A stretch of 64,000 bases of DNA. Source: Acidovorax sp. RAC01. GTDB lineage: Bacteria; Pseudomonadota; Gammaproteobacteria; Burkholderiales; Burkholderiaceae_C. The position numbers and the translations under genes were made by a program. The notes under the pieces were generated by a model that saw only the letters and a program-made list of their open reading frames with translations, made no database searches and was not told where the DNA came from. The DNA lies in assembly GCF_001714725.1 (NCBI RefSeq), contig NZ_CP016447.1:1441001-1505000 (forward strand), written 5' to 3'. This document shows positions 1 through 64,000 of this stretch, piece after piece (position 1 is the first letter of the stretch; the number at the start of each line of letters is the position of its first letter).

Positions 1-3000
1 GACCGATGAGCAGCGCAGCGCGCCCGAGCTTGCGCTGACCGACGTCAACCTGGTGCTGCGCAACGGCAACTGGCGCCACCACATGCGCCTGGATGCAACC
101 CCCCCAGCGGACTGGGGCGACCGGTTCACGCTGGCAGGCCTGTTTCGCGCCCCGCTGCTGCGTGCACGCGACGGCAACTGGAAGCACTGGAACGGCCAGG
201 TGTTTGCCAACTTTGCGCGGGTTGATGTGTCGCAGCTGCACCGCCACGCCCAGATCGACGGGGTGCATGTCGCCCAGGGGCACGGAGCCCTGCGCGCCTG
301 GGCGGATTTCCAGCGCGGCGAACTGATGGGCGGAACCGCCGACCTGGCGCTGGCCGATGTGAACGCTACGCTGGGCAGCGACCTGCAGGCGCTGGCCCTG
401 CCTGCGGTGCAGGGCAGGCTGGGCGGGCGCCGGCTGGCGGGCGGTTTTGAGCTGTTCACGCAGGGCCTGCAGTTCCAGACCGACGACGGCCTGAACTGGC
501 CCGGCGGCAACGTGCGCCTGGTGCATACCGATGCCAGCGGCAAGCTGCCGGCGCAGGGCGACTTCCGCGCCGACCGTCTGGACCTGGCGGCACTGGCGCA
601 GATCGGTGCCCGGCTGCCCCTGGGCCCCGCTGCCCACCACGCGCTGGCCACGTACGCACCGCGCGGGCTGGTGGACGAGATCAGCGCCACCTGGCGGGGA
701 CCGGTGGATGCACTGCAGGCCTACCAGCTGCGCGGCCGGGTGCGTGGCCTTTCGCTGGCAGCCGAGAACGCGGGCACGACCCCCACCCACTTCGGGCTGC
801 GCGGAGCCACCGTGGACATCGACATGACCCAGGCGGGCGGCAAGGCGGCGCTGTCGATTACCTCGGGCGCGCTGGTGCTGCCCGGGGTGTTTGAGGAGCC
901 GGTGCTGCCGCTGGACCGGCTGAGCGCCGACGTACGCTGGCAGATGGAAGGCGAGCGCATTGCGGTGCAAGCCACCGACGTGCAGTTTGCCAACGCCGAC
1001 GCGCAGGGCGAGGCCCGGGCCAGCTGGCACACGTCCGATGCGGCGAAAGCGCCTCACCGATCACGGTTTCCGGGGGTACTCGATTTGTCTGGCAACCTGA
1101 ACCGGGCCGACGGCACGCGGGTACACCGTTACCTGCCCCTGTCGATCCCGGCGGACTCACGCCACTACGTGCGCGACGCCGTGGTGGCGGGCACGGCCAG
1201 CAACGTGCAGTTCCGCGTGAAGGGTGATCTGCACGACCTGCCGTTCAACGACCCCCGGCAGGGCGAATTCCGCATCGCCGCCCGCGTCCGGGACGTGACC
1301 TACGCCTATGTGCCACCGCAGCTGCAGCCAGCCAATACGCTGCCCTGGCCAGCCTTGACCGAGCTGGGCGGCGAACTGATTTTTGAGCGGTCTTCCATGC
1401 AGGTGCGGGGCGCCAGCGGCAGCTTTGCGGGCCGGCCAGGGCTGCGCCTGTCGCGCGTGGATGCGCGCATTCCCGACCTGTCGCACACGGTGGTGGGCGT
1501 GGACGCCGATGCACGCGGGCCGCTGCCCGAACTGCTGGCGCTGATGAGCAGCTCGCCCCTGGGCGGCATGACCTCCAACGCGCTGGACCAGGCCACCGGC
1601 ACGGGCAATGCCGACTTCAAGCTGCGCCTGAGCCTGCCCATCAGCGACATGGCCAAGTCGAAGGTGCAGGGCAGCGTGGTGCTGGCGGGCAACGAGGTCC
1701 GCATCACGCCCGACACCCCGCCGCTCACCCGCGCACGCGGCACGGTGCAGTTCAGCGAAAGCGGGTTTTCGCTGACGAACATGCAGGCCCAGGCGCTGGG
1801 TGGCCCGGTGCGGCTTGAAGGCGGCATGCGCGCCCTGCCGCCCAATGCACCCGCCACCGAATCGGCTGTGCAGTTGCGCGCGCAGGGTACGGCCACCGCC
1901 GAAGGCCTGCAGCAGGCCACGCAGCTGGGCATGCTTGCGCAGCTGGCACGGCGCGCCAGCGGCAGCGCGCCGTACACCATGGCCCTCGGGTTCCGGCGCG
2001 GAGTGCCCGAGATCCAGGTCACCACATCGCTGCAGGGCATGGCGCTGGCGCTGCCCGCCCCGCTGGCCAAAACAGCCGGCACCAGCACGCCACTGCGTTT
2101 TGAAACCCAGGTGCTGCGCGAGTCACTCACCGGCCTGGCCAGCGCCACCGCAGCAGGTGCAGCAGGCCTGCCCCCGCTGCGCGACCAGATCACGCTCGAC
2201 CTGGGCGCCATCGGCTCGGCCACGTATGTGCGCGAGCTGGCGGGCGGCCAGGCGCGCGTGTTGCGCGGCACCATCGGCATCGGGCTGGGCGACGGTGAGT
2301 CCGCACCCATGCCAGCCCAGGGCGTCGCCGCCAACATCCAGCAAGGCAAGGTGGACGTCGATACCTGGGAAGACGTGCTCACGCAGGCCACCACGCCTGC
2401 CAGCAGCGCCACCGATGCGGTCGCAGGAGGCCCGGCAACCACAGGCACGGGCAGTGCGGGCAGCGCGCAGGACTACCTGCCCACCACGCTGGCCCTGCGC
2501 GCGCGCGAGCTGACCCTGCAGGGGCGCACGCTGCACAACGTGGTGGCAGGTGCCCTGCGCAGCGGTACCACCTGGCGCGCCACGCTGGACGCCAGCGAAC
2601 TCAACGGGTTTATCGAGTTCCGGCAGCCCGGTGCTGCAGACCACCCCAACGGGCTGCTGTACGCACGCCTGTCGCGAGCCAACCTGCCGCAAAGCGATGC
2701 GAACCAGGTGGAGGCTCTGCTTGATGAACAGCCCGGTACGCTGCCCGCACTGGACATCGTGGTGGACGATTTCGAGCTGCGCGCCAAGCGGCTGGGCCGC
2801 GTGGAGATACAGGCCCAGAACCGTGGCAGCGAGGGCGCACAGCGCGAGTGGCGCCTGACGCGGTTCAACATCCTGTCGCCCGAAGCCAACCTTACGGCCA
2901 GTGGCAACTGGGCGGTGGTGGCTGGCGCGGCAGGCAGCGCTGCTGCGAAGCCCCCGGAGCGGCGTACGGTGCTCAGTTTCAAGCTCGATATCCGCGACTC

Positions 3001-3655
3001 GGGCGACCTGCTGGGCCGCATGGGGATGGCCAATGTGGTGCGCCGCGGCAAGGGGCGCATGGAAGGTCAGGTGGCATGGATGGGCGCGCCCTTCAGCCCC
3101 GACTACCGGTCCATGACAGGCGAGGTCAACCTCAATATCGAGTCCGGCCAATTCCTCAAGGCCGACCCGGGCCTGGCCAAGCTGCTCGGCGTGCTGAGCC
3201 TGCAGTCTCTGCCGCGGCGTCTGGCGCTGGATTTCCGCGACGTGTTCAGCGAAGGTTTTGCGTTTGACTTTGTGCGCGGCGACGTCCGCATCGAGCAGGG
3301 TGTCGCCACCACCAACAATCTGCAGATGAAGGGTGTGAACGCCGCGGTCTTGATGGAAGGCAGTGCCAACATCGAGGCCGAAACGCAGGATCTTCGCGTG
3401 GTGGTGGTGCCCGAGATCAACGCCATGACCGCATCGCTGGTGGCCACGGCGATCAACCCCGTGATTGGCCTGGGCAGCTTCCTGGCGCAGGTGTTCCTGC
3501 GCGGGCCGCTCATTGAAGCCGCCACGCAGGAGTTCCGCATCGACGGCACGTGGACGGACCCTCGCGTGGTGCGCGTACCCCGCCGCGCGCGGGACGCTGC
3601 AGCCCCGGCCGCTCCGGCCTCCACCCCCGCACCCAAGCCCGGAGAACCCTCATGA
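1..3655 (+). CDS. yhdP: YhdP family AsmA-like protein, C-terminal portion (5' end outside window)
   Basis: The frame is open from base 2 with no stop, so the gene begins upstream; about 1217 residues are visible. YhdP-type proteins (DUF3971 plus an AsmA-like C-terminal region) are inner-membrane-anchored bridges across the periplasm that take part in phospholipid traffic to the outer membrane. The sequence fits: long stretches of repeated beta-strand segments, GNW and GQ patterns, and near residues 1000-1190 the family's conserved end with a glycine/leucine-rich hydrophobic stretch around 3450-3510. The tail is Pro/Ala-rich. The stop codon overlaps the start of the nitrilase gene (ATGA), which suggests translational coupling. 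The family is clear; the exact YhdP name rather than another AsmA-like protein is by length and C-terminal pattern. Confidence 0.85.
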   Translation, partial: TDEQRSAPELALTDVNLVLRNGNWRHHMRLDATPPADWGDRFTLAGLFRAPLLRARDGNWKHWNGQVFANFARVDVSQLHRHAQIDGVHVAQGHGALRAWADFQRGELMGGTADLALADVNATLGSDLQALALPAVQGRLGGRRLAGGFELFTQGLQFQTDDGLNWPGGNVRLVHTDASGKLPAQGDFRADRLDLAALAQIGARLPLGPAAHHALATYAPRGLVDEISATWRGPVDALQAYQLRGRVRGLSLAAENAGTTPTHFGLRGATVDIDMTQAGGKAALSITSGALVLPGVFEEPVLPLDRLSADVRWQMEGERIAVQATDVQFANADAQGEARASWHTSDAAKAPHRSRFPGVLDLSGNLNRADGTRVHRYLPLSIPADSRHYVRDAVVAGTASNVQFRVKGDLHDLPFNDPRQGEFRIAARVRDVTYAYVPPQLQPANTLPWPALTELGGELIFERSSMQVRGASGSFAGRPGLRLSRVDARIPDLSHTVVGVDADARGPLPELLALMSSSPLGGMTSNALDQATGTGNADFKLRLSLPISDMAKSKVQGSVVLAGNEVRITPDTPPLTRARGTVQFSESGFSLTNMQAQALGGPVRLEGGMRALPPNAPATESAVQLRAQGTATAEGLQQATQLGMLAQLARRASGSAPYTMALGFRRGVPEIQVTTSLQGMALALPAPLAKTAGTSTPLRFETQVLRESLTGLASATAAGAAGLPPLRDQITLDLGAIGSATYVRELAGGQARVLRGTIGIGLGDGESAPMPAQGVAANIQQGKVDVDTWEDVLTQATTPASSATDAVAGGPATTGTGSAGSAQDYLPTTLALRARELTLQGRTLHNVVAGALRSGTTWRATLDASELNGFIEFRQPGAADHPNGLLYARLSRANLPQSDANQVEALLDEQPGTLPALDIVVDDFELRAKRLGRVEIQAQNRGSEGAQREWRLTRFNILSPEANLTASGNWAVVAGAAGSAAAKPPERRTVLSFKLDIRDSGDLLGRMGMANVVRRGKGRMEGQVAWMGAPFSPDYRSMTGEVNLNIESGQFLKADPGLAKLLGVLSLQSLPRRLALDFRDVFSEGFAFDFVRGDVRIEQGVATTNNLQMKGVNAAVLMEGSANIEAETQDLRVVVVPEINAMTASLVATAINPVIGLGSFLAQVFLRGPLIEAATQEFRIDGTWTDPRVVRVPRRARDAAAPAAPASTPAPKPGEPS

Positions 3656-4470
3656 TGCATGTGGCAGCCATCCAGATGGTGTCGGGTACCCGGCTTGATG
3701 ACAACCTGCAGGCCGCGCACAGGCTGCTGGAAAAGGCTGCGCTCGAAGGCGCTGAACTCGCCGTGCTGCCCGAATATTTCTGCACCATGGGCCACCGCGA
3801 CACGGACAAGCTGCCCCTGGCGGAAACACCCGCTGGCGGGCCCATCCAGGATTTCCTGTCGGCGTCGGCGCGCTCGCTGGGCCTGTGGCTCGTGGGCGGC
3901 ACCCTGCCCATGCAGACCGCCACGCCTGGCAAGGTGCGCAACACCACCCTAGTGTTCGACCCCACCGGCGCGCAGGTGGCCCGCTACGACAAGATCCACC
4001 TCTTTTGCTTCGACAACGGGCGCGAGCAGTACGACGAGAGCCGCGTGATCGAGGCCGGCGCCCCTGCCGTGCATTTCGACCTGCCGGCGCGCGATGGTCG
4101 CCGCTGGCGCGTGGGGTTGAGCGTGTGCTACGACCTGCGCTTTCCCGAGCTGTACCGGGCGCACGCCCGCGCAGGGGCTGACCTGATGCTCGTGCCCAGT
4201 GCTTTCACCTACACCACGGGCCGTGCCCACTGGGAACTGCTGCTGCGCGCTCGGGCGGTGGAGAACCTGGCCTACGTACTGGCGCCCGCACAGGGCGGCA
4301 TTCACGAGAACGGCCGCCACACCTGGGGGCACAGCATGCTGGTGGACCCCTGGGGCACCGTGATCGCCTCACTTGACCAGGGCCCGGGTGTCGTTGCCGG
4401 CACGCTGGATGCCGCACGCATCGCCAGTGTGCGCGAGCAGTTGCCCGCCCTGCAGCACCGCGTGCTCTGA
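3652..4470 (+). CDS. Nitrilase-superfamily amidohydrolase (Nit1/Nit2-like)
   Basis: A 272-residue carbon-nitrogen hydrolase. The nitrilase catalytic triad is visible: Glu41 in LPEYF, Lys114 in YDKIHLF and Cys159 in SVCYDLRFPELYR. The last motif is typical of the Nit1/Nit2 branch, which hydrolyses deaminated glutathione or omega-amides such as alpha-ketoglutaramate, so a metabolite-repair role is likely; the true substrate is not shown. The start ATG at 3652 overlaps the yhdP stop and has GGAG 7 bases upstream; a second ATG follows immediately. No signal peptide is seen, so the enzyme is cytoplasmic. Only 7 bases separate it from the kinase gene, consistent with one operon. Confidence 0.9.
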   Translation: MMHVAAIQMVSGTRLDDNLQAAHRLLEKAALEGAELAVLPEYFCTMGHRDTDKLPLAETPAGGPIQDFLSASARSLGLWLVGGTLPMQTATPGKVRNTTLVFDPTGAQVARYDKIHLFCFDNGREQYDESRVIEAGAPAVHFDLPARDGRRWRVGLSVCYDLRFPELYRAHARAGADLMLVPSAFTYTTGRAHWELLLRARAVENLAYVLAPAQGGIHENGRHTWGHSMLVDPWGTVIASLDQGPGVVAGTLDAARIASVREQLPALQHRVL

Positions 4471-4477
4471 ACCCCGC

Positions 4478-6631
4478 ATGAATTCCCCCACGCCCGACGA
4501 CAGCACCACCGGCCTTGGCACGGCGCTGGCAGCCCCTTTGCAGCCACGCCCGCGCCGCACGCTGCTGCAGCGCTGGCGCGGTGCATGGCGACGCTGGTCG
4601 CTGTGGACGGCGCTGGTGGGCCTGGTCGTGTCGATGCTGGCCACCCTGGTCTGGCTGGCGGGCCGGTATGAAGAAAGCCAGGTGCAGACCCAGCTGGAGC
4701 GCGACGCGGCCGATGCGGTGGTGGACATCCGCGTATCGCTCTCGCGCACCCTGCAGAACCTGCAGGCCCTGCACGCCAACGACCCTGGCGAGCTGGCATG
4801 GGAAGTCGGGGCGGCCGATCTGCTGCGCAACCACCGCGAGCTGATACGCATCGAGTGGCGCGACACGTCTTTGCGGGTGCGCGACCACCAGCAGTCGCCC
4901 TACCGGCCCCTGGCCTGGGACCGGCGACTGCGCGAGAGCGGCCAGTCGGATGCCGCCATTGCCTGTGCCAACGCGCGCCGGCTCAGCAGCCCGGCCTACT
5001 CCAGCAGTTACTTTCAGCCGCACGGCGATGGCCTGGGTTCGGAAATGATGGACCTGTGCCTGCCGCTCACCACCGGCGGCAAGGTCACCGGCTTTGTCGT
5101 GGCCACGTTCTCGCTGCGCGAGATCCTGCTCAACCTGGTGGCGCCCAACCTCACGCGCCGCCAGGAGGCCTCGTTCATCGAGCCCGACGGCACCCGGCTG
5201 GCCGTGCTGGGCGCCGCCCGCAAGGGCTCGCGCATGTTCACATCGCAGCACCTGCTGGACATGCCCGGCAGCACCCTGGTGCTGCGCATGGACACCTGGC
5301 ACGCCGCGCCCAGCCTGTTTCCCAACGTGCTCACGGCGCTGGTCACCGCAATGTCGATTGCGCTGGTCACGGTGATGGCAGTGCTGGTGCGCGACAACCG
5401 CCGCCGCCTGCGTGCCGAGCGCGATCTGGCGGACGCGCTCGCGTTCCGCAAGGCGATGGAGGACTCGCTGGTCACGGGCCTGCGCGCACGGGACTTGCAA
5501 GGTCGCATCACCTACGTCAACCCCGCGTTCTGTGCCATGGTCGGCTTCAGCGCAGCCGAGCTGCTGGGCCAGAGCGTCACCGCCCCCTACTGGCCGCCCG
5601 AGCTGGTGGACGAGTACCGGGCGCGGCAGGCCGTGCGGCTGTCGGGGGGGGAGGTTCCGCCGCGGGAAGGCTTTGAGTCGGTCTTCATGCGCAAGGACGG
5701 AACGCGCTTTCCGGTGCTGATCATCGAGGCGCCGCTCATCAACGCCCAGGGCCAGCATACGGGCTGGATGAGCGCCTTCCTGGACATCAGCGAGCAGCGC
5801 CGCATCGAGGAGCTGTCGCGCGCATCGCAGGAGCGCCTTCAGGCCACGGCCCGCCTGGCCACGGTGGGCGAGATGGCATCGCTGCTCAGCCACGAGCTGA
5901 ACCAGCCGCTGGCCGCCATCTCCAGCTACGCCACCGGCTCCATCAACCTGCTGGAGCCCGCCAGCAGCACGGCCGCGGCAGATGCCGGCGACACCGCCAG
6001 TGCGCCGACCACAACCGCGGCCCCCAGCGCGCACGATGTGGAAGGCGTGCGCATGGCGCTCACGCAGATCGCCCGCCAGGCCGAGCGCGCGGGCAAGGTG
6101 ATCAAGAGCGTGCACGACTTCGTGCGCCGACGCGACCAGGCGCGCGAGTCGTTGCCCGCGCAGCAGTTGCTCGACGCCATCCTGCCACTCGTCAGCCTGC
6201 AGGCGCGCAAGCTGCGCGTGCGCGTGCAGACCCATGTCGAGTCCGGCCTGCCGCCGGTGCTGTGCGACCGCACCATGGTCGAGCAGGTGCTGCTGAACCT
6301 GGCGCGCAACGCCATGCAGGCCATGGACCACCCCGACATCCACCAGCGCGTGCTGGACATCCGCGTGCTCAAGACGGCCACCGGCCAGCGCACGGGATGG
6401 ATCAAGTTCACGGTGACCGACCTGGGCACCGGCATCGACAGCGATGTGGCTGCCAAGCTGTTCACTCCGTTCTACACCACGCGCAGCGAGGGCATGGGGC
6501 TGGGCCTGAGCATGTGCCGCACGGTCATCGAGCAGCACGGTGGTTTCCTCGGCTTTGCTGCCAACGAGCCCCGTGGTACGGTATTCACCTTTACCCTGCC
6601 GGTCGCTACCCCTCCCGCGCAAAGCCCCTGA
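4478..6631 (+). CDS. PAS-domain sensor histidine kinase
   Basis: A 717-residue membrane sensor kinase. A first transmembrane helix lies near residues 45-65 and a second near 285-305, bounding an extracytoplasmic sensing region of about 220 residues. A PAS domain follows (about 335-440), then a HisKA dimerisation domain with His472 in the H-box SHELNQPL, and an ATPase domain with an N-box (LNLARNAMQAMD) and G-boxes (DLGTGID, GMGLGLS). This HELNQPL form is typical of the DctB/FixL group, which sense C4-dicarboxylates or other small ligands; the ligand here is unknown. About 20 Ala/Thr residues interrupt the region after the H-box. The stop TGA shares its last base with the regulator start, so the two are coupled. 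Confidence 0.92.
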   Translation: MNSPTPDDSTTGLGTALAAPLQPRPRRTLLQRWRGAWRRWSLWTALVGLVVSMLATLVWLAGRYEESQVQTQLERDAADAVVDIRVSLSRTLQNLQALHANDPGELAWEVGAADLLRNHRELIRIEWRDTSLRVRDHQQSPYRPLAWDRRLRESGQSDAAIACANARRLSSPAYSSSYFQPHGDGLGSEMMDLCLPLTTGGKVTGFVVATFSLREILLNLVAPNLTRRQEASFIEPDGTRLAVLGAARKGSRMFTSQHLLDMPGSTLVLRMDTWHAAPSLFPNVLTALVTAMSIALVTVMAVLVRDNRRRLRAERDLADALAFRKAMEDSLVTGLRARDLQGRITYVNPAFCAMVGFSAAELLGQSVTAPYWPPELVDEYRARQAVRLSGGEVPPREGFESVFMRKDGTRFPVLIIEAPLINAQGQHTGWMSAFLDISEQRRIEELSRASQERLQATARLATVGEMASLLSHELNQPLAAISSYATGSINLLEPASSTAAADAGDTASAPTTTAAPSAHDVEGVRMALTQIARQAERAGKVIKSVHDFVRRRDQARESLPAQQLLDAILPLVSLQARKLRVRVQTHVESGLPPVLCDRTMVEQVLLNLARNAMQAMDHPDIHQRVLDIRVLKTATGQRTGWIKFTVTDLGTGIDSDVAAKLFTPFYTTRSEGMGLGLSMCRTVIEQHGGFLGFAANEPRGTVFTFTLPVATPPAQSP

Positions 6632-7260
6632 TGGAACCCGTATCCAACGCCACCGTTTACATCGTTGACGACGACGCCAGCGTGCGCGAGGCCCTGGCCT
6701 GGCTGCTGCGCTCGCGCCGCCTGCCCAGCGAGTCTTTCGACAGCGCCGAGGCCTTTGACGCCATGCTGCAAAAGCGCCCTCCCCAGCGCTACCCCTGCTG
6801 CCTGCTGCTGGATGTGCGCATGCCCGGCATGAGCGGCCTGGCCCTGTTCGACGTACTGGCCGCGCGGGGTGATCTGGCCACCATGCCGGTGATCTTTCTG
6901 ACCGGCCACGCCGATGTGCCCACCGCGGTCGATACCGTCAAGCGCGGCGCATTCGACTTTTGTGAAAAGCCTTTTTCAGACAACGTGCTGGTGGACCGCA
7001 TCGAACAGGCCCTGACCCAGTCGGCCGAGCGGCTGGCGCGGCTGCGCGAACGCAGCGACCTGCAGGTGCGCCTGGGCGACCTGACCGACCGCGAGCGCGA
7101 CGTGATGGACCTGGTGGTGGCGGGCCTGCCCAACAAGCTGATTGCCGACCAGCTCGACATCAGCGTGCGCACGGTGGAAGTGCACCGCTCACGCGTGTTC
7201 GACAAGATGCAGGTGAAGTCGGCAGTGGAACTGGCGAACCTGCTGCGCGCTGGCAAATAG
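6631..7260 (+). CDS. FixJ-type response regulator (REC + LuxR HTH)
   Basis: A 209-residue regulator: receiver domain in the first 125 residues with phospho-acceptor Asp61 in LLLDVRMPGMSG, a conserved Thr in FLTGHAD and Lys in CEKPF, then a LuxR-type helix-turn-helix near residues 145-205 (LTDRERDVMDLV, ADQLDISVRTVEVHRSRV). This is the FixJ/TodT-like domain layout. It overlaps the kinase stop by one base and is its obvious partner. Target genes cannot be read from the sequence; yhdP and the amidase upstream are candidates only by co-location. Confidence 0.93.
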   Translation: MEPVSNATVYIVDDDASVREALAWLLRSRRLPSESFDSAEAFDAMLQKRPPQRYPCCLLLDVRMPGMSGLALFDVLAARGDLATMPVIFLTGHADVPTAVDTVKRGAFDFCEKPFSDNVLVDRIEQALTQSAERLARLRERSDLQVRLGDLTDRERDVMDLVVAGLPNKLIADQLDISVRTVEVHRSRVFDKMQVKSAVELANLLRAGK

Positions 7261-7277
7261 CCGGGGTGAGCCCGGCT
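7259..7277. terminator. Possible shared hairpin between convergent genes
   Basis: AGCCGGG at 7259-7265 pairs perfectly with CCCGGCT at 7271-7277 across a 5-base loop. It starts at the regulator stop codon and lies 31 bases from the 3' end of the convergent OmpA-like gene. There is no T-run on either strand, so it is at best a weak or Rho-assisted terminator. Confidence 0.3.
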
Positions 7278-7308
7278 GTACCGCGCCCCCCGGCCTCTGG
7301 CGAACCGG

Positions 7309-7956
7309 TTACCCGCGCGGCCGTTCGCCCACAAAGATTTCCACACGGCGGTTGCGTGCGCGGCCTTCGGCCGTGTCGTTGGTGGCCATCGGGTTGCGCT
7401 CGCCCATGCCGTCGATGGCAATGCGGCGCCCGTCCACGCCCCGTGCCGTGAGGTAGTTGCGGGTGCTGGCTGCGCGCTCCACCGACAGCGGGTTGTTCAC
7501 GCTGTCCCCGCCGGTGCTGTCGGTGTGGCCGACGATGCGCACATCGCTGTTGGGGTTGTTGCGCAGGCCGGCGGCAAACTGGTCCAGCACCGGGCCAAAG
7601 TTCGCCTGGATGTCCGAGCGGCCCACGGCAAACGAGATGTCGCTGGGGATGTTGAGCATGAGCTGGTTGTCCGACGTCTGCGAGACCACCACACCGGTGC
7701 CGCGCGTGGCCTGCTCCATCTCGCGCTTTTGGCGCTCCATGTTCTGCGACCAGATGTAGGTGCCCAGGGCCCCCACGCCCGCGCCCACCACGGCGCCGGT
7801 GCCGGCATTACCGCCCGTGGCCGAGCCGATCACCGCGCCAGCCAGTGCGCCCACCCCGGCACCGGTGGCGGTGCGGCGCTGGGTGTCATCCATGCTGGCG
7901 CAACCGGTGGCCAGAACGACGGTGGCGGCAACGCCCCAAAGAATGTGTGTGCGCAT
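7309..7956 (-). CDS. OmpA-family lipoprotein (YiaD-like, glycine zipper)
   Basis: A 215-residue envelope protein. The start at 7956 is supported by AAGGAGA about 7 bases upstream. The N-terminus is a signal sequence ending in a lipobox-like LATGC with Cys19. Residues 30-68 form a glycine-zipper (repeats of GAGVGA and GGNAG), then comes a charged linker, and residues 100-212 are an OmpA C-terminal peptidoglycan-binding domain (VGHTDSTG, RNRRVEIFV). It probably tethers the outer membrane to peptidoglycan. The -3 position of the lipobox is Ala rather than Leu, so lipidation is likely but not certain. Confidence 0.9.
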   Translation of the reverse strand: MRTHILWGVAATVVLATGCASMDDTQRRTATGAGVGALAGAVIGSATGGNAGTGAVVGAGVGALGTYIWSQNMERQKREMEQATRGTGVVVSQTSDNQLMLNIPSDISFAVGRSDIQANFGPVLDQFAAGLRNNPNSDVRIVGHTDSTGGDSVNNPLSVERAASTRNYLTARGVDGRRIAIDGMGERNPMATNDTAEGRARNRRVEIFVGERPRG

Positions 7957-7982
7957 GTGATCTCCTTGAATCTGAACAGGCG

Positions 7983-8089
7983 GCGCGGCATCCGATGCGT
8001 GCCGGCCATGCGCTTGCCGCTGCCACCGGAGCGGCAACCCCTGAAGGGATGCCGCGCTGCCAGAGCAGCGGGCGGCAGCGGGCAAGCGC
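7983..8089 (-). repeat. Interlocking inverted repeats in the leader of the OmpA-like gene
   Basis: The 283-base gap 7957-8239 holds no gene. It contains two perfect or near-perfect inverted pairs in the order A-B-A'-B': GCGCGGCATCC at 7983-7993 with its complement at 8047-8057, and a 15-base arm at 8010-8024 with a complement at 8074-8089 that carries one extra base. Such an order can form a pseudoknot. It lies 27-133 bases upstream of the OmpA-like start on that gene's strand. Function unknown. Confidence 0.4.
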
Positions 8090-8239
8090 AAGCCCTGATG
8101 GTGACCCGCAGCGTTGCGGCACGCCATCGGCCCGCGCACCCGGCGCCCGTAGGACAGCAGCGCGAAATGTTCACGGGGTCAGGCGGCGTGCAACACGCCC
8201 ACCGCAACAGGCGCAGACCTTGCGCCCGCGCCCGGGGCC

Positions 8240-8413
8240 CTACGCTGCGGGCGGTGAAGGGGGTGAAGGTGGTGGGGGCGGCTTGCGGTCGTCGTCGCCC
8301 GAGGAGGGGGGCATGGGGAGCTCGCCGCCCTTGCGCCCTGAAAACATCGTCCACCAGACGATGGCAATCAGCAGCACCAGCGCCAGCAGCGCTTCAAGCA
8401 AAATCAGCCCCAT
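8240..8413 (-). CDS. Small hydrophobic membrane protein with proline-rich tail
   Basis: A 57-residue protein: residues 1-23 are one strongly hydrophobic helix (EALLALVLLIAIVWW), then a basic GRKGG stretch, acidic residues and a PPPPPSPPSPP tail. An AAAGGGG ribosome site lies about 9 bases before the ATG. Its start codon sits in the same CATG tetranucleotide as the mltA start on the other strand, so its SD lies inside the mltA signal-peptide codons. I do not recognise a named family; a single-span inner-membrane protein is the plain reading. It could be spurious, but the SD, hydrophobic start and clean stop argue for a gene. Confidence 0.55.
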   Translation of the reverse strand: MGLILLEALLALVLLIAIVWWTMFSGRKGGELPMPPSSGDDDRKPPPPPSPPSPPAA

Positions 8414-9587
8414 GAAATCGACCCCTTTGCGCCTTGTTCTGACGGCGCTGATTGTAGGAATGCTGGCTGCGTGCTCCACCCCCATGCCGCCAAGCCCCAC
8501 ACCGCCCGGGGCCATACCCACGCCGCCGCCCGCCAGCACGCTGCCGCCGCCAGCCGCTGTGGCGCTGCCCGGCGACACCGGCCCGCTGCCGCCACCCATG
8601 GCCCAGCCCAAGAGCCGCTGGATACCGGTGCGCTGGGCCGAGCTGCCCGGCTTCACGCAGGACGCGCTGCACGAGGCCTGGAACGCCTGGATCAAGAGCT
8701 GCGAGCGGCCCGCCCCGCAGTTCACCGCGCTGTGCGGCGAGGTGCGCCAGCTGAGCATTGCCACCCCTGACGAGCAGCGCGCCTGGCTCATCGCCCGCCT
8801 GCAGCCCTACCGCGTGGAGGCGCACGACGGCAACGCCGACGGCCTGCTCACCGCCTACTACGAACCCATGATGGAAGGCGCCCGCCAGCCCGGCAACGGC
8901 TACACCGTGCCCATCTACCGCCTGCCCGCCAGCTTTGGCGCGCGCAAACCCTGGTACACGCGCCAGCAGATCGAGACCCTGCCCGAAGCCCAGGCGGCGC
9001 TGCAAGGCCGCGCCATCGCCTGGCTGCGCGACCCGGTCGAGTCGATGGTGCTGCACATCCAGGGCTCGGGCCGCCTGCGCATTACCGAGGCCGACGGCTC
9101 GGTGTCACTGGTGCGCGTGGCCTATGCCGGCACCAATGACCAGCCCTACGGCAGCATCGGCCGCTGGCTGCTCGACCAGGGCTACACCCGCGATGCCACC
9201 TGGCCAGGCATCCGCGCGTGGCTGGCGGCCAACCCGCAGCGCACCAACGAACTGATGTGGACCAACCCGCGCTACGTGTTCTTCAAGGAGGAACCGCTGG
9301 CCGGCATGGACGCATCGTTCGGCCCCAAGGGCGCGCAGGGTGTGCCGCTCACCCCCGGCCGCTCCATCGCGGTGGACCGCCAGAGCATTCCGTACGGCAC
9401 GCCGGTGTGGCTCGCCTCCAGCGGCCCCCAGGTGCAACTGAGCCGCATGGTGCTGGCACAGGACACCGGCAGCGCCATCCTGGGCGCGGTGCGGGCCGAC
9501 TACTTCACCGGCTGGGGGCCTGAGGCCGGTGACATTGCCGGCCGGCTCAAGCAGGGGCTGCGGCTGTGGGTGCTCTGGCCGAGGTGA
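8412..9587 (+). CDS. mltA: Membrane-bound lytic murein transglycosylase A (MltA)
   Basis: A 391-residue outer-membrane lipoprotein that cleaves peptidoglycan glycan strands to 1,6-anhydromuropeptides. The start at 8412 gives a clean lipoprotein signal (LVLTALIVGMLAAC, lipidated Cys21). Residues 24-55 are a Pro-rich linker. The MltA domain and the 3D domain follow; the catalytic Asp is Asp351 in LAQDTGSAI, and the family's VQGSGR-type segment reads IQGSGRLRI. No good SD precedes the ATG. It ends convergent to the deaminase gene. Confidence 0.93.
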   Translation: MKSTPLRLVLTALIVGMLAACSTPMPPSPTPPGAIPTPPPASTLPPPAAVALPGDTGPLPPPMAQPKSRWIPVRWAELPGFTQDALHEAWNAWIKSCERPAPQFTALCGEVRQLSIATPDEQRAWLIARLQPYRVEAHDGNADGLLTAYYEPMMEGARQPGNGYTVPIYRLPASFGARKPWYTRQQIETLPEAQAALQGRAIAWLRDPVESMVLHIQGSGRLRITEADGSVSLVRVAYAGTNDQPYGSIGRWLLDQGYTRDATWPGIRAWLAANPQRTNELMWTNPRYVFFKEEPLAGMDASFGPKGAQGVPLTPGRSIAVDRQSIPYGTPVWLASSGPQVQLSRMVLAQDTGSAILGAVRADYFTGWGPEAGDIAGRLKQGLRLWVLWPR

Positions 9588-9699
9588 ATTGAGGTCATAT
9601 AGGCCTCCATCGCACTATCCAAAAGCCTTTAATGCTATTGATTAAATAGCAAACGGCGGCAGCCGACGCGGTGACCAACCGCGCGGGCCTGCCGCTGGC

Positions 9700-10164
9700 C
9701 TACGCGGAGCCGCTCTTCGCAGCCCCGTTGGCCAACAAGGCCAGGTGCGGGCCCATGTCCTGCCGGGCGTCCTGCTCCAGCACCCCCACCTCGACGTCCA
9801 CCCCCGCCGCCTTGAGGATGGCAATGCCCGCGCCCGCATTGCGAGGGTCCGGGTCCAGCATGGCGACCACAACGCGCCCGATGCCCCGGGCTACCAGCCC
9901 CTTGGCGCACGACGGCGTCCTGCCGTGAAACGAACAGGGCTCCAGCGTGACGTAGGCCGTGACATCCGGCAGATCCCCCGACACCCGGGACACCGCCATC
10001 GCCTCGGCATGGTGCTGGCCCGGCGGCTGCGTGAACCCGCTCGCGATCACCTGCCCACCCCGGACCAGCACGCAGCCGACGGGCGGGTTGGGAAGGCAGG
10101 CGGGCAGTGCCTTGCGTCCCTCGGCAAGGGCAAGGCGCATGAAGTCTTCGTCGGAGGTAGGCAT
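9700..10164 (-). CDS. Stand-alone RibD-type deaminase domain protein
   Basis: A 154-residue zinc deaminase matching only the N-terminal half of bifunctional RibD, which deaminates the 2,5-diamino-pyrimidinone in riboflavin synthesis. Zinc ligands and the proton shuttle are present: His52 and Glu54 in HHAEAMA, Cys77 and Cys86 in LEPCSFHGRTPSCAK. The frame closes cleanly after Ala/Gly-rich residues with no reductase domain. Because bifunctional RibD is about 370 residues, this is either a paralogue of the deaminase or a different nucleotide/pterin deaminase. The upstream SD is weak; Met9 (MRLALAEG) is a possible alternative start. Confidence 0.75.
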   Translation of the reverse strand: MPTSDEDFMRLALAEGRKALPACLPNPPVGCVLVRGGQVIASGFTQPPGQHHAEAMAVSRVSGDLPDVTAYVTLEPCSFHGRTPSCAKGLVARGIGRVVVAMLDPDPRNAGAGIAILKAAGVDVEVGVLEQDARQDMGPHLALLANGAAKSGSA

Positions 10165-10259
10165 GCAGGCAAAAGGTTGTGGGCGCCATCGCGCGGTACG
10201 GAAGCCGGGGGGCCACCGGATGAACGCCGTCGATTGTGATCCAGTGCGTGGCCGTGGCC

Positions 10260-12056
10260 TCAGGACTCCACCGCCCACCGCGTCACCCGCGGCGGCGCAT
10301 CGCCCACATGGAACGCCAGCTTGCGCTCGCGCAGGGCCACGTCGGATGCGGTGACGCGGTCAAAGCGGCGCAGGTGTTCGGTCCACGACTCGTCTTCGAT
10401 GCGCTCCACATAGCGCGCGGGATGGCTGATGTCGTGCAGCAGCTGCCAGCCCAGGGCGCCCTGGCGCAGGCGGCTGCGGCGGCTTTCCTGCATGACGGCG
10501 CGGAATTCGGTGGCGCGGTCGGGGTCGATGAAGTATTCGATGGTGACCACCAGGTGCCCTGCGCCCGGCGGTGCGTCGGCCACGGGGGCCTTGAAGGCGT
10601 CCGAGGGGCTCAGGTCTTCCTCGATGCTGCGGTCGGCCACCAGTCGCTGCACCAGGGCCATGGCCACCACACCGGTGGCCGCAGCCAGGCCCAGGCTGGT
10701 GTGCACATCGGTCACCGTGGCCACCTGGCCCCACACGGCAGCGCCCAGCGCGGTGGCGCCCATGATGGACATCTGATAGATCGACATGCCGCGCGCCCGC
10801 ACCCAGTTGGGCAGCGCCAGCTGGGCCGACACGGACAGCGCGTTGGCCGTGGTGATCCAGGCCATGCCGCCCACAAACATGGCGGGCACGGCCACGTACA
10901 CATTGGGCGCCACCGCCATCACCGCGGTGGCGGCGGCCTGCAGCAGGGTACCGCGCATCACCAGCACATCGCGCGCCATGGCCTGGCGCAGGCGCGGCAA
11001 AAACATGGCCGCCGTGATGGCCCCAGCGCCCATGCTGGCCAGCAGCAGCGTGAACGTGCCCGCGCCGCCGCCTTGCAGCCCCTTGGCCAGCAGCGGCAGC
11101 AGTGCCATGAGGGCCGTGGCGTGCAGAAAGAAGATGGAAATGCGCCACAGCACGGCCCGCATGCGCGGCGACTGCCGCACAAACTGCACGCCCACGCGCA
11201 TGGCGCTGCCCAGGCGCTCGCGCCCCAGCGGGCTCGGCACATGCGCGCGCTTCCAGCGCATGATGACCAGGCCGGAGATGACCGACAGCACGGCATTGAG
11301 CACAAACACCCAGGCGCTGCCCGCGCTGGCGATGATGGCCCCGGCCAGCAGCGGCCCGATGATGCGCGAGGCGTTCATGGCCACGCCGTTCAAAGCCAGT
11401 GCGGCGGGCAATTGAGGGCGGCTGACCAGCTCGGGCACGATGGCGGCAAACACCGGCCAGCGCATCGCCAGCCCGATGCCATTGGCAAAGGTGAGGGCCA
11501 GCAGCAGCGGCGCCGTCATGCCGCCCGACACGATGGCGATCGACAGCACCACGGCCACCGCCGCCACCCAGAACTGCGTGGCGATGAAGTAGCGGCGCCG
11601 GTCCAGGATGTCGGCCAGCGCACCGCTGGGCAGGCCGAGCAAAAACACGGGCAGTGTGGAGGCCGACTGCACCAGCGCCACGAGGATGGGCGAGGTGGTG
11701 AGCGTGGTCATCAGCCAGGCGGCGGCCACGTCGTTCATCCACATGCAGGTGTTAGCCGCCACCCAGGTGAGCCACAGCATGCGGAACACCGGCACCGTGA
11801 GCGGCGCCAGGGGCGAGAGCGAAGCCGCCGCATCCTGCAGCGCTGCCGCTGGGCCATGCGGCGGGGCGACGGTGTCGTCTGCGCCGTGGGTCCGTGGCGC
11901 CCGGTCGGCCCCAGCGTGCGGGGCCGGGTCGGCAAGCCCGGCAGACCCGGTGGCGGGTGCCGGGGCTCCGGGTGCATCGGAACCTGCGACCGGTGGTGAA
12001 GGGGGCGATGCAGGCGCAGTGCTGCGCGTGCTTTCAGAAGGTGGCAAAACAGGCAT
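10260..12056 (-). CDS. MFS transporter (MFS_3/EntS type) with C-terminal accessory domain
   Basis: A 598-residue major-facilitator transporter. After a Pro/Ala-rich, probably disordered N-terminus of about 85 residues come roughly twelve transmembrane helices, with the MFS loop motif GALADILDRRR after helix 2. The family (EntS-like, PF05977) exports siderophores or other small molecules. The last 100 residues (from about 500) are soluble, with the pattern of an antibiotic-biosynthesis-monooxygenase-like fold (VVTIEYFIDP, FRAVMQESRRSRLRQGA). Such a tail is known in this MFS_3 group. Substrate unknown. The start could lie further downstream within the disordered region. Confidence 0.85.
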   Translation of the reverse strand: MPVLPPSESTRSTAPASPPSPPVAGSDAPGAPAPATGSAGLADPAPHAGADRAPRTHGADDTVAPPHGPAAALQDAAASLSPLAPLTVPVFRMLWLTWVAANTCMWMNDVAAAWLMTTLTTSPILVALVQSASTLPVFLLGLPSGALADILDRRRYFIATQFWVAAVAVVLSIAIVSGGMTAPLLLALTFANGIGLAMRWPVFAAIVPELVSRPQLPAALALNGVAMNASRIIGPLLAGAIIASAGSAWVFVLNAVLSVISGLVIMRWKRAHVPSPLGRERLGSAMRVGVQFVRQSPRMRAVLWRISIFFLHATALMALLPLLAKGLQGGGAGTFTLLLASMGAGAITAAMFLPRLRQAMARDVLVMRGTLLQAAATAVMAVAPNVYVAVPAMFVGGMAWITTANALSVSAQLALPNWVRARGMSIYQMSIMGATALGAAVWGQVATVTDVHTSLGLAAATGVVAMALVQRLVADRSIEEDLSPSDAFKAPVADAPPGAGHLVVTIEYFIDPDRATEFRAVMQESRRSRLRQGALGWQLLHDISHPARYVERIEDESWTEHLRRFDRVTASDVALRERKLAFHVGDAPPRVTRWAVES

Positions 12057-12178
12057 GCCCGGCCATTGTGCGACGGATGCGCGCTGTCCACAGCCATTCC
12101 GGGCCGCAACCACCACCGTGCCATGGGCTTGGCCCCGCACAGATTCCTGGATGGCCTGCAGGAGCGAAACTTTGAGTC

Positions 12179-12197
12179 AAAAAAGCCCCCATGGCTT
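12179..12197 (-). terminator. Intrinsic terminator after the Lrp regulator gene
   Basis: On the minus strand AAGCC pairs with GGCTT across a 5-base loop and is followed by a run of six T. It lies 37 bases beyond the lrp-family stop codon. Confidence 0.55.
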
Positions 12198-12233
12198 GCC
12201 TTGATTGACTTTATTGCTATTATTTAAATAGCA

Positions 12234-12719
12234 TCAACCCCGGCTGCGCGTCAAATGCGCCAGCGGCAGCGCCCCGCTGGCCTTGACCTCGCCCAGCGAG
12301 AAGCTGGTGTGCATGTCCTTCACGTTGGGCAGGTTCAGCAGCACATCGCGCGCAAACTGCGAAAAGCTGTCCAGGTCGCGCGCCACCACCTGCAGCTCGA
12401 ACGTGCCGGTGCCGCTGATGTAGTGGCAGGCCACCACCTCGGGGATCTGGCGAATGGCTTCCTCCATGGCGCGGGTGAGGTTGCCGGTGCTGCGGTCGGC
12501 ATCCAGCCGCACAAAGGCGAGCACGCCCAGGCCGATCTTGTGGCGGTCGATCTCGGCGCGGTAGCCCTTGATGTAGCCCGCCTCCTCCAGCGCCCGCACC
12601 CGCCGCCAGCAGGGTGCTGCAGAAAGCCCCACGCGCTGGGCCAGCTCGGCATTCGTCAGGCGGGCGTCGGCCTGCAATTCTTGCAGGATGGCAAGGTCGA
12701 ATTTGTCAAGATTGTTCAT
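12234..12719 (-). CDS. Lrp/AsnC family transcriptional regulator
   Basis: A 161-residue regulator with an N-terminal helix-turn-helix (residues about 22-48, ELAQRVGLSAAPCWRRVRAL) and a C-terminal RAM/ligand-binding domain (VVACHYISGTGTFELQV). It is divergent from the indolepyruvate ferredoxin oxidoreductase gene, the usual position of the amino-acid-responsive regulator of this enzyme, so it probably senses a branched-chain or aromatic amino acid and controls that gene. The stop codon lies in an AT-rich ATAGC-type repeat shared with other gene ends in this window. Confidence 0.92.
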   Translation of the reverse strand: MNNLDKFDLAILQELQADARLTNAELAQRVGLSAAPCWRRVRALEEAGYIKGYRAEIDRHKIGLGVLAFVRLDADRSTGNLTRAMEEAIRQIPEVVACHYISGTGTFELQVVARDLDSFSQFARDVLLNLPNVKDMHTSFSLGEVKASGALPLAHLTRSRG

Positions 12720-12888
12720 GTTCAGGCCATTCTAAGAAAGATCCTTTCTTAAACAAGGGTAAACACGGCATAACAACGAAAGCACATATCCGGTCGCAAT
12801 CTCTACACTGCTTTGGCAACCCTTGAATTCGCTGCGGCGCTGCCCACAAGGCAGCCACCGCAGACCCGCCCCCCACAGGAAAACACCC

Positions 12889-13047
12889 ATGAACGCCCCA
12901 CTGCCCGAATCCATCCGCAAAGCGCTGGAAACCGTCACGCTCGACGACAACCCGCAACGCGGGTTGCAACACAAGTACGTGGTGGGCGGCAATGCCGCAC
13001 GCGGTGGATTTGGCGCCGAGCCTGCTTGCGAAGGAGATGTGCTGTGA
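12889..13047 (+). pseudogene. Duplicated 5' end of the indolepyruvate oxidoreductase gene (52-codon leader frame)
   Basis: An ATG frame with its own SD (AGGA at 12877) whose first 20 codons repeat the start of the downstream enzyme (MNAPLPESIRKALETVTLDD). It then diverges into 32 unrelated codons and stops at TGA 13045-13047. That stop overlaps the GTG start of the full gene (GTGA), so translation of the leader could feed the real start. The first copy probably marks the original start, and the intervening 93 bases an insertion or recombination product. Confidence 0.75.
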
Positions 13048-13105
13048 ACGCCCCTCTGCCCGAATCCATCCGCAAAGCGCTGGAAACCGTCACGCTCGAC
13101 GACAA
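12889..13105 (+). repeat. Direct repeat of the first 62 bases of the indolepyruvate oxidoreductase gene
   Basis: Bases 12889-12950 and 13044-13105 are identical except at the first base (ATG versus GTG) and one silent third position (CCA versus CCT). The repeat ends abruptly after GACGACAA. The 93 bases between start with an 8-bp hairpin (CAACCCGC / GCGGGTTG, 3-base loop) and end with a strong AAGGAG ribosome site. Confidence 0.92.
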
Positions 13106-16100
13106 ATACTCGCTCGACCACGGCCGCGCCTTCATGAGCGGCGTGCAGGCCCTGGTGCGCCTGCCCATGCTGCAGCGCCAGCGCGATGCGGCGGCGGGGC
13201 TTAACACAGCGGGCTTCATCAGCGGCTACCGCGGCTCCCCCCTGGGCACGTATGACCAGGCGCTCTGGGCCGCCAAGAAGCACCTCGCGGCCAACCACAT
13301 CGTCTTTCAGCCCGGCGTGAACGAAGAGCTGGGCGCCACCGCCGTGTGGGGCACGCAGCAGCTCGACCTGTACCCGCAAAGCAAGAAGTTCGACGGCGTC
13401 TTCGGCATCTGGTACGGCAAGGGCCCGGGCGTGGACCGCTGCTCGGACGTGTTCAAGCATGCCAACATGGCCGGCACCGCCAAGCACGGCGGCGTGATCG
13501 CCATCGCGGGCGACGACCACATCAGCAAGAGCAGCACGGCCGCGCACCAGAGCGACCACATCTTCAAGGCCTGCGGCACGCCGGTGTTCTTCCCGAGCAG
13601 CGTGCAAGAGATCCTGGACATGGGCCTGCACGCCTTTGCCATGAGCCGCTTCTCGGGCGTGTGGTCGGGCATGAAGACCATCCAGGAGGTGGTGGAGTCT
13701 TCGAGCAGCATCCACATCGACCCGGACCGCGTGAAGATCGTGATGCCCGAGGACTTCGTGATGCCGCCCGGCGGCCTGCATATCCGCTGGCCCGACGCGC
13801 CGCTGGAGCAGGAAGCGCGCCTCATGGACTACAAGTGGTACGCGGCCCTGGCGTACATCCGCGCCAACAAGCTCAACTACAACGTCATCGAAGGCCAAAA
13901 CGACCGCTTCGGCATCATCGCCAGCGGCAAGGCCTACAACGACACGCGCCAGGCGCTGGTGGACCTGGGCCTCGATGACGACACCTGCCGCCAGCTGGGC
14001 ATCCGCGTGCACAAGGTCAACGTGGTGTGGCCGCTCGAAGCCACCATCACGCGCGACTTTGCCCAGGGCCTGCAAGAGATTCTGGTGGTGGAGGAAAAGC
14101 GCCAGGTCATCGAATACCAGCTGAAAGAAGAGCTGTACAACTGGCGCGCCGACGTGCGGCCCAACGTGCTGGGCAAGTTCGACGAAGTGCCCGGCGACAA
14201 CTCGGGCGGCGAGTGGAGCATGGCCAACCCCAGCCAGAACTGGCTGCTGCGCGCCAAGGCCGACCTCACGCCCGCCATCATCGCCAAAGCGATTGCCAAA
14301 CGCCTGAAGAAGCTGGGCGTGCCCAGCGACATCATCGCGCGCATGGATGCACGCATCACCGTCATTGAAGCCAGCGAGCGCGGCATGGCCGAGCTGAAGG
14401 TGGACACCGGCGAACGCGCACCGTGGTTTTGCAGCGGCTGCCCGCACAACACCAGCACCCGCGTGCCCGAGGGCTCGCGCGCTGTGGCCGGCATTGGCTG
14501 CCACTACATGGCCAACTGGATGCCCGACCGCAACACCTCCACCTTCACGCAGATGGGCGGCGAGGGCGTGACCTGGGTGGGCCAGGCCCCCTTCACCACC
14601 GACCAGCACGTGTTTGCCAACCTGGGCGACGGCACGTACTTTCACAGCGGGCTGCTGGCCATCCGCCAGAGCATTGCGGCAGGCACCAACATCACCTACA
14701 AGGTGCTCTACAACGACGCCGTGGCCATGACGGGGGGCCAACAGGTGGGCGAGCGGCCCGAGGGCCATTCGGTGCTGCAGATCATGCACAGCCTGAAGGC
14801 CGAGGGCGTGGTCAAGCTCATCATCGTGACGGACGAACCGCACAAGTACGACGGCGTGCCGCTGGCCGAGGGCGTGACGGTGCACCACCGCGACGAGCTC
14901 GACACGGTGCAGCGCCAGTTCCGCGAAATCAAGGGCTGCACGGTCATCATCTACGACCAGACCTGCGCGACCGAAAAGCGCCGCCGCCGTAAGCGCGGCA
15001 CCCTGGCCACGCCCGACAAGACCGTGGTCATCAACGAGCTGGTGTGCGAGGGCTGCGGCGATTGCTCCACCAAATCCAACTGCCTGTCGGTGGAACCTGT
15101 GGAGACGGAGTTTGGCCGCAAGCGCCGCATCAACCAGAGCACCTGCAATAAGGACTACTCGTGCGTGAACGGCTTCTGCCCGAGCTTCGTCACGGTGGAG
15201 GGCGGCAAGCTGAAAAAGCCCAAGAAGGAAAAGAAGGGCGACCTGTCGGCACTGCCGCCGCTGCCTGAGCCGGTTCTGCCCGTGGCCGAAACGGCCTGGG
15301 GCATCGTGGTGGGTGGCGTGGGCGGCACGGGCGTGATCACCATCGGCTCGCTGCTGGGCATGGCCGCGCACCTGGATGGCAAGGGCGTCATCACGCAGGA
15401 CGCGGGTGGCCTGGCACAAAAGGGCGGCGCCACCTGGAGCCACATCCAGATCGCCAACCGGCCCGACGCCATCTACACCACCAAGGTCGACACCGCCAAG
15501 GCTGATCTGGTGATCGGGTGCGATTCCATCGTGGCCGCACACAAGTACACGCTGGCCGTGATGCAGCCGGGCCGCACGTTTGTGGCGCTGAACACGCACG
15601 GCACGCCCACGGCGGCGTTTGTGACCAACCCCAACTGGCAGTTCCCGGGTGCCAACTGCGACAGCGCCATCGCCACCGCGGTAGGCGCGGGCAATGTGGG
15701 CAGCTTTGATGCCGAGCAGGTGGCCACACAGTTGCTGGGCGACAGCATCTACACCAACCCGCTGATGCTGGGCTACGCCTGGCAAAAGGGCCGCGTGCCG
15801 CTCACGCTGGCATCGATGATGCGCGCCATGGAACTCAACGGCGTGCAGGTGGACAACAACAAGGCCGCCTTCGAATGGGGCCGCCGCTGCGCGCACGATC
15901 TGGCATCCGTGCAGGCGCTGTTTGCCGCGGCGCAGGTGATCCAGTTCGTGAAGAAGCCTTCGCTCACGGAAATGGTCCACAAGCGCGTGGAGTTTCTGAC
16001 CGGCTACCAGCACGCCGCCTACGCGCAGGAGTACCAGGCCTTCGTCGAGAAGGTAAAGGCCACCGAGGCCCGCGTGACGACCAGCACCCGCCTGTCGGAG

Positions 16101-16619
16101 GCCGTGGCGCGCTACCTGTTCAAGTTGATGGCGTACAAGGACGAGTACGAAGTGGCGCGCCTGCACACCGACAAGGCCTTCACGGACAAGATCGCCAACA
16201 TGTTTGAAGGTGACTACAAGCTGGTGCACCACCTGGCGCCGCCCATGACGGCCAAAAAGAACGACCGGGGCGAACTCGTCAAGCAGCCGTTTGGTCCGTG
16301 GATGCGCAGCGCGTTTGGCCTGCTGGCCAAGATGAAAGGCCTGCGCGGCACGGCGCTGGATGTGTTCGGCAAGACCGAAGAGCGCCGCATGGAGCGCGCC
16401 CTCATCGTGGAATACCGCGCCTGCATCGACGAACTGCTGGCCACGCTGAACACCGACAACCTCGCGCTGGCAGTGGAAATTGCCAGCATCCCCGAAGACA
16501 TCCGCGGCTACGGCCACGTGAAGGAGCGCCACCTGAAGACGGCCCGCCCCAGGTGGGATGCGCTGATGGCCCGCTGGCGCAGTGGCGCCACCGCACACCC
16601 CGACCGCGCCGCAGCCTGA
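13044..16619 (+). CDS. Indolepyruvate ferredoxin oxidoreductase (fused, aerobic type)
   Basis: A 1191-residue fused enzyme that decarboxylates aryl- or branched-chain 2-oxoacids to acyl-CoA with ferredoxin. The N-terminal half carries the TPP-binding pattern near residues 530-570 (NLGDGTYFHSG, NDAVAMTGGQ) and CSGCPHNTST near 463. A cysteine-rich 4Fe-4S segment lies near 666-713 (CEGCGDCSTKSNC, CNKDYSC). The gamma domain starts near 752 (GGVGGTGVITIGSLLG), and a C-terminal DUF6537-like region closes the protein. The GTG start has AAGGAG 7 bases upstream. It should help degrade amino acids under control of the divergent Lrp regulator. Confidence 0.93.
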   Translation: MNAPLPESIRKALETVTLDDKYSLDHGRAFMSGVQALVRLPMLQRQRDAAAGLNTAGFISGYRGSPLGTYDQALWAAKKHLAANHIVFQPGVNEELGATAVWGTQQLDLYPQSKKFDGVFGIWYGKGPGVDRCSDVFKHANMAGTAKHGGVIAIAGDDHISKSSTAAHQSDHIFKACGTPVFFPSSVQEILDMGLHAFAMSRFSGVWSGMKTIQEVVESSSSIHIDPDRVKIVMPEDFVMPPGGLHIRWPDAPLEQEARLMDYKWYAALAYIRANKLNYNVIEGQNDRFGIIASGKAYNDTRQALVDLGLDDDTCRQLGIRVHKVNVVWPLEATITRDFAQGLQEILVVEEKRQVIEYQLKEELYNWRADVRPNVLGKFDEVPGDNSGGEWSMANPSQNWLLRAKADLTPAIIAKAIAKRLKKLGVPSDIIARMDARITVIEASERGMAELKVDTGERAPWFCSGCPHNTSTRVPEGSRAVAGIGCHYMANWMPDRNTSTFTQMGGEGVTWVGQAPFTTDQHVFANLGDGTYFHSGLLAIRQSIAAGTNITYKVLYNDAVAMTGGQQVGERPEGHSVLQIMHSLKAEGVVKLIIVTDEPHKYDGVPLAEGVTVHHRDELDTVQRQFREIKGCTVIIYDQTCATEKRRRRKRGTLATPDKTVVINELVCEGCGDCSTKSNCLSVEPVETEFGRKRRINQSTCNKDYSCVNGFCPSFVTVEGGKLKKPKKEKKGDLSALPPLPEPVLPVAETAWGIVVGGVGGTGVITIGSLLGMAAHLDGKGVITQDAGGLAQKGGATWSHIQIANRPDAIYTTKVDTAKADLVIGCDSIVAAHKYTLAVMQPGRTFVALNTHGTPTAAFVTNPNWQFPGANCDSAIATAVGAGNVGSFDAEQVATQLLGDSIYTNPLMLGYAWQKGRVPLTLASMMRAMELNGVQVDNNKAAFEWGRRCAHDLASVQALFAAAQVIQFVKKPSLTEMVHKRVEFLTGYQHAAYAQEYQAFVEKVKATEARVTTSTRLSEAVARYLFKLMAYKDEYEVARLHTDKAFTDKIANMFEGDYKLVHHLAPPMTAKKNDRGELVKQPFGPWMRSAFGLLAKMKGLRGTALDVFGKTEERRMERALIVEYRACIDELLATLNTDNLALAVEIASIPEDIRGYGHVKERHLKTARPRWDALMARWRSGATAHPDRAAA

Positions 16620-16641
16620 CAACGGGGCCCTGCCCGGCCGA

Positions 16642-16668
16642 ATGCCCGCACTGACCGGCGGGCATTTT
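16642..16668 (+). terminator. Intrinsic terminator after the indolepyruvate oxidoreductase gene
   Basis: ATGCCCGC at 16642-16649 pairs with GCGGGCAT at 16658-16665, followed by TTT and an AT-rich stretch. It begins 22 bases past the stop codon. Confidence 0.75.
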
Positions 16669-16797
16669 GCTATTTATCTAGTAGCATTAAATCAACGACA
16701 GCACTGCCCAGAAGGCATTTTTTAAACAAAAAATCGCTGCAGAAACCGGATTGCGCCTCCCCGGGGAAACACCCGGCGCCCACCCGGGACTTGGCCC

Positions 16798-16827
16798 TTG
16801 GGGGCGGGTCACAGTGCCGCATACAAT
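16798..16827 (+). promoter_or_regulatory. Candidate sigma-70 promoter for yajC-secDF
   Basis: TACAAT at 16822-16827 resembles a -10 box and TTGGGG at 16798-16803 a weak -35, with an 18-base spacer. The gap 16669-16913 has no gene; the usual tgt/queA neighbours of yajC are absent here, so a promoter at this point would be needed. By pattern only. Confidence 0.4.
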
Positions 16828-16913
16828 GGCCTGTTCCGCCCCGGAAGGCGCTTGTGCGTCCGGCCTGCGCGGGTTTTTTTGTGTTTTGACCATCCATTTG
16901 TGGAGTCCACCTC

Positions 16914-17249
16914 GTGTTCATTTCTTCCGCTTTCGCACAGACCGCACCTGCCGCAGCCACGGGTGGCGGCGACATCATGTCCTCGCTGACGGGCATGCTG
17001 CCCCTGGTCCTCATGTTCGTGGTGCTGTACTTCGTCATGATCCGGCCCCAGATGAAGCGCCAGAAGGAACACCGCGCCATGATCGAAGCCATCGCCAAGG
17101 GCGATGAAGTAGCCACCGCGGGCGGCATCGTCGGCAAGGTCACGCGCCTGTCCGAAGGCTTCCTGCACATCGAGATCGCCAGCGGCGTGGAAGTGCAACT
17201 GCAGCGCAGCGCCGTGGTCCAGGTTCTGCCCAAGGGTTCGGTCAAGTAA
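16914..17249 (+). CDS. yajC: Preprotein translocase subunit YajC
   Basis: A 111-residue SecDF-associated inner-membrane protein. It starts at a GTG with GGAG 8 bases upstream. One transmembrane helix (about residues 28-42, PLVLMFVVLYFVMIRP) is followed by the cytoplasmic domain with the family signature GDEVATAGGIVGKV. Placed directly ahead of secD and secF, the standard order. Confidence 0.95.
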   Translation: MFISSAFAQTAPAAATGGGDIMSSLTGMLPLVLMFVVLYFVMIRPQMKRQKEHRAMIEAIAKGDEVATAGGIVGKVTRLSEGFLHIEIASGVEVQLQRSAVVQVLPKGSVK

Positions 17250-17383
17250 TCAATGAACATCCCGTACGCCAGACGTGCCGCCCCTGCTGTCGCTGCATGG
17301 ATTGCAGCGGGCGCGGCGCAGCCGGCGTGGCGGAGATGGCCTTGGCATGGCGATAGCCGGCAGGGCGTGGAAAAGGCGTAAAG

Positions 17384-19270
17384 ATGAACCGTTATCCGGT
17401 CTGGAAGTACGCGATCCTCGTGATCGTGATGCTGGTGGGGGCCCTGTACACCCTGCCCAATTTCTTTGGTGAGGCCCCTGCGGTCCAGGTGTCGTCTGCC
17501 AAGGCCACCATCAAGGTGGACGCTGGCGTGCAGCAGCGCGTGGAAGACGCGCTCAAGGCCGCGGGCCTGACGCCGGACTTCGTCGCCCTGGAAGGCAACT
17601 CGGTGCGTGCCCGCTTCGACACGCCGGACAACCAGCTCAAGGCCAAGGACGCCATCCAGAAGGCGCTGATCCCCGACGCCAACGACGCGTCCTACATCGT
17701 TGCGCTGAACCTGGTGTCGCGCTCTCCGGTGTGGCTCAAGTCGCTGCACGCCAACCCTATGTACCTGGGGCTGGACCTGCGCGGCGGCGTGCACTTCATG
17801 CTCCAGGTGGACATGCAGGCCGCCCTGACCAAGAAGGCCGAGTCCTATGCCGGTGACATTCGCACCGCGCTGCGCGACAAGAGCATCCGCCACGGCGGCA
17901 TCAGCCGCGACGGCCAGACCATCGACATCAAGGTGCGCGACGAAGCCACCCTGACCGCCACCCGCAACCTGATCACCGACCAGTTCGCCGATCTGCAGGT
18001 GGTCAGCAGCCCCGACGGCGCCGAATTCCGCCTGCGCGCCTCGATCAAGCCCGAGGCCACGCGCCGCGTGCAGGAGCAGGCACTCAAGCAGAACATGGTG
18101 ACGCTGCACAACCGGATCAACGAACTGGGCGTGGCCGAGCCGGTGATCCAGCAGCAGGGCCTGGACCGGATCGTGGTGCAGCTGCCCGGCGTGCAGGACA
18201 CCGCCAAGGCCAAGGACATTCTGGGCCGCACCGCCACGCTGGAAGTGCGCCTGGTGGACGAGGGCACCGAAGCCCGCGCCGCCGAAACCGGCCGTGGCCC
18301 GGTGCCGTTTGGCTCCGAGCGCTACATGGACCGCAACAGCCAGGCCGTGATCGTGAAAAAGCAGGTCATCCTGACCGGCGAGAACCTGACCGACGCGCAG
18401 CCCGGCTTTGACGGCCAGACGCAGGAGCCCACCGTCAACCTGACGCTGGACGCCAAGGGCTCGCGCATCTTCCGCGACATCACCCGCGAGAACGTGGGCA
18501 AGCGCATGGCCATCGTCCTGTTCGAAAAGGGCAAGGGCGAGGTCGTGACCGCCCCCGTGATCCGCACCGAAATCGCGGGCGGACGGGTGCAGATCTCGGG
18601 CCGCATGACCACCACCGAAGCCAACGACACGGCGCTGCTGCTGCGCGCGGGCTCTCTGGCAGCGCCCATGGAAATCATCGAGGAATTCACCATCGGCCCC
18701 ACGCTGGGCGCCGACAACATCGAGCGCGGCATCAACAGCGTGGTGTGGGGCCTGGTGGTCATCGCCGTTTTCATGTGCTTCTACTACACGCTGTTCGGCG
18801 TGTTCTCCAGCATTGCGCTGGCCGTGAACGTATTGCTGCTGGTGGCCGTGCTGTCCATGCTGCAGGCCACGCTCACCCTGCCGGGCATTGCCGCCATGGC
18901 GCTGGCCATCGGGGTGGCCATCGACTCCAACGTGCTCATCAACGAGCGCATCCGGGAGGAACTGCGCAGCGGTGTCTCGGCGCAGGCCGCTATCCACGCG
19001 GGCTACGAGCGCGCGTGGGCGACCATCCTTGATTCGAACGTGACCACCCTGATTGCAGGCGTGGCGCTGCTGGCCTTTGGCTCGGGGCCTGTGCGGGGCT
19101 TTGCGGTGGTGCACTGCATCGGCATCCTGACCAGCATGTTCTCGGCAGTGTTCTTCTCGCGCGGGCTGGTGAACCTGTGGTACGGGCGCCAGAAAAAGCT
19201 CAAGAGTGTGTCGATCGGCCAGGTCTGGAAGCCCGATGCAGACACCGGTGCCGTGGCAAAGTCGCAATAA
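17384..19270 (+). CDS. secD: Protein translocase subunit SecD
   Basis: A 628-residue proton-driven helper of Sec export. The N-terminal transmembrane helix is followed by a large periplasmic domain with the conserved LGLDLRGGVHFML near residue 127, and five transmembrane helices from about residue 450 carrying the RND-type motifs (ALAIGVAIDSNVLINERIRE). AAAAGG precedes the ATG. The 134-base gap after yajC holds no gene. Length and motifs are normal. Confidence 0.96.
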   Translation: MNRYPVWKYAILVIVMLVGALYTLPNFFGEAPAVQVSSAKATIKVDAGVQQRVEDALKAAGLTPDFVALEGNSVRARFDTPDNQLKAKDAIQKALIPDANDASYIVALNLVSRSPVWLKSLHANPMYLGLDLRGGVHFMLQVDMQAALTKKAESYAGDIRTALRDKSIRHGGISRDGQTIDIKVRDEATLTATRNLITDQFADLQVVSSPDGAEFRLRASIKPEATRRVQEQALKQNMVTLHNRINELGVAEPVIQQQGLDRIVVQLPGVQDTAKAKDILGRTATLEVRLVDEGTEARAAETGRGPVPFGSERYMDRNSQAVIVKKQVILTGENLTDAQPGFDGQTQEPTVNLTLDAKGSRIFRDITRENVGKRMAIVLFEKGKGEVVTAPVIRTEIAGGRVQISGRMTTTEANDTALLLRAGSLAAPMEIIEEFTIGPTLGADNIERGINSVVWGLVVIAVFMCFYYTLFGVFSSIALAVNVLLLVAVLSMLQATLTLPGIAAMALAIGVAIDSNVLINERIREELRSGVSAQAAIHAGYERAWATILDSNVTTLIAGVALLAFGSGPVRGFAVVHCIGILTSMFSAVFFSRGLVNLWYGRQKKLKSVSIGQVWKPDADTGAVAKSQ

Positions 19271-19365
19271 GTACGGAAGAAGACCCATGGGGTTCTCCGC
19301 TTGCGGCCCGGGTGCGACAACGCACCTGAGCCCTGGCTGAAGACTCCGGCAAAGGACAAGACATC

Positions 19366-20316
19366 ATGGAATTTTTCCGGATCAAAAAAGACATCCCCTT
19401 CATGAAGCACGCGTTGATCTTCAACGCGATCTCCTTCATCACGTTTGCGCTGGCGGTGTTCTTCCTGTTCACGCGCGGCCTGCACCTGTCGGTAGAGTTC
19501 ACCGGCGGCACCGTCATGGAGGTGGCCTACAGCCAGCCGGCCGAGCTCTCCAAGGTGCGGGAAACCGTCTCGTCCCTGGGCTACCCCGAGGTGCAGGTGC
19601 AAAACTTCGGCACGGCGCGAGATGTGATGATCCGCCTGCCCGTGCAAAAGGGCGTGACCTCTGCGCAGCAAAGCGAACAGGTCCTGTCGGCGCTCAAGGC
19701 GGCCGACCCTGAGGTCACCCTGCGGCGCACGGAGTTTGTCGGGCCCCAGGTGGGCGAGGAGCTCGTCCACGGCGGCCTGATGGCGCTGGCTATGGTGGTG
19801 GTCGGCATCGTGATCTACCTGGCATTCCGCTTCGAGTGGAAATTCGGCATTGCGGCCATCATCGCCAACCTGCACGACGTGGTGATCATCCTGGGGTTCT
19901 TCGCGTTCTTCCAGTGGGAGTTCTCGCTGGCCGTGCTGGCCGCCGTGCTGGCCGTGCTGGGCTATTCGGTCAACGAATCCGTCGTGATCTTCGACCGGAT
20001 CCGCGAGGCCTTCCGCAAGTACCGCAAGATGACCACCCACGAAGTCATCGACCATGCCATCACGAGCACGATGAGCCGCACGATCATCACGCACGCCTCC
20101 ACCGAGGCGATGGTGCTGTCGATGTTCTTCTTCGGGGGCCCCAGCCTGCACTACTTTGCCCTGGCGCTCACCATCGGCATCGTCTTCGGCATCTACTCGT
20201 CGGTGTTCGTGGCTGCGGCCATCGCCATGTGGCTGGGTGTCGAGCGTGAAGACCTGATCAAGCCCGTCAAGAAGGACGGCGACCCCAACGATCCCCATGC
20301 GGGAGCCACCGTCTGA
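19366..20316 (+). CDS. secF: Protein translocase subunit SecF
   Basis: A 316-residue partner of SecD. It has transmembrane helix 1 near residues 18-38, the conserved FTGGTVMEV after it, a small periplasmic domain, and a C-terminal helix bundle with VLGYSVNESVVIFDRIRE. An AAAGGA site precedes the ATG. The protein is complete and normal in length. Confidence 0.96.
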   Translation: MEFFRIKKDIPFMKHALIFNAISFITFALAVFFLFTRGLHLSVEFTGGTVMEVAYSQPAELSKVRETVSSLGYPEVQVQNFGTARDVMIRLPVQKGVTSAQQSEQVLSALKAADPEVTLRRTEFVGPQVGEELVHGGLMALAMVVVGIVIYLAFRFEWKFGIAAIIANLHDVVIILGFFAFFQWEFSLAVLAAVLAVLGYSVNESVVIFDRIREAFRKYRKMTTHEVIDHAITSTMSRTIITHASTEAMVLSMFFFGGPSLHYFALALTIGIVFGIYSSVFVAAAIAMWLGVEREDLIKPVKKDGDPNDPHAGATV

Positions 20317-20333
20317 CGCGCTAATATCCCCTT

Positions 20334-22730
20334 ATGTATCCCACGCCCTCGCCCGTTCCGCAGCGTCGACTGGCCCGCCAGGCTCGCCAGAGGTTCGTGG
20401 AAGGGGCGTGCGCCGGCCTGGCAGCGCTCGACAAGACTGTCCAGGATTTCCTGACCGCGCTGATGGCCCAGTCCGGTACGGCGAGGGAAATGCAGGCCCG
20501 CCGGGACACCTGGCTGCTCTACCAGCAGCACCATGCCTCATGGGTAGAACGCACGGCCAAGGCATGGCGCGAAGGGCTGGCACCCTTCGCCACATCATCC
20601 GGCGCAGGCACCGTCATCAATGCGGCGGGCGCCCAGTTTGAATTGCTCAGCGACGAGGTGGTTGAGAACAAGATTGTCGCGTCCCGGATGGCCCTGACAA
20701 TCATCGAGCAGGTCAGCTTGCAGTTCGATACCGTGCGGCAGCGAACGCAGTCGCTGGACGGGCAGGACATGGATGCGGGCGACATTCTCCGCCCGGAGTC
20801 GATGTGCCAGAGGCTCGTGGAGCAGTGGGTCGCGGCAGGACTGCCACGCACGGACCTGCAGACTGCGATCGATCCACTGCAGCGCGAGCTCGCGAATCTG
20901 CTGCAAAAGCAGTATCAGGCCGTCAATGTGTTCTACGTGGAGCAGGGCATCACTCCGCAAAATGACCTCCGGTCCAGGGTCAAGCGCACATCCGACGGTG
21001 CAGTGCCCCCATTCGCCAACCAGCGTCCGGGCCTGGACTCTGGCGCAGGCGGTCTGGCATCGCAGGCGCTGGCCCAGTCCCGGGACGCCCTGGCGGCAAG
21101 CCAGTACACCCCCGGGCCTGCGGGCCGCATCGGGCCTGCACAGCCCTTGCCATCCCCCTACCCGCCAAGGCGACCGCCACCGGGATATCTGCAGCAGGGC
21201 CTGCCCACGGGGTTCGCTCAGGGCATCACGCCACTGGCCCGCGCCCGCCATCGCGCCCAGGGCGTGATGGGCCAGTTGCGCCGATTGCTCACGCAACCCG
21301 CGACCGGGTTCGATATGGTGAACGCACCTCCCGCATCGGCGGCGCTGGCCCATGCGCTTTCAGCACAGCGCATCCAGGCGGACACCTACTACAGCGGCGT
21401 CGGAACGCTGGTGGAAGACTACAGCCCGGCGGCCGTGGTGCAAGTGGCCGGTGCCGTGCGCGAGCGTTCGACAGAGCTCAAGAAAAAAGCATCCACTGCG
21501 GGTGAGAAGGCCATCATCGAAGTGGTGGCGCTGATGTTCCAGAGCATCCTGGCCGAGGACCGCATTCCACCGGCTGTGCGCGTGTGGTTTGCACGCCTGC
21601 AGGTGCCCGTGCTGCGGGTAGCGCTGGCCGAGCCCGAGTTTTTCAGCAACCTCAACCATCCGGCCCGCCAGTTGATTGATCGCATGGGTGCGTGCGTGAT
21701 GGGCTTTGATGCCACCAGCATCAACGGCAGCGCGCTTGAAAACGAGATCCGCCGCGTGGTGCAGGTCATCGAGCAATATCCGGAGACCGGCCGTCGCGTG
21801 TTTCAGCTTGTCTATGACGAGTTCGAGAAGTTCCTGTCCAAATACCTCACGGAAAAGCAGTCCACATCCCGCCTGGTTTCGGTGGCGCAGCAGGTCGAGC
21901 AGCGCGAGACGCTGGCCATCCAGTACACCATCGAACTGCGCACCATGCTGCGTGACATGCCGGTGCGCGACGAGATTCGCGATTTCCTTTTCAAGACCTG
22001 GGCCGAGGTGCTGGCCTTGTCAGCCGTGCGCGATGGGGCTCAGCACGCAGACACCCTGGCTTACAAGCGAACAGCATCGGATCTCGTCTGGGCGGCCAGC
22101 GCCAAGCCCAACCGCACCGACCGGGCACAGGTCATCCAGAACCTGCCCGGGCTGCTGCAACGCCTGCGGCAGGGCCTGGCCTTGCTGGGCGTCAATGACG
22201 CGGCGCAAGACGCACAGGTCAAGCTGCTCACCGACACGCTGGCCGATGCCTTCCTGTCCAAGACCGCCTCGATCCCGCAGGCCCATATCGACGCCATGGC
22301 CAAGCGGCTGGCCAACCTCGAAGACTTCATGAGCGATGCGACGCTCGGCGAGATGCCGCTGAACACCGACAACATCGAGATGATGCTGGGCATCGACGCT
22401 TCGTCGATCCATGTGGTGGCAGACAACGGCGCACCGGTGGACGAAGCCATGGTCGCCTGGGCGCAGGAGCTGCAGCCCGGCACCTGGTACACCCTGGACC
22501 ACAACGGTGCGTCGGCCCAGGTGCAGTACGTCTGGCAAAGCCAGCGCAAGCAGCTGCACCTTTTTGCCGCCGTGGACGGCAGCAGCTACCTGATCCAGCT
22601 GCGCAGGCTTGCGGCGTACATGCAGGCGGGTCTGCTGGTGCCGCAGGATGACGAGGGATTGACCATCCGGGCCACGCGTGAGGCACTGGCAAAACTGGAC
22701 GCCAACCCCGAGCGCTTGCTGGGCGACTGA
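20334..22730 (+). CDS. DUF1631 family protein
   Basis: A 798-residue cytoplasmic protein of the DUF1631 family, recognisable from the N-terminal and central helical pattern (QDFLTALM, VVALMFQSILAEDRIPPAVRVWFARLQVPVLR) and the C-terminal WYTLDHNG...AQVQYVWQS region, which resembles a small beta domain. The biochemical role of the family is not known. A Pro/Gly-rich linker occupies about residues 225-300. It starts only 17 bases after secF without a clear SD, so its expression may depend on secF transcription. Confidence 0.85.
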   Translation: MYPTPSPVPQRRLARQARQRFVEGACAGLAALDKTVQDFLTALMAQSGTAREMQARRDTWLLYQQHHASWVERTAKAWREGLAPFATSSGAGTVINAAGAQFELLSDEVVENKIVASRMALTIIEQVSLQFDTVRQRTQSLDGQDMDAGDILRPESMCQRLVEQWVAAGLPRTDLQTAIDPLQRELANLLQKQYQAVNVFYVEQGITPQNDLRSRVKRTSDGAVPPFANQRPGLDSGAGGLASQALAQSRDALAASQYTPGPAGRIGPAQPLPSPYPPRRPPPGYLQQGLPTGFAQGITPLARARHRAQGVMGQLRRLLTQPATGFDMVNAPPASAALAHALSAQRIQADTYYSGVGTLVEDYSPAAVVQVAGAVRERSTELKKKASTAGEKAIIEVVALMFQSILAEDRIPPAVRVWFARLQVPVLRVALAEPEFFSNLNHPARQLIDRMGACVMGFDATSINGSALENEIRRVVQVIEQYPETGRRVFQLVYDEFEKFLSKYLTEKQSTSRLVSVAQQVEQRETLAIQYTIELRTMLRDMPVRDEIRDFLFKTWAEVLALSAVRDGAQHADTLAYKRTASDLVWAASAKPNRTDRAQVIQNLPGLLQRLRQGLALLGVNDAAQDAQVKLLTDTLADAFLSKTASIPQAHIDAMAKRLANLEDFMSDATLGEMPLNTDNIEMMLGIDASSIHVVADNGAPVDEAMVAWAQELQPGTWYTLDHNGASAQVQYVWQSQRKQLHLFAAVDGSSYLIQLRRLAAYMQAGLLVPQDDEGLTIRATREALAKLDANPERLLGD

Positions 22731-22830
22731 CCTTCCATTGCCCGGGCAGGACGGCCTGCTCAAAAGGCAGTCCGTGTCTCGCGACACCCGGCGGTCAGGG
22801 TCGCGCCTTTGGCCTACCAGCGCTCTCGGA

Positions 22831-24816
22831 TTACCCGCGCAACAGCTTGTCTTCGGCCAGTGCAAGCGCCGCCGGGTGCCCGGACAACACCAGCGTGTCC
22901 CCAGCCGCCAGACGGACATCGTCGGACGCGGTACCCGGGTGTCCGTTGCTGCGCCGCAGGTTCACCACCTGCACCCCCATGGCCGGAAGCGCAAGCTCCC
23001 CCAGCGTGCGGCCAGTGGCTGTGGAGCCAGGAGGAAGGTTGATGGTGGACAGCCGCTCCTGGTCGCGCTCGTTGACCGTATCGTCGTCCGCGCCGTGGAA
23101 GTAGCCCCGCAGCAGGTTGTACCGCTCGTCGCGCTGATCCTGCACAAGCCGAAGCACCCGGCGCATGGGGACGCCCACCAGGGCCAGCGCGTGGCTGGCA
23201 AGCATGAGCGAGCCTTCGATGGCCTCGGGAACGACTTCGGTGGCCCCGGCTTCCTGCAGACGTTCCAGATACAGATCGTCCTGGGTGCGCACCACCACCG
23301 GCACATGGGCGGCATGGCTGCGCGTGTTGGCCAGCACCTTCAGGGCCGCCGGCACGTCGATGTACGTGATGGCCACGGCACTGGCACGCACGAGGCCCGC
23401 TGCCATCAGCGCCTGCAGCCGCGTGGCATCGCCGTACACCACCGAATGGCCCGCCGCGGCCGCCTGGCTGACGCGGTCGGGGTCCAGGTCGAGCGCCATG
23501 TAGGGAATGCTTTCCTTTTCCAGCATGCGCGCCAGGTTCTGGCCGCAGCGGCCGTACCCGCAGATGATGACGTGCTTGCTGGTGTTGATCGACTTGCGCG
23601 CAATCGTCGTCATCTGCAGCGACTGTTGCAGCCAGTCGCTGGCCACCAGCTTCATCACGATGCGGTTGCTAAAGAGGATGAGGAACGGCGTGGCCAGCAT
23701 CGACAGCACCATCGCGGCCAGGATGGGGTTCATCAGCGCAGGCTCCACCAGCCCGTTGCGCTGGGTCAGGGACAGCAACACAAAGCCGAATTCGCCCGCC
23801 TGCGCCAGGTACAGCCCGGTGCGCAATGCAACGCCCGTGGTGGCGCCCATGGCGCGGGCCAGCAGCAGGATGAACACCAGTTTGATCAGCAGCGGCAGCG
23901 TCAGCAGCAGGAGCACCAGGCCCCAACGGTCCACCAGGATGTGCCAGTCCAGCATCATGCCGATGGTGATGAAGAAGAGCCCTAGCAATACGTCGTGAAA
24001 CGGCCGGATGTCTGACCCCACCTGATGGCGGTATTCGGTTTCGGACACCAGCACACCGGCGATGAATGCGCCGAGTGCCAGACTCAGTCCGGCCAGTTCG
24101 GTCAGCCATGCCATTCCCAGGGTGATGAGCAGCAGGTTGAGCATGAACAGCTCGTCGCTCTTGCGCCGCGCCACCAGGGTGAGCCACCAGCGCATGACGC
24201 GCTGCCCCCCGGTGAGCAGCAGGCCCACCAGCAGCGTGGCCTTAATCAGCGCCCAGCCCAGTGCGGGGAACAACTGGTCGGGTGACGACGCGAGTGCCGG
24301 GATCAGCACGAGAAGCGGCACCACGGCCAGGTCCTGGAACAGCAGGATGCCCATGACGCGCCGACCGTGCTCGCTCTCCAGCTCTGCCCGTTCAGCCATC
24401 AGTTTCACAACGATGGCCGTGCTGCTCATGGCCATAACGCCTGACAGTGCCACTGCCGTCTGCCAGCCCATCTCCCACACGCCGCCCAGCCAGCGCGACA
24501 TCAGCAGCGCCCCTCCGGTGGCGGCCGCCATCGTGAGCACTACCTGCATCAGGCCAAGGCCAAAAACCTGGCGGCGCATGGCGCGCAGTTTGGGCAGGCT
24601 GAACTCGAGCCCGATGGCGAACATCAGGAACACCACGCCAAATTCACCAAGGTGGCGCACGCCTTCCGAGTTCTGCGCCAGCGCCAGTGCATGCGGGCCA
24701 ATCAGCACGCCTGCGGCCAGGTAGCCCAGCATGGGCGGCAACTTGAGGCTGCGGCAAGCCACCACGCCCAGCACGGCGGCCAGCAGGTACAGCAACGTCA
24801 AGGCGAGGGACGACAT
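22831..24816 (-). CDS. Monovalent cation:proton antiporter-2 (KefB/KefC-like)
   Basis: A 661-residue CPA2 antiporter. The first 390 residues are about 12-13 transmembrane helices with the family pattern (GVLIGPHALAL, FLMFAIGLEFSLPKL). A TrkA-N NAD-binding domain follows near residues 412-530 (VIICGYGRCGQNLARML), then a TrkA-C domain near 575-655 (LPAMGVQVVNLRR). Such proteins efflux K+ in exchange for H+ under electrophile or pH stress. An AGGA site lies upstream of the start. Divergent from kdsD; the 129-base gap between them holds no other gene. Confidence 0.93.
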   Translation of the reverse strand: MSSLALTLLYLLAAVLGVVACRSLKLPPMLGYLAAGVLIGPHALALAQNSEGVRHLGEFGVVFLMFAIGLEFSLPKLRAMRRQVFGLGLMQVVLTMAAATGGALLMSRWLGGVWEMGWQTAVALSGVMAMSSTAIVVKLMAERAELESEHGRRVMGILLFQDLAVVPLLVLIPALASSPDQLFPALGWALIKATLLVGLLLTGGQRVMRWWLTLVARRKSDELFMLNLLLITLGMAWLTELAGLSLALGAFIAGVLVSETEYRHQVGSDIRPFHDVLLGLFFITIGMMLDWHILVDRWGLVLLLLTLPLLIKLVFILLLARAMGATTGVALRTGLYLAQAGEFGFVLLSLTQRNGLVEPALMNPILAAMVLSMLATPFLILFSNRIVMKLVASDWLQQSLQMTTIARKSINTSKHVIICGYGRCGQNLARMLEKESIPYMALDLDPDRVSQAAAAGHSVVYGDATRLQALMAAGLVRASAVAITYIDVPAALKVLANTRSHAAHVPVVVRTQDDLYLERLQEAGATEVVPEAIEGSLMLASHALALVGVPMRRVLRLVQDQRDERYNLLRGYFHGADDDTVNERDQERLSTINLPPGSTATGRTLGELALPAMGVQVVNLRRSNGHPGTASDDVRLAAGDTLVLSGHPAALALAEDKLLRG

Positions 24817-24945
24817 GTAACGATCCTATCCGAGCAGGACCGACATGCGGCGTTCTTCGCAGGGTAAAGCGCGCCAGCCGGCGAGACTGACGGCAAAAGC
24901 CGGGGCTGGACGGGAGATCCGACAGCCCGTCGATAGAATCGGTGG

Positions 24946-25947
24946 ATGACTCCGTCGCCCTCCGCGCTGCCCCCCTTCGATGCCGAACAGGCCTTGCGCC
25001 TGGCCCGCCAAACCCTGGACATCGAGGCCGCAGCCGTGCTGGGGCTCAAGGCCCGGGTCGGCGAGCCGTTTGCAAGCGCTGTGCAGGCCATGCTGGCGGT
25101 TCGCGGCCGCGTGGTGGTGATGGGCATGGGCAAGAGCGGGCACATCGGCCGCAAGATCGCGGCCACCCTGGCATCTACCGGCACGCCGGCGATGTTTGTG
25201 CACCCGGCCGAGGCCAGCCACGGCGACCTGGGCATGATCAAGTCGATCGACCTGGTGCTGGCGCTGTCCAACAGCGGCGAGGTGGACGAACTCACAACCC
25301 TGCTCCCCGTGATCAAGCGCCTGGGCGCGACGCTGGTGGCAATGACGGGGCGAACCCAGTCCACCCTCGCGCAGCATGCCGACATCGTGCTCGATAGCGG
25401 CGTGGAGCGCGAGGCCTGCCCGCTGCAGCTGGCCCCCACGGCCAGCACCACCGCTCAGCTCGCTCTGGGCGATGCGCTGGCAGTGGCCTTGCTGGACGCG
25501 CGCGGGTTTCGCCCGGAAGACTTTGCCCGCTCCCACCCCGGCGGTGCGCTGGGGCGCCGGTTGCTCACCCATGTGCGCGATGTCATGCGCTCGGGCGACC
25601 AGATCCCGCGCGTGGCACCCGGCGCATCGTTCAGCGAACTGATGCGCGAGATGAGTGCCAAGGGCCTGGGCGCTTCTGCGATCGTCGACGCGGACGGCCA
25701 GCTGGTGGGCATATTCACCGATGGCGACCTGCGCCGCCGCATCGAGGCCGGGGCCGATCTGCGCAACGCCAGGGCGTCCGATGTGATGCACCCGTCGCCA
25801 CGCCGCATATCGCCCGATGCCCTGGCGGTGGATGCGGCCGAAATGATGGAAGCGCACGCCATCACCAGCGTCCTCGTGGTGGACGCTGGCGGCCAGCTCG
25901 CGGGCGTCGTCCATATTGGCGACCTCATGCGGGCCAAGGTGATCTGA
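24946..25947 (+). CDS. kdsD: Arabinose-5-phosphate isomerase (KdsD)
   Basis: A 333-residue enzyme converting D-ribulose-5-phosphate to D-arabinose-5-phosphate, the first step of KDO (LPS core) synthesis. SIS domain in residues 45-180 with GMGKSGHIGRK and the HGDLGMI segment, then two CBS domains (about 215-330). The stop TGA shares a base with the kdsC start. A TAGAAT hexamer 13 bases before the ATG is a possible -10 box. Complete and typical. Confidence 0.95.
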   Translation: MTPSPSALPPFDAEQALRLARQTLDIEAAAVLGLKARVGEPFASAVQAMLAVRGRVVVMGMGKSGHIGRKIAATLASTGTPAMFVHPAEASHGDLGMIKSIDLVLALSNSGEVDELTTLLPVIKRLGATLVAMTGRTQSTLAQHADIVLDSGVEREACPLQLAPTASTTAQLALGDALAVALLDARGFRPEDFARSHPGGALGRRLLTHVRDVMRSGDQIPRVAPGASFSELMREMSAKGLGASAIVDADGQLVGIFTDGDLRRRIEAGADLRNARASDVMHPSPRRISPDALAVDAAEMMEAHAITSVLVVDAGGQLAGVVHIGDLMRAKVI

Positions 25948-26528
25948 TGCCTATGCTGGATAAGCCCGCATCCTTGCAGGACCAGCGCCCCGCGTACCGG
26001 TGCGCTCCCGAGCTGCTGTTGCGGGCTCAGGAAGTACGCATTGCATTCTTTGACGTCGATGGCGTGCTGACCGACGGCGGGCTGCTCTTCAGCGAGGCGG
26101 GTGAAACGCTCAAGCGCTTCAATACGCTGGATGGCCATGGCCTCAAGCTGCTGCAGCGCGCTGGCATCACGCCCGCCGTGATCACGGGGCGCGACTCAGC
26201 ACCGCTGCGCGTACGGCTCAAGGCGCTGGGCGTGGAGCACGCCGTGTTTGGCACGGAAGACAAACAGCCCGCCGCAGAGCAGATCCTTGCCCGTCTCGGC
26301 CTGGGCTGGAGCCAGGCCGCCGCCATGGGCGATGACTGGCCTGACCTGCCGGTCATGCGACGCAGCGCCCTCGCCTGCGCGCCGGTCAACGCCCACGTGG
26401 AGGTGCGCCATGCAGCGCACATGGTGACCCAGGCGCGAGGCGGTGAAGGCGCCGCGCGCGAGCTGTGCGATCTGCTACTGGCTGCCACAGGCCGCTACGC
26501 AGCGCTGCTGGCGCCCTACCTGGCATGA
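25947..26528 (+). CDS. kdsC: KDO-8-phosphate phosphatase (KdsC)
   Basis: A 193-residue HAD-family phosphatase making free KDO. The nucleophile pair Asp36 and Asp38 is visible in FFDVDGVLTDGG, and GDDWPDLPVM is the acidic motif near the C-terminus. It overlaps kdsD by one base, so the two steps are translationally coupled. No signal peptide. Confidence 0.95.
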   Translation: MPMLDKPASLQDQRPAYRCAPELLLRAQEVRIAFFDVDGVLTDGGLLFSEAGETLKRFNTLDGHGLKLLQRAGITPAVITGRDSAPLRVRLKALGVEHAVFGTEDKQPAAEQILARLGLGWSQAAAMGDDWPDLPVMRRSALACAPVNAHVEVRHAAHMVTQARGGEGAARELCDLLLAATGRYAALLAPYLA

Positions 26529-26610
26529 GGCAATCCTCAGCAACCCCACAGGTGGCCATGGCCGAAAACCGCTTCGCCTGCCATTTCGCTGCCGCAGAAA
26601 GGGCACTCGC

Positions 26611-27228
26611 GTGCGCATGATTCGCCAGGGCTGGGACCAGATCTCCCTTTACATGCCTGTGCTTTTGATGGGGCTGCTCGCGCTGGGCACGTGGTGGCTG
26701 GTTCGCAATGCGCCGGTTCCGGCATCGACGGCCGTTGAACGCGGCCCCGGCCACCAACCCGACTATTTCATGAAGTCGTTTTCGTTGAAGTCGTTCGACG
26801 CGAAGGGCAGACTCCAGAGCGAAGTTCTGGGCGATGTGGCACGCCACTATCCGGACACCGACACACTCGAAATTGACAAGGCGCGCATCCGCTCGGTATC
26901 TCCCGAAGGTCAGCTCACGCTGGCCACTGCCGACCGCGCGCTGTCCAATTCAGACGGGTCGGAGGTCCAGCTCTTTGGCAATGCGGTGGTCACGCGCGAG
27001 CCCCTGCGAGCCCGGCCAGGGGCACCGGCGCAGCCGCGCATGGAGTTCCGCAGCGAATTCCTGCATGCCTACACCAAGACCGAGCGCGTTCGCTCGGACA
27101 AACCTGTCATCCTCATCCGCGGAAACGACCAGTTCACCGCCGACGGCATGGACTACGACAACCTCGACCAGGTCATGCAGTTGCGCGGGCGCGTACGCGG
27201 TGTGCTGCAGCCGGGCGTAGGCAAGTAG
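26611..27228 (+). CDS. lptC: LPS export protein LptC
   Basis: A 205-residue inner-membrane-anchored periplasmic protein of the LPS transport bridge. One N-terminal helix (LYMPVLLMGLLALGTWWLV) precedes an LptC/OstA-like beta-jellyroll (SFDAKGRLQSEVLGDVARHY, QLFGNAVVTRE). I prefer the GTG at 26611, since AAAGGG lies 7 bases before it; the ATG at 26617 is the alternative and gives a protein two residues shorter. It follows kdsC by 82 bases. The lptA and lptB genes that usually follow are not here. Confidence 0.9.
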   Translation: MRMIRQGWDQISLYMPVLLMGLLALGTWWLVRNAPVPASTAVERGPGHQPDYFMKSFSLKSFDAKGRLQSEVLGDVARHYPDTDTLEIDKARIRSVSPEGQLTLATADRALSNSDGSEVQLFGNAVVTREPLRARPGAPAQPRMEFRSEFLHAYTKTERVRSDKPVILIRGNDQFTADGMDYDNLDQVMQLRGRVRGVLQPGVGK

Positions 27229-27296
27229 ACCGACCATCGGCCCAAGCGACTGCCGCTGACCGTTTCGATCTTCCGACGCTTCCCTGGAGCCACGCG

Positions 27297-28079
27297 ATGC
27301 CAACCCCACTCGTCTTTATTACCGGAGCGTCCAGCGGCATCGGGCAGGCGCTGGCCCTGCGCTACCACCGCGCCGGTTACCGGCTGGCGCTGGCCGCCCG
27401 GCGCACATCCGAGGTAAAAACATGGGCTGAGGATTGTGGAATAAGCACTGATAGCTATCATGTTTATAGCGCAGACGTGGCGAACATCGAGAGCATCGTC
27501 GCGGCGGGTCATGATTGCATGGCCAGGCAGGGGTTGCCGAACATCGTCATCGCCAATGCCGGGATCAGCGTGGGCATGGACACCGCGGTGCGCGAAGACC
27601 TTGAGGTCATGGCCCGCACTTTTGCCACCAACAACACGGGGCTCGCTGCCACCTTTCATCCTTTTGTGGACGCCATGGTGCTGCGAAAAAGCGGCACGCT
27701 CGTCGGCATAGGCAGCGTCGCCGGCATCCGCGGGCTTCCCGGCCATGGCGCTTACTGCGCCAGCAAGGCTGCCGTCATCAGCTACTGCGAAAGCCTGCGA
27801 GGCGAAATGCGCCCGTACGGCGTGCGCGTGGTCACCATTTCGCCTGGGTACATCGATACGCCGCTGACGCGCCAAAACCGGTACAGCATGCCGTTTCTCA
27901 TGCAGGCCGATGACTTTGCAGACCGCGCCTTTCAGACCATTGCCGCGGGCAAGAGCTACCGCGTCATTCCCTGGCAGATGGGCATGGTTGCCAAGCTGCT
28001 GCGCATGCTGCCCAACGTGCTGTTCGACCGACTGCTGGCAGGCCGCCCCCGCAAGCGCCGCCAGGGCGAACAGCAGTAA
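27297..28079 (+). CDS. Short-chain dehydrogenase/reductase
   Basis: A 260-residue SDR. Cofactor motif TGASSGIG (residues 9-16), NAG at 87-89, and catalytic Ser140, Tyr153 and Lys157 in YCASK. GGAG lies before the ATG. The C-terminus has a hydrophobic, basic segment (MGMVAKLLRMLPNVLFDRLLAGRPRKRR) that could bind the membrane. Residues about 49-59 are encoded by a copy of an AT-rich intergenic repeat, inserted in frame. Substrate unknown. It lies 68 bases after lptC and may belong to that transcript. Confidence 0.9.
   Translation: MPTPLVFITGASSGIGQALALRYHRAGYRLALAARRTSEVKTWAEDCGISTDSYHVYSADVANIESIVAAGHDCMARQGLPNIVIANAGISVGMDTAVREDLEVMARTFATNNTGLAATFHPFVDAMVLRKSGTLVGIGSVAGIRGLPGHGAYCASKAAVISYCESLRGEMRPYGVRVVTISPGYIDTPLTRQNRYSMPFLMQADDFADRAFQTIAAGKSYRVIPWQMGMVAKLLRMLPNVLFDRLLAGRPRKRRQGEQQ
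27443..27471 (+). repeat. AT-rich ATAGC-type repeat copy inside the SDR gene
   Basis: Twenty-nine bases matching the intergenic element at 53952-53975 at about 21 of 29 positions (shared AGCTAT and TTTATAG blocks). The reading frame of the dehydrogenase continues through it. The local AT content stands out from the flanking codons. Confidence 0.5.
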
Positions 28080-28205
28080 CCAGTAACCCGGCGGGTCGGG
28101 GCTCCACCCAGGCTGCCCACTGGCTGAACCCTTTTCCGGTGCGCCAGCGCCGCCTTGGCACAGGCGTCAGGCTGACCTCCACCCGATGGTCCTGGCTGCC
28201 GCCAA

Positions 28206-28230
28206 TGAAAAAGCCCCTGTCAGGGGCTTT
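28206..28230 (-). terminator. Intrinsic terminator of the first RRM gene
   Basis: AAAGCCCC at 28210-28217 pairs with GGGGCTTT at 28223-28230. Read on the minus strand the stem is followed by a T-run, 85 bases past the RRM stop codon. It may also stop transcripts from the convergent SDR gene. Confidence 0.7.
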
Positions 28231-28314
28231 GAAGGGCCGCAGAAAGCGACCCGGCGGGATACACCATCGCAGTGATCCGGTGCGCAAGAAACCTGTCGCG
28301 CGCAGGGACGACGA

Positions 28315-28878
28315 TCAATAGCCGCTGTTGCCGCCACCGTAGCCGCCACCCCCACCGCCGCCACCCCCACCGCCGCCGCCACTGCGGCCGCCGCCATTGC
28401 GCGAACCCGAGCCGTAGGGACTGCGGAAACCGCCATCGCTGCGGCCACCGCCACCGCCGCCGTAGCCGCCGCCTTCACCCCGACCGCCACCGTAGCCGCC
28501 GCCGTCACGACCGCCGCCACCACCATAACCGCCACCACCGCCGCCGTAGCCACCGCCACCGCTGCGGCCGCCACCACCACCGTAACCACCGCCGCCGCCG
28601 CCAAATCCGCCGCTGCGGGGGGGGCGTGCCTCCATCGGACGCGCTTCATTGACGACAATGCTGCGCCCGCCCAGAGGTTGCCCGTTCATGCCGCTGATGG
28701 CAGCCTGGGCTTCGGCATCGCTGCCCATTTCCACGAACCCAAAACCTTTTGAACGACCCGTGTCTCGCTCCATCATGACCTTGGCGCTTGTCACGGCACC
28801 AAACTGGCCGAACGCCTGCTCAAGATCACCGTCACGCACCGAGTACGGCAGATTGCCGACGTACAGTTTGTTGCCCAT
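28315..28878 (-). CDS. Glycine-rich RNA-binding protein (RRM), long paralogue
   Basis: A 187-residue protein: one RNA-recognition motif in residues 1-80 with RNP2 (LYVGNLPY) and RNP1 (KGFGFVEM), then a 100-residue tail of Gly repeats with Tyr, Arg and Ser (GGGGYGGGGGR). Proteins of this kind bind single-stranded RNA and act as chaperones, often cold-induced. GAGGAG lies before the start. The next gene on the same strand is a shorter paralogue with a matching leader. Confidence 0.93.
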   Translation of the reverse strand: MGNKLYVGNLPYSVRDGDLEQAFGQFGAVTSAKVMMERDTGRSKGFGFVEMGSDAEAQAAISGMNGQPLGGRSIVVNEARPMEARPPRSGGFGGGGGGYGGGGGRSGGGGYGGGGGGYGGGGGRDGGGYGGGRGEGGGYGGGGGGRSDGGFRSPYGSGSRNGGGRSGGGGGGGGGGGGGYGGGNSGY

Positions 28879-28881
28879 CGA

Positions 28882-28979
28882 GGGACTCCTCAAAAACACA
28901 TGGATAAAGCGATGGAGTCCCGAAAACGCAGCCAGCTAATCTCAATGACGCTCTCAGCGCGAAACTGACGGATCACCGC
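28882..28979 (-). promoter_or_regulatory. Conserved 5' leader of the long RRM gene, possible SD-sequestering helix
   Basis: On the minus strand GGGACTCC (28921-28914) is complementary over 8 bases to GGAGTCCC (28889-28882), which contains most of the SD, across a 24-base loop. Further upstream, 28979-28958 carries a 22-base block matching the paralogue's leader with 3 differences. Together they suggest a regulatory leader. Confidence 0.5.
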
Positions 28980-29084
28980 AAACTTGTTAGCGGAGCCAGC
29001 CCCGCAAGCCCATTATGCGCCACACTTTTACGCAAAAAGCAAGCGCTGATACACGCTGTGGCAGGGATGCTGCGCAGACATGAA

Positions 29085-29108
29085 AAAAGGAGCCCAAAGG
29101 CTCCTTTT
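29085..29108 (-). terminator. Intrinsic terminator of the second RRM gene
   Basis: A perfect 10-bp stem (AAAAGGAGCC / GGCTCCTTTT) with a 4-base loop, flanked on the minus-strand 3' side by more T. It lies 43 bases past the stop codon. Confidence 0.85.
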
Positions 29109-29150
29109 GCATCTTTTTCCAGCCTGAAAAGACTGGACGCCCGACGAGGC

Positions 29151-29537
29151 TTAGTAGCTGCTACGGCCACCGCCGTAACCACCACCGCCACCGCCGCCGC
29201 TACGGCCACCGCCGTAACCGCCGCCACCACCACCGCCGTAGCCACCACCACCGCCGCCGCCGAAGCCACCGCTACGGGGAGCGCGTGGCTCCATGGGGCG
29301 AGCTTCGTTGACCACGAGGTCACGGCCGCCGAAGTTTTGACCATGCACGCCCTGGATGGCGGCCTGGGCTTCAGCATCGCTGCCCATTTCGACAAAGCCG
29401 AAACCCTTGGAGCGGCCGGTGTCGCGCTCCATCATGACCTTGGCGCTGCCGACCGAGCCGTACTGGCTGAAGGTCTGCTGCAGGTCTTCGTCGCGGAAAG
29501 AATAGGGCAGGTTGCCCACGTAAAGTTTGTTGCCCAT
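29151..29537 (-). CDS. Glycine-rich RNA-binding protein (RRM), short paralogue
   Basis: A 128-residue RRM protein, with the same RNP2 and RNP1 motifs as its neighbour (LYVGNLPY, KGFGFVEM) and a shorter Gly-rich tail of about 40 residues. AGGAG precedes the start. It lies upstream of the long paralogue in the same direction, separated by its own terminator, so the two are expressed from separate leaders. It appears to be a tandem duplication followed by divergence of the tails. Confidence 0.93.
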   Translation of the reverse strand: MGNKLYVGNLPYSFRDEDLQQTFSQYGSVGSAKVMMERDTGRSKGFGFVEMGSDAEAQAAIQGVHGQNFGGRDLVVNEARPMEPRAPRSGGFGGGGGGGYGGGGGGGYGGGRSGGGGGGGYGGGRSSY

Positions 29538-29540
29538 GGA

Positions 29541-29632
29541 GGACTCCTAGAAAAACATGAAAACGCGATGGAGCCCGACGCAATCAACAAACCTGTGACG
29601 ACTTCAAAGACGCGAAACTGACCATTCACCGC
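29541..29632 (-). promoter_or_regulatory. Conserved 5' leader of the short RRM gene, possible SD-sequestering helix
   Basis: GGGCTCC (29576-29570) pairs with GGAGTCC of the SD region (29547-29541) across a 22-base loop, with one G-U pair in place of the A-U of the paralogue. The upstream 22-base block is at 29632-29611. Confidence 0.5.
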
Positions 29633-29765
29633 TAAGCTAACTGCTCCTCTGCAAGCAGAAAAGCGAGGCCATTATCAATCACTTTATGCGGGGCGTGGGG
29701 TTTTATTTCTGAGGGTGTTCCCGGTGCGGCGCGAATCCCGTGGACGTCAAGGGGTAAAATCAGTG

Positions 29766-29880
29766 CGTCTTTGGGGAGTAGCCCGCCCGGCGCGCAACGC
29801 ACCGGGGCATGCGTCAACACACTTGGGTCCACACGTGGCCTATGGCGCATGCGGCTTTCAGGTTGGGCGAGACCATTGAC
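29766..29880 (+). ncRNA. yybP-ykoY manganese riboswitch
   Basis: The leader of the GDT1-type exporter carries the class hallmarks: TTTGGGGAGTAGC near the 5' side, GTCAACA at 29813-29819 and GGGCGAGACCATTG on the 3' side, closing a P1 helix around two arms. This riboswitch senses Mn(II) and is a known companion of Mn exporters. A TAAAAT hexamer at 29755-29760 fits a -10 box just upstream. The SD (AAGGA) comes about 65 bases after the aptamer, so control may be at translation; no intrinsic terminator is seen between them. Confidence 0.85.
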
Positions 29881-29960
29881 TGCATGCCGATCCACATGGC
29901 CGGAGTCGGAGTGCAGTCAATGCGTTTTCAATTCGTCCGGCCGTACAAGGACCTCACCCC

Positions 29961-30527
29961 ATGGAAGCCTTCTTCATTTCCACTGCCATCGTCGCGCTTG
30001 CCGAGATGGGCGACAAGACCCAGCTGCTGGCGCTCGTGCTCGCCGCGCGCTTTCGAAAACCCTGGCCCATCGTGCTGGGCATCCTGGTGGCCACACTGGT
30101 CAACCACGGCCTGGCAGGTGCCGTGGGCGCGTGGGTGACCACTTTCATCGGCCCGCAGGTACTGCGCTGGATCCTGGGCGGCTCGTTCATCGCCATGGCC
30201 ATCTGGATGCTGATCCCGGACAAGCTGGACGAGGGCGAGGCCGACGGCAACCCGCGCTGGGGCGTGTTTGGGACCACCGTGGTGGCCTTCTTCCTGGCGG
30301 AAATGGGCGACAAGACGCAGATCGCTACCGTGATGCTGGCCGCGCAATACAACGCCTACCTGTGGGTGGTGGCCGGTACTACGCTGGGCATGATGCTGGC
30401 CAACGCACCGGTGGTGTGGCTGGGCGAGCGCATCACGCGCCGGGTGCCCATCCGTGCGGTGCATGTGGTGTCGGCCGTTATCTTCCTGGTGCTGGGTGTG
30501 CTGGCGATCTTTGCGCCGGCGGGCTGA
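29961..30527 (+). CDS. TMEM165/GDT1 family (UPF0016) manganese exporter
   Basis: A 188-residue six-helix membrane protein made of two inverted repeats, each with the family signature EMGDKTQ (residues 15-21 and near 114-120). Bacterial members export Mn(II) (MneA type), and a Mn riboswitch in its leader supports that substrate. An AAGGA site lies 10 bases before the ATG. The expected reading is relief of manganese overload. Confidence 0.92.
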   Translation: MEAFFISTAIVALAEMGDKTQLLALVLAARFRKPWPIVLGILVATLVNHGLAGAVGAWVTTFIGPQVLRWILGGSFIAMAIWMLIPDKLDEGEADGNPRWGVFGTTVVAFFLAEMGDKTQIATVMLAAQYNAYLWVVAGTTLGMMLANAPVVWLGERITRRVPIRAVHVVSAVIFLVLGVLAIFAPAG

Positions 30528-30572
30528 CCTCGCACAGAGGGCTGCGGCAGGCGCATTTGGTATATTTGCCGA

Positions 30573-30625
30573 ACGCGCCGATTTGCCACAGCTTGCGGGC
30601 GCGATATAAATCCTGCTAAAGACCC
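30573..30625 (+). ncRNA. SAM-II (SAM-alpha) riboswitch upstream of metX
   Basis: The segment follows the SAM-II aptamer layout: P1 strands CGCGC at 30574-30578 and GCGCG at 30599-30603, GATTT in the first loop, then ATAAAT at 30606-30611 and GCTAAA at 30615-30620, in the same order and spacing as the known class. SAM-II controls methionine genes, and the next gene is metX. Best known from Alphaproteobacteria, so its presence here deserves a covariance check. Confidence 0.8.
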
Positions 30626-30639
30626 GTCCGACATCCCAG

Positions 30640-30673
30640 CCCGGCCTCGTTTTTAGCGACGCCGGGTTTTTTT
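30640..30673 (+). terminator. Intrinsic terminator between the SAM-II aptamer and metX
   Basis: CCCGGC at 30640-30645 pairs with GCCGGG at 30661-30666, with an inner TCG/CGA pairing, followed by seven T. The loop sequence TTTAGC (30652-30657) is complementary to GCTAAA of the aptamer, so the two could compete. Confidence 0.8.
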
Positions 30674-30770
30674 CTGCCATCGGGCCGCCCCCAGGCAGAA
30701 CATTGCATCCTCGATCAGAGGCCGCAACCCGCGCAGGCCGTGGCGCATGGGGGCTTACACACCGCTGCTT

Positions 30771-31964
30771 ATGTCGTTCATTGCCACGCCCCAGACCCTG
30801 CATTTCCCGGAGGTGCTGCCGCTGCAAAGCGGTGCGTCCATCCGCGACTACCACCTGGCGTACGAGACCTACGGCACGCTCAATGCCGACCGCTCCAATG
30901 CCGTGCTGGTATGCCACGCGCTCAACGCATCGCACCATGTGGCGGGCGTGTACGCGGGCCAGCCCAAGAGCGAGGGCTGGTGGGACAACATGATCGGCCC
31001 CGGCAAGCCGGTGGACACCGACCGGTTCTTCGTGATCGGCGTGAACAACCTGGGCTCGTGCTTTGGCTCCACCGGGCCGATGCACACGCACCCCGACACC
31101 GGCGAGGTGTACGGCGCGGACTTTCCGGTGGTCACGGTGGAAGACTGGGTGAACGCCCAGGCCCGGCTGCTCGACCGCCTGGGCGTGCGCCAGCTGGCCG
31201 CCGTGCTGGGGGGCAGCCTGGGCGGGATGCAGGCCCTTTCGTGGACGCTGCAATACCCCGACCGCATGCGCCACGCCGTGGTGGTGGCCAGCGCGCCCAA
31301 CCTCACGGCCGAGAACATTGCCTTCAACGAGGTGGCCCGCCGCGCCATCGTGACCGACCCCGACTTCCACGGCGGGCACTTCTACCGACATGGCGTGATC
31401 CCCAAGCGAGGGCTGCGCATTGCCCGCATGATCGGGCACATCACGTACCTGAGCGACGATGTGATGAACGAGAAGTTCGGCCGCACGCTGCGGGCCCCGG
31501 CCGTGGCGGCTGCCTTGGGCCAGGGCGGCATAGACGTGGCAGACACGCCATCGTCCGACCTGCGCGAATACCTGTACAGCACACAGGATGTTGAGTTCCA
31601 GATCGAGAGCTACCTGCGCTACCAGGGCGACAAGTTCAGCGAGTATTTCGATGCCAACACCTACCTGCTCATCACCCGCGCGCTCGACTATTTCGACCCC
31701 GCACGCCACCACGGCGGCAACCTCACGCGGGCCCTCGCCAATGCCGCCGCGCGCTTCCTGCTGGTGAGCTTCACCACCGACTGGCGCTTTTCGCCCAGGC
31801 GCAGCCGCGAGATCGTCAAGGCCCTGCTCGACAACCGCCGCAGCGTGAGCTATGCCGAGATCGACGCGCCCCACGGACACGATGCCTTTTTGCTCGATGA
31901 CGCGCGCTACATGAGCGTGATGCGCTCTTATTTCAATAGCATTGCCAAGGAGTTGCAACCATGA
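30771..31964 (+). CDS. metX: Homoserine O-acyltransferase (MetX)
   Basis: A 397-residue alpha/beta-hydrolase-fold enzyme that acylates L-homoserine for methionine synthesis. The catalytic triad is Ser149 (GGSLGGMQ), Asp337 (TTDWRFSP) and His370 (PHGHDAF). Many proteobacterial MetX proteins use succinyl-CoA rather than acetyl-CoA; which applies here is not shown. I chose the ATG at 30771 because MSFIATPQ is the usual start; an in-frame ATG at 30747 adds 8 residues and has a slightly better SD. It overlaps metW (ATGA), and the SAM-II leader indicates repression by SAM. Confidence 0.93.
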
Positions 31965-32545
31965 CCGAGAAAGCGGCAATGCAGGCCCTGGCGCGCCTGG
32001 TGCCACCGGGCTCGCGGGTGCTGGACCTGGGCTGCGGCAACGGCGCCATGCTGGACTACCTGCAGCGCGAACGCGGCTGCACGGGCTACGGCGTCGAGAT
32101 TGCCGATGCCAACGTGCTGGCCTGCGTGCAGCGCGGCGTGCAGGTGCTGCAGCTCAACCTGGACGAAGGCCTGGCGATGTTCGACGACAACTCGTTCGAC
32201 GTGGTGCTGCAGATCGACACCCTGCAGCACCTGCGCAATGCCGAAACCATGCTGCGCGAGACCGCCCGCGTGGGCCGCACCGGCATCGTCGCCTTTCCCA
32301 ACTTTGCGCACTGGCCCAACCGGCTGTCGGTGCTGCGCGGGCGCATGCCCGTCACCCGGCGCCTGCCCTACCAGTGGTATGACACGCCCAACATCCGTGT
32401 GGGCACGTACAAGGATTTCGAGGTGCTGGCCACCAAGAACAGCCTGCGCATCCTGGACGCCTTCGGCCTGCAGGATGGACATGAAGTGCGCTGGCTGCCG
32501 AACGCGCGGGCCGGCACTGCGGTATTCCACTTCGACCACGTGTAG
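31961..32545 (+). CDS. metW: Methionine biosynthesis protein MetW
   Basis: A 194-residue SAM-methyltransferase-fold protein with the binding motif [12 protein letters not shown] (about residues 22-33). MetW is the usual partner of MetX in Proteobacteria and is reported to support MetX activity. It overlaps metX by 4 bases with AAGGAG before the start, so the two are coupled. Confidence 0.95.
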
Positions 32546-32625
32546 GCAAGGAGCCTGCCGCTGGGGCGACACGGCACGGTCAAGCGCATCGATTAAGGTG
32601 GGCAGACCGTTCGAAGGAGACCCGC

Positions 32626-33762
32626 ATGATCCGCACTTCCCTGCGCGCCGTGGCTGCTGCCACGCTGCTTGCCACCTGGGCCCTGGGCGCCGTCGCCCAG
32701 GCCTGGCCGCCCACCCCCACCGTCATTGCCCACCGCGGCGCATCGGCCCTCAGGCCCGAGCACACGCTGGCCGCCTACCAGCAGGCCATTGACGACGGCG
32801 CGGACATCATCGAGCCCGACCTGGTGATCACCAGAGATGGTGTCCTGGTGGCCCGGCATGAAAACGCCATTGCCATCGTGGGCGCCGACGGCTCGATCAA
32901 GGAAGCCACCACCGACGTGGCCGACCGCCCCGATTTCGCAGGCCGCAAAACCACCAAGACCATCGACGGCCAGGCCATCACCGGCTGGTTCACCGAAGAC
33001 TTCACACTGGCTGAACTGAAAACCCTGCGCGCCCGCGAGCGCATTCCTGCGCAGCGTCCGGCCAACGTGGCCTACAACGGGCAGTTTGAGGTGCCCACCT
33101 TGCAGGAAGTGATCGACCTGGCCAAGGCGGCCACGGCCCAGACCGGTCGCACCATCGGCATCTATCCCGAGACCAAACACCCCACCTACTTCCAGTCCAT
33201 CGGCCTGCCGCTGGAGGCACCGCTATTAGCCGTGCTGGAGAAAAACGGCTGGAACCACAAGGACGCGCCCGTGTTCGTGCAGTCGTTTGAAGTTGCCAAC
33301 CTGCAGGCCATCCGCAAGCTCAGCAGTGTGCGCCTGGTGCAGCTGGTGGCCGCATCCGGGCGGCCTTACGACTTTGTGGCGCAGGGCGCCGCCAACACGC
33401 GCAGCTACGCCGACCTGATCACGCCCGAAGGCCTCAAGCAGGTGGCCACGTATGCCAACGCCATCGGCCCGTTCAAGACGCTGGTCGTGCCGGTGAAAGA
33501 CGGCCTTCCTGGCGAACCCACGGCGCTGGTGGCGCGCGCCCGCGCCGAAGGGCTGGCAGTGCACATCTGGACGCTGCGGCCTGAAAACGCCTTTCTGCCT
33601 GCGGGCCTGAAGAAAGCCCCGGTGGCGGACGGCACCCTGCGCGGCGACAGCGTGGCCGAGATCACCGCCTACCTGCGCGCGGGCATCGACGGCTTCTTCA
33701 CCGACGACCCGGCCGTGGGGCGCGCGGCGGTGCAGGCGTTTCGGGGCGCAGGGGCCCAATAG
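32626..33762 (+). CDS. glpQ: Glycerophosphodiester phosphodiesterase (periplasmic)
   Basis: A 378-residue GlpQ-type enzyme that hydrolyses deacylated phospholipids to glycerol-3-phosphate. A Sec signal peptide ends near residue 25 (ALGAVAQA). The GDPD motif follows directly: His36 in VIAHRGAS, Glu in DIIEPDL and His in VARHEN. An AAGGAGA site lies before the ATG. No glpT-like transporter is adjacent. The family is clear; the symbol is by closest similarity in length and motif. Confidence 0.9.
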   Translation: MIRTSLRAVAAATLLATWALGAVAQAWPPTPTVIAHRGASALRPEHTLAAYQQAIDDGADIIEPDLVITRDGVLVARHENAIAIVGADGSIKEATTDVADRPDFAGRKTTKTIDGQAITGWFTEDFTLAELKTLRARERIPAQRPANVAYNGQFEVPTLQEVIDLAKAATAQTGRTIGIYPETKHPTYFQSIGLPLEAPLLAVLEKNGWNHKDAPVFVQSFEVANLQAIRKLSSVRLVQLVAASGRPYDFVAQGAANTRSYADLITPEGLKQVATYANAIGPFKTLVVPVKDGLPGEPTALVARARAEGLAVHIWTLRPENAFLPAGLKKAPVADGTLRGDSVAEITAYLRAGIDGFFTDDPAVGRAAVQAFRGAGAQ

Positions 33763-33830
33763 GTGCACTACCAGCGCGTGGGCATGACGGTGTGCATCGC
33801 TGGCGCGAGCACACCCAGATATCAAAAACA

Positions 33831-33857
33831 ATAGCAACAAGGGCATATGGAACGTGC
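33831..33857 (+). repeat. ATAGCAACA...CATATG repeat, copy 1
   Basis: A 27-base sequence matching 59433-59459 with 3 differences. It lies in the 221-base gap 33763-33983, which has no gene. Confidence 0.6.
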
Positions 33858-33983
33858 GCGAGGGGCCGATATGATCGAGATCGGTCCCTGCAAAGCACTG
33901 CGTACAGTCCGGCAGCGCCCGCAGCGCGCGGCAGTCGCCAAACCGCGCCGCGCCCTGATTCGTTTCCCTGACCCGCTATCGCC

Positions 33984-34811
33984 ATGCCCCAGTTCGCCGC
34001 CAACCTGAGCCTGATGTACACCGAGGTGCCGTTCCTCGAGCGCTTTGCCGCCGCCGCGCGCGACGGGTTCCGGGCGGTGGAGTTCCTCTTTCCGTACGCG
34101 TACGAGCCCGCCCAGCTGTCTGCATTGCTTGAGGCCCACGGGCTGCAGCTGGTGCTGTTCAACGCGCCGCCCGGCGGCACCGACCTGGCCAGCATGGCTG
34201 CCGCGTGGGACCAGCAGGCCCGTGGCACGGCGGCGCTGCCCGGGCACGAAGACGCGTTCCGCGCGGGTGTGCAGACGGCCCTGCGCTACGCCCAGGCGCT
34301 GGACTGTCCGCGCATCCATGTGATGTCGGGCATCGTGCCGCCGGGCGTCGAGCGCGAGTCGCTCAAGGACCTGGCCGTGGAGAACCTGCGCTGGGCCGCG
34401 GCCGAGGCCGCGCGCTTGGGGCGTGACATCCTGATCGAGCCCATCAACCTGCGCGACATGCCGCGCTATTTTCTGAACCGGCAGGACCACGCGCATGAAT
34501 TGCTCGATGCCGTGCAGGCTCCGAACCTCAAGGTGCAGATGGACCTGTACCACTGCCAGATCGTTGAGGGCGACGTGGCCACCAAGCTGCGCCGCTACCT
34601 GCCCACCGGCCGCGTGGCACACATCCAGATTGCGGGCGTGCCCGGCCGGCACGAGCCCGATCAGGGCGAGCTGAACTACCCCTATCTTTTCGAGACGCTG
34701 GATGAGCTGGGCTACACCGGCTGGGTGGGGTGCGAGTACCGGCCCGCCGCGGGCACATCGCAGGGCCTGGGCTGGCGCGACCGCGCGCTGGCGGCACGGC
34801 CTGCGCCCTGA
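33984..34811 (+). CDS. Hydroxypyruvate isomerase family protein (Hyi/OtnI-like)
   Basis: A 275-residue TIM-barrel protein of the Hyi family: the N-terminal [30 protein letters not shown], and the C-terminal metal and substrate residues in [20 protein letters not shown] and [16 protein letters not shown] are all as expected. Members isomerise hydroxypyruvate to tartronate semialdehyde or 2-oxo-tetronates. No glyoxylate-carboligase or tartronate-semialdehyde reductase neighbour is present to decide between them. No good SD; the start is set by homology. Confidence 0.9.
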
Positions 34812-34979
34812 GGTACCGCTGAACGGACGCCTGCGGTCCGCGGCAGGCCGCCGCGTGCGAGCCCGGGCCAGGCTGACCGGCGCACGAGGCTTGCGCTGAC
34901 TGCATGGCACCCGCGGGCCAACCTGAAATAATGGGTCACCGCCCCCGCGCACCCGCACCCCTACCCGGTCTTTTTCCCC

Positions 34980-36233
34980 ATGGCCTTTGCCGCCCACGTC
35001 CCCACCATGCTGATCATGGTCATCGCCAGCTTCGTGATGATGGCGGCAGCCATGGCCGTGGTGGCGTGGGGCCGGCGGCATGACGGGTTGCTGCACTGGT
35101 CGGTGGCGCTGCTGGTCAATGCCGTGGGGCACACGCTGCTGCTGCTGCGCGGGCAGATCCCGGATGTGATCTCGATCGTGGGTGCCAACGGCATGCTCTC
35201 GGGCTCGCTGGCCCTGCTGCTGGCCGCCATCTTCCAGTTCCAGGGGCGCTCGGCGCGCTGGATGCTTTTGTTGCTGCCACCCGTGATGCTGGTGTGCCTG
35301 ATCGCCTTTCTGACCGACGACTTCACCGAGCGCGTGGCACTGGTGGGCACGGTGCTGGGGTTGCAGTCGCTGTGGGTGGTCGCCGCCATCGCGCGGTACC
35401 GGCGCAGCACCGTCGGACGCGGCCAGTGGCTGGTGGTGGCGGGGCTGGGGGCTGAGGCGGCGGTGCTGCTCAGCCGGGCATTCGGCGCCATGGCCCACAC
35501 GGAAGCAGCCGACAGCATTCTGGACAGCAGCGCGGTGCAGACCCTGACCTTCCTGACCACCTTCAGCGTGGTGCTGGTCAGCTCGCTGGGCTTCATCTTC
35601 ATGCTGCGCGACCGCGCCGACGAGAACAACCGCGTGATGGCTGCGCGCGACCCGCTCACGGGCGTGGCCAACCGCCGCTCGCTGGTGGCTTCGCTGGACC
35701 GCGACGTGGCCCGCGCGCTGCGCACGCACGAGTCCATCGCCGTGATGATGGTGGACATCGACCACTTCAAGCGCGTCAACGACATCTATGGCCACCCGGT
35801 GGGCGACCAGGTGCTGTGCAGCGTAGTCAACGTGCTGCGCGAGCGCGTGCGCGCACAGGACCTGGTGGGCCGCTATGGCGGCGAAGAGTTCATGGTGGTG
35901 CTGCCCGACACCGGGCTGGCCGGGGCCGAGCAGCTGGCCCGCGCGCTGTGCCGCGCAGTGGCCGATTCGCGCTGCCATGTGTCGGCCGCCGATGTGCCCG
36001 GCAGCTCCCCGGGCGGGGTGGACATCGAGGTCACCGTGAGCATCGGCGTGTACGGCGGGCAGCTGGAGCAGGGCGACAGCTGGGATTTGCTCATCGCCGC
36101 GGCCGACCGCGCCCTCTACCAGGCCAAGGAAAACGGCCGCAACCGCGTGGAAGTGGCCACCAGCCTGCGCAGCCCCGGTGGGCCCGCGGTGTCCAGACGC
36201 GGCGCCGAGACCTTGCCCACGCCGCTGCGGTAG
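34980..36233 (+). CDS. Membrane GGDEF diguanylate cyclase
   Basis: A 417-residue protein with an N-terminal membrane region of about six helices (residues 8-205) and a C-terminal GGDEF domain beginning DPLTGVANRR. The active-site motif is GGEEF at 300-304, so cyclic di-GMP synthesis is expected. An insertion (VSAADVPGSSPGG) lengthens the loop before the last conserved strand. No RxxD inhibitory site was identified. GAAATAATGG about 50 bases upstream could supply a -10 box. Confidence 0.92.
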   Translation: MAFAAHVPTMLIMVIASFVMMAAAMAVVAWGRRHDGLLHWSVALLVNAVGHTLLLLRGQIPDVISIVGANGMLSGSLALLLAAIFQFQGRSARWMLLLLPPVMLVCLIAFLTDDFTERVALVGTVLGLQSLWVVAAIARYRRSTVGRGQWLVVAGLGAEAAVLLSRAFGAMAHTEAADSILDSSAVQTLTFLTTFSVVLVSSLGFIFMLRDRADENNRVMAARDPLTGVANRRSLVASLDRDVARALRTHESIAVMMVDIDHFKRVNDIYGHPVGDQVLCSVVNVLRERVRAQDLVGRYGGEEFMVVLPDTGLAGAEQLARALCRAVADSRCHVSAADVPGSSPGGVDIEVTVSIGVYGGQLEQGDSWDLLIAAADRALYQAKENGRNRVEVATSLRSPGGPAVSRRGAETLPTPLR

Positions 36234-36450
36234 GGCAACGCTGAACAGGCCTGGCGCGCGCAGCCGCAGACCCGACCGCGGCAGGCAGCCCCAGGGCCCT
36301 CAGCCGCCCGGCTGAAAAGACCACGCCTTAGCCCCCGCGGTGGCGTTGTCCCACCCCGCCGAAGGGCGTCCCACCCGTGATGGCGTAGCGCCGTGCCTTG
36401 TGTTGGAATGGCGGTTTGCCCCACGCAACACCGCCTTTGAGGAGAGAGCC

Positions 36451-37938
36451 ATGAACGCCCGCGTCCCCCCCCAGATCCTGCAACCCGCCCTGGCGCTTGA
36501 ACGCGTCAGCCAGCAGTGGGACAGCGACATCGTCCGGCAGCTGACCGACTACGTGGCCATCCCCGCCAAGTCGCCCATGTTTGCCCCCGACTGGGCCGAG
36601 CTGGGCCTGCTCGACACCGTGGTGCGCAACGCAGCCGCGTGGATCGAGGCCCAGAAGGTCGAAGGCCTCACGCTGGAGATCGTGCGGCTGGAAGGCCGCA
36701 CCCCGGTGCTGTTCTTCGAGATCGCCTCCACCCAGCCCGCCGTGACCGACACCGTGCTGATGTACGGCCACCTGGACAAGCAGCCCGAGTTCAGCGGCTG
36801 GCGCAACGACCTGGGCCCCTGGACGCCCAAGTACGAAGACGGCAAGCTCTACGGCCGCGGTGGCGCCGACGATGGCTATGCGGCCTACGCCAGCATTGCC
36901 GCCGTGCAGGAGCTCAAGCGCCAGAACGTGCCGCACCCGCGCATCGTGGGCCTGATCGAGACCTGCGAGGAAAGCGGCTCGCGCGACCTGATGCCCTACA
37001 TCGACGCGCTGCGCCCCCGCATGGGCAACGTGGCGCTGGTGGTGTGCCTGGATTCCGGTGCGGGCAACTACGACCAGCTGTGGCTCACCACCAGCCTGCG
37101 CGGCATGGCCAGCGGCACGCTCAAGGTCGAGATCCTCACCGAAGGCATCCACTCGGGCGACGCCTCGGGCCTGGTGCCCTCGTCGTTCCGCATCATGCGG
37201 CAGGTGCTGGACCGGCTCGAAGACAGCAAGACGGGCCGCCTGCTGCCCGCCAGCTTCCACTGCGAGGTGCCCGCCGACCGCCTGGCCCAGGCACAGGCTA
37301 CGGCCGCCATCCTGGGCGAAGAGGTGTACCGCCGCTTTCCGTGGGCGCACTACGACTGCGGCGGCTCCACGACGTTTGCGCTGCCCACCACCACCGACCC
37401 GGTGCAGGCCCTGCTCAAGCGCACCTGGGAGCCCACACTCAGCGTGACGGGTGCCGAGGGCTTCCCGGCGCTGCAGGATGCGGGCAACGTGCTGCGCCCC
37501 TACACCGCCTTCAAGCTCAGCCTGCGCCTGCCCCCGCTGGTCGATGCGAGCCAGGCCGTGCAGGAGCTCAAGGCGCTGCTGGAGGACAACGCGCCCTACC
37601 AGGCCAAGGTCACCTTCCAGGGCGGTGGCGGCGCCACGGGCTGGAACGCGCCCGCCACCACGCCCTGGTTTGAAAAGGCCCTGAACGAAGCCTCGCAGGC
37701 CCACTTTGGCGCACCCTGCGGCTACATCGGGCAGGGCGGCACCATCCCGCTGATGAACATGCTGAGCGAAGGCTTCCCCACCGCGCAGATGATGGTGTGT
37801 GGGGTGCTCGGCCCCAAGAGCAACGCGCATGGCCCCAACGAGTTTTTGCATGTGCCGTATGCCAAGCGCCTGACGGCCTCGGTGGCGCATGTGATGGCCG
37901 CGATGGCGCAGCAGGGCGCGGCTGCCGCCACCGCCTGA
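36451..37938 (+). CDS. M20 family metallopeptidase
   Basis: A 495-residue zinc peptidase of the M20 family. Metal-binding motifs are present: GHLDKQPE, GRGGADDG, CEESGSRD and CLDSGAG, and the dimerisation/lid domain lies near 230-390. Length and motifs resemble dipeptidase-like aminoacylases rather than ArgE. GAGGAGAGAG lies before the ATG. No signal peptide, so cytoplasmic; substrate not known. Confidence 0.9.
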   Translation: MNARVPPQILQPALALERVSQQWDSDIVRQLTDYVAIPAKSPMFAPDWAELGLLDTVVRNAAAWIEAQKVEGLTLEIVRLEGRTPVLFFEIASTQPAVTDTVLMYGHLDKQPEFSGWRNDLGPWTPKYEDGKLYGRGGADDGYAAYASIAAVQELKRQNVPHPRIVGLIETCEESGSRDLMPYIDALRPRMGNVALVVCLDSGAGNYDQLWLTTSLRGMASGTLKVEILTEGIHSGDASGLVPSSFRIMRQVLDRLEDSKTGRLLPASFHCEVPADRLAQAQATAAILGEEVYRRFPWAHYDCGGSTTFALPTTTDPVQALLKRTWEPTLSVTGAEGFPALQDAGNVLRPYTAFKLSLRLPPLVDASQAVQELKALLEDNAPYQAKVTFQGGGGATGWNAPATTPWFEKALNEASQAHFGAPCGYIGQGGTIPLMNMLSEGFPTAQMMVCGVLGPKSNAHGPNEFLHVPYAKRLTASVAHVMAAMAQQGAAAATA

Positions 37939-38204
37939 GCCCGCGGGGGCGCAGCCGCCGAAAGCGTGGGCCCGGGCGCAGGCCCCGGCGGCCTGGCGGG
38001 CATTGCAAGTGCCGTCCGGCAATGCAGCGGCCGCCCGGGCACTGCGGCGCGCGCCACAGTGCCCGCGCCTTCCACCTCGCCTGTGCCCACCGCGCTTTCA
38101 CGCCACCCTTTTGTCGCACCCGTGCGCATTGCCTTCTTCGCAGCCGGCCTTGTGCCGCGTATGCTGGCGCGCACGGCGCCCACACCCCCGACACCTTCCC
38201 CACC

Positions 38205-39095
38205 ATGACCCTGGATGAACTCACCCCCTCCACCCTGACCGCCTTCACTGCCAGCGACGGCGAGAACCTGGCCGTGCAGGACTGGCCCCTGCCTGCAGGC
38301 GAGCCGCAGCGCGGCACCGTGCTGCTGGTGCATGGACTGGGTGAGCATGTGGGGCGGTACGACGCTGTCGCGCGACTTCTGAACCGCTGGGGCTTTGCCG
38401 TGCGCGGGTACGACCAGTACGGCCACGGCGATTCGGCCGGGCCGCGCGGCGGGCTCACATCCGACATGCGCTTGCTGGACGACCTGGGCGACATGGTGGA
38501 CGCCACCCGCGCACGCATGCCCGCCGGCCTGCCGCTGGTGCTGCTGGGCCACAGCATGGGCGGGCTGGTGGCCTCGCGTTTTGTGTCGCTGCACCTGCGG
38601 CCAGTGGATGCGCTGGTGCTTTCATCGCCCGCGCTGGATGCGGGCCTGTCGGCCGTGCAAAAGCTGCTGCTGGCCACCCTGCCGCGCATTGCACCCAACC
38701 TGCGTGTGGGCAACGGGCTGGATGCGCAATACCTGTCGCACAACCCCGCCGTGCCCGCGGCCTACCTGGCCGATTCCCGCTGCCACGACCGCATCAGCGC
38801 CCGGCTGGCGCGCTTCATCGGCGAAGGTGGCCCGGCCACCGTGGCACGCGCCGCGCACTGGAGTGTGCCCACGCTGCTCATGTGGGCCGGCAGCGACAAG
38901 CTGGTCAACCCCGCAGGCAGCCGCGCCTTTGCGGCCGCCGCGCCCAAGGCGGTGGTCCAGTCGCACTGCTTTGAGCCGCTGTACCACGAGCTTTTCAACG
39001 AAAGCCCCGAACTGGCCGAGCCCGTGTTCGACATGCTGCACCGGTGGCTGGTGGCGCACTGCCCGCTGCGTGCGCCAGGGGTGGCCGGCCGATAA
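38205..39095 (+). CDS. Alpha/beta hydrolase (monoacylglycerol-lipase-like)
   Basis: A 296-residue Hydrolase_4 family enzyme. The nucleophile is Ser117 in LGHSMGG, the acid is Asp in WAGSDKLVNP and the base His in LYHELFNE; the oxyanion region reads VHGLGEHVGRY. This combination is typical of monoacylglycerol lipase or lysophospholipase L2. No signal peptide and no SD. The 266-base gap before it (37939-38204) holds no gene. Confidence 0.88.
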   Translation: MTLDELTPSTLTAFTASDGENLAVQDWPLPAGEPQRGTVLLVHGLGEHVGRYDAVARLLNRWGFAVRGYDQYGHGDSAGPRGGLTSDMRLLDDLGDMVDATRARMPAGLPLVLLGHSMGGLVASRFVSLHLRPVDALVLSSPALDAGLSAVQKLLLATLPRIAPNLRVGNGLDAQYLSHNPAVPAAYLADSRCHDRISARLARFIGEGGPATVARAAHWSVPTLLMWAGSDKLVNPAGSRAFAAAAPKAVVQSHCFEPLYHELFNESPELAEPVFDMLHRWLVAHCPLRAPGVAGR

Positions 39096-39166
39096 GGCAA
39101 GCTGCCGAGCAGGCGCAACACGCCTGCTGAAGGCATTGACGGGGTGTTTCAAGGCAAAAACGGGCT

Positions 39167-39335
39167 CTAGGGACCCTCTGCACGAATCAGCGCGCCGTGT
39201 GCATCTGCCGCCTCGGGCGGTCTGCTGCGTTGCAAATCCTCGCAATAGCTGCGGCTATGGCTGCGTTTTGCGCCTTGCAGTCCATCCCGATCCGCAGCCC
39301 ACCCTTACCGCTTGATTCGTGCAGAGGGTCCCTAG
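39167..39335. mobile_element. 169-bp MITE with perfect 23-bp terminal inverted repeats
   Basis: Bases 39167-39189 and 39313-39335 are perfect inverted copies, each beginning or ending with CTAG and continuing GGACCCTCTGCACGAATCA. CTAG as a 4-base target duplication fits IS5-family transposition (YTAR). The 123-base interior holds no frame of interest but has an imperfect hairpin around GCAATAGC/GCTATGGC. It sits between the hydrolase and yidB, 27 bases from the yidB stop. Confidence 0.8.
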
Positions 39336-39362
39336 CGCTCGTTTTGATTGCCTCAATAGCTA

Positions 39363-39845
39363 TTATTTTTGCAGCATTCCGCCCAGCATGTCCATCAGGT
39401 CCTGGGCAGACCCGAAGCCCGCCTGCGGGGCCTTGCCGCCGGGGCTGAGCTGGTCGACCAGGCCGGGCAGCACCTGGGCCAGCGTACCGGCGGCGGCCCC
39501 CGTGCCCATGCCCAGCTGCGATGCGATCTGCGACAGCGGCCCGCTGCCCAGCACCTGCGAAAGCTGCTCACCCGAGATCGCGTGGTTGGCGCCATTGCCC
39601 AGCCACGAGGCCATCACATCGCCCAGCCCCGCCTGCTGAAAGCGCGCCACCAGCCCTGGCAGCCCGCCCACCGGGCCGTCGTTGCTCAGCAGCGACATCA
39701 CGGCCTGTACCAGCTGCGGGTTCTGCGCCGCCATGCCCAGCAGCGCCCCCAGCCCACCGCCCGCTGCACCCTGCGCACCCGCGCCGTGGACGCCCTGCGA
39801 CGCGTTGTTGATGACCGCACCCAGAACCGAATCGAGCAAACCCAT
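39363..39845 (-). CDS. yidB: YidB family (DUF937) protein
   Basis: A 160-residue protein of the YidB/DUF937 family: MGLLDSVLGAV start, a Gly/Ala-rich middle, then the conserved GLPGLVARFQQAGLGDVMASWLG and GEQLSQVLG. Its role is not established. CAGGAGATCACC precedes the ATG. The stop codon lies within an AT-rich ATAGC-type repeat fragment (39355-39372). Confidence 0.9.
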   Translation of the reverse strand: MGLLDSVLGAVINNASQGVHGAGAQGAAGGGLGALLGMAAQNPQLVQAVMSLLSNDGPVGGLPGLVARFQQAGLGDVMASWLGNGANHAISGEQLSQVLGSGPLSQIASQLGMGTGAAAGTLAQVLPGLVDQLSPGGKAPQAGFGSAQDLMDMLGGMLQK

Positions 39846-40132
39846 GGTGATCTCCTGAAAACGGGCGAGGTGCCCGTGAAAGCATGCTGGCCGTGCAGCG
39901 GAACAGGGTAGGGCGCAGTACCCGGACAGGCGCCAGGCAGCACAGCGGCAAAAGCCGCATCGGACGCATGGTCGCGGCGCGGCCGTGTCAACAATGGTGA
40001 AACGCGCGTCCCCCACGCTGCACGGCGCCATGGACTGCCTGCCGCGTCTGACACTGCATTCGCGACGAATGCAGAGGATGCGATGAATGCCGGGGATGCA
40101 GCCATGAAGCATGCTTGCCTGAACCCAAATAT

Positions 40133-40192
40133 CCGTTCGGGCTGAGCCTGTCGAAGCCTTGCGCAGCGCTTCGACAGACTCAGCGTGAACGG
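40133..40192. repeat. REP-like palindromic element
   Basis: A 60-base imperfect palindrome: CCGTTCGGGCTGAGCCTGTC... and its near complement ...GACAGACTCAGCGTGAACGG around a GCGCAGCG-type centre. This is the common intergenic GGCTGAGC/TGTCGAAGC element of many Proteobacteria. The surrounding gap 39846-40265 has no gene that I can support. Confidence 0.8.
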
Positions 40193-40265
40193 TTGAAACG
40201 GGCTCCCGCCGCATCGAAAAACCATGGTGTGGCAAGCGTAGAGCGCGCCCCGCCGGCCGCGCCGC

Positions 40266-40751
40266 TTACTGCCCCTGCGCCGTCACCGACGGGTCGGTAT
40301 GGATCAGCGACACCGGAAACCGCTGGCCCGCCAGGTAGTCTTCCAGGCACTGCAGCAGCAGCGGGCTGCGGTGGCGCTCGGGGCAGGCGCGGATCTCGTC
40401 GGGCGTGAGCCACAGGGTGCGCACGATGCCCGCATCCAGGCTGCGCCAGCCGTGGTGCGTGCCCAGCGTGCCGGCAAAGGCAAAGCGCATGTAGGTCAGG
40501 TCGTCGCCCGTGCGTGTCTTGGTGAAGCGGTTCAGGTACACGCCGATCAGCGCCGTGGGCACGAAGTCGTGCGCGGTTTCCTCCAGCACCTCGCGGGCGC
40601 AGGCCGCCACGGGGGATTCGCCGGGGTCCAGGTGGCCTGCGGGGTTGTTGAGCTTGAGGCCGTCGGTGGTCTCTTCTTCGACCAGCAGAAAGCGGCCATC
40701 CCGCTCGATGAGGGCGGCCACGGTCACATTGGGTTTCCAGCGGTGGGGCAT
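40266..40751 (-). CDS. NUDIX hydrolase
   Basis: A 161-residue NUDIX protein with a complete box, Gly-x5-Glu-x7-Arg-Glu-x2-Glu-Glu (GHLDPGESPVAACAREVLEE), near residues 39-58. The family hydrolyses nucleoside diphosphate derivatives; the closest pattern is the NudJ type. ATG 40751 (MPHRW) is chosen; an in-frame ATG at 40760 adds 3 residues, and neither has a clear SD. It is the last of three same-strand genes after ribE and the acetyltransferase. Confidence 0.85.
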   Translation of the reverse strand: MPHRWKPNVTVAALIERDGRFLLVEEETTDGLKLNNPAGHLDPGESPVAACAREVLEETAHDFVPTALIGVYLNRFTKTRTGDDLTYMRFAFAGTLGTHHGWRSLDAGIVRTLWLTPDEIRACPERHRSPLLLQCLEDYLAGQRFPVSLIHTDPSVTAQGQ

Positions 40752-40828
40752 GGCGGGCATTATGACGACGCAAGATGACGCCACATCGTCACGATCCCGC
40801 GGAGGCTGCGGGCGCCAGGCGGCCCCGT

Positions 40829-41350
40829 TCAGACCCCTGCGCCCAGCCTGCGCGCCATGTACACCGCGCCCGCCCCGTAACTGGCCAGCCGCGCCTGCTG
40901 CGCTGCATCGGCCAGCGGCTGCACCGCGTAGCCATGGCGCGCCCAGTACGCCTCGGAGCCCTGCACCGACACCAGCGCCGTGTGCTGCAGCCCCTGCGCC
41001 GCGGCCTGCGCCCACAGCGGCTGCAGCAGCGCGCGCGCCACCCCCTGGCCGCTCAGCGCGGGCAGCACGGCCATGTCGTGCAGGTACAGGGTGTCGGTGT
41101 GGGCCAGCGCTTCAAAGTCGCCGTGCAGGGGCGTGACCTTGCCCTGCACGGATCGGTAGGCTGCCAGGTACGCGCACACGGCGCCCGCGTGTTCCAGCAC
41201 CAACGAGCAGTTGGCCGGGCTGGCCAGGCGGCGCGCAAACACCGCAGCGCTTTCGACGAAGCCGTCGCCGTAGCAGGCGCGCTGCACGGCCAGCAGGCCA
41301 GGAAGGTCGTCGGGCGTGAGTGCGCGGGGTGTCCAGGGGCTGCCGCTCAC
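40829..41350 (-). CDS. GNAT family N-acetyltransferase
   Basis: A 173-residue acetyltransferase. The acetyl-CoA motif is ALSGQGVARALLQPLW after strand LYLHDMAVLP; HGYAVQ closes the fold. The GTG start at 41350 overlaps the ribE stop (GTGA), so translation is coupled to ribE; no SD and no better start was found. Substrate unknown. Confidence 0.85.
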   Translation of the reverse strand: MSGSPWTPRALTPDDLPGLLAVQRACYGDGFVESAAVFARRLASPANCSLVLEHAGAVCAYLAAYRSVQGKVTPLHGDFEALAHTDTLYLHDMAVLPALSGQGVARALLQPLWAQAAAQGLQHTALVSVQGSEAYWARHGYAVQPLADAAQQARLASYGAGAVYMARRLGAGV

Positions 41351-42045
41351 CGGGCCGGCGTCTGCACAAAGTCGTCCAGCGACAGGCCCTTTTCTTTCAG
41401 GATGGCCTCCAGCACCGGCTGCAGGCGGCCCAGGCTCTCCTGCACGGCCTCGCGCACCGTGTCCACCATCACCTGCGTGCTGCGCTCGATCTCGATGTTC
41501 AGCGGTGCGCCCACCTGCTTGCCTTCAAACACCGTGGCCCGGCGCGTCTCGGGGATCATCCAGATCTCGAACCAGCCCTCGGCCCGGTTCACCTCGGCCA
41601 CCGTCAGGCTTGCGCCGTGGATGGCGATGTAGCCCTTGGCAAACACGTAGCGCCGAAACGGCTCGGGCACGGCCACACGCCACACCAGGTTGTTGTCAAA
41701 CTCGCGCCGCTCGATCAGCGTGCCGGTGAAATCCACATGCCCCGACAGCGGGTGCCCGCCGATCTCGGCACCGTCCTTGGCCGCGCGCTCCACGTTCACG
41801 CGGTCGCCCACGCTGTAGCTGCCCAGCGTGGTGATGTTCAGGCTCTGCAGCATCACATCAAAGTTGGCCTGCGTGGGCGACAGGATCTCGGTGACCGTGA
41901 GGCACACGCCATCGGTAGCCACACTGGCGCCAATGGCCAGGTCCTGGCAAAAGCCTTCGGGAAAGTCGAGCGTGAACGTGCGCAGCCCTGCGCGGTCGTG
42001 GATGGCGGCAATGCCTGCCGTGGCTTGGACGATGCCTGTGAACAT
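41347..42045 (-). CDS. ribE: Riboflavin synthase alpha chain
   Basis: A 232-residue enzyme making riboflavin from two lumazines. It has the family start MFTGIVQ, two lumazine-binding repeats and the GGHPLSGHVDFTG segment with IHGASLTV in the second half. The protein is 15-25 residues longer than usual, mostly C-terminal. No FMN riboswitch was found upstream, and ribB/ribA and ribH are not adjacent. The weak SD fits low expression. Confidence 0.93.
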   Translation of the reverse strand: MFTGIVQATAGIAAIHDRAGLRTFTLDFPEGFCQDLAIGASVATDGVCLTVTEILSPTQANFDVMLQSLNITTLGSYSVGDRVNVERAAKDGAEIGGHPLSGHVDFTGTLIERREFDNNLVWRVAVPEPFRRYVFAKGYIAIHGASLTVAEVNRAEGWFEIWMIPETRRATVFEGKQVGAPLNIEIERSTQVMVDTVREAVQESLGRLQPVLEAILKEKGLSLDDFVQTPAR

Positions 42046-42182
42046 GGTGGCGCGGCCTGTGTAGCGTTGGAACGGGAGCCGGGAATTTTGCCACCCGCAG
42101 CGTTCACAGGTCACCCCGGGGTTGAAACCCGCATGCGTACCACTTTCAGGGGTGTCGTAGAAGCTCAGGACGCCCAAAACTG

Positions 42183-42296
42183 GCGCGGCCCAATGCCTGG
42201 GCAGCCAAGCAAGGGCCGCCCCGCAGCGAGGGCTGCGTCCCCCTGCCCGCGCGCAGCGCGAGAGCGGGGGGAAGACGCGGAGCGTCTCAGGGGGGT
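42183..42296 (-). repeat. GC-rich structured repeat R2, copy 1
   Basis: About 114 bases matching 50335-50478 in blocks: a GCGCGGCCCA start, AGCAAGGGCCGC, CCCGCGCGCAGCGC-type centre, GAGAGCGGGGGGAAGACGCG, and a CTCAGGGGGG end. Two hairpins can form on the minus strand. It abuts the stop codon of the minus-strand phytase-like gene, as copy 2 abuts another stop. Confidence 0.7.
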
Positions 42297-42302
42297 GTCA
42301 CT

Positions 42303-43682
42303 TCATTTCGCGCGCAGTAGCCCGCCCACTTCCAACAGCACCAGCTCGTTGTCATCCGCCTTGTTCGGGTCGCGACTGCTGCTGAAGGGCAGGTTGTTGT
42401 CGTTGCCCACCACGATGTGCGTGCTGTCCACGATGTCCACGTTCTCGATGGTGAAGAACGGGAAGGTCAACACGCCGTTGTTCAGCGGCTTCTTGGCCAG
42501 GCGCTGCGGGTCCTGGATGTTCATGAGGTCGATGTAGCCCACCTTGCGGATCTCGCCGCCCACGTTGGAGTCGCTCATCTCCACCTTGTAGACACGCTTG
42601 AACTTGGCGAGGTCGTGGAAGCAGTCCGTGCGCTTTTGGCCCTCGGGGCAGGCCTTGTCGGCCGTGCCTTCGCCGTTGTCGCGCTCGATGATCAAACCGG
42701 TCGTGCCGTCGATCATGTTGAAGTCGCCAATCGCGTGGTGGTTGGCCTCCAGCACGTACTTCCAGTGGCGGCCGGTCCACTGCTCGGTCTTCACATCAAA
42801 TTCGAGCACGCGCAGGACCTGCTTGCCGCCCACGTTCTCATACGCCTTGGCGCTGTCGTTCCACAGCGCGCCTTCCAGCAGGGCGTAGAGCTTGCTGCCG
42901 TCCTTGCTGGCGGCCATGCCTTCGTAGCCCTTGGAACGCTTCACTTCAAACGCCGTGGGCTTGGCGTCAGGGGCGCCGGGCATCAGCACACCGGGTGTAT
43001 CGGGTGAACGCACGACCTTGCCGTCTACCTGCGTCTCGAACACGCCCAGCACCTTGCCGTTCAGGTCGGCCTTGATCAGGTAGGGGCCAAACTCCTCGCC
43101 GATCCACAGTGCGCCACCGGCGAACTGGAAGCTCTCGGGGTCGAAGTCGGCCCCGGTCAGGTAGCGCTTGTCGGAGCCTTCGTGCGTGATCCGAAACGGC
43201 ACCTTCTTGTCGGGGTCGTGCAGGAAGATGGTCTTGAGGCGGTTGAACTGGCCGCTTTGGAAGTCCACGGTGTAGTGGCTCAGGTGCAGCATGAAGTCGG
43301 GCGAATTGGCTTTGGAGCCTGCGCCGTTGTCAGTCAGGATCCAGAACGAGCCGTCGGCTATGCGCTTGATACCCGAATGCCCCTGGATCGGTTGGCCCTG
43401 AAACGGCAGCGACACGCCCGTATGGCGCCCGCCCGATTGGCCCATCACGCTGCCCACTGCCTCCACCCGGCGTGGGGTGGTGAATTTGCCGCTGACCCGC
43501 AGGTCCGGCGGCGCATCGGCCGGGGCAGCCACAAGGCTTTGGGCCGGCAGCACGGCGTGGCCCGCCAGCGTGGCGGGGTAGGACTGCTGGGCCCAGGCGG
43601 CCAGCGGTGCAGCGCACGCCAGGGCAGCGCTGGCAGCGAGCACAGAAAAACGGGAAAAGCGGAGACGGGCAGAAGCGGCCAT
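42303..43682 (-). CDS. Esterase-like activity of phytase family protein
   Basis: A 459-residue exported protein of the PF13449 phytase-like esterase family. The signal peptide is residues 1-30 (ASAALACAAPLAAWAQ), and the beta-propeller-like domain follows with GHSGIKRI, DNGAGSK, GGALWIGEEFGPYLIK and NHHAIGDFNMIDGTTGLIIERDNGEG. The enzymatic activity of the family is poorly defined; phosphate-ester hydrolysis is a guess. Start chosen to give the signal peptide. Cys residues near 350 are probably disulphide-bonded. Confidence 0.88.
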   Translation of the reverse strand: MAASARLRFSRFSVLAASAALACAAPLAAWAQQSYPATLAGHAVLPAQSLVAAPADAPPDLRVSGKFTTPRRVEAVGSVMGQSGGRHTGVSLPFQGQPIQGHSGIKRIADGSFWILTDNGAGSKANSPDFMLHLSHYTVDFQSGQFNRLKTIFLHDPDKKVPFRITHEGSDKRYLTGADFDPESFQFAGGALWIGEEFGPYLIKADLNGKVLGVFETQVDGKVVRSPDTPGVLMPGAPDAKPTAFEVKRSKGYEGMAASKDGSKLYALLEGALWNDSAKAYENVGGKQVLRVLEFDVKTEQWTGRHWKYVLEANHHAIGDFNMIDGTTGLIIERDNGEGTADKACPEGQKRTDCFHDLAKFKRVYKVEMSDSNVGGEIRKVGYIDLMNIQDPQRLAKKPLNNGVLTFPFFTIENVDIVDSTHIVVGNDNNLPFSSSRDPNKADDNELVLLEVGGLLRAK

Positions 43683-44108
43683 GGTGTTATAGACAGGAAC
43701 AAAGAAGCCGCCACGATGCCGCGCTGCCGTGGCGCGGGCATGACCACCCGGTGACGTTTGCATGACATGGGGCCGCCCTGTGGCAAAGCCATCCATATCA
43801 ATATTGATAGCAATAAAGGCAATAGGAGATTGCGCCAATTGGCGATTTGAACGCCAACACGTGCCCAGCCCTGCCTGTGCCACCGCGCAGGGCACTGCGC
43901 AGCATGGCCCGCCAAGTTCCCTTCCATTGTTCCCAATACTGGAACAGTCAATTCGCGACTGAATGGTTTTTAAGTGAACGACATCGGCGTACAGTTCAAC
44001 CCATCGATGAGCCGAACCCGCAAGGCGACTCACCGAACCCGGAGACACAGCGCAACCCGCGCCCCGGTTTCCGGCTTTTTTGAGACGCAACTTTTTAAGG
44101 AATCCATC
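43683..44108. other. Intergenic region between the phytase-like and DUF4148 genes
   Basis: 426 bases with no supportable gene. It holds an AT-rich ATAGC-type repeat at 43797-43831 and a CAGTC/GACTG inverted pair near 43949-43963 that could be a promoter element for the DUF4148 gene, but no clear promoter is seen. Confidence 0.5.
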
Positions 44109-44405
44109 ATGAACAAGACCGCTCGTATCCTCTCCGTCGCTGCCGTGGCTGCTTTCACTGCTTTCGGTGCCCACGCCGATGAAGCCGACGCATCGCAATT
44201 TGCCACCCAGTTCGAAACCAACCGCACCCGCGCTGAAGTGCAGTCCGAAGCCGCTACCGTGGCCCAGACCCGCAGCCAGGAGCCAGCCGGTTCGCGCGTG
44301 GTGACGTACCAGTCGAACGCCGACCGCGCTGCAGTGCGCGCACAGGCCGCTCAGGCTGTGCGCACCGGCCAGATCCCATCGGGCGAACTCGGCTCGCGCA
44401 TGTAA
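44109..44405 (+). CDS. DUF4148 domain-containing exported protein
   Basis: A 98-residue protein: signal peptide to about residue 23 (AAFTAFGAHA), then the helical DUF4148 domain (TRAEVQSEAATVA, YQSNADRAAVRAQAAQAVRTGQIPSGE). This small periplasmic family is abundant in Burkholderiales; its function is not known. AAGGA lies before the ATG and a terminator follows, so it is a single-gene transcript. Confidence 0.9.
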   Translation: MNKTARILSVAAVAAFTAFGAHADEADASQFATQFETNRTRAEVQSEAATVAQTRSQEPAGSRVVTYQSNADRAAVRAQAAQAVRTGQIPSGELGSRM

Positions 44406-44532
44406 TTTGACGGGCGAAACCATCGCCCACCGTTTGCGGGACCTGCCCATGGGGGTTGTCCAGGTGGCCGGCCACAGGGGCCGCGTTCATGGGCAGGGTT
44501 TTCTCGCAACGGCAGGTGTGCCGCGCCAAAGC

Positions 44533-44565
44533 AAAGGCTCCCTCGGGAGCCTTTTGTGTTTTTGC
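44533..44565 (+). terminator. Intrinsic terminator of the DUF4148 gene
   Basis: AAAGGCTCCC (44533-44542) pairs perfectly with GGGAGCCTTT (44545-44554), followed by TGTGTTTTTG. About 130 bases past the stop. Confidence 0.85.
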
Positions 44566-44633
44566 GGGTGTGGGCGGCCCGCGATCACCGCTGCATCACC
44601 GCGGATGCACGGCGCAGGGCCGTTGCCTCTTTC

Positions 44634-47600
44634 TCAGGCTCTTGGGATGGAACGGCGGCGTGCTGCAAGAAGCCCGAAACCAACCATGACAGCTGAAAGC
44701 AGGATGAGCCCCCATTCGGAGAGTGTCGGAATGGCGGCGAGGCCAGCGCCCGCACCCAACGCCAGGCCGCTCGGGTCCCGGATCGTGCCCACGGCTGCAT
44801 CGGCATCGGCGGCTCCGTTGTCTGCCAGGGTAAACCGCACCGTATTGCCGCTGATGGTGGCTGGCAATACGGAATAAACCCCGGCAAGTTCCTTGTAGTA
44901 GGTGGCGCCCGACGGGATCGCCTGCGAGTACGTGATCGTCACATCTGCCGACCCCACACACCCTGTCAACGTGAAATCGATCAACCCATAAGGGAATGAC
45001 TTGTCAGCCGGTTTGCCGGCGGCAGGGGCATCGACAAAAACAGCCGCCCCAACGGCTGCACAGCCGACAGCGCTGAGGGTGGCTGTCACGCCGCCCTGGC
45101 GCGTCGGAATGTTGGCCATGGAAGTCGTCGGCGTGAACGCTGCATTGACTGTGCAGGCGCCGGTGATCGCGTTGGTGGTGTAGGTCGCGCCGGAAAGGCT
45201 TCCACCGCAGGTGCCGGTGACATTGGCCACATACCCGCTGTTCGGCGTGACCGTGAATGCGGTGGAGCTGTTGTAGGCGACGACCTGCGCGGTGCCTGGC
45301 GTGATGGCGCCATTGGCGCCAGCCGAGGGCGTCACGTTGTAGCCACGCGGAACGCTGCAAGCCGCGGCGGCCGTGCTGGTACCGCCGCCGCTGCCTGCGC
45401 AGCCCCACGTAAACTGGCTGGCGGTTGCAGCGGCTCCAGACACACTGCCCGCAGTGCACGCAGCGACGCCCACCGGCGCCACCGTCACCGGGACAGCACT
45501 GACAGCGCACGCGCCGTTGGTGAGACTGGGCACCTGGGCCGTGGCAGCAGAGCAGGCCAAGGCACCTGTGGTCGCACCCGAGACCGCGACGGGTGTCACG
45601 CAGAAATAAAGGTACTGGCCTTGATCACCTGCCACCGGGGTGTAGGCCAGCGTGGTCGCCACATCATTGCCGCCGCTGATGCCGGTATTGACGGCGTTGC
45701 GCACCCAGCGGAAGGTGGAGGTGCCTTGAGCATCATTTTCCGGGTCTGAGTACACATAGCTCCCTGTGAGCAGCAGGCCTGCCTGCACGGTTCCGGTAAC
45801 AGCGACCGTGCCTGCAGAAGGGGGTTCGTTCACGTTGGTCACCGTGATCGTGAACTGCTTTTCAAAGAACAGACTGCCCTGGTCGGTACTGCGCACGCGT
45901 ACCGAGTAGCTGCTCTTGGTTTCGAAGTCGGGGCTGCTGGTAAGGCGCAGACTGGTGCCGGAGATACTGAATGCACCGTTGTCTGTACTGCCGGCTCCGG
46001 AAACCAGTGTGTAGGTGAACGTATTGGCCGCATCAACGTCGGCGGTGGTGAATGTCCCCACAGGAGCGTTTGCGGCCACGTTCTCATTGATGGCGGTGGC
46101 CGACAGGTTGATGTCGGTGGGTGCCTCGTTCACGTTGTTGACCGTGATCGTGAACACTTTTTCCATGGACAGACTGCCCTGGTCCGTGCTGCGCACACGC
46201 ACCGTGTAGCTGCTTTTGGTTTCAAAGTCCGGGCTGCTGTTGATTTGCAGCGTGTTGCCCGAAATGCTGAATGCACCGTTGTCCGTGCTGCCCGTTCCTG
46301 CGACCAGCGCGTAGCTGAATGTATTGGCTGCGTCTTCGTCCGTGGTGCTGAAGGTGCCCACGGCAGCGTTCGCGGCCACGTTTTCATTGATGGCGGTGGC
46401 CGACAGGTTGATGTCGGTGGGTGCCTCGTTCACGTTGTTGACCGTGATCGTGAACACTTTTTCCATGGACAGACTGCCCTGGTCCGTGCTGCGCACACGC
46501 ACCGTGTAGCTGCTTTTGGTTTCAAAGTCCGGGCTGCTGTTGATTTGCAGCGTGTTGCCCGAAATGCTGAATGCACCGTTGTCCGTGCTGCCCGTTCCTG
46601 CGACCAGCGCGTAGCTGAATGTATTGGCTGCGTCTTCGTCCGTGGTGCTGAAGGTGCCCACGGCAGCGTTCGCGGCCACGTTTTCATTGATGGCGGTGGC
46701 CGACAGGTTGATGTTGGTGGGTGCCTCGTTCACGTTGTTGACCGTGACCAAGAACACTTTTTCCATGGACAGACTGCCCTGGTCCGTGCTTCGCACACGC
46801 ACCGTGTAGCTGCTTTTGGTTTCAAAGTCAGGGCTGCTGTTGATTTGCAGCGTGTTGCCTGAAATGCTGAATGCACCGTTGTCCGTGCTGCCCGTTCCTG
46901 CCACCAGGGCATAAGTGAAAACGTCTCCTGCGTCTGGGTCTGTCGTGCTTAGTGTTCCCACGGTCGTGTTGCCTGCGACGTTTTCGTTGACGCTGCTTGC
47001 AGAGAGGCTGATGTCCGCAGGAGCGCTGTTGGCCCCTGTGATGGTGAAAACCGGATTGGCGCTGGTGAAGTTTGCACCACCCACCGAGAGGTCATAGGTA
47101 GTGAGTTCGTTGGTTAGCCAGTTCGCCGGGTCACTGATCGCACTCTGCAGTGCGGCCTTGGTCCCGGTCCGTGTCCCCGTGTAGATGTTGTTGTCGCCAT
47201 GGCGGCCGCCCGGCTGAGCCGGATCGATGTTCAGCGCGATAGCCGAAGTCCCCAGGGTCAGCGAAGGAGGCAGGTACGAATTACCGTTGTTGTTCGCACC
47301 GCTGCCCGGAACGAGAAACTGCCCAACGACCTGAGTGACTCCACCTTGGGTCAAGGGAAAAGGATTCGTCCAACCGAAAACGAACGTACTGACGCTGGTG
47401 GAACTGGCCCCCTGAAAAATGAACCAGTTGTCTCCGCCCGGGCTCGATGGGCAATTAGTGGGCGTCACGAAGGTCCATCCCACGACGGAGACGGTGCCCG
47501 GCAAGCCGGTAACGGAGGGAGTGCCGCTTCCGCAAACCACCGAAAACTTGATCACCGTACCGGCAGCGATAGCCGAGGTGGTGGTCCATTCAACAGCGCC

Positions 47601-47861
47601 TTCCGAGGTATTTGTCGTCGAGACGGTGCTGAATTGGCCCGTGGCCTCGTCGTACGCGTAATCGGTAATGCGGATGGTGGTGCCCGCACTGATGGGCACC
47701 AGCGTGACGATGGCCATCTCGTGTGGCTGGACGTCGTAGTTCACACCGATGATGGCCATGTCGCCAGCCGCCAGCGTGGTCTGCGCAAAACCAGCCACGC
47801 TGATGAGCCCCCCCAACGCCGCCAGGAAACACCTGAAAACCCACTTGCTGATGACCGTCAC
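44634..47861 (-). CDS. Cadherin-repeat surface protein with IPTL-CTERM sorting signal
   Basis: A 1075-residue exported protein. A signal peptide (to about residue 27) is followed by an N-terminal domain of about 280 residues with Ser/Thr/Gly-rich beta pattern, four cadherin-like repeats of about 100 residues (each with a DEDAANTFSYAL-type segment and VRVRSTDQGSL), further Ig-like and Cys-containing modules, and at the end IPTLSEWGLI, a hydrophobic helix and ARRRS, the IPTL-CTERM sorting signal of Betaproteobacteria. The GTG start has AGGAGGG 8 bases upstream. It is probably surface-displayed; ligand unknown. Confidence 0.9.
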   Translation of the reverse strand: MTVISKWVFRCFLAALGGLISVAGFAQTTLAAGDMAIIGVNYDVQPHEMAIVTLVPISAGTTIRITDYAYDEATGQFSTVSTTNTSEGAVEWTTTSAIAAGTVIKFSVVCGSGTPSVTGLPGTVSVVGWTFVTPTNCPSSPGGDNWFIFQGASSTSVSTFVFGWTNPFPLTQGGVTQVVGQFLVPGSGANNNGNSYLPPSLTLGTSAIALNIDPAQPGGRHGDNNIYTGTRTGTKAALQSAISDPANWLTNELTTYDLSVGGANFTSANPVFTITGANSAPADISLSASSVNENVAGNTTVGTLSTTDPDAGDVFTYALVAGTGSTDNGAFSISGNTLQINSSPDFETKSSYTVRVRSTDQGSLSMEKVFLVTVNNVNEAPTNINLSATAINENVAANAAVGTFSTTDEDAANTFSYALVAGTGSTDNGAFSISGNTLQINSSPDFETKSSYTVRVRSTDQGSLSMEKVFTITVNNVNEAPTDINLSATAINENVAANAAVGTFSTTDEDAANTFSYALVAGTGSTDNGAFSISGNTLQINSSPDFETKSSYTVRVRSTDQGSLSMEKVFTITVNNVNEAPTDINLSATAINENVAANAPVGTFTTADVDAANTFTYTLVSGAGSTDNGAFSISGTSLRLTSSPDFETKSSYSVRVRSTDQGSLFFEKQFTITVTNVNEPPSAGTVAVTGTVQAGLLLTGSYVYSDPENDAQGTSTFRWVRNAVNTGISGGNDVATTLAYTPVAGDQGQYLYFCVTPVAVSGATTGALACSAATAQVPSLTNGACAVSAVPVTVAPVGVAACTAGSVSGAAATASQFTWGCAGSGGGTSTAAAACSVPRGYNVTPSAGANGAITPGTAQVVAYNSSTAFTVTPNSGYVANVTGTCGGSLSGATYTTNAITGACTVNAAFTPTTSMANIPTRQGGVTATLSAVGCAAVGAAVFVDAPAAGKPADKSFPYGLIDFTLTGCVGSADVTITYSQAIPSGATYYKELAGVYSVLPATISGNTVRFTLADNGAADADAAVGTIRDPSGLALGAGAGLAAIPTLSEWGLILLSAVMVGFGLLAARRRSIPRA
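46084..46714 (-). repeat. Perfect 300-bp tandem repeat within the IPTL-CTERM gene
   Basis: Bases 46084-46414 are identical to 46384-46714, a 331-base identity at a 300-base offset, so two cadherin units are exact copies. A third unit at about 46740-47030 and a fourth at about 45840-46130 are diverged copies. The period is 100 codons, so copy-number change keeps the frame. Confidence 0.95.
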
Positions 47862-48025
47862 TGGCCGTCCCTCCTGCGGAGCTTCCGAATGGATCTCCGT
47901 TGGTCTTTGTTGTGATGCTTGAAGGACCGCGGCAGTACGCAGGTGCCTCCCCCCAGGCTCAGTATGCCGCTGAAATGATCGGAGAGCCCAGGGAATATGC
48001 GCGTGAAATGCCCAGGCCAGCGGCC

Positions 48026-48553
48026 TCAGATGATGTGGACAGTACCTGTCGGGGGGACCAAGGCCGTCCCCAGCGTCACAACCGTCCCCACACGCACCGC
48101 GTCGAACAACTCCACCACATCCGCATTGCGCATCCGCACGCACCCGTGCGAAAGCGGCACGCCCATGGCGCAATCGTCCGGGCAGCCGTGGATGTAGATG
48201 TAGCGGCGCAGCGTGTCGACCGCGCCGCCGCGGTTGATGCCGGGCTCGCAGCCAGTCAGCCACAGGATGCGGGTCAGGATCCAGTCGCGGCCCGGGTGAG
48301 CGGCGGCAAGCTCGGGCGAATACACCTCGCCCGTGGGGCGGCGGCCCACGAACACGGTGCCGGGTGCGCAGCCCGCACCCACCTTGGCGCGTACGCGGTG
48401 CAGACCGCGCGGGGTGCAGCCGCTGCCCCGGGTTTCGCCGGGGCCGTGGAGGGCGGTGGAGACGGAATAGCTGGCCAGCAGGCCGTGGCCTGCACCGTCG
48501 CCGTACAGGCGCAGTTCCTGCCGGATGATGTCGATGTGGATGCTCACCGCCAT
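48026..48553 (-). CDS. L,D-transpeptidase (YkuD) domain protein
   Basis: A 175-residue YkuD protein. The catalytic site is intact: His122 and Gly in IHGCPDDC, and Cys138 in SHGCVRM. YkuD enzymes crosslink peptidoglycan or attach lipoproteins. No signal peptide is visible, so the protein may be exported by an unusual route or act inside. It starts 21 bases after the flavin amine-oxidase-like gene and is the last of six same-strand genes. Confidence 0.88.
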   Translation of the reverse strand: MAVSIHIDIIRQELRLYGDGAGHGLLASYSVSTALHGPGETRGSGCTPRGLHRVRAKVGAGCAPGTVFVGRRPTGEVYSPELAAAHPGRDWILTRILWLTGCEPGINRGGAVDTLRRYIYIHGCPDDCAMGVPLSHGCVRMRNADVVELFDAVRVGTVVTLGTALVPPTGTVHII

Positions 48554-48574
48554 GCTGGTCAGCCGCTCTTTGGC

Positions 48575-50287
48575 TTATGCCACCACTGCCAGCCCCGCAC
48601 CGTGGCCGCGGGTGAAGGCTTCTTCAAACACCGAGTAACCTGACCAGTCGCTGTGCGCAAACGCGAGCCGCGCAGTAGCAGGGGTGGGAAGTGGCGCCAC
48701 GCGCTCTCCGTTGGATAGCGGCTTGCGCTTGCTGTGCATGCGCTCAAGGCCAATCTGGCTCAAAAACGCCTGTGCGCCCGGCACCGGGATGGCCATGGCG
48801 TGCCCGTACCGGGTGATCTCGATGCGGGTGATGCGCTGGCGCAGGTCGGGGTGGGGCACGGCCAGCGCCGCCAGGGCGGCTTCGGCCCAGTGCTGCCAGG
48901 GCCGGGTGGCCAGTTGCTGGCGGCCGTCAGGCACGTCACCCAAGGCCTGGTAGTAGCTCAGCACCGTGGGGCCAGCCAGGGTGGCGCGCACGTCCAGCCG
49001 CTGGTGGCCCGCGTCCACATAGCCCAGGCCGCCGGCGGTGGGGTCGGCGTAGAGCACGTTGTCCCAGGCGGGGGCTGCGCCGGGGCGGTCGGTCAGCGGG
49101 GCGCGGATGTGCATGTTGGCCACCAGCCAGGGGGCGGTCTGCAGGCGCTGCGCTGCCGCGGCCAGAAATGCGGGTGGGCTTTGCACCACGCGCGCGGCCA
49201 CCCGCACGGGTAGCGCCACGATGCAGCGCGGGGCCTGCCAGCGCTCCACGTTGCCGGTGGCGTGGTTGAGTGCATCCACCTCCACGCCGTGGCGGCTTTC
49301 GGTGATGCGCAGCACGCTGGTGGCTGTGCGCAGCTGGCCGCCACCCTGGGCGTTGTTCTGCAGGGGCGCGGCCAGTTGGGCCGCGATCCAGCCGTTGCCC
49401 TCAGGCCAGGTCAGCACGCTTTCACGGGATTCGTCCGCGGCATCGCCCGGCGCATGAAAACCGTGGCGGCTGGCAAAGTAGTGAATGCCCGCCCAGGCCG
49501 ACACGCGTGCCGTGCCGGCGCCGTAGTCGTCGCGGCAGCAGTAGTTGAGGTACCAGCGCAGGTGTTCGTCGTCCAAGCCCTGCTGCGCCAGCCATTGCGC
49601 AAAAGTCATAGCATCCAGGGCTTGATGGGATTGCGCCAGAGGCTGTTTAGAGCCCCAATTTTTGAGGGCAGGCATGGAAAAGCGTGCAGCGCGGTTTTCG
49701 GCCTCCACGGCCTGCGCAAAGCGGCGGTACTGGGCCAGCGTGGCATCGCCCACACCGTGCATGGGGAGCAGGCCTTCCTGCCACTCGCCCTCAAAGAACA
49801 GCCGCTCCTGCGGGCTGTGGCACAGGTGGCGCCCATCCTCGCCACCATATTGCCAGCGCCCGGCCACGCGCTGTCGCAGGCCCAGTTCTTCCAGCAGATC
49901 CTGCACCTCGCGGGCATCGTCGCCCGGCACGGGCAGGTAGTGCGCGCCCAGCGGGCAGGCAATGCCGTTGACCGCCCCGCCCCGGCTGTTGCCGCCCGCA
50001 CTGTCTTCCAGCTCCAGCAGCGCAAAGTCATGCACCCCCGCCAGCCGCAGCGACCGCGCCGCCGCCAGCCCGGCCACGCCGCCCCCGGCGATGATGACCT
50101 GCGCACGGCGCACCACGGCGGGTGCGGGGATGGTGCCGCCTTGGAGAAGGTCGCGCAGCGCATGGCCGCGTTCGATGTTCACGCCGGTGAAGCCACCTTG
50201 CAGTTCGCGCGGGGCGTCGTCGCACCCGGGCAGCAGCACGGCAGTAGCGGCCGAGGCGGCGGTGGCCAGGAATTGGCGGCGTTGCAT
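48575..50287 (-). CDS. FAD-dependent amine-oxidase-like lipoprotein
   Basis: A 570-residue flavoprotein. The N-terminus has a twin-arginine-like RRQFL and a lipobox LLPGC (Cys22). The dinucleotide-binding motif GGGVAGLAAARSL lies at 68-80, with NSRGGAVNG and a C-terminal HSDWSGYSVFEEAF that is typical of the amine oxidase fold. Similar proteins oxidise polyamines or other amines; no substrate is shown. Residues about 207-227 come from an in-frame copy of an intergenic repeat. It follows a spermidine-synthase-like gene. Confidence 0.85.
   Translation of the reverse strand: MQRRQFLATAASAATAVLLPGCDDAPRELQGGFTGVNIERGHALRDLLQGGTIPAPAVVRRAQVIIAGGGVAGLAAARSLRLAGVHDFALLELEDSAGGNSRGGAVNGIACPLGAHYLPVPGDDAREVQDLLEELGLRQRVAGRWQYGGEDGRHLCHSPQERLFFEGEWQEGLLPMHGVGDATLAQYRRFAQAVEAENRAARFSMPALKNWGSKQPLAQSHQALDAMTFAQWLAQQGLDDEHLRWYLNYCCRDDYGAGTARVSAWAGIHYFASRHGFHAPGDAADESRESVLTWPEGNGWIAAQLAAPLQNNAQGGGQLRTATSVLRITESRHGVEVDALNHATGNVERWQAPRCIVALPVRVAARVVQSPPAFLAAAAQRLQTAPWLVANMHIRAPLTDRPGAAPAWDNVLYADPTAGGLGYVDAGHQRLDVRATLAGPTVLSYYQALGDVPDGRQQLATRPWQHWAEAALAALAVPHPDLRQRITRIEITRYGHAMAIPVPGAQAFLSQIGLERMHSKRKPLSNGERVAPLPTPATARLAFAHSDWSGYSVFEEAFTRGHGAGLAVVA
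49605..49667 (+). repeat. ATAGC-type repeat copy inside the flavoprotein gene
   Basis: Sixty-three bases, exactly 21 codons, resembling the intergenic element at 53915-53975 on the opposite orientation (shared CATAGC, GCTTGA and GCGCCAGA blocks, about 70 per cent identity). The frame stays open. Confidence 0.55.
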
Positions 50288-50334
50288 GGTGTCAGTGCAT
50301 CTGGGTGTATGCAACGCCTGCGCCGCTGGCGACC

Positions 50335-50478
50335 GGCGCGGCCCAGACCAGCGGGCCCCGAGCAAGGGCCGCAAAGCCGCCTTGGCGGCGCTTCGCTGGC
50401 GTGCGCTGGGGGCGTCCCCCCGCCCGCTGCGCGCAGCGCTGCGAGAGCGGGGGGAAGACGCGAAGCGGCTCAGGGGGG
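50335..50478 (-). repeat. GC-rich structured repeat R2, copy 2
   Basis: Matches 42183-42296 in the blocks listed there, with an extra 30 bases near the middle. It lies in the 195-base gap between the spermidine-synthase-like stop and the flavoprotein start. Confidence 0.7.
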
Positions 50479-50482
50479 CTTC

Positions 50483-52012
50483 TCAATGTTTTCCCCATTC
50501 CCGCTCATACGTATGCACCAGCGCCTGGTTCGACAGCCGGTTCACATCCGCCGGCACCCGCGCCATGTCCCGCGGGAAGTCGAACAGCAGCGGCAAGGTC
50601 TCGGGCGTCAGAAACCGCAGGCCGTCCGGCAGCGCGTCGGGCAGGCGCCAGGGCCGGTGGCTGGCGATGATGAAGCCCCACTCGCCAAAGCTGGGCACAT
50701 GCGCGTGGTACGGCGCGGTGCGCAGACCCACCGATTCGATGGTCTCGGCCACCGTCCAGTAGCTCTTGCGCGCCACCAGGGGCGATGTGGTCTGCACCAC
50801 CGCGTAGCCGCTGGCCGCCAGGCGGCGGTCGAGCAGGGCATAAAAACTGTTGGTGTACAGCTTGCCAATGGAGAAGTTGGTGGGGTCCGGAAAATCGACC
50901 ACGATCACGTCAAAAACATCCGCCGTCTGCTGCAGCCAGCCAAACGCATCGGTGTTGACGATCTTCACCTTGGGGTTCTGCAGCGCGTGGCCGTTGAGCG
51001 CGGCCAGCGTGGGGTGTTCGCTGAAGATGCGGGTCATGGCCGGGTCGAGCTCCACCAGCGTGACGGATTCGACCGAGGGGTACTTCAGGATCTCGCGCAC
51101 CGCCATGCCGTCGCCGCCGCCCAGCACGGCCACACGCTTGGGCGCGCCGTGCGCGGCCATGGCGGGGTGCACCAGGGCCTCGTGGTAGCGGTATTCGTCG
51201 CTCTGGGCAAATTGCAGGTTGCCGTTGAGGTACAGGCGGTGCCCGGCGCGGCCGTGCGTGACCACGATGCGCTGGTAGGGCGAGGTGGTGCTGAAGATGA
51301 TGCGGTCCTGGTAAAACTTGTCCTCGGCAAAGGTGGTGATGTGGTCGGCCCCGGCCAGCGCGCCCAGCAGGATGCCCAGCACCATCACGCACGCCACCAC
51401 ATGCGCCTTCAGGCGCCGCAGCTCGTGCCGGAACAGCCACACCGCCCACAGCGCCACGGCGGCATTGAGCACGCCAAACACCAGCCCCGTGCGGATGAGC
51501 CCCAGGTGTGGCACCAGCAGCAGCGGAAACGCCAGCGACACCGCCAGCGCGCCCAGGTAGTCGAACGTGAGCACCTGCGAGACCAGGTCCCGCAGCGCCA
51601 CGTTGCGCTTCAGGATGCGCATCACCAGCGGAATCTCCAGCCCCGCCAGCATGCCCACCACAAACACCATGCCGTACAGCAGCAGCCGGAAAGCCCCCGG
51701 CGCATACGCGTTGGCCAGAAACAGCGTGGCCGGCAGCAGCCCGCCCACCAGAGCCACCATCAGCTCCACCCGCAAGAAGTGCGCGGGCAATTGCCGCTCA
51801 AAATAGCGCGACAACCACGAGCCCACACCCATGGCGAACAGGTACGTGCCGATGATGGTGGAAAACTGCAGCACCGAATCGCCCAGCACATACGACGCCA
51901 GCGCGCCTGCCGCCAGCTCGTAGAGCAGCCCGCAGGCGGCTACCACGAAGACGCTGAAGAGCAGCGCGATTTCGATGGGGCGGGGGCCGGTGGCGGGGGT
52001 GGTTTCCTTCAT
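50483..52012 (-). CDS. Membrane-anchored spermidine synthase-like protein
   Basis: A 509-residue protein with about seven N-terminal transmembrane helices (residues 12-205) and a cytoplasmic or peripheral polyamine aminopropyltransferase domain. The SAM-binding motif is VAVLGGGDGMAVREIL near residue 298-313 and the catalytic DFPDPTN near 369. The enzyme family transfers aminopropyl groups from decarboxylated SAM. No SAM decarboxylase is adjacent, so donor supply and acceptor are open. It follows the DUF350 gene by 94 bases. Confidence 0.9.
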   Translation of the reverse strand: MKETTPATGPRPIEIALLFSVFVVAACGLLYELAAGALASYVLGDSVLQFSTIIGTYLFAMGVGSWLSRYFERQLPAHFLRVELMVALVGGLLPATLFLANAYAPGAFRLLLYGMVFVVGMLAGLEIPLVMRILKRNVALRDLVSQVLTFDYLGALAVSLAFPLLLVPHLGLIRTGLVFGVLNAAVALWAVWLFRHELRRLKAHVVACVMVLGILLGALAGADHITTFAEDKFYQDRIIFSTTSPYQRIVVTHGRAGHRLYLNGNLQFAQSDEYRYHEALVHPAMAAHGAPKRVAVLGGGDGMAVREILKYPSVESVTLVELDPAMTRIFSEHPTLAALNGHALQNPKVKIVNTDAFGWLQQTADVFDVIVVDFPDPTNFSIGKLYTNSFYALLDRRLAASGYAVVQTTSPLVARKSYWTVAETIESVGLRTAPYHAHVPSFGEWGFIIASHRPWRLPDALPDGLRFLTPETLPLLFDFPRDMARVPADVNRLSNQALVHTYEREWGKH

Positions 52013-52106
52013 GTGAGGGCGCATGCCATGGGCGCCCACCGTGCCAGCGGACGCCGCACAAGGGCCGCCATGCCGCACGGGCGGGGCAGCCGCTCAGCGG
52101 GGTGTT

Positions 52107-52328
52107 TCAATGGATGGCCGCCGCCACGATGATGCTGATGCCCAGGCACATGGCGGCCACCACCATGGCCAGCGCCTTGTTCTGCTTTTCCACAATCTCG
52201 CGCCACAGGTCATACGGCGTGATCTTGTCGATGATGATGAACGCCACCCAGAAGATGATGATGCCCATCAGCGCGTACAGCAGCGTGCCGCCGATGGACA
52301 GGGGGTGGAGCCATTCGAATTTGGTCAT
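52107..52328 (-). CDS. DUF350 membrane protein (YjfL-like)
   Basis: A 73-residue protein with two transmembrane helices (residues 15-33 and 52-71) and a short polar link (ITPYDLWREIVEKQNKA), the DUF350 pattern seen in E. coli YjfL. A single DUF350 unit is present, whereas YjfL has two; so it may dimerise. CAGGAAAACAGC supplies the SD. Function unknown; family neighbours include PspA-related and polyamine genes. Confidence 0.9.
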   Translation of the reverse strand: MTKFEWLHPLSIGGTLLYALMGIIIFWVAFIIIDKITPYDLWREIVEKQNKALAMVVAAMCLGISIIVAAAIH

Positions 52329-52362
52329 GCTGTTTTCCTGTGAAGTTCGGGGGGTGTCGAGG

Positions 52363-53880
52363 TCATTTGTGGCTGCCGCCCGATGAGTAGCCGCCGTACG
52401 AGCCGCCGGGGCTGCGGTAGCTCGACGATGACGAGGAACAATTTTCCACCTGCGGGTCGCAGCGCGAGCAGCGGCTGAGCAAAAGCAGCAGGATGAGGAG
52501 GATGACGGCGATCAGGATGATCGTGCCGCAGCCCATGCCCTTGGCGGCCACGAAGGGGCCGGCATCGTCGCGCTGCAGCACGTCTTTCTTGTCCTGCAGG
52601 TTGAAGGCTTTGGCCACCGCATCACTGGCGATCTTGTCGCCGGCCGACCAGGTCAGTTCGGTGGGGCTTTGCTCCAGCGAGAGCACGCCCTTGCTGCTGG
52701 CAAAGTCGCGGTTGCTGGTTTTCTGGCCGCGGTGCACCTGCCAGTAGAACTCCCCCAGCACGTAGGTGGTCTCTGCCGTGTAGCTGTATTTCAGCTCGTA
52801 CTTGGTGCCCATGTAGGTGGCGGTGCGGCCACTCGCCGCAAGCTGGGGCGCGCCCGTGGTGGGGCGCACCATGCTCCAGCCCTCTTCCGAATCGACCAGG
52901 AAGGCGAAGCCGCGCTTCTGGTTGTAGAGCAGGTACTCGCTCCAGCCAAAATGCTCGTCGTCACCTGGGGCCACGCCCATGCGGTGCTGGAAACCCACCA
53001 CCTGCCAGTGCACGCCCTGCAGCTGGCCCTTGGAGCCCAGCGGAATGATGGGGCGCACAGGCTCGTCCTGCTGGGCCGAGCGCAGCTCGCCGCCCACGCC
53101 GCTGCCCAGGTCGATGATGCTGGCGCACGAGCCGCAGGTGATGCTCTTGGTACTGGCCAGCTGCACCTGCACGGGCGCGCCGCAGTGCGGGCAGTTGAAC
53201 TGGCGGCCTTTTTCTTCCTTGGCCGATTCATCCTTGAGGCCCTGGAGCTTGAGGTCTTCCAGCAGCACCGATTTGCCGCGCTCGACGTGCGGCGGCTGGC
53301 GGCTGTAGTCGATGCTGAGCACTTCGCCGTCGGCACTGCGCAGCTCGACCATGTCGAACGGGTGGCCCAGCGGCGGCAGCTTGGGCAGCTCGCCCTGGGC
53401 CGACATGAGCGAGGCCTGCCCGGTGGAGGCCACGCTGTAAGGCTTGCCGTTGATGGCCGTGGTGGCACCCAGCCGGAAACGCGCGGCCTCGGGCAGCTCG
53501 CGGCCCGGGTTGATGGGCCGGGTAAAGACGTAGGAGCCGTTGTCCTCGCCCAGCGTCGCCATGGTGCCGTCGTCCAGGAAGGCGGCCCATTCGGTCCATA
53601 CGCCGGCAGCGCTCTTGTACTGCAGGCGGCCCACCAGGGTGAAGGGCGTGTCCTGCCCATCGAGCGTGATGCGCCCGCTGGCCATGAGTTGCAGCGGGCT
53701 GTGGTCGTCAAACACCTCCGCCATCTTGCCCAGGCGGGTGAGCACGTCGCCGTTGCGCACCACCGTGCTCTGGCAGTAGCCGCACACGGCGTGGGTGGAC
53801 TGCGCGCTCTTGAATTCGACAGGCGCGCCGCAGCCTGGGCAGGGCGCCCGGTAGTAACGCTGGGTGGGTTCGGATGCCAT
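52363..53880 (-). CDS. DUF4178 protein with two zinc ribbons and C-terminal membrane anchor
   Basis: A 505-residue protein. Zinc ribbon 1 has Cys14, Cys17, Cys33 and Cys36; ribbon 2 (about residues 228-250) has CPHCG and CGSC. Two DUF4178 domains follow each ribbon (YKSAAGVWTEWAAFLDDG and WSEYLLYNQKRGFAFLVD). One transmembrane helix (IILIAVILLILLLLL) lies near residue 445, and the tail is Ser/Gly-rich. It starts 100 bases after the SPFH gene and is 34 bases before DUF350. Function unknown. Confidence 0.92.
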   Translation of the reverse strand: MASEPTQRYYRAPCPGCGAPVEFKSAQSTHAVCGYCQSTVVRNGDVLTRLGKMAEVFDDHSPLQLMASGRITLDGQDTPFTLVGRLQYKSAAGVWTEWAAFLDDGTMATLGEDNGSYVFTRPINPGRELPEAARFRLGATTAINGKPYSVASTGQASLMSAQGELPKLPPLGHPFDMVELRSADGEVLSIDYSRQPPHVERGKSVLLEDLKLQGLKDESAKEEKGRQFNCPHCGAPVQVQLASTKSITCGSCASIIDLGSGVGGELRSAQQDEPVRPIIPLGSKGQLQGVHWQVVGFQHRMGVAPGDDEHFGWSEYLLYNQKRGFAFLVDSEEGWSMVRPTTGAPQLAASGRTATYMGTKYELKYSYTAETTYVLGEFYWQVHRGQKTSNRDFASSKGVLSLEQSPTELTWSAGDKIASDAVAKAFNLQDKKDVLQRDDAGPFVAAKGMGCGTIILIAVILLILLLLLSRCSRCDPQVENCSSSSSSYRSPGGSYGGYSSGGSHK

Positions 53881-53914
53881 CAGGGGCAGCTGCCGTGCGC
53901 GCGCAGGGTTTTTT

Positions 53915-53975
53915 GAAGCCTTTTTGGCTTCTGGCGCTTGTCCCTCAAGCGCAGGCAGCTATGGTTTTTATAGTG
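53915..53975. repeat. ATAGC-type structured repeat, intergenic copy
   Basis: Two perfect small hairpins in a row: GAAGCC/GGCTTC with a TTTTT loop and GCGCTTG/CAAGCGC with a TCCCT loop, then AGCTAT and TTTATAG. It occupies most of the gap between the SPFH and DUF4178 genes. Related fragments are at gene ends and inside two genes in this window. Confidence 0.7.
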
Positions 53976-53980
53976 TCAGG

Positions 53981-55036
53981 TCAGATCAGCTTCTTGAGCA
54001 GCTCGGACTTCTTGGCGTCGAACTCTTCCTGCGTGAGGATGCCCTTGGCCTTGAGGTCTCCCAGCTTTTCCAGCGTGGCCATCACGTCTTCGGGCTTGAC
54101 GCCCAGCGGCGCGGCTGCCGCCTGTGCCGCCGCAGCCGCGGCAGGGGCCACGGGGGTCTGCAGGCCCTGGGCCAGGTTCTGTGCCAGTACCTGGCCCAGC
54201 GCCACGCCGGCACCAAGGCCCATGGCGTCACCGGCAATGCCGCTGCCGCCGCCCGCGCCGCCTTCGGCAAACTTGGGGATGGCCTGCGCCGTCTGGTACT
54301 GCATGAACTTGGCCATGTCGTTGCCGACCATGCCCATGCCGATCTTCTGGTCCATGATCTTCTGCAGCTCTTCGGGCAGCGAGACGTTCTGGACCGTCAT
54401 GCCTTCGAGCTGCAGGCCGATCTTGGCGAACGCAGGGGCCAGTTCCTTGGCCAGCGCGTCGGCAAACATCACCTGGTTGGCAGCCAGGTCGAGAAACGGC
54501 AGGCCGCTGCCGGCAATGGCGTTGCTGATGTTCTGCAGCACCAGCCCGCGCAGCTGGCCTTCGAGGTCGCCCACGGGGTAGGTCTCGCGGGTGCCCGAGA
54601 TCTCGGTGTGGAACAGCTTGGGGTCGGCAATGCGGAAGGCGTAGTTGCCGAACGCGCGCAGGCGCACGGCACCAAAGTCCTTGTCGCGGATGGTGATGGG
54701 CTGGGGCGTGCCCCACTTCTGGTCGATCTGCTGGCGCGTGCTGAAGAAGTACACGTCGCTCTTGAAGGGCGACTGGAACAGCTTGTCCCAGTTCTTCAGA
54801 TACGTAAGCACCGGCAGGGTCTGCGTGGTGAGCTTGTAGGTGCCGGGCGCAAACACGTCGGCCACCTGGCCTTCGTTGACGAACACCGCCATCTGCGATT
54901 CGCGCACCACCAGCGTGCCGCCGTTCTGGATTTCCATCCCGCTCATCGGGAAGCGCCAGGCCAGCGTTCCGTCGCTCTCCTCCGTCCACTGGATGATGTC
55001 AATGAACTGTTTCTTGATGAAGTCCATGAGGGCCAT
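53981..55036 (-). CDS. SPFH-domain protein with SHOCT tail (YdjI/virion-core type)
   Basis: A 351-residue protein. An SPFH/band-7 domain covers about residues 30-240 (LAWRFPMSG, NEGQVADVFAPGTYKL, PVGDLEGQLRGLVLQN), then a Gly/Ala-rich linker, and a SHOCT motif near 315-349 (LEKLGDLKAKGILTQEEFDAKKSELL). No transmembrane segment is seen. B. subtilis YdjI, of the same group, is coded with a PspA homologue and acts in membrane-stress responses. GGAG precedes the start. First gene of the six-gene run. Confidence 0.9.
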   Translation of the reverse strand: MALMDFIKKQFIDIIQWTEESDGTLAWRFPMSGMEIQNGGTLVVRESQMAVFVNEGQVADVFAPGTYKLTTQTLPVLTYLKNWDKLFQSPFKSDVYFFSTRQQIDQKWGTPQPITIRDKDFGAVRLRAFGNYAFRIADPKLFHTEISGTRETYPVGDLEGQLRGLVLQNISNAIAGSGLPFLDLAANQVMFADALAKELAPAFAKIGLQLEGMTVQNVSLPEELQKIMDQKIGMGMVGNDMAKFMQYQTAQAIPKFAEGGAGGGSGIAGDAMGLGAGVALGQVLAQNLAQGLQTPVAPAAAAAAQAAAAPLGVKPEDVMATLEKLGDLKAKGILTQEEFDAKKSELLKKLI

Positions 55037-55249
55037 GTGTGCTCCGCTGAAGTGAAGGAGATGTAACGAAGGAAAAAAGCGAGCGGCCATCATAGCAATG
55101 GGGGCTTTGCGTGCCGCGGTTTTTATGGCCCGCTGGCATGGGCGCGTCGCCAGGGCCGCTGAACGGTCACACAACCTGTGGCGCGCATCCCACTGCGCTC
55201 GCTGGGTGGGCTATCTGCACTTTAGCGAGGATCAATTGGCGTTTGGTAT

Positions 55250-55264
55250 TGAGAATCAATATCA
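55250..55264. promoter_or_regulatory. Fur box
   Basis: TGAGAATCAATATCA matches the 7-1-7 Fur consensus TGATAAT-N-ATTATCA at 12 of 14 positions. It lies 67 bases before the DUF2061 start and 214 bases before the divergent SPFH start, so it could repress either. No other regulator is apparent. Confidence 0.6.
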
Positions 55265-55330
55265 TTGAACCAGTCCTCGCACCACCACCCCAGGTGCGCA
55301 GGTCCGCACCGATACCGCAAGGAGCCCGCC

Positions 55331-55600
55331 ATGACCCGCATCCGCCACGCCGCCCGCCAGAACAAGACCATGCTGATGAAGACGGGCAGCTACTACGTGA
55401 TCCACATCGGCGTGGCCGCCATGGTGGCCTACGCCGTCACCGGCAACCTTTGGGCGTCGCTCACGCTCAGCCTGCTGGAGCCCACGGTGCAGGCGGTGGC
55501 GTTCTTCTTCCATGAAAAGGCCTGGGACCGGGCCGCCAAGCGCAAGGCAGCAGCAGCCGCTGGCATGTCAGCCGATGGGCCCGTGGCCCAGCCGGCCTGA
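55331..55600 (+). CDS. DUF2061 membrane protein
   Basis: An 89-residue protein with two short helices (about residues 22-38 and 42-62) and the DUF2061 signature (KTGSYYVIHIGVAAMVAYAVTGNL, EPTVQAVAFFFHEKAWD). Its function is not known. AAGGAG lies before the ATG, and a Fur box lies upstream, which would make it iron-regulated. A small gene follows. Confidence 0.85.
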   Translation: MTRIRHAARQNKTMLMKTGSYYVIHIGVAAMVAYAVTGNLWASLTLSLLEPTVQAVAFFFHEKAWDRAAKRKAAAAAGMSADGPVAQPA

Positions 55601-55660
55601 ACTCAGCACCGCTGTTCCCCTTCACCCCGCGTCGCACCCCATCACTTCAGGAGGTTCACC

Positions 55661-55756
55661 ATGTACAGCATCCCCTTGCACAGCCGCACGGCCGCAGGCC
55701 TCGCGTTTCAGAAATGGCTGGTGCGCCGCTTGGCGGGCATGGCCAGCGCGGGCTAA
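55661..55756 (+). CDS. 31-residue small protein with perfect Shine-Dalgarno
   Basis: An ATG frame of 31 codons, beginning MYSIPLHSRTAAGLAF, preceded by AGGAGGT at 8 bases spacing, the best SD in this region. Residues 9-28 (RTAAGLAFQKWLVRRLAGMA) would form a basic amphipathic helix. It lies 60 bases after the DUF2061 gene on the same strand and could be cotranscribed. Not a recognised family; the frame could be real or chance, with the SD favouring real. Confidence 0.5.
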   Translation: MYSIPLHSRTAAGLAFQKWLVRRLAGMASAG

Positions 55757-55768
55757 GGTCAGCACCCA

Positions 55769-55796
55769 CCGTTCAGGCTGAGCGCTGTTGAAGCGC
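55769..55796. repeat. REP-like half element
   Basis: One arm of the palindromic element seen at 40133-40192 (CCGTTCAGGCTGAGC, then TGTTGAAGCGC), with no matching second arm. It follows the 31-residue frame. Confidence 0.55.
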
Positions 55797-55899
55797 CGCG
55801 CTGCCCTTGGCAAAAGACCTATGTCGTTGCAGGATGAGGGCCATCCCGGCAACTCGCCCGGTGACCGGGCTGCCTGGCCTCCGTTGAGGCCGCGCCCTG

Positions 55900-56208
55900 T
55901 CAGGCCTTCACGTCCAGCAGCGAACCCATCATCTGGTCCTGGGTCCGCACGGTCTGGAGATTGGCCTTGAAGGCGTACGTTGCCGCCATCTGCTCCACGG
56001 CTTCCTTTTCCAGCGCCACGCCTTCGGCCGTTTGCTCGCGCTGCATGGTGGCACGCACCCCCGCAGCGTCGGCCGCGGCTTCCTGCGACACCACCTGGCG
56101 GCGGTAGTTGGGCGTGTTGGCGTTGGCCACGTTGTTGGCCGAGGCATCCAGCCGCATCTGTGCAGCCTGCATGCCGGACGCGCCGATCGAGGAAATGCTG
56201 GTGGCCAT
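55900..56208 (-). CDS. Short flagellar basal-body rod-like protein
   Basis: A 102-residue protein with an N-terminal rod motif (SSIGASGMQAAQMRLDASANNVANANTPNYRR) and a C-terminal rod helix (LEKEAVEQMAATYAFKANLQTVRTQDQMMGSLLDVKA), joined by a short linker. FlgC proteins are about 134 residues, so this is a shortened, orphan form away from flagellar genes. GGAG lies before the start. It may be a structural or vestigial paralogue. Confidence 0.8.
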   Translation of the reverse strand: MATSISSIGASGMQAAQMRLDASANNVANANTPNYRRQVVSQEAAADAAGVRATMQREQTAEGVALEKEAVEQMAATYAFKANLQTVRTQDQMMGSLLDVKA

Positions 56209-56284
56209 GGGGGTGCTCCGCTTCAGGAAGGGTGGGTCAGAGAGCGAATTGTCTGCCTGCCCGGCGCCCGCGGCAAGGACATCC

Positions 56285-57247
56285 TTAACCCCCATGCGCG
56301 CGCGTCAGGCATTGCGCAAAAGCCTGCGCGGCCCGTGTGGGCTGGGGTGACTTGCGAAGCACGCTCACGAACTGGCAGGGGTAGAAGAACTGCGCCGGCT
56401 GCACCGCCTGCATGAGGCCCTGGCGTTCAAAGCCCTCGGCATAGTGGTCGGGCAAAAACCCCAGGTACCGGCCCGACAGGATGAGCGTGGCAATCGACTC
56501 CTGGTCAAACCCCGTGGCCTTGCGCGGCAGGCGGGCGCTGTGGCTGAGCTCCATGTTGGGCGAGTGGTAGCCCAGCCCGGCAAACTGGTAGGCGCGCAGG
56601 GATTCCCAGGTGAGCCGGGCGCGGTCGGTGCCAAACAGCGGGTGGCGCGCGCCGCAGTACAGCAGCATGGTTTCGGTGAACAGGTTGGCGTACACCAGGC
56701 TTTGCGAGGCCCGGTGCGCCGGGATGATGCCCACCTGGAAGGTGCCGTCGATCAGCCCGCGCTCGATGGCCGGGATGCTGGCCACATGCATCTGCAGGCT
56801 GACCTCGGGCGCCTGCGCGGCAAAGAGCGCTATCGCATCGCCGATGTGCGCGGCCGGGTTGCTGGCCGTCTTGTCGAACACCGCCACATCCAGCCGCCCG
56901 CCCATGCGCTGGTGGATGTCGTCGATGCTGCTGCGAAAGCTGTCCACGGCCGACAGCAGGCGCAGGGTTTCGTCATACACCCGCTGGCCCTCGGGCGTGA
57001 GGGCAAACCCCGCCCGCCCGCGCCGGCACAGCGTGAGGCCCAGGCGGGTTTCCAGGTCCTTCATGTGGCGGCTGACGGTGCTGGTGCCGATGTTCAGCTC
57101 CAGCTCGGCAGCCGACATGCCGCCGCATTCGGCCACGGCCTTGAACACCTGCAGCAGGCGCAGGTCCATGTCGCTGAGCTGGCCGAGCACGGCGCGGTGC
57201 CTGGGTGCGGTGGCTGCAGAAGGTGCTGGGGTGCCTTTTACTTGCAT
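56285..57247 (-). CDS. LysR family transcriptional regulator
   Basis: A 320-residue LysR regulator. The winged helix lies near residues 28-87 (MSAAELELNIGTSTVSRHMKDLETRLGLTLC) and the effector domain follows. It is divergent from the aminotransferase gene with a 127-base gap, the classical arrangement for activation of amino-acid catabolism. The effector is probably beta-alanine or a related compound, by context. Confidence 0.9.
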   Translation of the reverse strand: MQVKGTPAPSAATAPRHRAVLGQLSDMDLRLLQVFKAVAECGGMSAAELELNIGTSTVSRHMKDLETRLGLTLCRRGRAGFALTPEGQRVYDETLRLLSAVDSFRSSIDDIHQRMGGRLDVAVFDKTASNPAAHIGDAIALFAAQAPEVSLQMHVASIPAIERGLIDGTFQVGIIPAHRASQSLVYANLFTETMLLYCGARHPLFGTDRARLTWESLRAYQFAGLGYHSPNMELSHSARLPRKATGFDQESIATLILSGRYLGFLPDHYAEGFERQGLMQAVQPAQFFYPCQFVSVLRKSPQPTRAAQAFAQCLTRAHGG

Positions 57248-57374
57248 GAATCGTCAAGTAAACATTGATATTGGAGTATTTGAGAGATTAACACCCGGCG
57301 CAACAATGCCCCACGTCATGCCCCGGCTGCGGGGCGTCCTGCTTTTCTGCCGCCGCTTGGCACTGGAGAACCCC

Positions 57375-58736
57375 ATGAGCTTCGTCAACATCGAAAAACC
57401 CGCCGCCGGCGCCGAAGGCCCCCGCATGGACGCCGAGTGGCTCGACGCCCACTGGATGCCCTACACCGGCAACCGCCAATTCAAGGCCAACCCGCGCATG
57501 ATTGTGGAGGGCAGCGGCGCCTACTACACCGACTCCGAAGGCCGCAAGATTTTTGACGGCCTCTCGGGCCTGTGGTGCGCGGGCCTGGGCCATGGCCGCC
57601 GCGAGATCGCCGAAGCCATCGGCAAGCAGGCGTTGAAGCTTGATTACGCGCCCGCGTTCCAGTTTGGCCACCCACTGTCGTTCGAGCTGGCCAACCGTGT
57701 GAAGGAGTTGACGCCTGCGGGCCTGGACTATGTGTTCTTCACCGGTTCGGGGTCTGAATCTGCCGACACGTCGCTCAAGATGGCGCGCGCCTACTGGCGT
57801 GCCAAGGGCCAGGCCAGCAAGACGCGCCTGATTGGCCGCGAAAAGGGCTACCACGGCGTGAACTTTGGCGGCATCTCGGTGGGCGGCATCGTGGCCAACC
57901 GCAAGCTGTTTGGCCAGGGCATCGAGGCCGACCACCTGCCCCACACCCAGCCGCCTGCGGGCTCGTTCCACAAGGGCATGCCCCCCACGGGCAAGGAACT
58001 GGCCGACCGCCTGCTCGAAGTGATTGCGCTGCACGATGCGAGCAACATCGCCGCCGTGATCGTCGAGCCGTTCTCGGGCTCGGCCGGCGTGGTGATTCCG
58101 CCCGTGGGCTACCTGCAGCGCCTGCGCGAGATCTGCACGCAGAACAACATCCTGTTGATTTTTGATGAAGTGATCAGCGGTTTTGGCCGCAGCGGCGCCT
58201 GGACGGGTGCCGAAGCCTTTGGCGTGACGCCCGACATCCTGAACTTTGCCAAGCAGGTCACCAACGGCGCGCAGCCGCTGGGCGGCGTGGTGGCCACCAA
58301 GGAGATCTACGACACCTTCATGGCCGCAGGCGGCCCCGAGTACATGCTGGAGTTCCCGCACGGCTACACCTACTCGGCCCACCCGGTGGCCTGCGCAGCA
58401 GGCATTGCAGCGCTCGACATCCTGCAAAAGGAAGACATGATCGGCCGCGTGAAGGCGCTGGCCCCGTACTTCGAGCAGGCTGTGCACGGCTTGAAGGGTG
58501 CCAAGCATGTGGCAGACATCCGCAACTTTGGCCTCGCCGCGGGCTTCACCATTGCCCAGGTACCCGGCGAGCCTGCCAAGCGCCCCTACGAGATCGCCAT
58601 GAACTGCTGGAAAAAGGGCTTTTACGTGCGCTACGGCGGCGACACCATCCAGCTCGCACCCCCGTTCATCAGCACCCAGGCTGAAATCGACCGCCTGGTC
58701 AGCGCGCTGGGCGACGCCCTGCACGAAACGGCCTGA
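57375..58736 (+). CDS. Omega-amino acid:pyruvate aminotransferase
   Basis: A 453-residue class-III PLP transaminase converting beta-alanine and pyruvate to malonate semialdehyde and alanine. The PLP lysine is Lys293 in NFAKQVTNGA; GSGSESADTSLKMAR and FDEVISGFGRSG are the cofactor and substrate motifs, and the WCAGLGHGRREI N-terminal pattern matches the group. Start ATG chosen after a GGAG. Divergent LysR gene; the semialdehyde dehydrogenase follows two genes later. Confidence 0.93.
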   Translation: MSFVNIEKPAAGAEGPRMDAEWLDAHWMPYTGNRQFKANPRMIVEGSGAYYTDSEGRKIFDGLSGLWCAGLGHGRREIAEAIGKQALKLDYAPAFQFGHPLSFELANRVKELTPAGLDYVFFTGSGSESADTSLKMARAYWRAKGQASKTRLIGREKGYHGVNFGGISVGGIVANRKLFGQGIEADHLPHTQPPAGSFHKGMPPTGKELADRLLEVIALHDASNIAAVIVEPFSGSAGVVIPPVGYLQRLREICTQNNILLIFDEVISGFGRSGAWTGAEAFGVTPDILNFAKQVTNGAQPLGGVVATKEIYDTFMAAGGPEYMLEFPHGYTYSAHPVACAAGIAALDILQKEDMIGRVKALAPYFEQAVHGLKGAKHVADIRNFGLAAGFTIAQVPGEPAKRPYEIAMNCWKKGFYVRYGGDTIQLAPPFISTQAEIDRLVSALGDALHETA

Positions 58737-58756
58737 GTCTCCCGTCCGGCCTGACC

Positions 58757-59416
58757 ATGCGCATTTCCATCGTCACCTTCGACGCCTTCAACGACCTGGA
58801 TTCGCTGGTGGCGTTTGGCATGCTCAACCGCATCGCGCTGCTGGGCGACCAAAATTGGCAGGTGCGCATTGCCAGCCCCACGCCCCGCGTTACGTCCATG
58901 AACGGGCTGACCATCGATGCGCATGAAGACCTGAGCCAGCTGGCCCAGGCCGATGCGGTGCTGGTGGGCAGCGGCATGAAGACGCGCGAGGTGGCCAACA
59001 CCCCGGCGCTGATGGACCCACTGCGCTTGCTGAACCCCGCGCGCCAGCTGCTGGCCGCGCAGTGTTCCGGCACCTTCCTGCTCAGCCGCCTGGGCCTGCT
59101 GGGTGGCGCGCCTGCCTGCACGGACCTGACCAGCAAGCCGTGGGTGGTGGAGTCGGGCGCGGACGTGGTGCCGCGTGCATTCGCAGCCCAAGGCAATGTG
59201 GCCACCGCAGGCGGTTGCCTGGCTTCGCAGTACCTGGTGGCGTGGCTGCTGGCCCGCCTCAAGGGGCTGGACAGCGCGCGCGAGGTGCTGCACTACTTTG
59301 CCCCGGTGGGCGAGAAGGAGGCCTACGTCGAGCGCGCGCTGGAGCATGTGCGCCCGGCGCTGCAGCAGGTACAGGCAGAGGCGAAGGGGCAAGAAGCACA
59401 AGCGCAAGCCGCCTGA
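58757..59416 (+). CDS. DJ-1/PfpI family protein
   Basis: A 219-residue protein of the glutamine-amidotransferase-like DJ-1/PfpI class. The nucleophile is Cys103 in AAQCSGTFLL, with DLTSKPW and AGGCLASQYLVAWLL in the usual places. Members include amidases, isonitrile hydratase-like enzymes and transcription factors lacking an HTH. It starts 20 bases after the aminotransferase stop and may be in the same operon. Specific function not known. Confidence 0.85.
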   Translation: MRISIVTFDAFNDLDSLVAFGMLNRIALLGDQNWQVRIASPTPRVTSMNGLTIDAHEDLSQLAQADAVLVGSGMKTREVANTPALMDPLRLLNPARQLLAAQCSGTFLLSRLGLLGGAPACTDLTSKPWVVESGADVVPRAFAAQGNVATAGGCLASQYLVAWLLARLKGLDSAREVLHYFAPVGEKEAYVERALEHVRPALQQVQAEAKGQEAQAQAA

Positions 59417-59432
59417 AAATGCTCCTAATTTT

Positions 59433-59459
59433 ATAGCAACAGAGGCATATGAAACGTGC
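59433..59459 (+). repeat. ATAGCAACA...CATATG repeat, copy 2
   Basis: Matches 33831-33857 with 3 differences in 27 bases. It lies between the DJ-1/PfpI and mmsA genes. Confidence 0.6.
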
Positions 59460-59489
59460 CACAGAGGCACTTTTTATTCATAAACCACC

Positions 59490-61007
59490 ATGAACCACGA
59501 TAAAAACGTCACCCACACCGTCGGCCACCTGATCGACGGCCAGATCGTTGCCGACACCGCGCGCACGCAGCCGGTGTTCAACCCCGCCACCGGCCAGTCG
59601 ACCACCAGCGTCGCGCTGGCCACCCAGGCCACCGTCGAGGCCGCCATTGCCTCGGCCGAAGCCGCCTTCCCCGCCTGGCGCAACACGCCGCCCCTGAAGC
59701 GTGCGCGGGTGATGAGCAAGCTCAAGGTCCTGCTCGAAGAAAACGCAGACAAGATCGCCGCCCTGATCACCGCCGAACACGGCAAGGTGCTGGCCGACGC
59801 GCACGGCGAGCTGCAGCGCGGCATCGAGAACGTGGAATACGCGAGCTACGCGCCCGAGCTGCTCAAGGGCGAGCACAGCCGCAACGTCGGTCCTTCGATT
59901 GATTCGTGGAGCGAATTCCAGGCGCTGGGCGTCACGGCGGGCATCACGCCCTTCAACTTCCCGGCCATGGTGCCGCTGTGGATGTGGCCCATGGCCGTGG
60001 CCTGCGGCAATACGTTTGTGCTCAAGCCATCGGAGCGTGACCCGTCTTCCACATTGTTCATCGCCCAGCTGGCGCTGGAAGCCGGCCTGCCCCCCGGCGT
60101 GCTCAACGTGGTCAACGGCGACAAGCTGGCGGTCGATACGCTGCTGCGCGACCCGCGCGTGAAGGCCGTGAGCTTTGTGGGCTCCACCCCCATTGCCGAA
60201 TACATCTATTCCGAAGGCTGCAAAACGGCCAAGCGCGTGCAGGCCCTGGGTGGCGCCAAGAACCACGCCGTGCTGATGCCCGATGCCGACGTGGACAACG
60301 CCGTGAGCGCGCTGATGGGCGCGGCGTATGGAAGCTGTGGCGAGCGCTGCATGGCCATCCCGCTGCTGGTGGCCGTGGGCGATGAAGTGGGTGACGCCGT
60401 GATCGCGGGCCTCAAGGCCGAGATCGCCAAGATGAAGGTCGGCCCCGGCACCGACAACAGCAACGACATGGGCCCGCTGGTCACCAAACCCCACTTTGAA
60501 AAGGTGAAGGCCTATGTGGACAGCGGCGTGGCCGAAGGCGCGACGCTGGTGGTCGACGGCCGTGGCGTGAAGGTGGCGGGCCACGAAGAAGGCTACTTCC
60601 TCGGCGCCTGCCTGTTCGACAACGTCAAGCCCGGCATGAAGATCTACCAGGAAGAAATCTTCGGCCCCGTGCTGGGCGTGGTGCGCGTGAAGACGCTGCA
60701 GGAAGCCATGCAGCTCATCAACGACCACGAGTACGGCAACGGCACCTGCATCTTCACCCGCGACGGCGAGGCCGCCCGCTACTTCACCGACCACATCCAG
60801 GTCGGCATGGTGGGCGTGAACGTGCCCCTGCCGGTGCCCGTGGCGTACCACTCGTTCGGTGGCTGGAAGCGCAGCCTGTTTGGCGACCTGCACGCCTACG
60901 GGCCGGATGCCGTGCGCTTCTATACCAAGCGCAAGACCATCACGCAGCGCTGGCCGAGCGCCGGTGTGCGCGAAGGCGCGGTGTTCAGCTTCCCCAGCAG
61001 CCGCTAA
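59490..61007 (+). CDS. mmsA: CoA-acylating methylmalonate-semialdehyde dehydrogenase
   Basis: A 505-residue aldehyde dehydrogenase of the MmsA type, which converts malonate or methylmalonate semialdehyde with CoA to acetyl- or propionyl-CoA and CO2. The active Cys is Cys287 in GERCMAIP, and FNFPAMVPLWMWP and EEIFGPVLGVVR are group signatures. With the upstream transaminase it completes beta-alanine to acetyl-CoA. No SD is evident before the ATG. Confidence 0.93.
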   Translation: MNHDKNVTHTVGHLIDGQIVADTARTQPVFNPATGQSTTSVALATQATVEAAIASAEAAFPAWRNTPPLKRARVMSKLKVLLEENADKIAALITAEHGKVLADAHGELQRGIENVEYASYAPELLKGEHSRNVGPSIDSWSEFQALGVTAGITPFNFPAMVPLWMWPMAVACGNTFVLKPSERDPSSTLFIAQLALEAGLPPGVLNVVNGDKLAVDTLLRDPRVKAVSFVGSTPIAEYIYSEGCKTAKRVQALGGAKNHAVLMPDADVDNAVSALMGAAYGSCGERCMAIPLLVAVGDEVGDAVIAGLKAEIAKMKVGPGTDNSNDMGPLVTKPHFEKVKAYVDSGVAEGATLVVDGRGVKVAGHEEGYFLGACLFDNVKPGMKIYQEEIFGPVLGVVRVKTLQEAMQLINDHEYGNGTCIFTRDGEAARYFTDHIQVGMVGVNVPLPVPVAYHSFGGWKRSLFGDLHAYGPDAVRFYTKRKTITQRWPSAGVREGAVFSFPSSR

Positions 61008-61051
61008 GCTGCCGGTTCGGCGCATTCCGGTGCCGGGCACTCCGGCATGCG

Positions 61052-61083
61052 CGCCCCATGGCCCTTGCGGCCCTGGGGCGTTT
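61052..61083 (+). terminator. Intrinsic terminator after mmsA
   Basis: CGCCCC (61052-61057) pairs with GGGGCG (61075-61080), with inner GGCC pairing, followed by TTT. It is 45 bases past the stop. Confidence 0.6.
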
Positions 61084-61171
61084 GCGTTGGTGGCGGTGCC
61101 GCACGGCCGCCGGCCCTTCAGAATTTGATCGCCATGATTGGTGTGCATAAGGTCATCACACATCCACCTAT

Positions 61172-61189
61172 GTAAGCAGATTCGCTTAC
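61172..61189 (+). promoter_or_regulatory. Inverted repeat upstream of maeB
   Basis: GTAAGC-AGATTC-GCTTAC, a perfect 6-6-6 inverted repeat 107 bases before the maeB start. It could be an operator. A second imperfect pair, TGTG...CACA, lies at 61142-61160. Confidence 0.35.
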
Positions 61190-61295
61190 TAGGGTTTTCA
61201 CGATGCCCCCCCTACAATCGCACACCCTTACAAACGCTGACAGTCGATCCGGCCGTCGCGCGTGGCCCCGCATTACCTAGAGTTGGAGACACTGA

Positions 61296-63644
61296 ATGCC
61301 CGAGAACACCCCGGCCCAGAACAACAACAACAACGACTCCGACAAGCGCGCCCAGTTGCGCCGTGCGGCTCTTGAGTACCACGAGTTTCCCAAGCCAGGC
61401 AAGCTGTCCATCGCACCGACCAAGCAGATGGTCAACCAGCATGACCTGGCGCTGGCCTACTCGCCCGGTGTGGCGGCCCCTTGCGAGGAAATCGTCAAGG
61501 ACCCGGCGAACGCCTTCCGCTACACCTCGCGCGGCAACCTGGTGGCCGTGATCACCAACGGCACCGCCGTGCTGGGCCTGGGCGACATTGGCGCGCTGGC
61601 CTCCAAGCCGGTGATGGAAGGCAAGGCCGTCCTGTTCAAGAAGTTCGCCGGCGTCGATGTGTTTGACATCGAGATCGACGAGAAGGACCCGCAAAAGCTG
61701 GTGGAAGTGATCGCTGCGCTGGAGCCGACGTTCGGCGCAGTCAACCTCGAGGACATCAAGGCCCCTGACTGCTTCTACGTGGAGCGCGAGCTGCGCAAGC
61801 GCATGAAGATCCCGGTCTTTCACGATGACCAGCACGGCACGGCCATCACGGTGGCGGCCGCCATCGTGAATGCGCTCAAGGTCGCCAACAAGAAGATCGA
61901 AGACGTCAAGCTCGTGACCAGCGGTGCGGGCGCTGCGGCGCTGGCCTGCCTGAACCTGCTGCTCAAGGTGGGCATCCAGCGCAAGAACGTGTTTGTGACC
62001 GACCTGGCCGGTGTGGTCTACGAAGGCCGCGAAGAACTGATGGACGACGACAAGCGCCAGTTCATGCAAAAGACCGACGCCCGCAAGCTGGCCGAGGTGA
62101 TGGTGGGCGCCGACGTGTTCCTGGGCCTGTCGGCCGGGAACGTGCTCAAGCCAGAAATGGTGGCCACCATGGCCGAGCGCCCCGTGATCTTCGCGCTGGC
62201 CAACCCCAACCCCGAGATCCTGCCCGAGGTGGCGCACAGCGTGCGCAGCGACATCATCATGGCCACGGGTCGTTCGGACTACCCGAACCAGGTCAACAAC
62301 GTCCTGTGCTTCCCGTACATCTTCCGTGGCGCACTGGACTGCGGCGCGACCACCATCACCGACGAGATGGAAATCGCGGCCGTGCACGCCATTGCCGAGC
62401 TGGCCCAGGCCGAGCAGAGCGAGGTGGTGGCCGCGGCCTATGTGGGCGAGAAGCTGACGTTCGGCCCTGAATACCTGATCCCCAAGCCGTTTGACCCGCG
62501 GCTGATGATGAAGATCGCCCCCGCCGTGGCTCAGGCGGCCATGGACAGCGGCGTGGCCCAGCGCCCCATCGCCGACATGGACGCGTACCGCGACCGCCTG
62601 CAGACTTTTGTGTATGCCTCGGGCACGACGATGAAGCCCATCTTTGACGCGGCCCGCAACGCTGCGAAAAAGCGCGTGGCCTACGCCGAGGGCGAAGAAG
62701 AACGCGTGCTGCGCGCCGCGCAGATCGTGGTGGACGAGCGCGTGGCCCGCCCCACCCTCATCGGTCGCCCGGCCATCATTGCCCAGCGCATCGAAAAGTT
62801 TGGCCTGCGCCTGAAGGAAGGCGTGGACTACGACGTGGTCAACACCGACTTTGACCACCGCTACCGCGACTTCTGGCAGACCTACCACCGCATGACGGAG
62901 CGCAAGGGCATCACCCAGCAGGTCGCCAAGATCGAGATGCGCCGGCGCCTCACGCTCATTGGTTCGATGATGCTGCACAAAGGCGAGGTCGATGGCCTGA
63001 TCTGCGGCACCTGGGGCACCACCGCCAACCACCTGATGTACATCGACCAGGTGATCGGCAAGCACGCACGCGGCGCCGAAAGCACCGCCCAGGACGTGCC
63101 GGTGTATGCCTGCATGAACGGCCTGATGCTGCCCGGCCGCCAGGTGTTCCTGGTCGATACGCACGTCAACTATGACCCCAGCCCGCAGGAGCTGGCCGAG
63201 ATCACCGCGCTGGCCGCCGAGGAAATGATGCGCTTTGGCATCAAGCCCAAGGCCGCGCTGCTGTCGCACTCCAACTTCGGCACCAGCAACAACCCCAGCG
63301 CCGTGAAGATGCGCCAGACCCTGGAGCTGCTGCGCCAGCAGGCCCCATGGCTGGAAGTGGACGGCGAAATGCACGGCGACGTTGCCCTGGATGGCAAGGC
63401 GCGCGCCGCCCTCATGCCCGCCAGTGAGCTGACCGGTGATGCGAATCTGCTGGTCTTCCCCAACATTGATGCGGCCAACATTGCCTACAACCTGCTCAAG
63501 ACGGCAGCGGGCGGTGGTATTGCCATCGGCCCGGTGCTGCTGGGCGCTGCCAAGCCGGTCCATATCCTGACGCCGAGCGCCACCGTGCGCCGCATCGTCA
63601 ACATGACAGCACTCACCGTGGCGGATGCCAACGTTTCGAGATAA
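61296..63644 (+). CDS. maeB: NADP-dependent malic enzyme with phosphotransacetylase domain (MaeB)
   Basis: A 782-residue two-part enzyme. The malic-enzyme half (residues about 20-410) has [10 protein letters not shown] and [18 protein letters not shown]; the C-terminal half (about 430-780) is a phosphate-acetyltransferase-like domain that acts as a regulatory sensor in MaeB ([37 protein letters not shown]). It decarboxylates malate to pyruvate and NADPH. A GGAG lies before the ATG. Complete and normal in length. Confidence 0.95.
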
Positions 63645-63693
63645 GCCACTTTAAGATAGCAAGCACTAACTTAAAGTGCCTGTTTTCCCTTTC

Positions 63694-63730
63694 AGCGTCT
63701 GCCCAATCTTTGTGCAGACGCTTGCTTTTT
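63694..63730 (+). terminator. Intrinsic terminator after maeB
   Basis: AGCGTCTGC (63694-63702) pairs with GCAGACGCT (63714-63722), followed by TGCTTTTT. A second hairpin, CACTTTAAG/CTTAAAGTG at 63647-63678, lies just after the stop. Confidence 0.8.
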
Positions 63731-63885
63731 GGGGGACGTTGAGCGACACTAGCGGCTCGAAATTTCGGGTTAACCCGTAGGTTTCTGAACGCTGGACTTA
63801 TGCAAACAAGGGTGCATGGAGAGCGTGTTGGAGAACAAGCGACCCGCCTGTCCCTCACTGCATAAGTCGTGTGAAAGGTTCGTTG

Positions 63886-64000
63886 ATGCTGAAGGCTATG
63901 GCCACCCGGGCGCGCAAGGCAGGGGTTTTGTGTGTGCTGGGTGTGGCATTCGCGCTGTCGCAAGGCGCGGGGCACGCCCGCCCCAACCCGTCTGGCGAAG
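63886..64000 (+). CDS. Exported protein, 5' end only
   Basis: The first 38 codons of a gene cut by the window edge. AAAGG lies 7 bases before the ATG. Residues 1-30 form a signal peptide (KAGVLCVLGVAFALSQGAGHA) and mature residues begin RPNPSGE. Too short to identify; serine-type D-alanyl-D-alanine endopeptidases are a possible guess. The gap before it (63731-63885) has palindromes CGAAATTTCG and GGGTTAACCC but no gene. Confidence 0.6.
   Translation, partial: MLKAMATRARKAGVLCVLGVAFALSQGAGHARPNPSGE

Follow-up and report, generated by a model that had tools for sequence, protein, structure and literature searches.

The question raised by this locus is which of its six neighbouring genes belong together, and on which side of the inner membrane its spermidine synthase relative acts. 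We analyzed the locus within a window of 64,000 nucleotides of the Acidovorax sp. RAC01 genome. The six ORFs lie on one strand, where the initial annotation had placed them, and Pfam confirmed the families assigned to them (Table 1). From the SPFH gene onward, the intergenic gaps are 100, 34, 94, 195 and 21 bases. The 195-base gap, ahead of the flavoprotein gene, folds little better than shuffled sequences (z -1.36) and contains no terminator-like site that we could find; thus, it gives no argument for a break in transcription there. Part of this gap occurs once more elsewhere in the window, with 2 mismatches. The sequence upstream of the SPFH gene yielded no promoter-like site on the minus strand. 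Each ORF was taken from its first start codon, and some protein lengths are therefore too long.

Table 1 Positions of the six ORFs in the window and the profile matches of their products.
Feature	Length (aa)	Position	Strand	Evidence
SPFH / Band_7_1 protein with C-terminal SHOCT	351	53981..55036	-	Pfam Band_7_1 257.1 bits, SHOCT 36.7 bits
DUF4178 protein	505	52363..53880	-	Pfam DUF4178 109.7 bits, 2 stretches
Half-length DUF350 protein	73	52107..52328	-	Pfam DUF350 56.4 bits, profile positions 6-65 of 133
7TM domain-aminopropyltransferase fusion	509	50483..52012	-	NF002956 696.3 bits (cut-off 472); Pfam Spermine_synth
FAD protein, twin-arginine and lipobox, flavin amine-oxidase-type fold	570	48575..50287	-	Pfam NAD_binding_8
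YkuD-domain protein, ElsL-like; judged a neighbour	175	48026..48553	-	Pfam YkuD; NF040925 180.6 bits (cut-off 270)

Five of these genes, encoding the SPFH/SHOCT protein, the DUF4178 protein, the half-length DUF350 protein, the fusion of a 7TM domain with a spermidine synthase relative and the Tat-lipoprotein flavoprotein, constitute a module. In a 300-genome sample the five families were found together repeatedly across Burkholderiales, and their co-occurrence and order are far from chance. Near the DUF4178 loci of the other genomes of the sample (47 loci), DUF350 was present at 45, the fusion at 40, the flavoprotein at 39 and SPFH at 34; as no neighbourhood exceeded 20 kb and contigs sometimes ended early, a gene missing from this survey is not proof of its absence. 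FAD matches below 150 bits were excluded before counting, and the second DUF4178 place of one genome (G061, locus L051), which the profile used did not find, lies outside the 47 loci. DUF4178 and the flavoprotein were both present in 47 of the 300 genomes and both absent from 251, with one genome carrying each of them alone, and these two are fragmented assemblies. The flavoprotein and SpeD tables were compiled by hand from per-genome calls, only part of the first-look candidates was scored per genome for the flavoprotein and for PspA, and the sampled genomes are akin to each other, so that Fisher values for co-occurrence overstate independence. The genomes that carry both (47) are spread over 15 families and 28 genera; in the host's own family, 3 of the other 8 genomes in the sample lack a DUF4178 match. 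The named set of loci is the best 80 of 303 relatives and is mostly Comamonadaceae. We infer that the module serves the cell envelope and is centred on the membrane-anchored spermidine synthase relative.

Genes inserted between the core genes were considered as shared extra parts and rejected, as they occur in single relatives and most are of unrelated kinds. The inserts are an MHYT-PAS histidine kinase with an HD response regulator (locus L092), a TonB receptor (L057), a Fic gene (L091), DNA methylase, AlbA-type and ResIII genes (L097) and an AlbA-type gene (L061).

The initial annotation had proposed six genes, the last encoding an L,D-transpeptidase; the five genes above are indeed conserved together, but the YkuD gene falls outside the module. 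With a profile made from the window protein alone it was present at 0 of the 47 other loci, and it was present in 3 of 120 family genomes (E 1e-20, own genome counted); we therefore rejected it as a member. It looks like a local Acidovorax addition. The signal peptide expected of an exported L,D-transpeptidase was not visible when the N-terminus of the protein was read by eye. By far the best NCBIfam family was NF040925 (ElsL); because the score was under the cut-off, membership is not established, and the likeness consists of a leaderless YkuD domain and a similar length. A passage in PMC8649774 describes ElsL as a cytoplasmic L,D-carboxypeptidase.

SpeD, which the initial annotation lacked, is a partner of the module. 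It is carried by 47 of the 48 genomes with DUF4178, compared with 57 of the 252 without. Among the 47 loci of relatives, SpeD lies within the fetched stretch in 30, and in 6 its ORF overlaps the end of the flavoprotein ORF by 4 bases. The only SpeD match of this genome, at C1:1311693, is unlinked and about 180 kb from the module. The fusion is the one spermidine-synthase-type (SpeE-domain) gene of this genome.

We then asked where the catalytic domain of the fusion is located. The seven helices attributed to this enzyme are seen in its AlphaFold2 model (mean pLDDT 93.7), within residues 12-220. Alternate loops differ strongly in charge (K+R 9.8 vs 0.28), with the same sign in 112/112 sequences, the window protein included, and in 24/24 fusions of a distant set (the window protein and 23 from outside the order); the loop limits were set by hand from the hydropathy of the window protein, before the model existed. 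Counting segments by simple hydropathy in the distant set yielded seven for 16/24 sequences, six for 6/24 and eight for 2/24. From the seven helices and the one-sided charge pattern, the aminopropyltransferase domain is predicted to lie on the periplasmic side, that of the exported flavoprotein. This predicted placement is the new point of our analysis and would be unusual; among the papers listed in a literature search, we recognized none on a periplasmic or outward-facing aminopropyltransferase. The catalytic domain is also cysteine-poor, in strong contrast to soluble SpeE. However, the trait is unspecific: when only the order sample is considered, cysteine is missing from no more than 23 of 40 catalytic domains, and 45 of 64 SPFH proteins, a control expected to be cytoplasmic, have none either. 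Cysteine depletion is thus only a supporting line for the topology.

The C-terminal domain has the aminopropyltransferase (SpeE superfamily) fold and the catalytic DxxDP aspartates. Fold searches with the fusion gave matches spanning residues 226-489, none of those listed covering the 7TM part. Q267, D272, E273, Y276, D301, D323, D355, D373 and D376 are identical in the window protein and the 23 fusions from outside the order, G299 is kept in 20/24, and position 321 is Glu or Asp in 24/24. We take D301, D323, D355, G299 and position 321 to be residues of a dcAdoMet-type site. The fusion family is widespread: a phylum-wide sample of 299 genomes had it in 31 (E 1e-60). To our knowledge no product is known for its fusions.

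Conserved R3, R4 and C22 give the flavoprotein a Tat and lipobox motif, in agreement with its description as an exported lipoprotein. Its structure model has a pLDDT of 88.4, and in fold searches a flavin amine-oxidase-type fold fitted, with non-amine enzymes fitting nearly as well. PF01593 was not listed for the window protein up to E 0.1, where HMMER filters can drop weak matches, and is carried by several close homologues in precomputed lists. MAO-type enzymes have an active-site lysine near the flavin; in a sequence alignment of 52 flavoproteins, no column had lysine in more than half. P. aeruginosa SpdH, a spermidine dehydrogenase with a Tat signal according to a passage in PMC11107197, is 15% identical to the window protein and ranked under monoamine and putrescine oxidases. 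Beyond the order, the flavoprotein was seen at just 2 of the 23 fusion loci retrieved.

Our preferred reading, held tentatively, is that the fusion may be an extracytoplasmic aminopropyltransferase. SpeD, encoded elsewhere in the genome, would form decarboxylated AdoMet in the cytoplasm, and the fusion would take it up at the inner membrane and might pass it across by way of its 7TM domain, with DUF350 perhaps taking part. With the catalytic domain predicted to be periplasmic, the acceptor of the aminopropyl group would be an amine on the outer face of the inner membrane or further out, for example a periplasmic amine or one in a lipid head group. The Tat-exported flavoprotein, which would be on that side too, could then oxidise either what the fusion makes or the precursor. 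The SPFH/SHOCT, DUF4178 and DUF350 proteins would form an inner-membrane scaffold, in which SPFH stands in place of the PspA of relatives. We know of no route for carrying dcAdoMet to the periplasm.

Ordinary polyamine supply is an unlikely explanation of the same genes. A cytoplasmic catalytic domain would convert putrescine to spermidine or a similar product, the 7TM domain would serve as an anchor or exporter, and the flavoprotein would degrade the exported polyamine. The odd number of helices and the one-sided charge in all sequences examined argue against this arrangement, as does a passage in PMC12803844 according to which bacterial membrane-fusion homologues, possibly of another subfamily than the window fusion, have no part in making spermidine or spermine.

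The absence of PspA from the module, observed in the initial annotation, extends to the genome: all 17 PspA/IM30 candidates were scored with 0 matches, and 9 of 14 control genomes were positive. A PspA gene elsewhere in the genome was therefore rejected as a hidden partner. A relation to PspA-linked operons had been proposed, and it was borne out by related operons described in passages of Ravi et al. 2024 (PMC11237479). In their second CesT/Tir-PspA group, the 7TM-spermidine-synthase fusion, DUF350 and DUF4178 share one operon, as here. Neither family of the CesT/Tir-PspA dyad is among our six genes, and SPFH/SHOCT and the Tat flavoprotein take their place; Ctha_1186, the lipoprotein of that group, was not identified among the six in a comparison made without a profile. 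In the Band-7/SHOCT group (group 3), the place of the PspA dyad is taken by a Band-7 protein with SHOCT, as in our locus, and the Band-7 protein of that group is described with a C-terminal 2TM part. As described, group 3 includes SpeD and a flavin oxidase-like protein, whereas here the flavoprotein is in the locus and SpeD is unlinked. It also includes an ATP-grasp glutathionylspermidine-synthetase relative, a potassium channel, DUF1190 and DUF2491, none of which is encoded by the six genes or by the divergent neighbour that was scanned. On balance, we lean towards reading the locus, together with the working model above, as a PspA-free Burkholderiales form of a membrane-aminopropyltransferase operon that elsewhere stands beside PspA.

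The locus might instead be an SPFH-based envelope-stress system, with a scaffold like PspA-band-7 assemblies and polyamine enzymes that report the state of the membrane. This is compatible with extracytoplasmic aminopropyl transfer, and we consider it improbable: 38 of the 48 DUF4178 genomes, the host among them, have no PspA match above the cut-off, and clustering of neighbouring ORFs gave no regulator family in more than 7 loci, even though a passage of Ravi et al. (PMC11237479) proposes that PspA/polyamine operons connect the structure of the membrane with aminopropylation or with the level of polyamines. Outside Burkholderiales, PspA does lie close to the fusion in two relatives (L177 and L181) and CesT/Tir in one, in a Pfam scan that took in 10 ORFs from four loci among the neighbours of the 23 fusions. 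That SpeD is a pyruvoyl-dependent ornithine or arginine decarboxylase and the fusion uses another donor is very improbable, since the fusion retains the dcAdoMet-type site with D301, D323 and D355 identical in 24/24, although neofunctionalised SpeD homologues of such kinds are reported to be widespread (PMC10407285).

With the fusion and the exported flavoprotein placed on the same side, the loose notion of a polyamine system becomes directly testable. If extracytoplasmic aminopropyl transfer is true, dcAdoMet would cross the inner membrane, for which we know of no precedent, and an AdoMet-derived cofactor would work outside the cytoplasm. It would be a new way of altering envelope charge, and a largely PspA-free bacterial group would possess its own envelope-modifying module. 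Li et al. 2019 reportedly described an AdoMet decarboxylase with a polyamine-independent role, in which SpeD accompanied DUF350 and a membrane-protein/SpdSyn-like fusion, said to be MFS-type, and spermidine synthesis was not restored. Extracytoplasmic transfer could explain the failure of such fusions to replace spermidine synthase.

Among the putative scaffold proteins, the SPFH protein has no apparent N-terminal membrane helix in its sequence, and no PDB sequences matched it. The DUF4178 protein contains two CxxC...CxxC zinc-ribbon-like motifs and one C-terminal hydrophobic helix, and DUF4178 matches occur at two places in this genome. The DUF350 assignment stood as a Pfam match, but the protein is of half length, with two hydrophobic segments, and is the sole DUF350 match in the genome. 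DUF350 length follows the arrangement of the locus: it is 70-76 aa in 21/21 collinear loci, compared with at least 128 aa in 19/19 divergent loci.

Six genes of the window on one strand with short gaps had been described by the initial annotation, and this arrangement was confirmed, with intergenic gaps of 100, 34, 94, 195 and 21 bases along the run. Domain contents are summarized in the table. The window genome is a single contig of 4.57 Mb, and the nearest named relatives, among the matches listed, are from Acidovorax. The fourth product, a fusion of a membrane domain and an aminopropyltransferase, scored 696.3 bits with NCBIfam NF002956 (cut-off 472).

Coordinates and contents of the features (window positions unless a relative's locus is named)
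Feature	Coordinates	Strand	Content	Source
Six-gene run	55036 to 48026	minus		
SPFH gene product		minus	Band_7_1 + SHOCT	Pfam
Second gene product		minus	DUF4178, two stretches	Pfam
Third gene product		minus	DUF350, 73 residues, half of profile matched	Pfam
Fourth gene product (fusion)		minus	Membrane domain, then Spermine_synth	Pfam
Fifth gene product (flavoprotein)		minus	NAD/FAD-binding N-terminus	Pfam
Sixth gene product		minus	YkuD	Pfam
Small membrane protein, divergent from SPFH gene	55337-55600	plus	DUF2061	
Large ORF directly downstream of YkuD gene	44634-48263	minus	1209 aa from first start codon	
Manganese riboswitch yybP-ykoY	29761-29955	plus	RF00080, 57.4 bits	
Locus L092, between fusion and flavoprotein	4233-8974		MHYT-PAS hybrid histidine kinase, HD-domain response regulator	
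Locus L097, between DUF350 and fusion	1078-7322		DNA methylase, AlbA-type, ResIII genes	
Locus L061, between DUF350 and fusion	4686-6704		AlbA-type gene	
Locus L091, between DUF350 and fusion	6051-7133		Fic gene	

Conservation was analyzed in 300 evenly drawn genomes of Burkholderiales, 48 of which carried DUF4178. A stretch of up to 20 kb around each DUF4178 gene was retrieved and screened with profiles of the six window proteins. Among the 47 DUF4178 loci of genomes other than that of the window, DUF350 was found in at least 45, the fusion in at least 40, the flavoprotein in at least 39, SPFH in at least 34 and the S-adenosylmethionine decarboxylase SpeD in at least 30, all counts being lower bounds because some fetched stretches end early. 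DUF350, fusion and flavoprotein occurred jointly in at least 38 of the 47 loci, and together with SPFH in at least 26. The five-gene set thus recurs across the order, and the module is real and conserved. Searching with the flavoprotein alignment detected 48 carriers among the 300 genomes, of which 47 also have DUF4178; discordance was limited to two fragmented genomes of one genus (G159 and G195). The flavoprotein was present even where it is not close to DUF4178: it lay on a different contig in G032, G077 and G262, and at a distance of about 460 kb in G202.

The 40 fusion-bearing loci showed two layouts, 21 being collinear like the window and 19 having the fusion on the strand opposite DUF4178. 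In these Burkholderiales loci (within L034-L081), the DUF350 ORF was 70-76 residues long in all 21 collinear loci and at least 128 in all 19 divergent ones, as if the layouts differed in whether one two-helix unit self-pairs or is duplicated. Some relatives carry foreign genes in the DUF350-fusion interval. A fusion-flavoprotein gap of 4.8-4.9 kb, similar to that of L092, was seen in L089, L093-L096, L098, L099 and L103, gene content being read in L092 alone.

Clustering of neighbouring ORFs identified SpeD as recurrent in 29 loci, and in six of the 47 there was a 4-base overlap between its ORF and the flavoprotein ORF end. SpeD was present in 47/48 DUF4178 genomes versus 57/252 others. The sole SpeD match of the window genome lies elsewhere (C1:1311693), with genes for transketolase and aminopeptidase P nearby. 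Since the fusion is its sole Spermine_synth match, the module is the only SpeE-type user of decarboxylated S-adenosylmethionine found in that genome. SpeE-type genes (matches of at least 90 bits) numbered one in 41 and two in 7 of the 48 DUF4178 carriers. SpeD is the hidden partner of the conserved five-gene module. A second, short DUF4178-type ORF (open frame of 235 aa) stands just upstream of a SpeD gene in L051 (G061:C24), apart from the main module of G061.

The seven helices attributed to the fusion were reproduced in an AlphaFold2 model (58 sequences, mean pLDDT 93.7, pTM 0.81), in which seven long helices occupy residues 12-220 and the catalytic domain follows. Plain hydropathy of the window fusion and 23 fusions from outside the order gave seven segments in 16/24, six in 6/24 and eight in 2/24. 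Loops following the even-numbered helices (2, 4 and 6) averaged 9.8 lysines plus arginines, against 0.28 for those following helices 1, 3 and 5 (n = 112), with the same sign in 112/112 fusions; the bias also held in 24/24 of the set outlined above (8.3 vs 0.7). The positive-inside rule would place the even loops in the cytoplasm and have helix 7 run outward, so the catalytic domain is predicted to be periplasmic. Exported domains tend to be cysteine-poor. The catalytic domain had no cysteine in 95/112 fusions, and never two, which serves as support only, because the order sample alone gave 23/40 cysteine-free domains and SPFH proteins are likewise poor (none in 45/64). Outside the order, 19/23 catalytic domains were cysteine-free; soluble SpeE of the order had at least two cysteines in 23/28. 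The predicted outward-facing aminopropyltransferase is the new point, and such an enzyme may modify lipids or other amines of the envelope.

A lipoprotein-type export motif had been noted on the flavoprotein, and it was conserved: R3, R4 and C22, which read as a twin-arginine motif and lipobox cysteine, were kept in at least 90% of 52 sequences (C22 in 96%). The window protein scored under the cut-off of the Pfam TAT_signal model. The model (pLDDT 88.4) has a flavin amine-oxidase fold, with putrescine oxidase and monoamine oxidase (MAO) at the top Foldseek ranks. The fold Z scores were close together (MAO-A 28.0, putrescine oxidase 27.6, renalase 26.7, phytoene desaturase 26.6, protoporphyrinogen oxidase 26.1, SpdH 25.1), and the substrate thus cannot be read from the fold. 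MAO-type enzymes typically have a lysine; no alignment column among the 52 sequences had lysine in more than half, and this residue is thus not kept. A precedent for the membrane side is SpdH of P. aeruginosa, which, according to PMC11107197, has a Tat signal and is suggested to be periplasmic.

PspA had been reported as missing from the gene run, and no match was found in the window genome, the same search being positive in 9/14 control genomes. PspA exceeded the Pfam cut-off in 10/48 DUF4178 carriers and 12/252 others; in none of those 10 carriers was it close to the module, being on a different contig or hundreds of kilobases away. The fusion occurred in 31/299 genomes of a phylum-wide sample. 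We fetched the fusion loci of the 23 that lie outside the order and sought neighbours with the Burkholderiales profiles, finding DUF350 in 17/23, SpeD in 11/23, DUF4178 in 5/23, SPFH in 3/23 and the flavoprotein in 2/23 (L163 and L164, leaving out 35-bit and 23-bit matches in two other loci). Among four distant loci with Pfam-scanned ORFs, two (L177 and L181) had PspA, in L177 together with CesT/Tir and DUF4178. This agrees with the operon group of Ravi et al. 2024 (PMC11237479), from which the module is known in outline. The window form differs from the PspA-bearing operons in having SPFH in the place of PspA, plus the Tat flavoprotein.

The best family of the YkuD protein was ElsL (NCBIfam, 180.6 bits, cut-off 270), described in PMC8649774 as a leaderless cytoplasmic L,D-carboxypeptidase in peptidoglycan recycling, and no signal peptide was visible at the start of the window protein. 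A homologue followed the flavoprotein in 14 of 80 named loci, the best 80 of 303 relatives. Membership of YkuD in the module was not supported, since a profile made from the window protein alone found it within the fetched stretches of 0/47 other DUF4178 loci and the protein matched only 3/120 family genomes at E 1e-20, its own included. The gene is most readily regarded as a local addition, found chiefly in Acidovorax. Thus, from the six-gene envelope system initially proposed, the conserved five-gene module remains; YkuD is judged a neighbour of it, and SpeD had been missed. The true start of the large downstream ORF is probably near 47.9 kb. It contains near-identical repeats, each about 97 residues long, and its C-terminus carries an IPTL-x-EW tail, which we take to be a sorting-like motif, then a hydrophobic helix and arginines.
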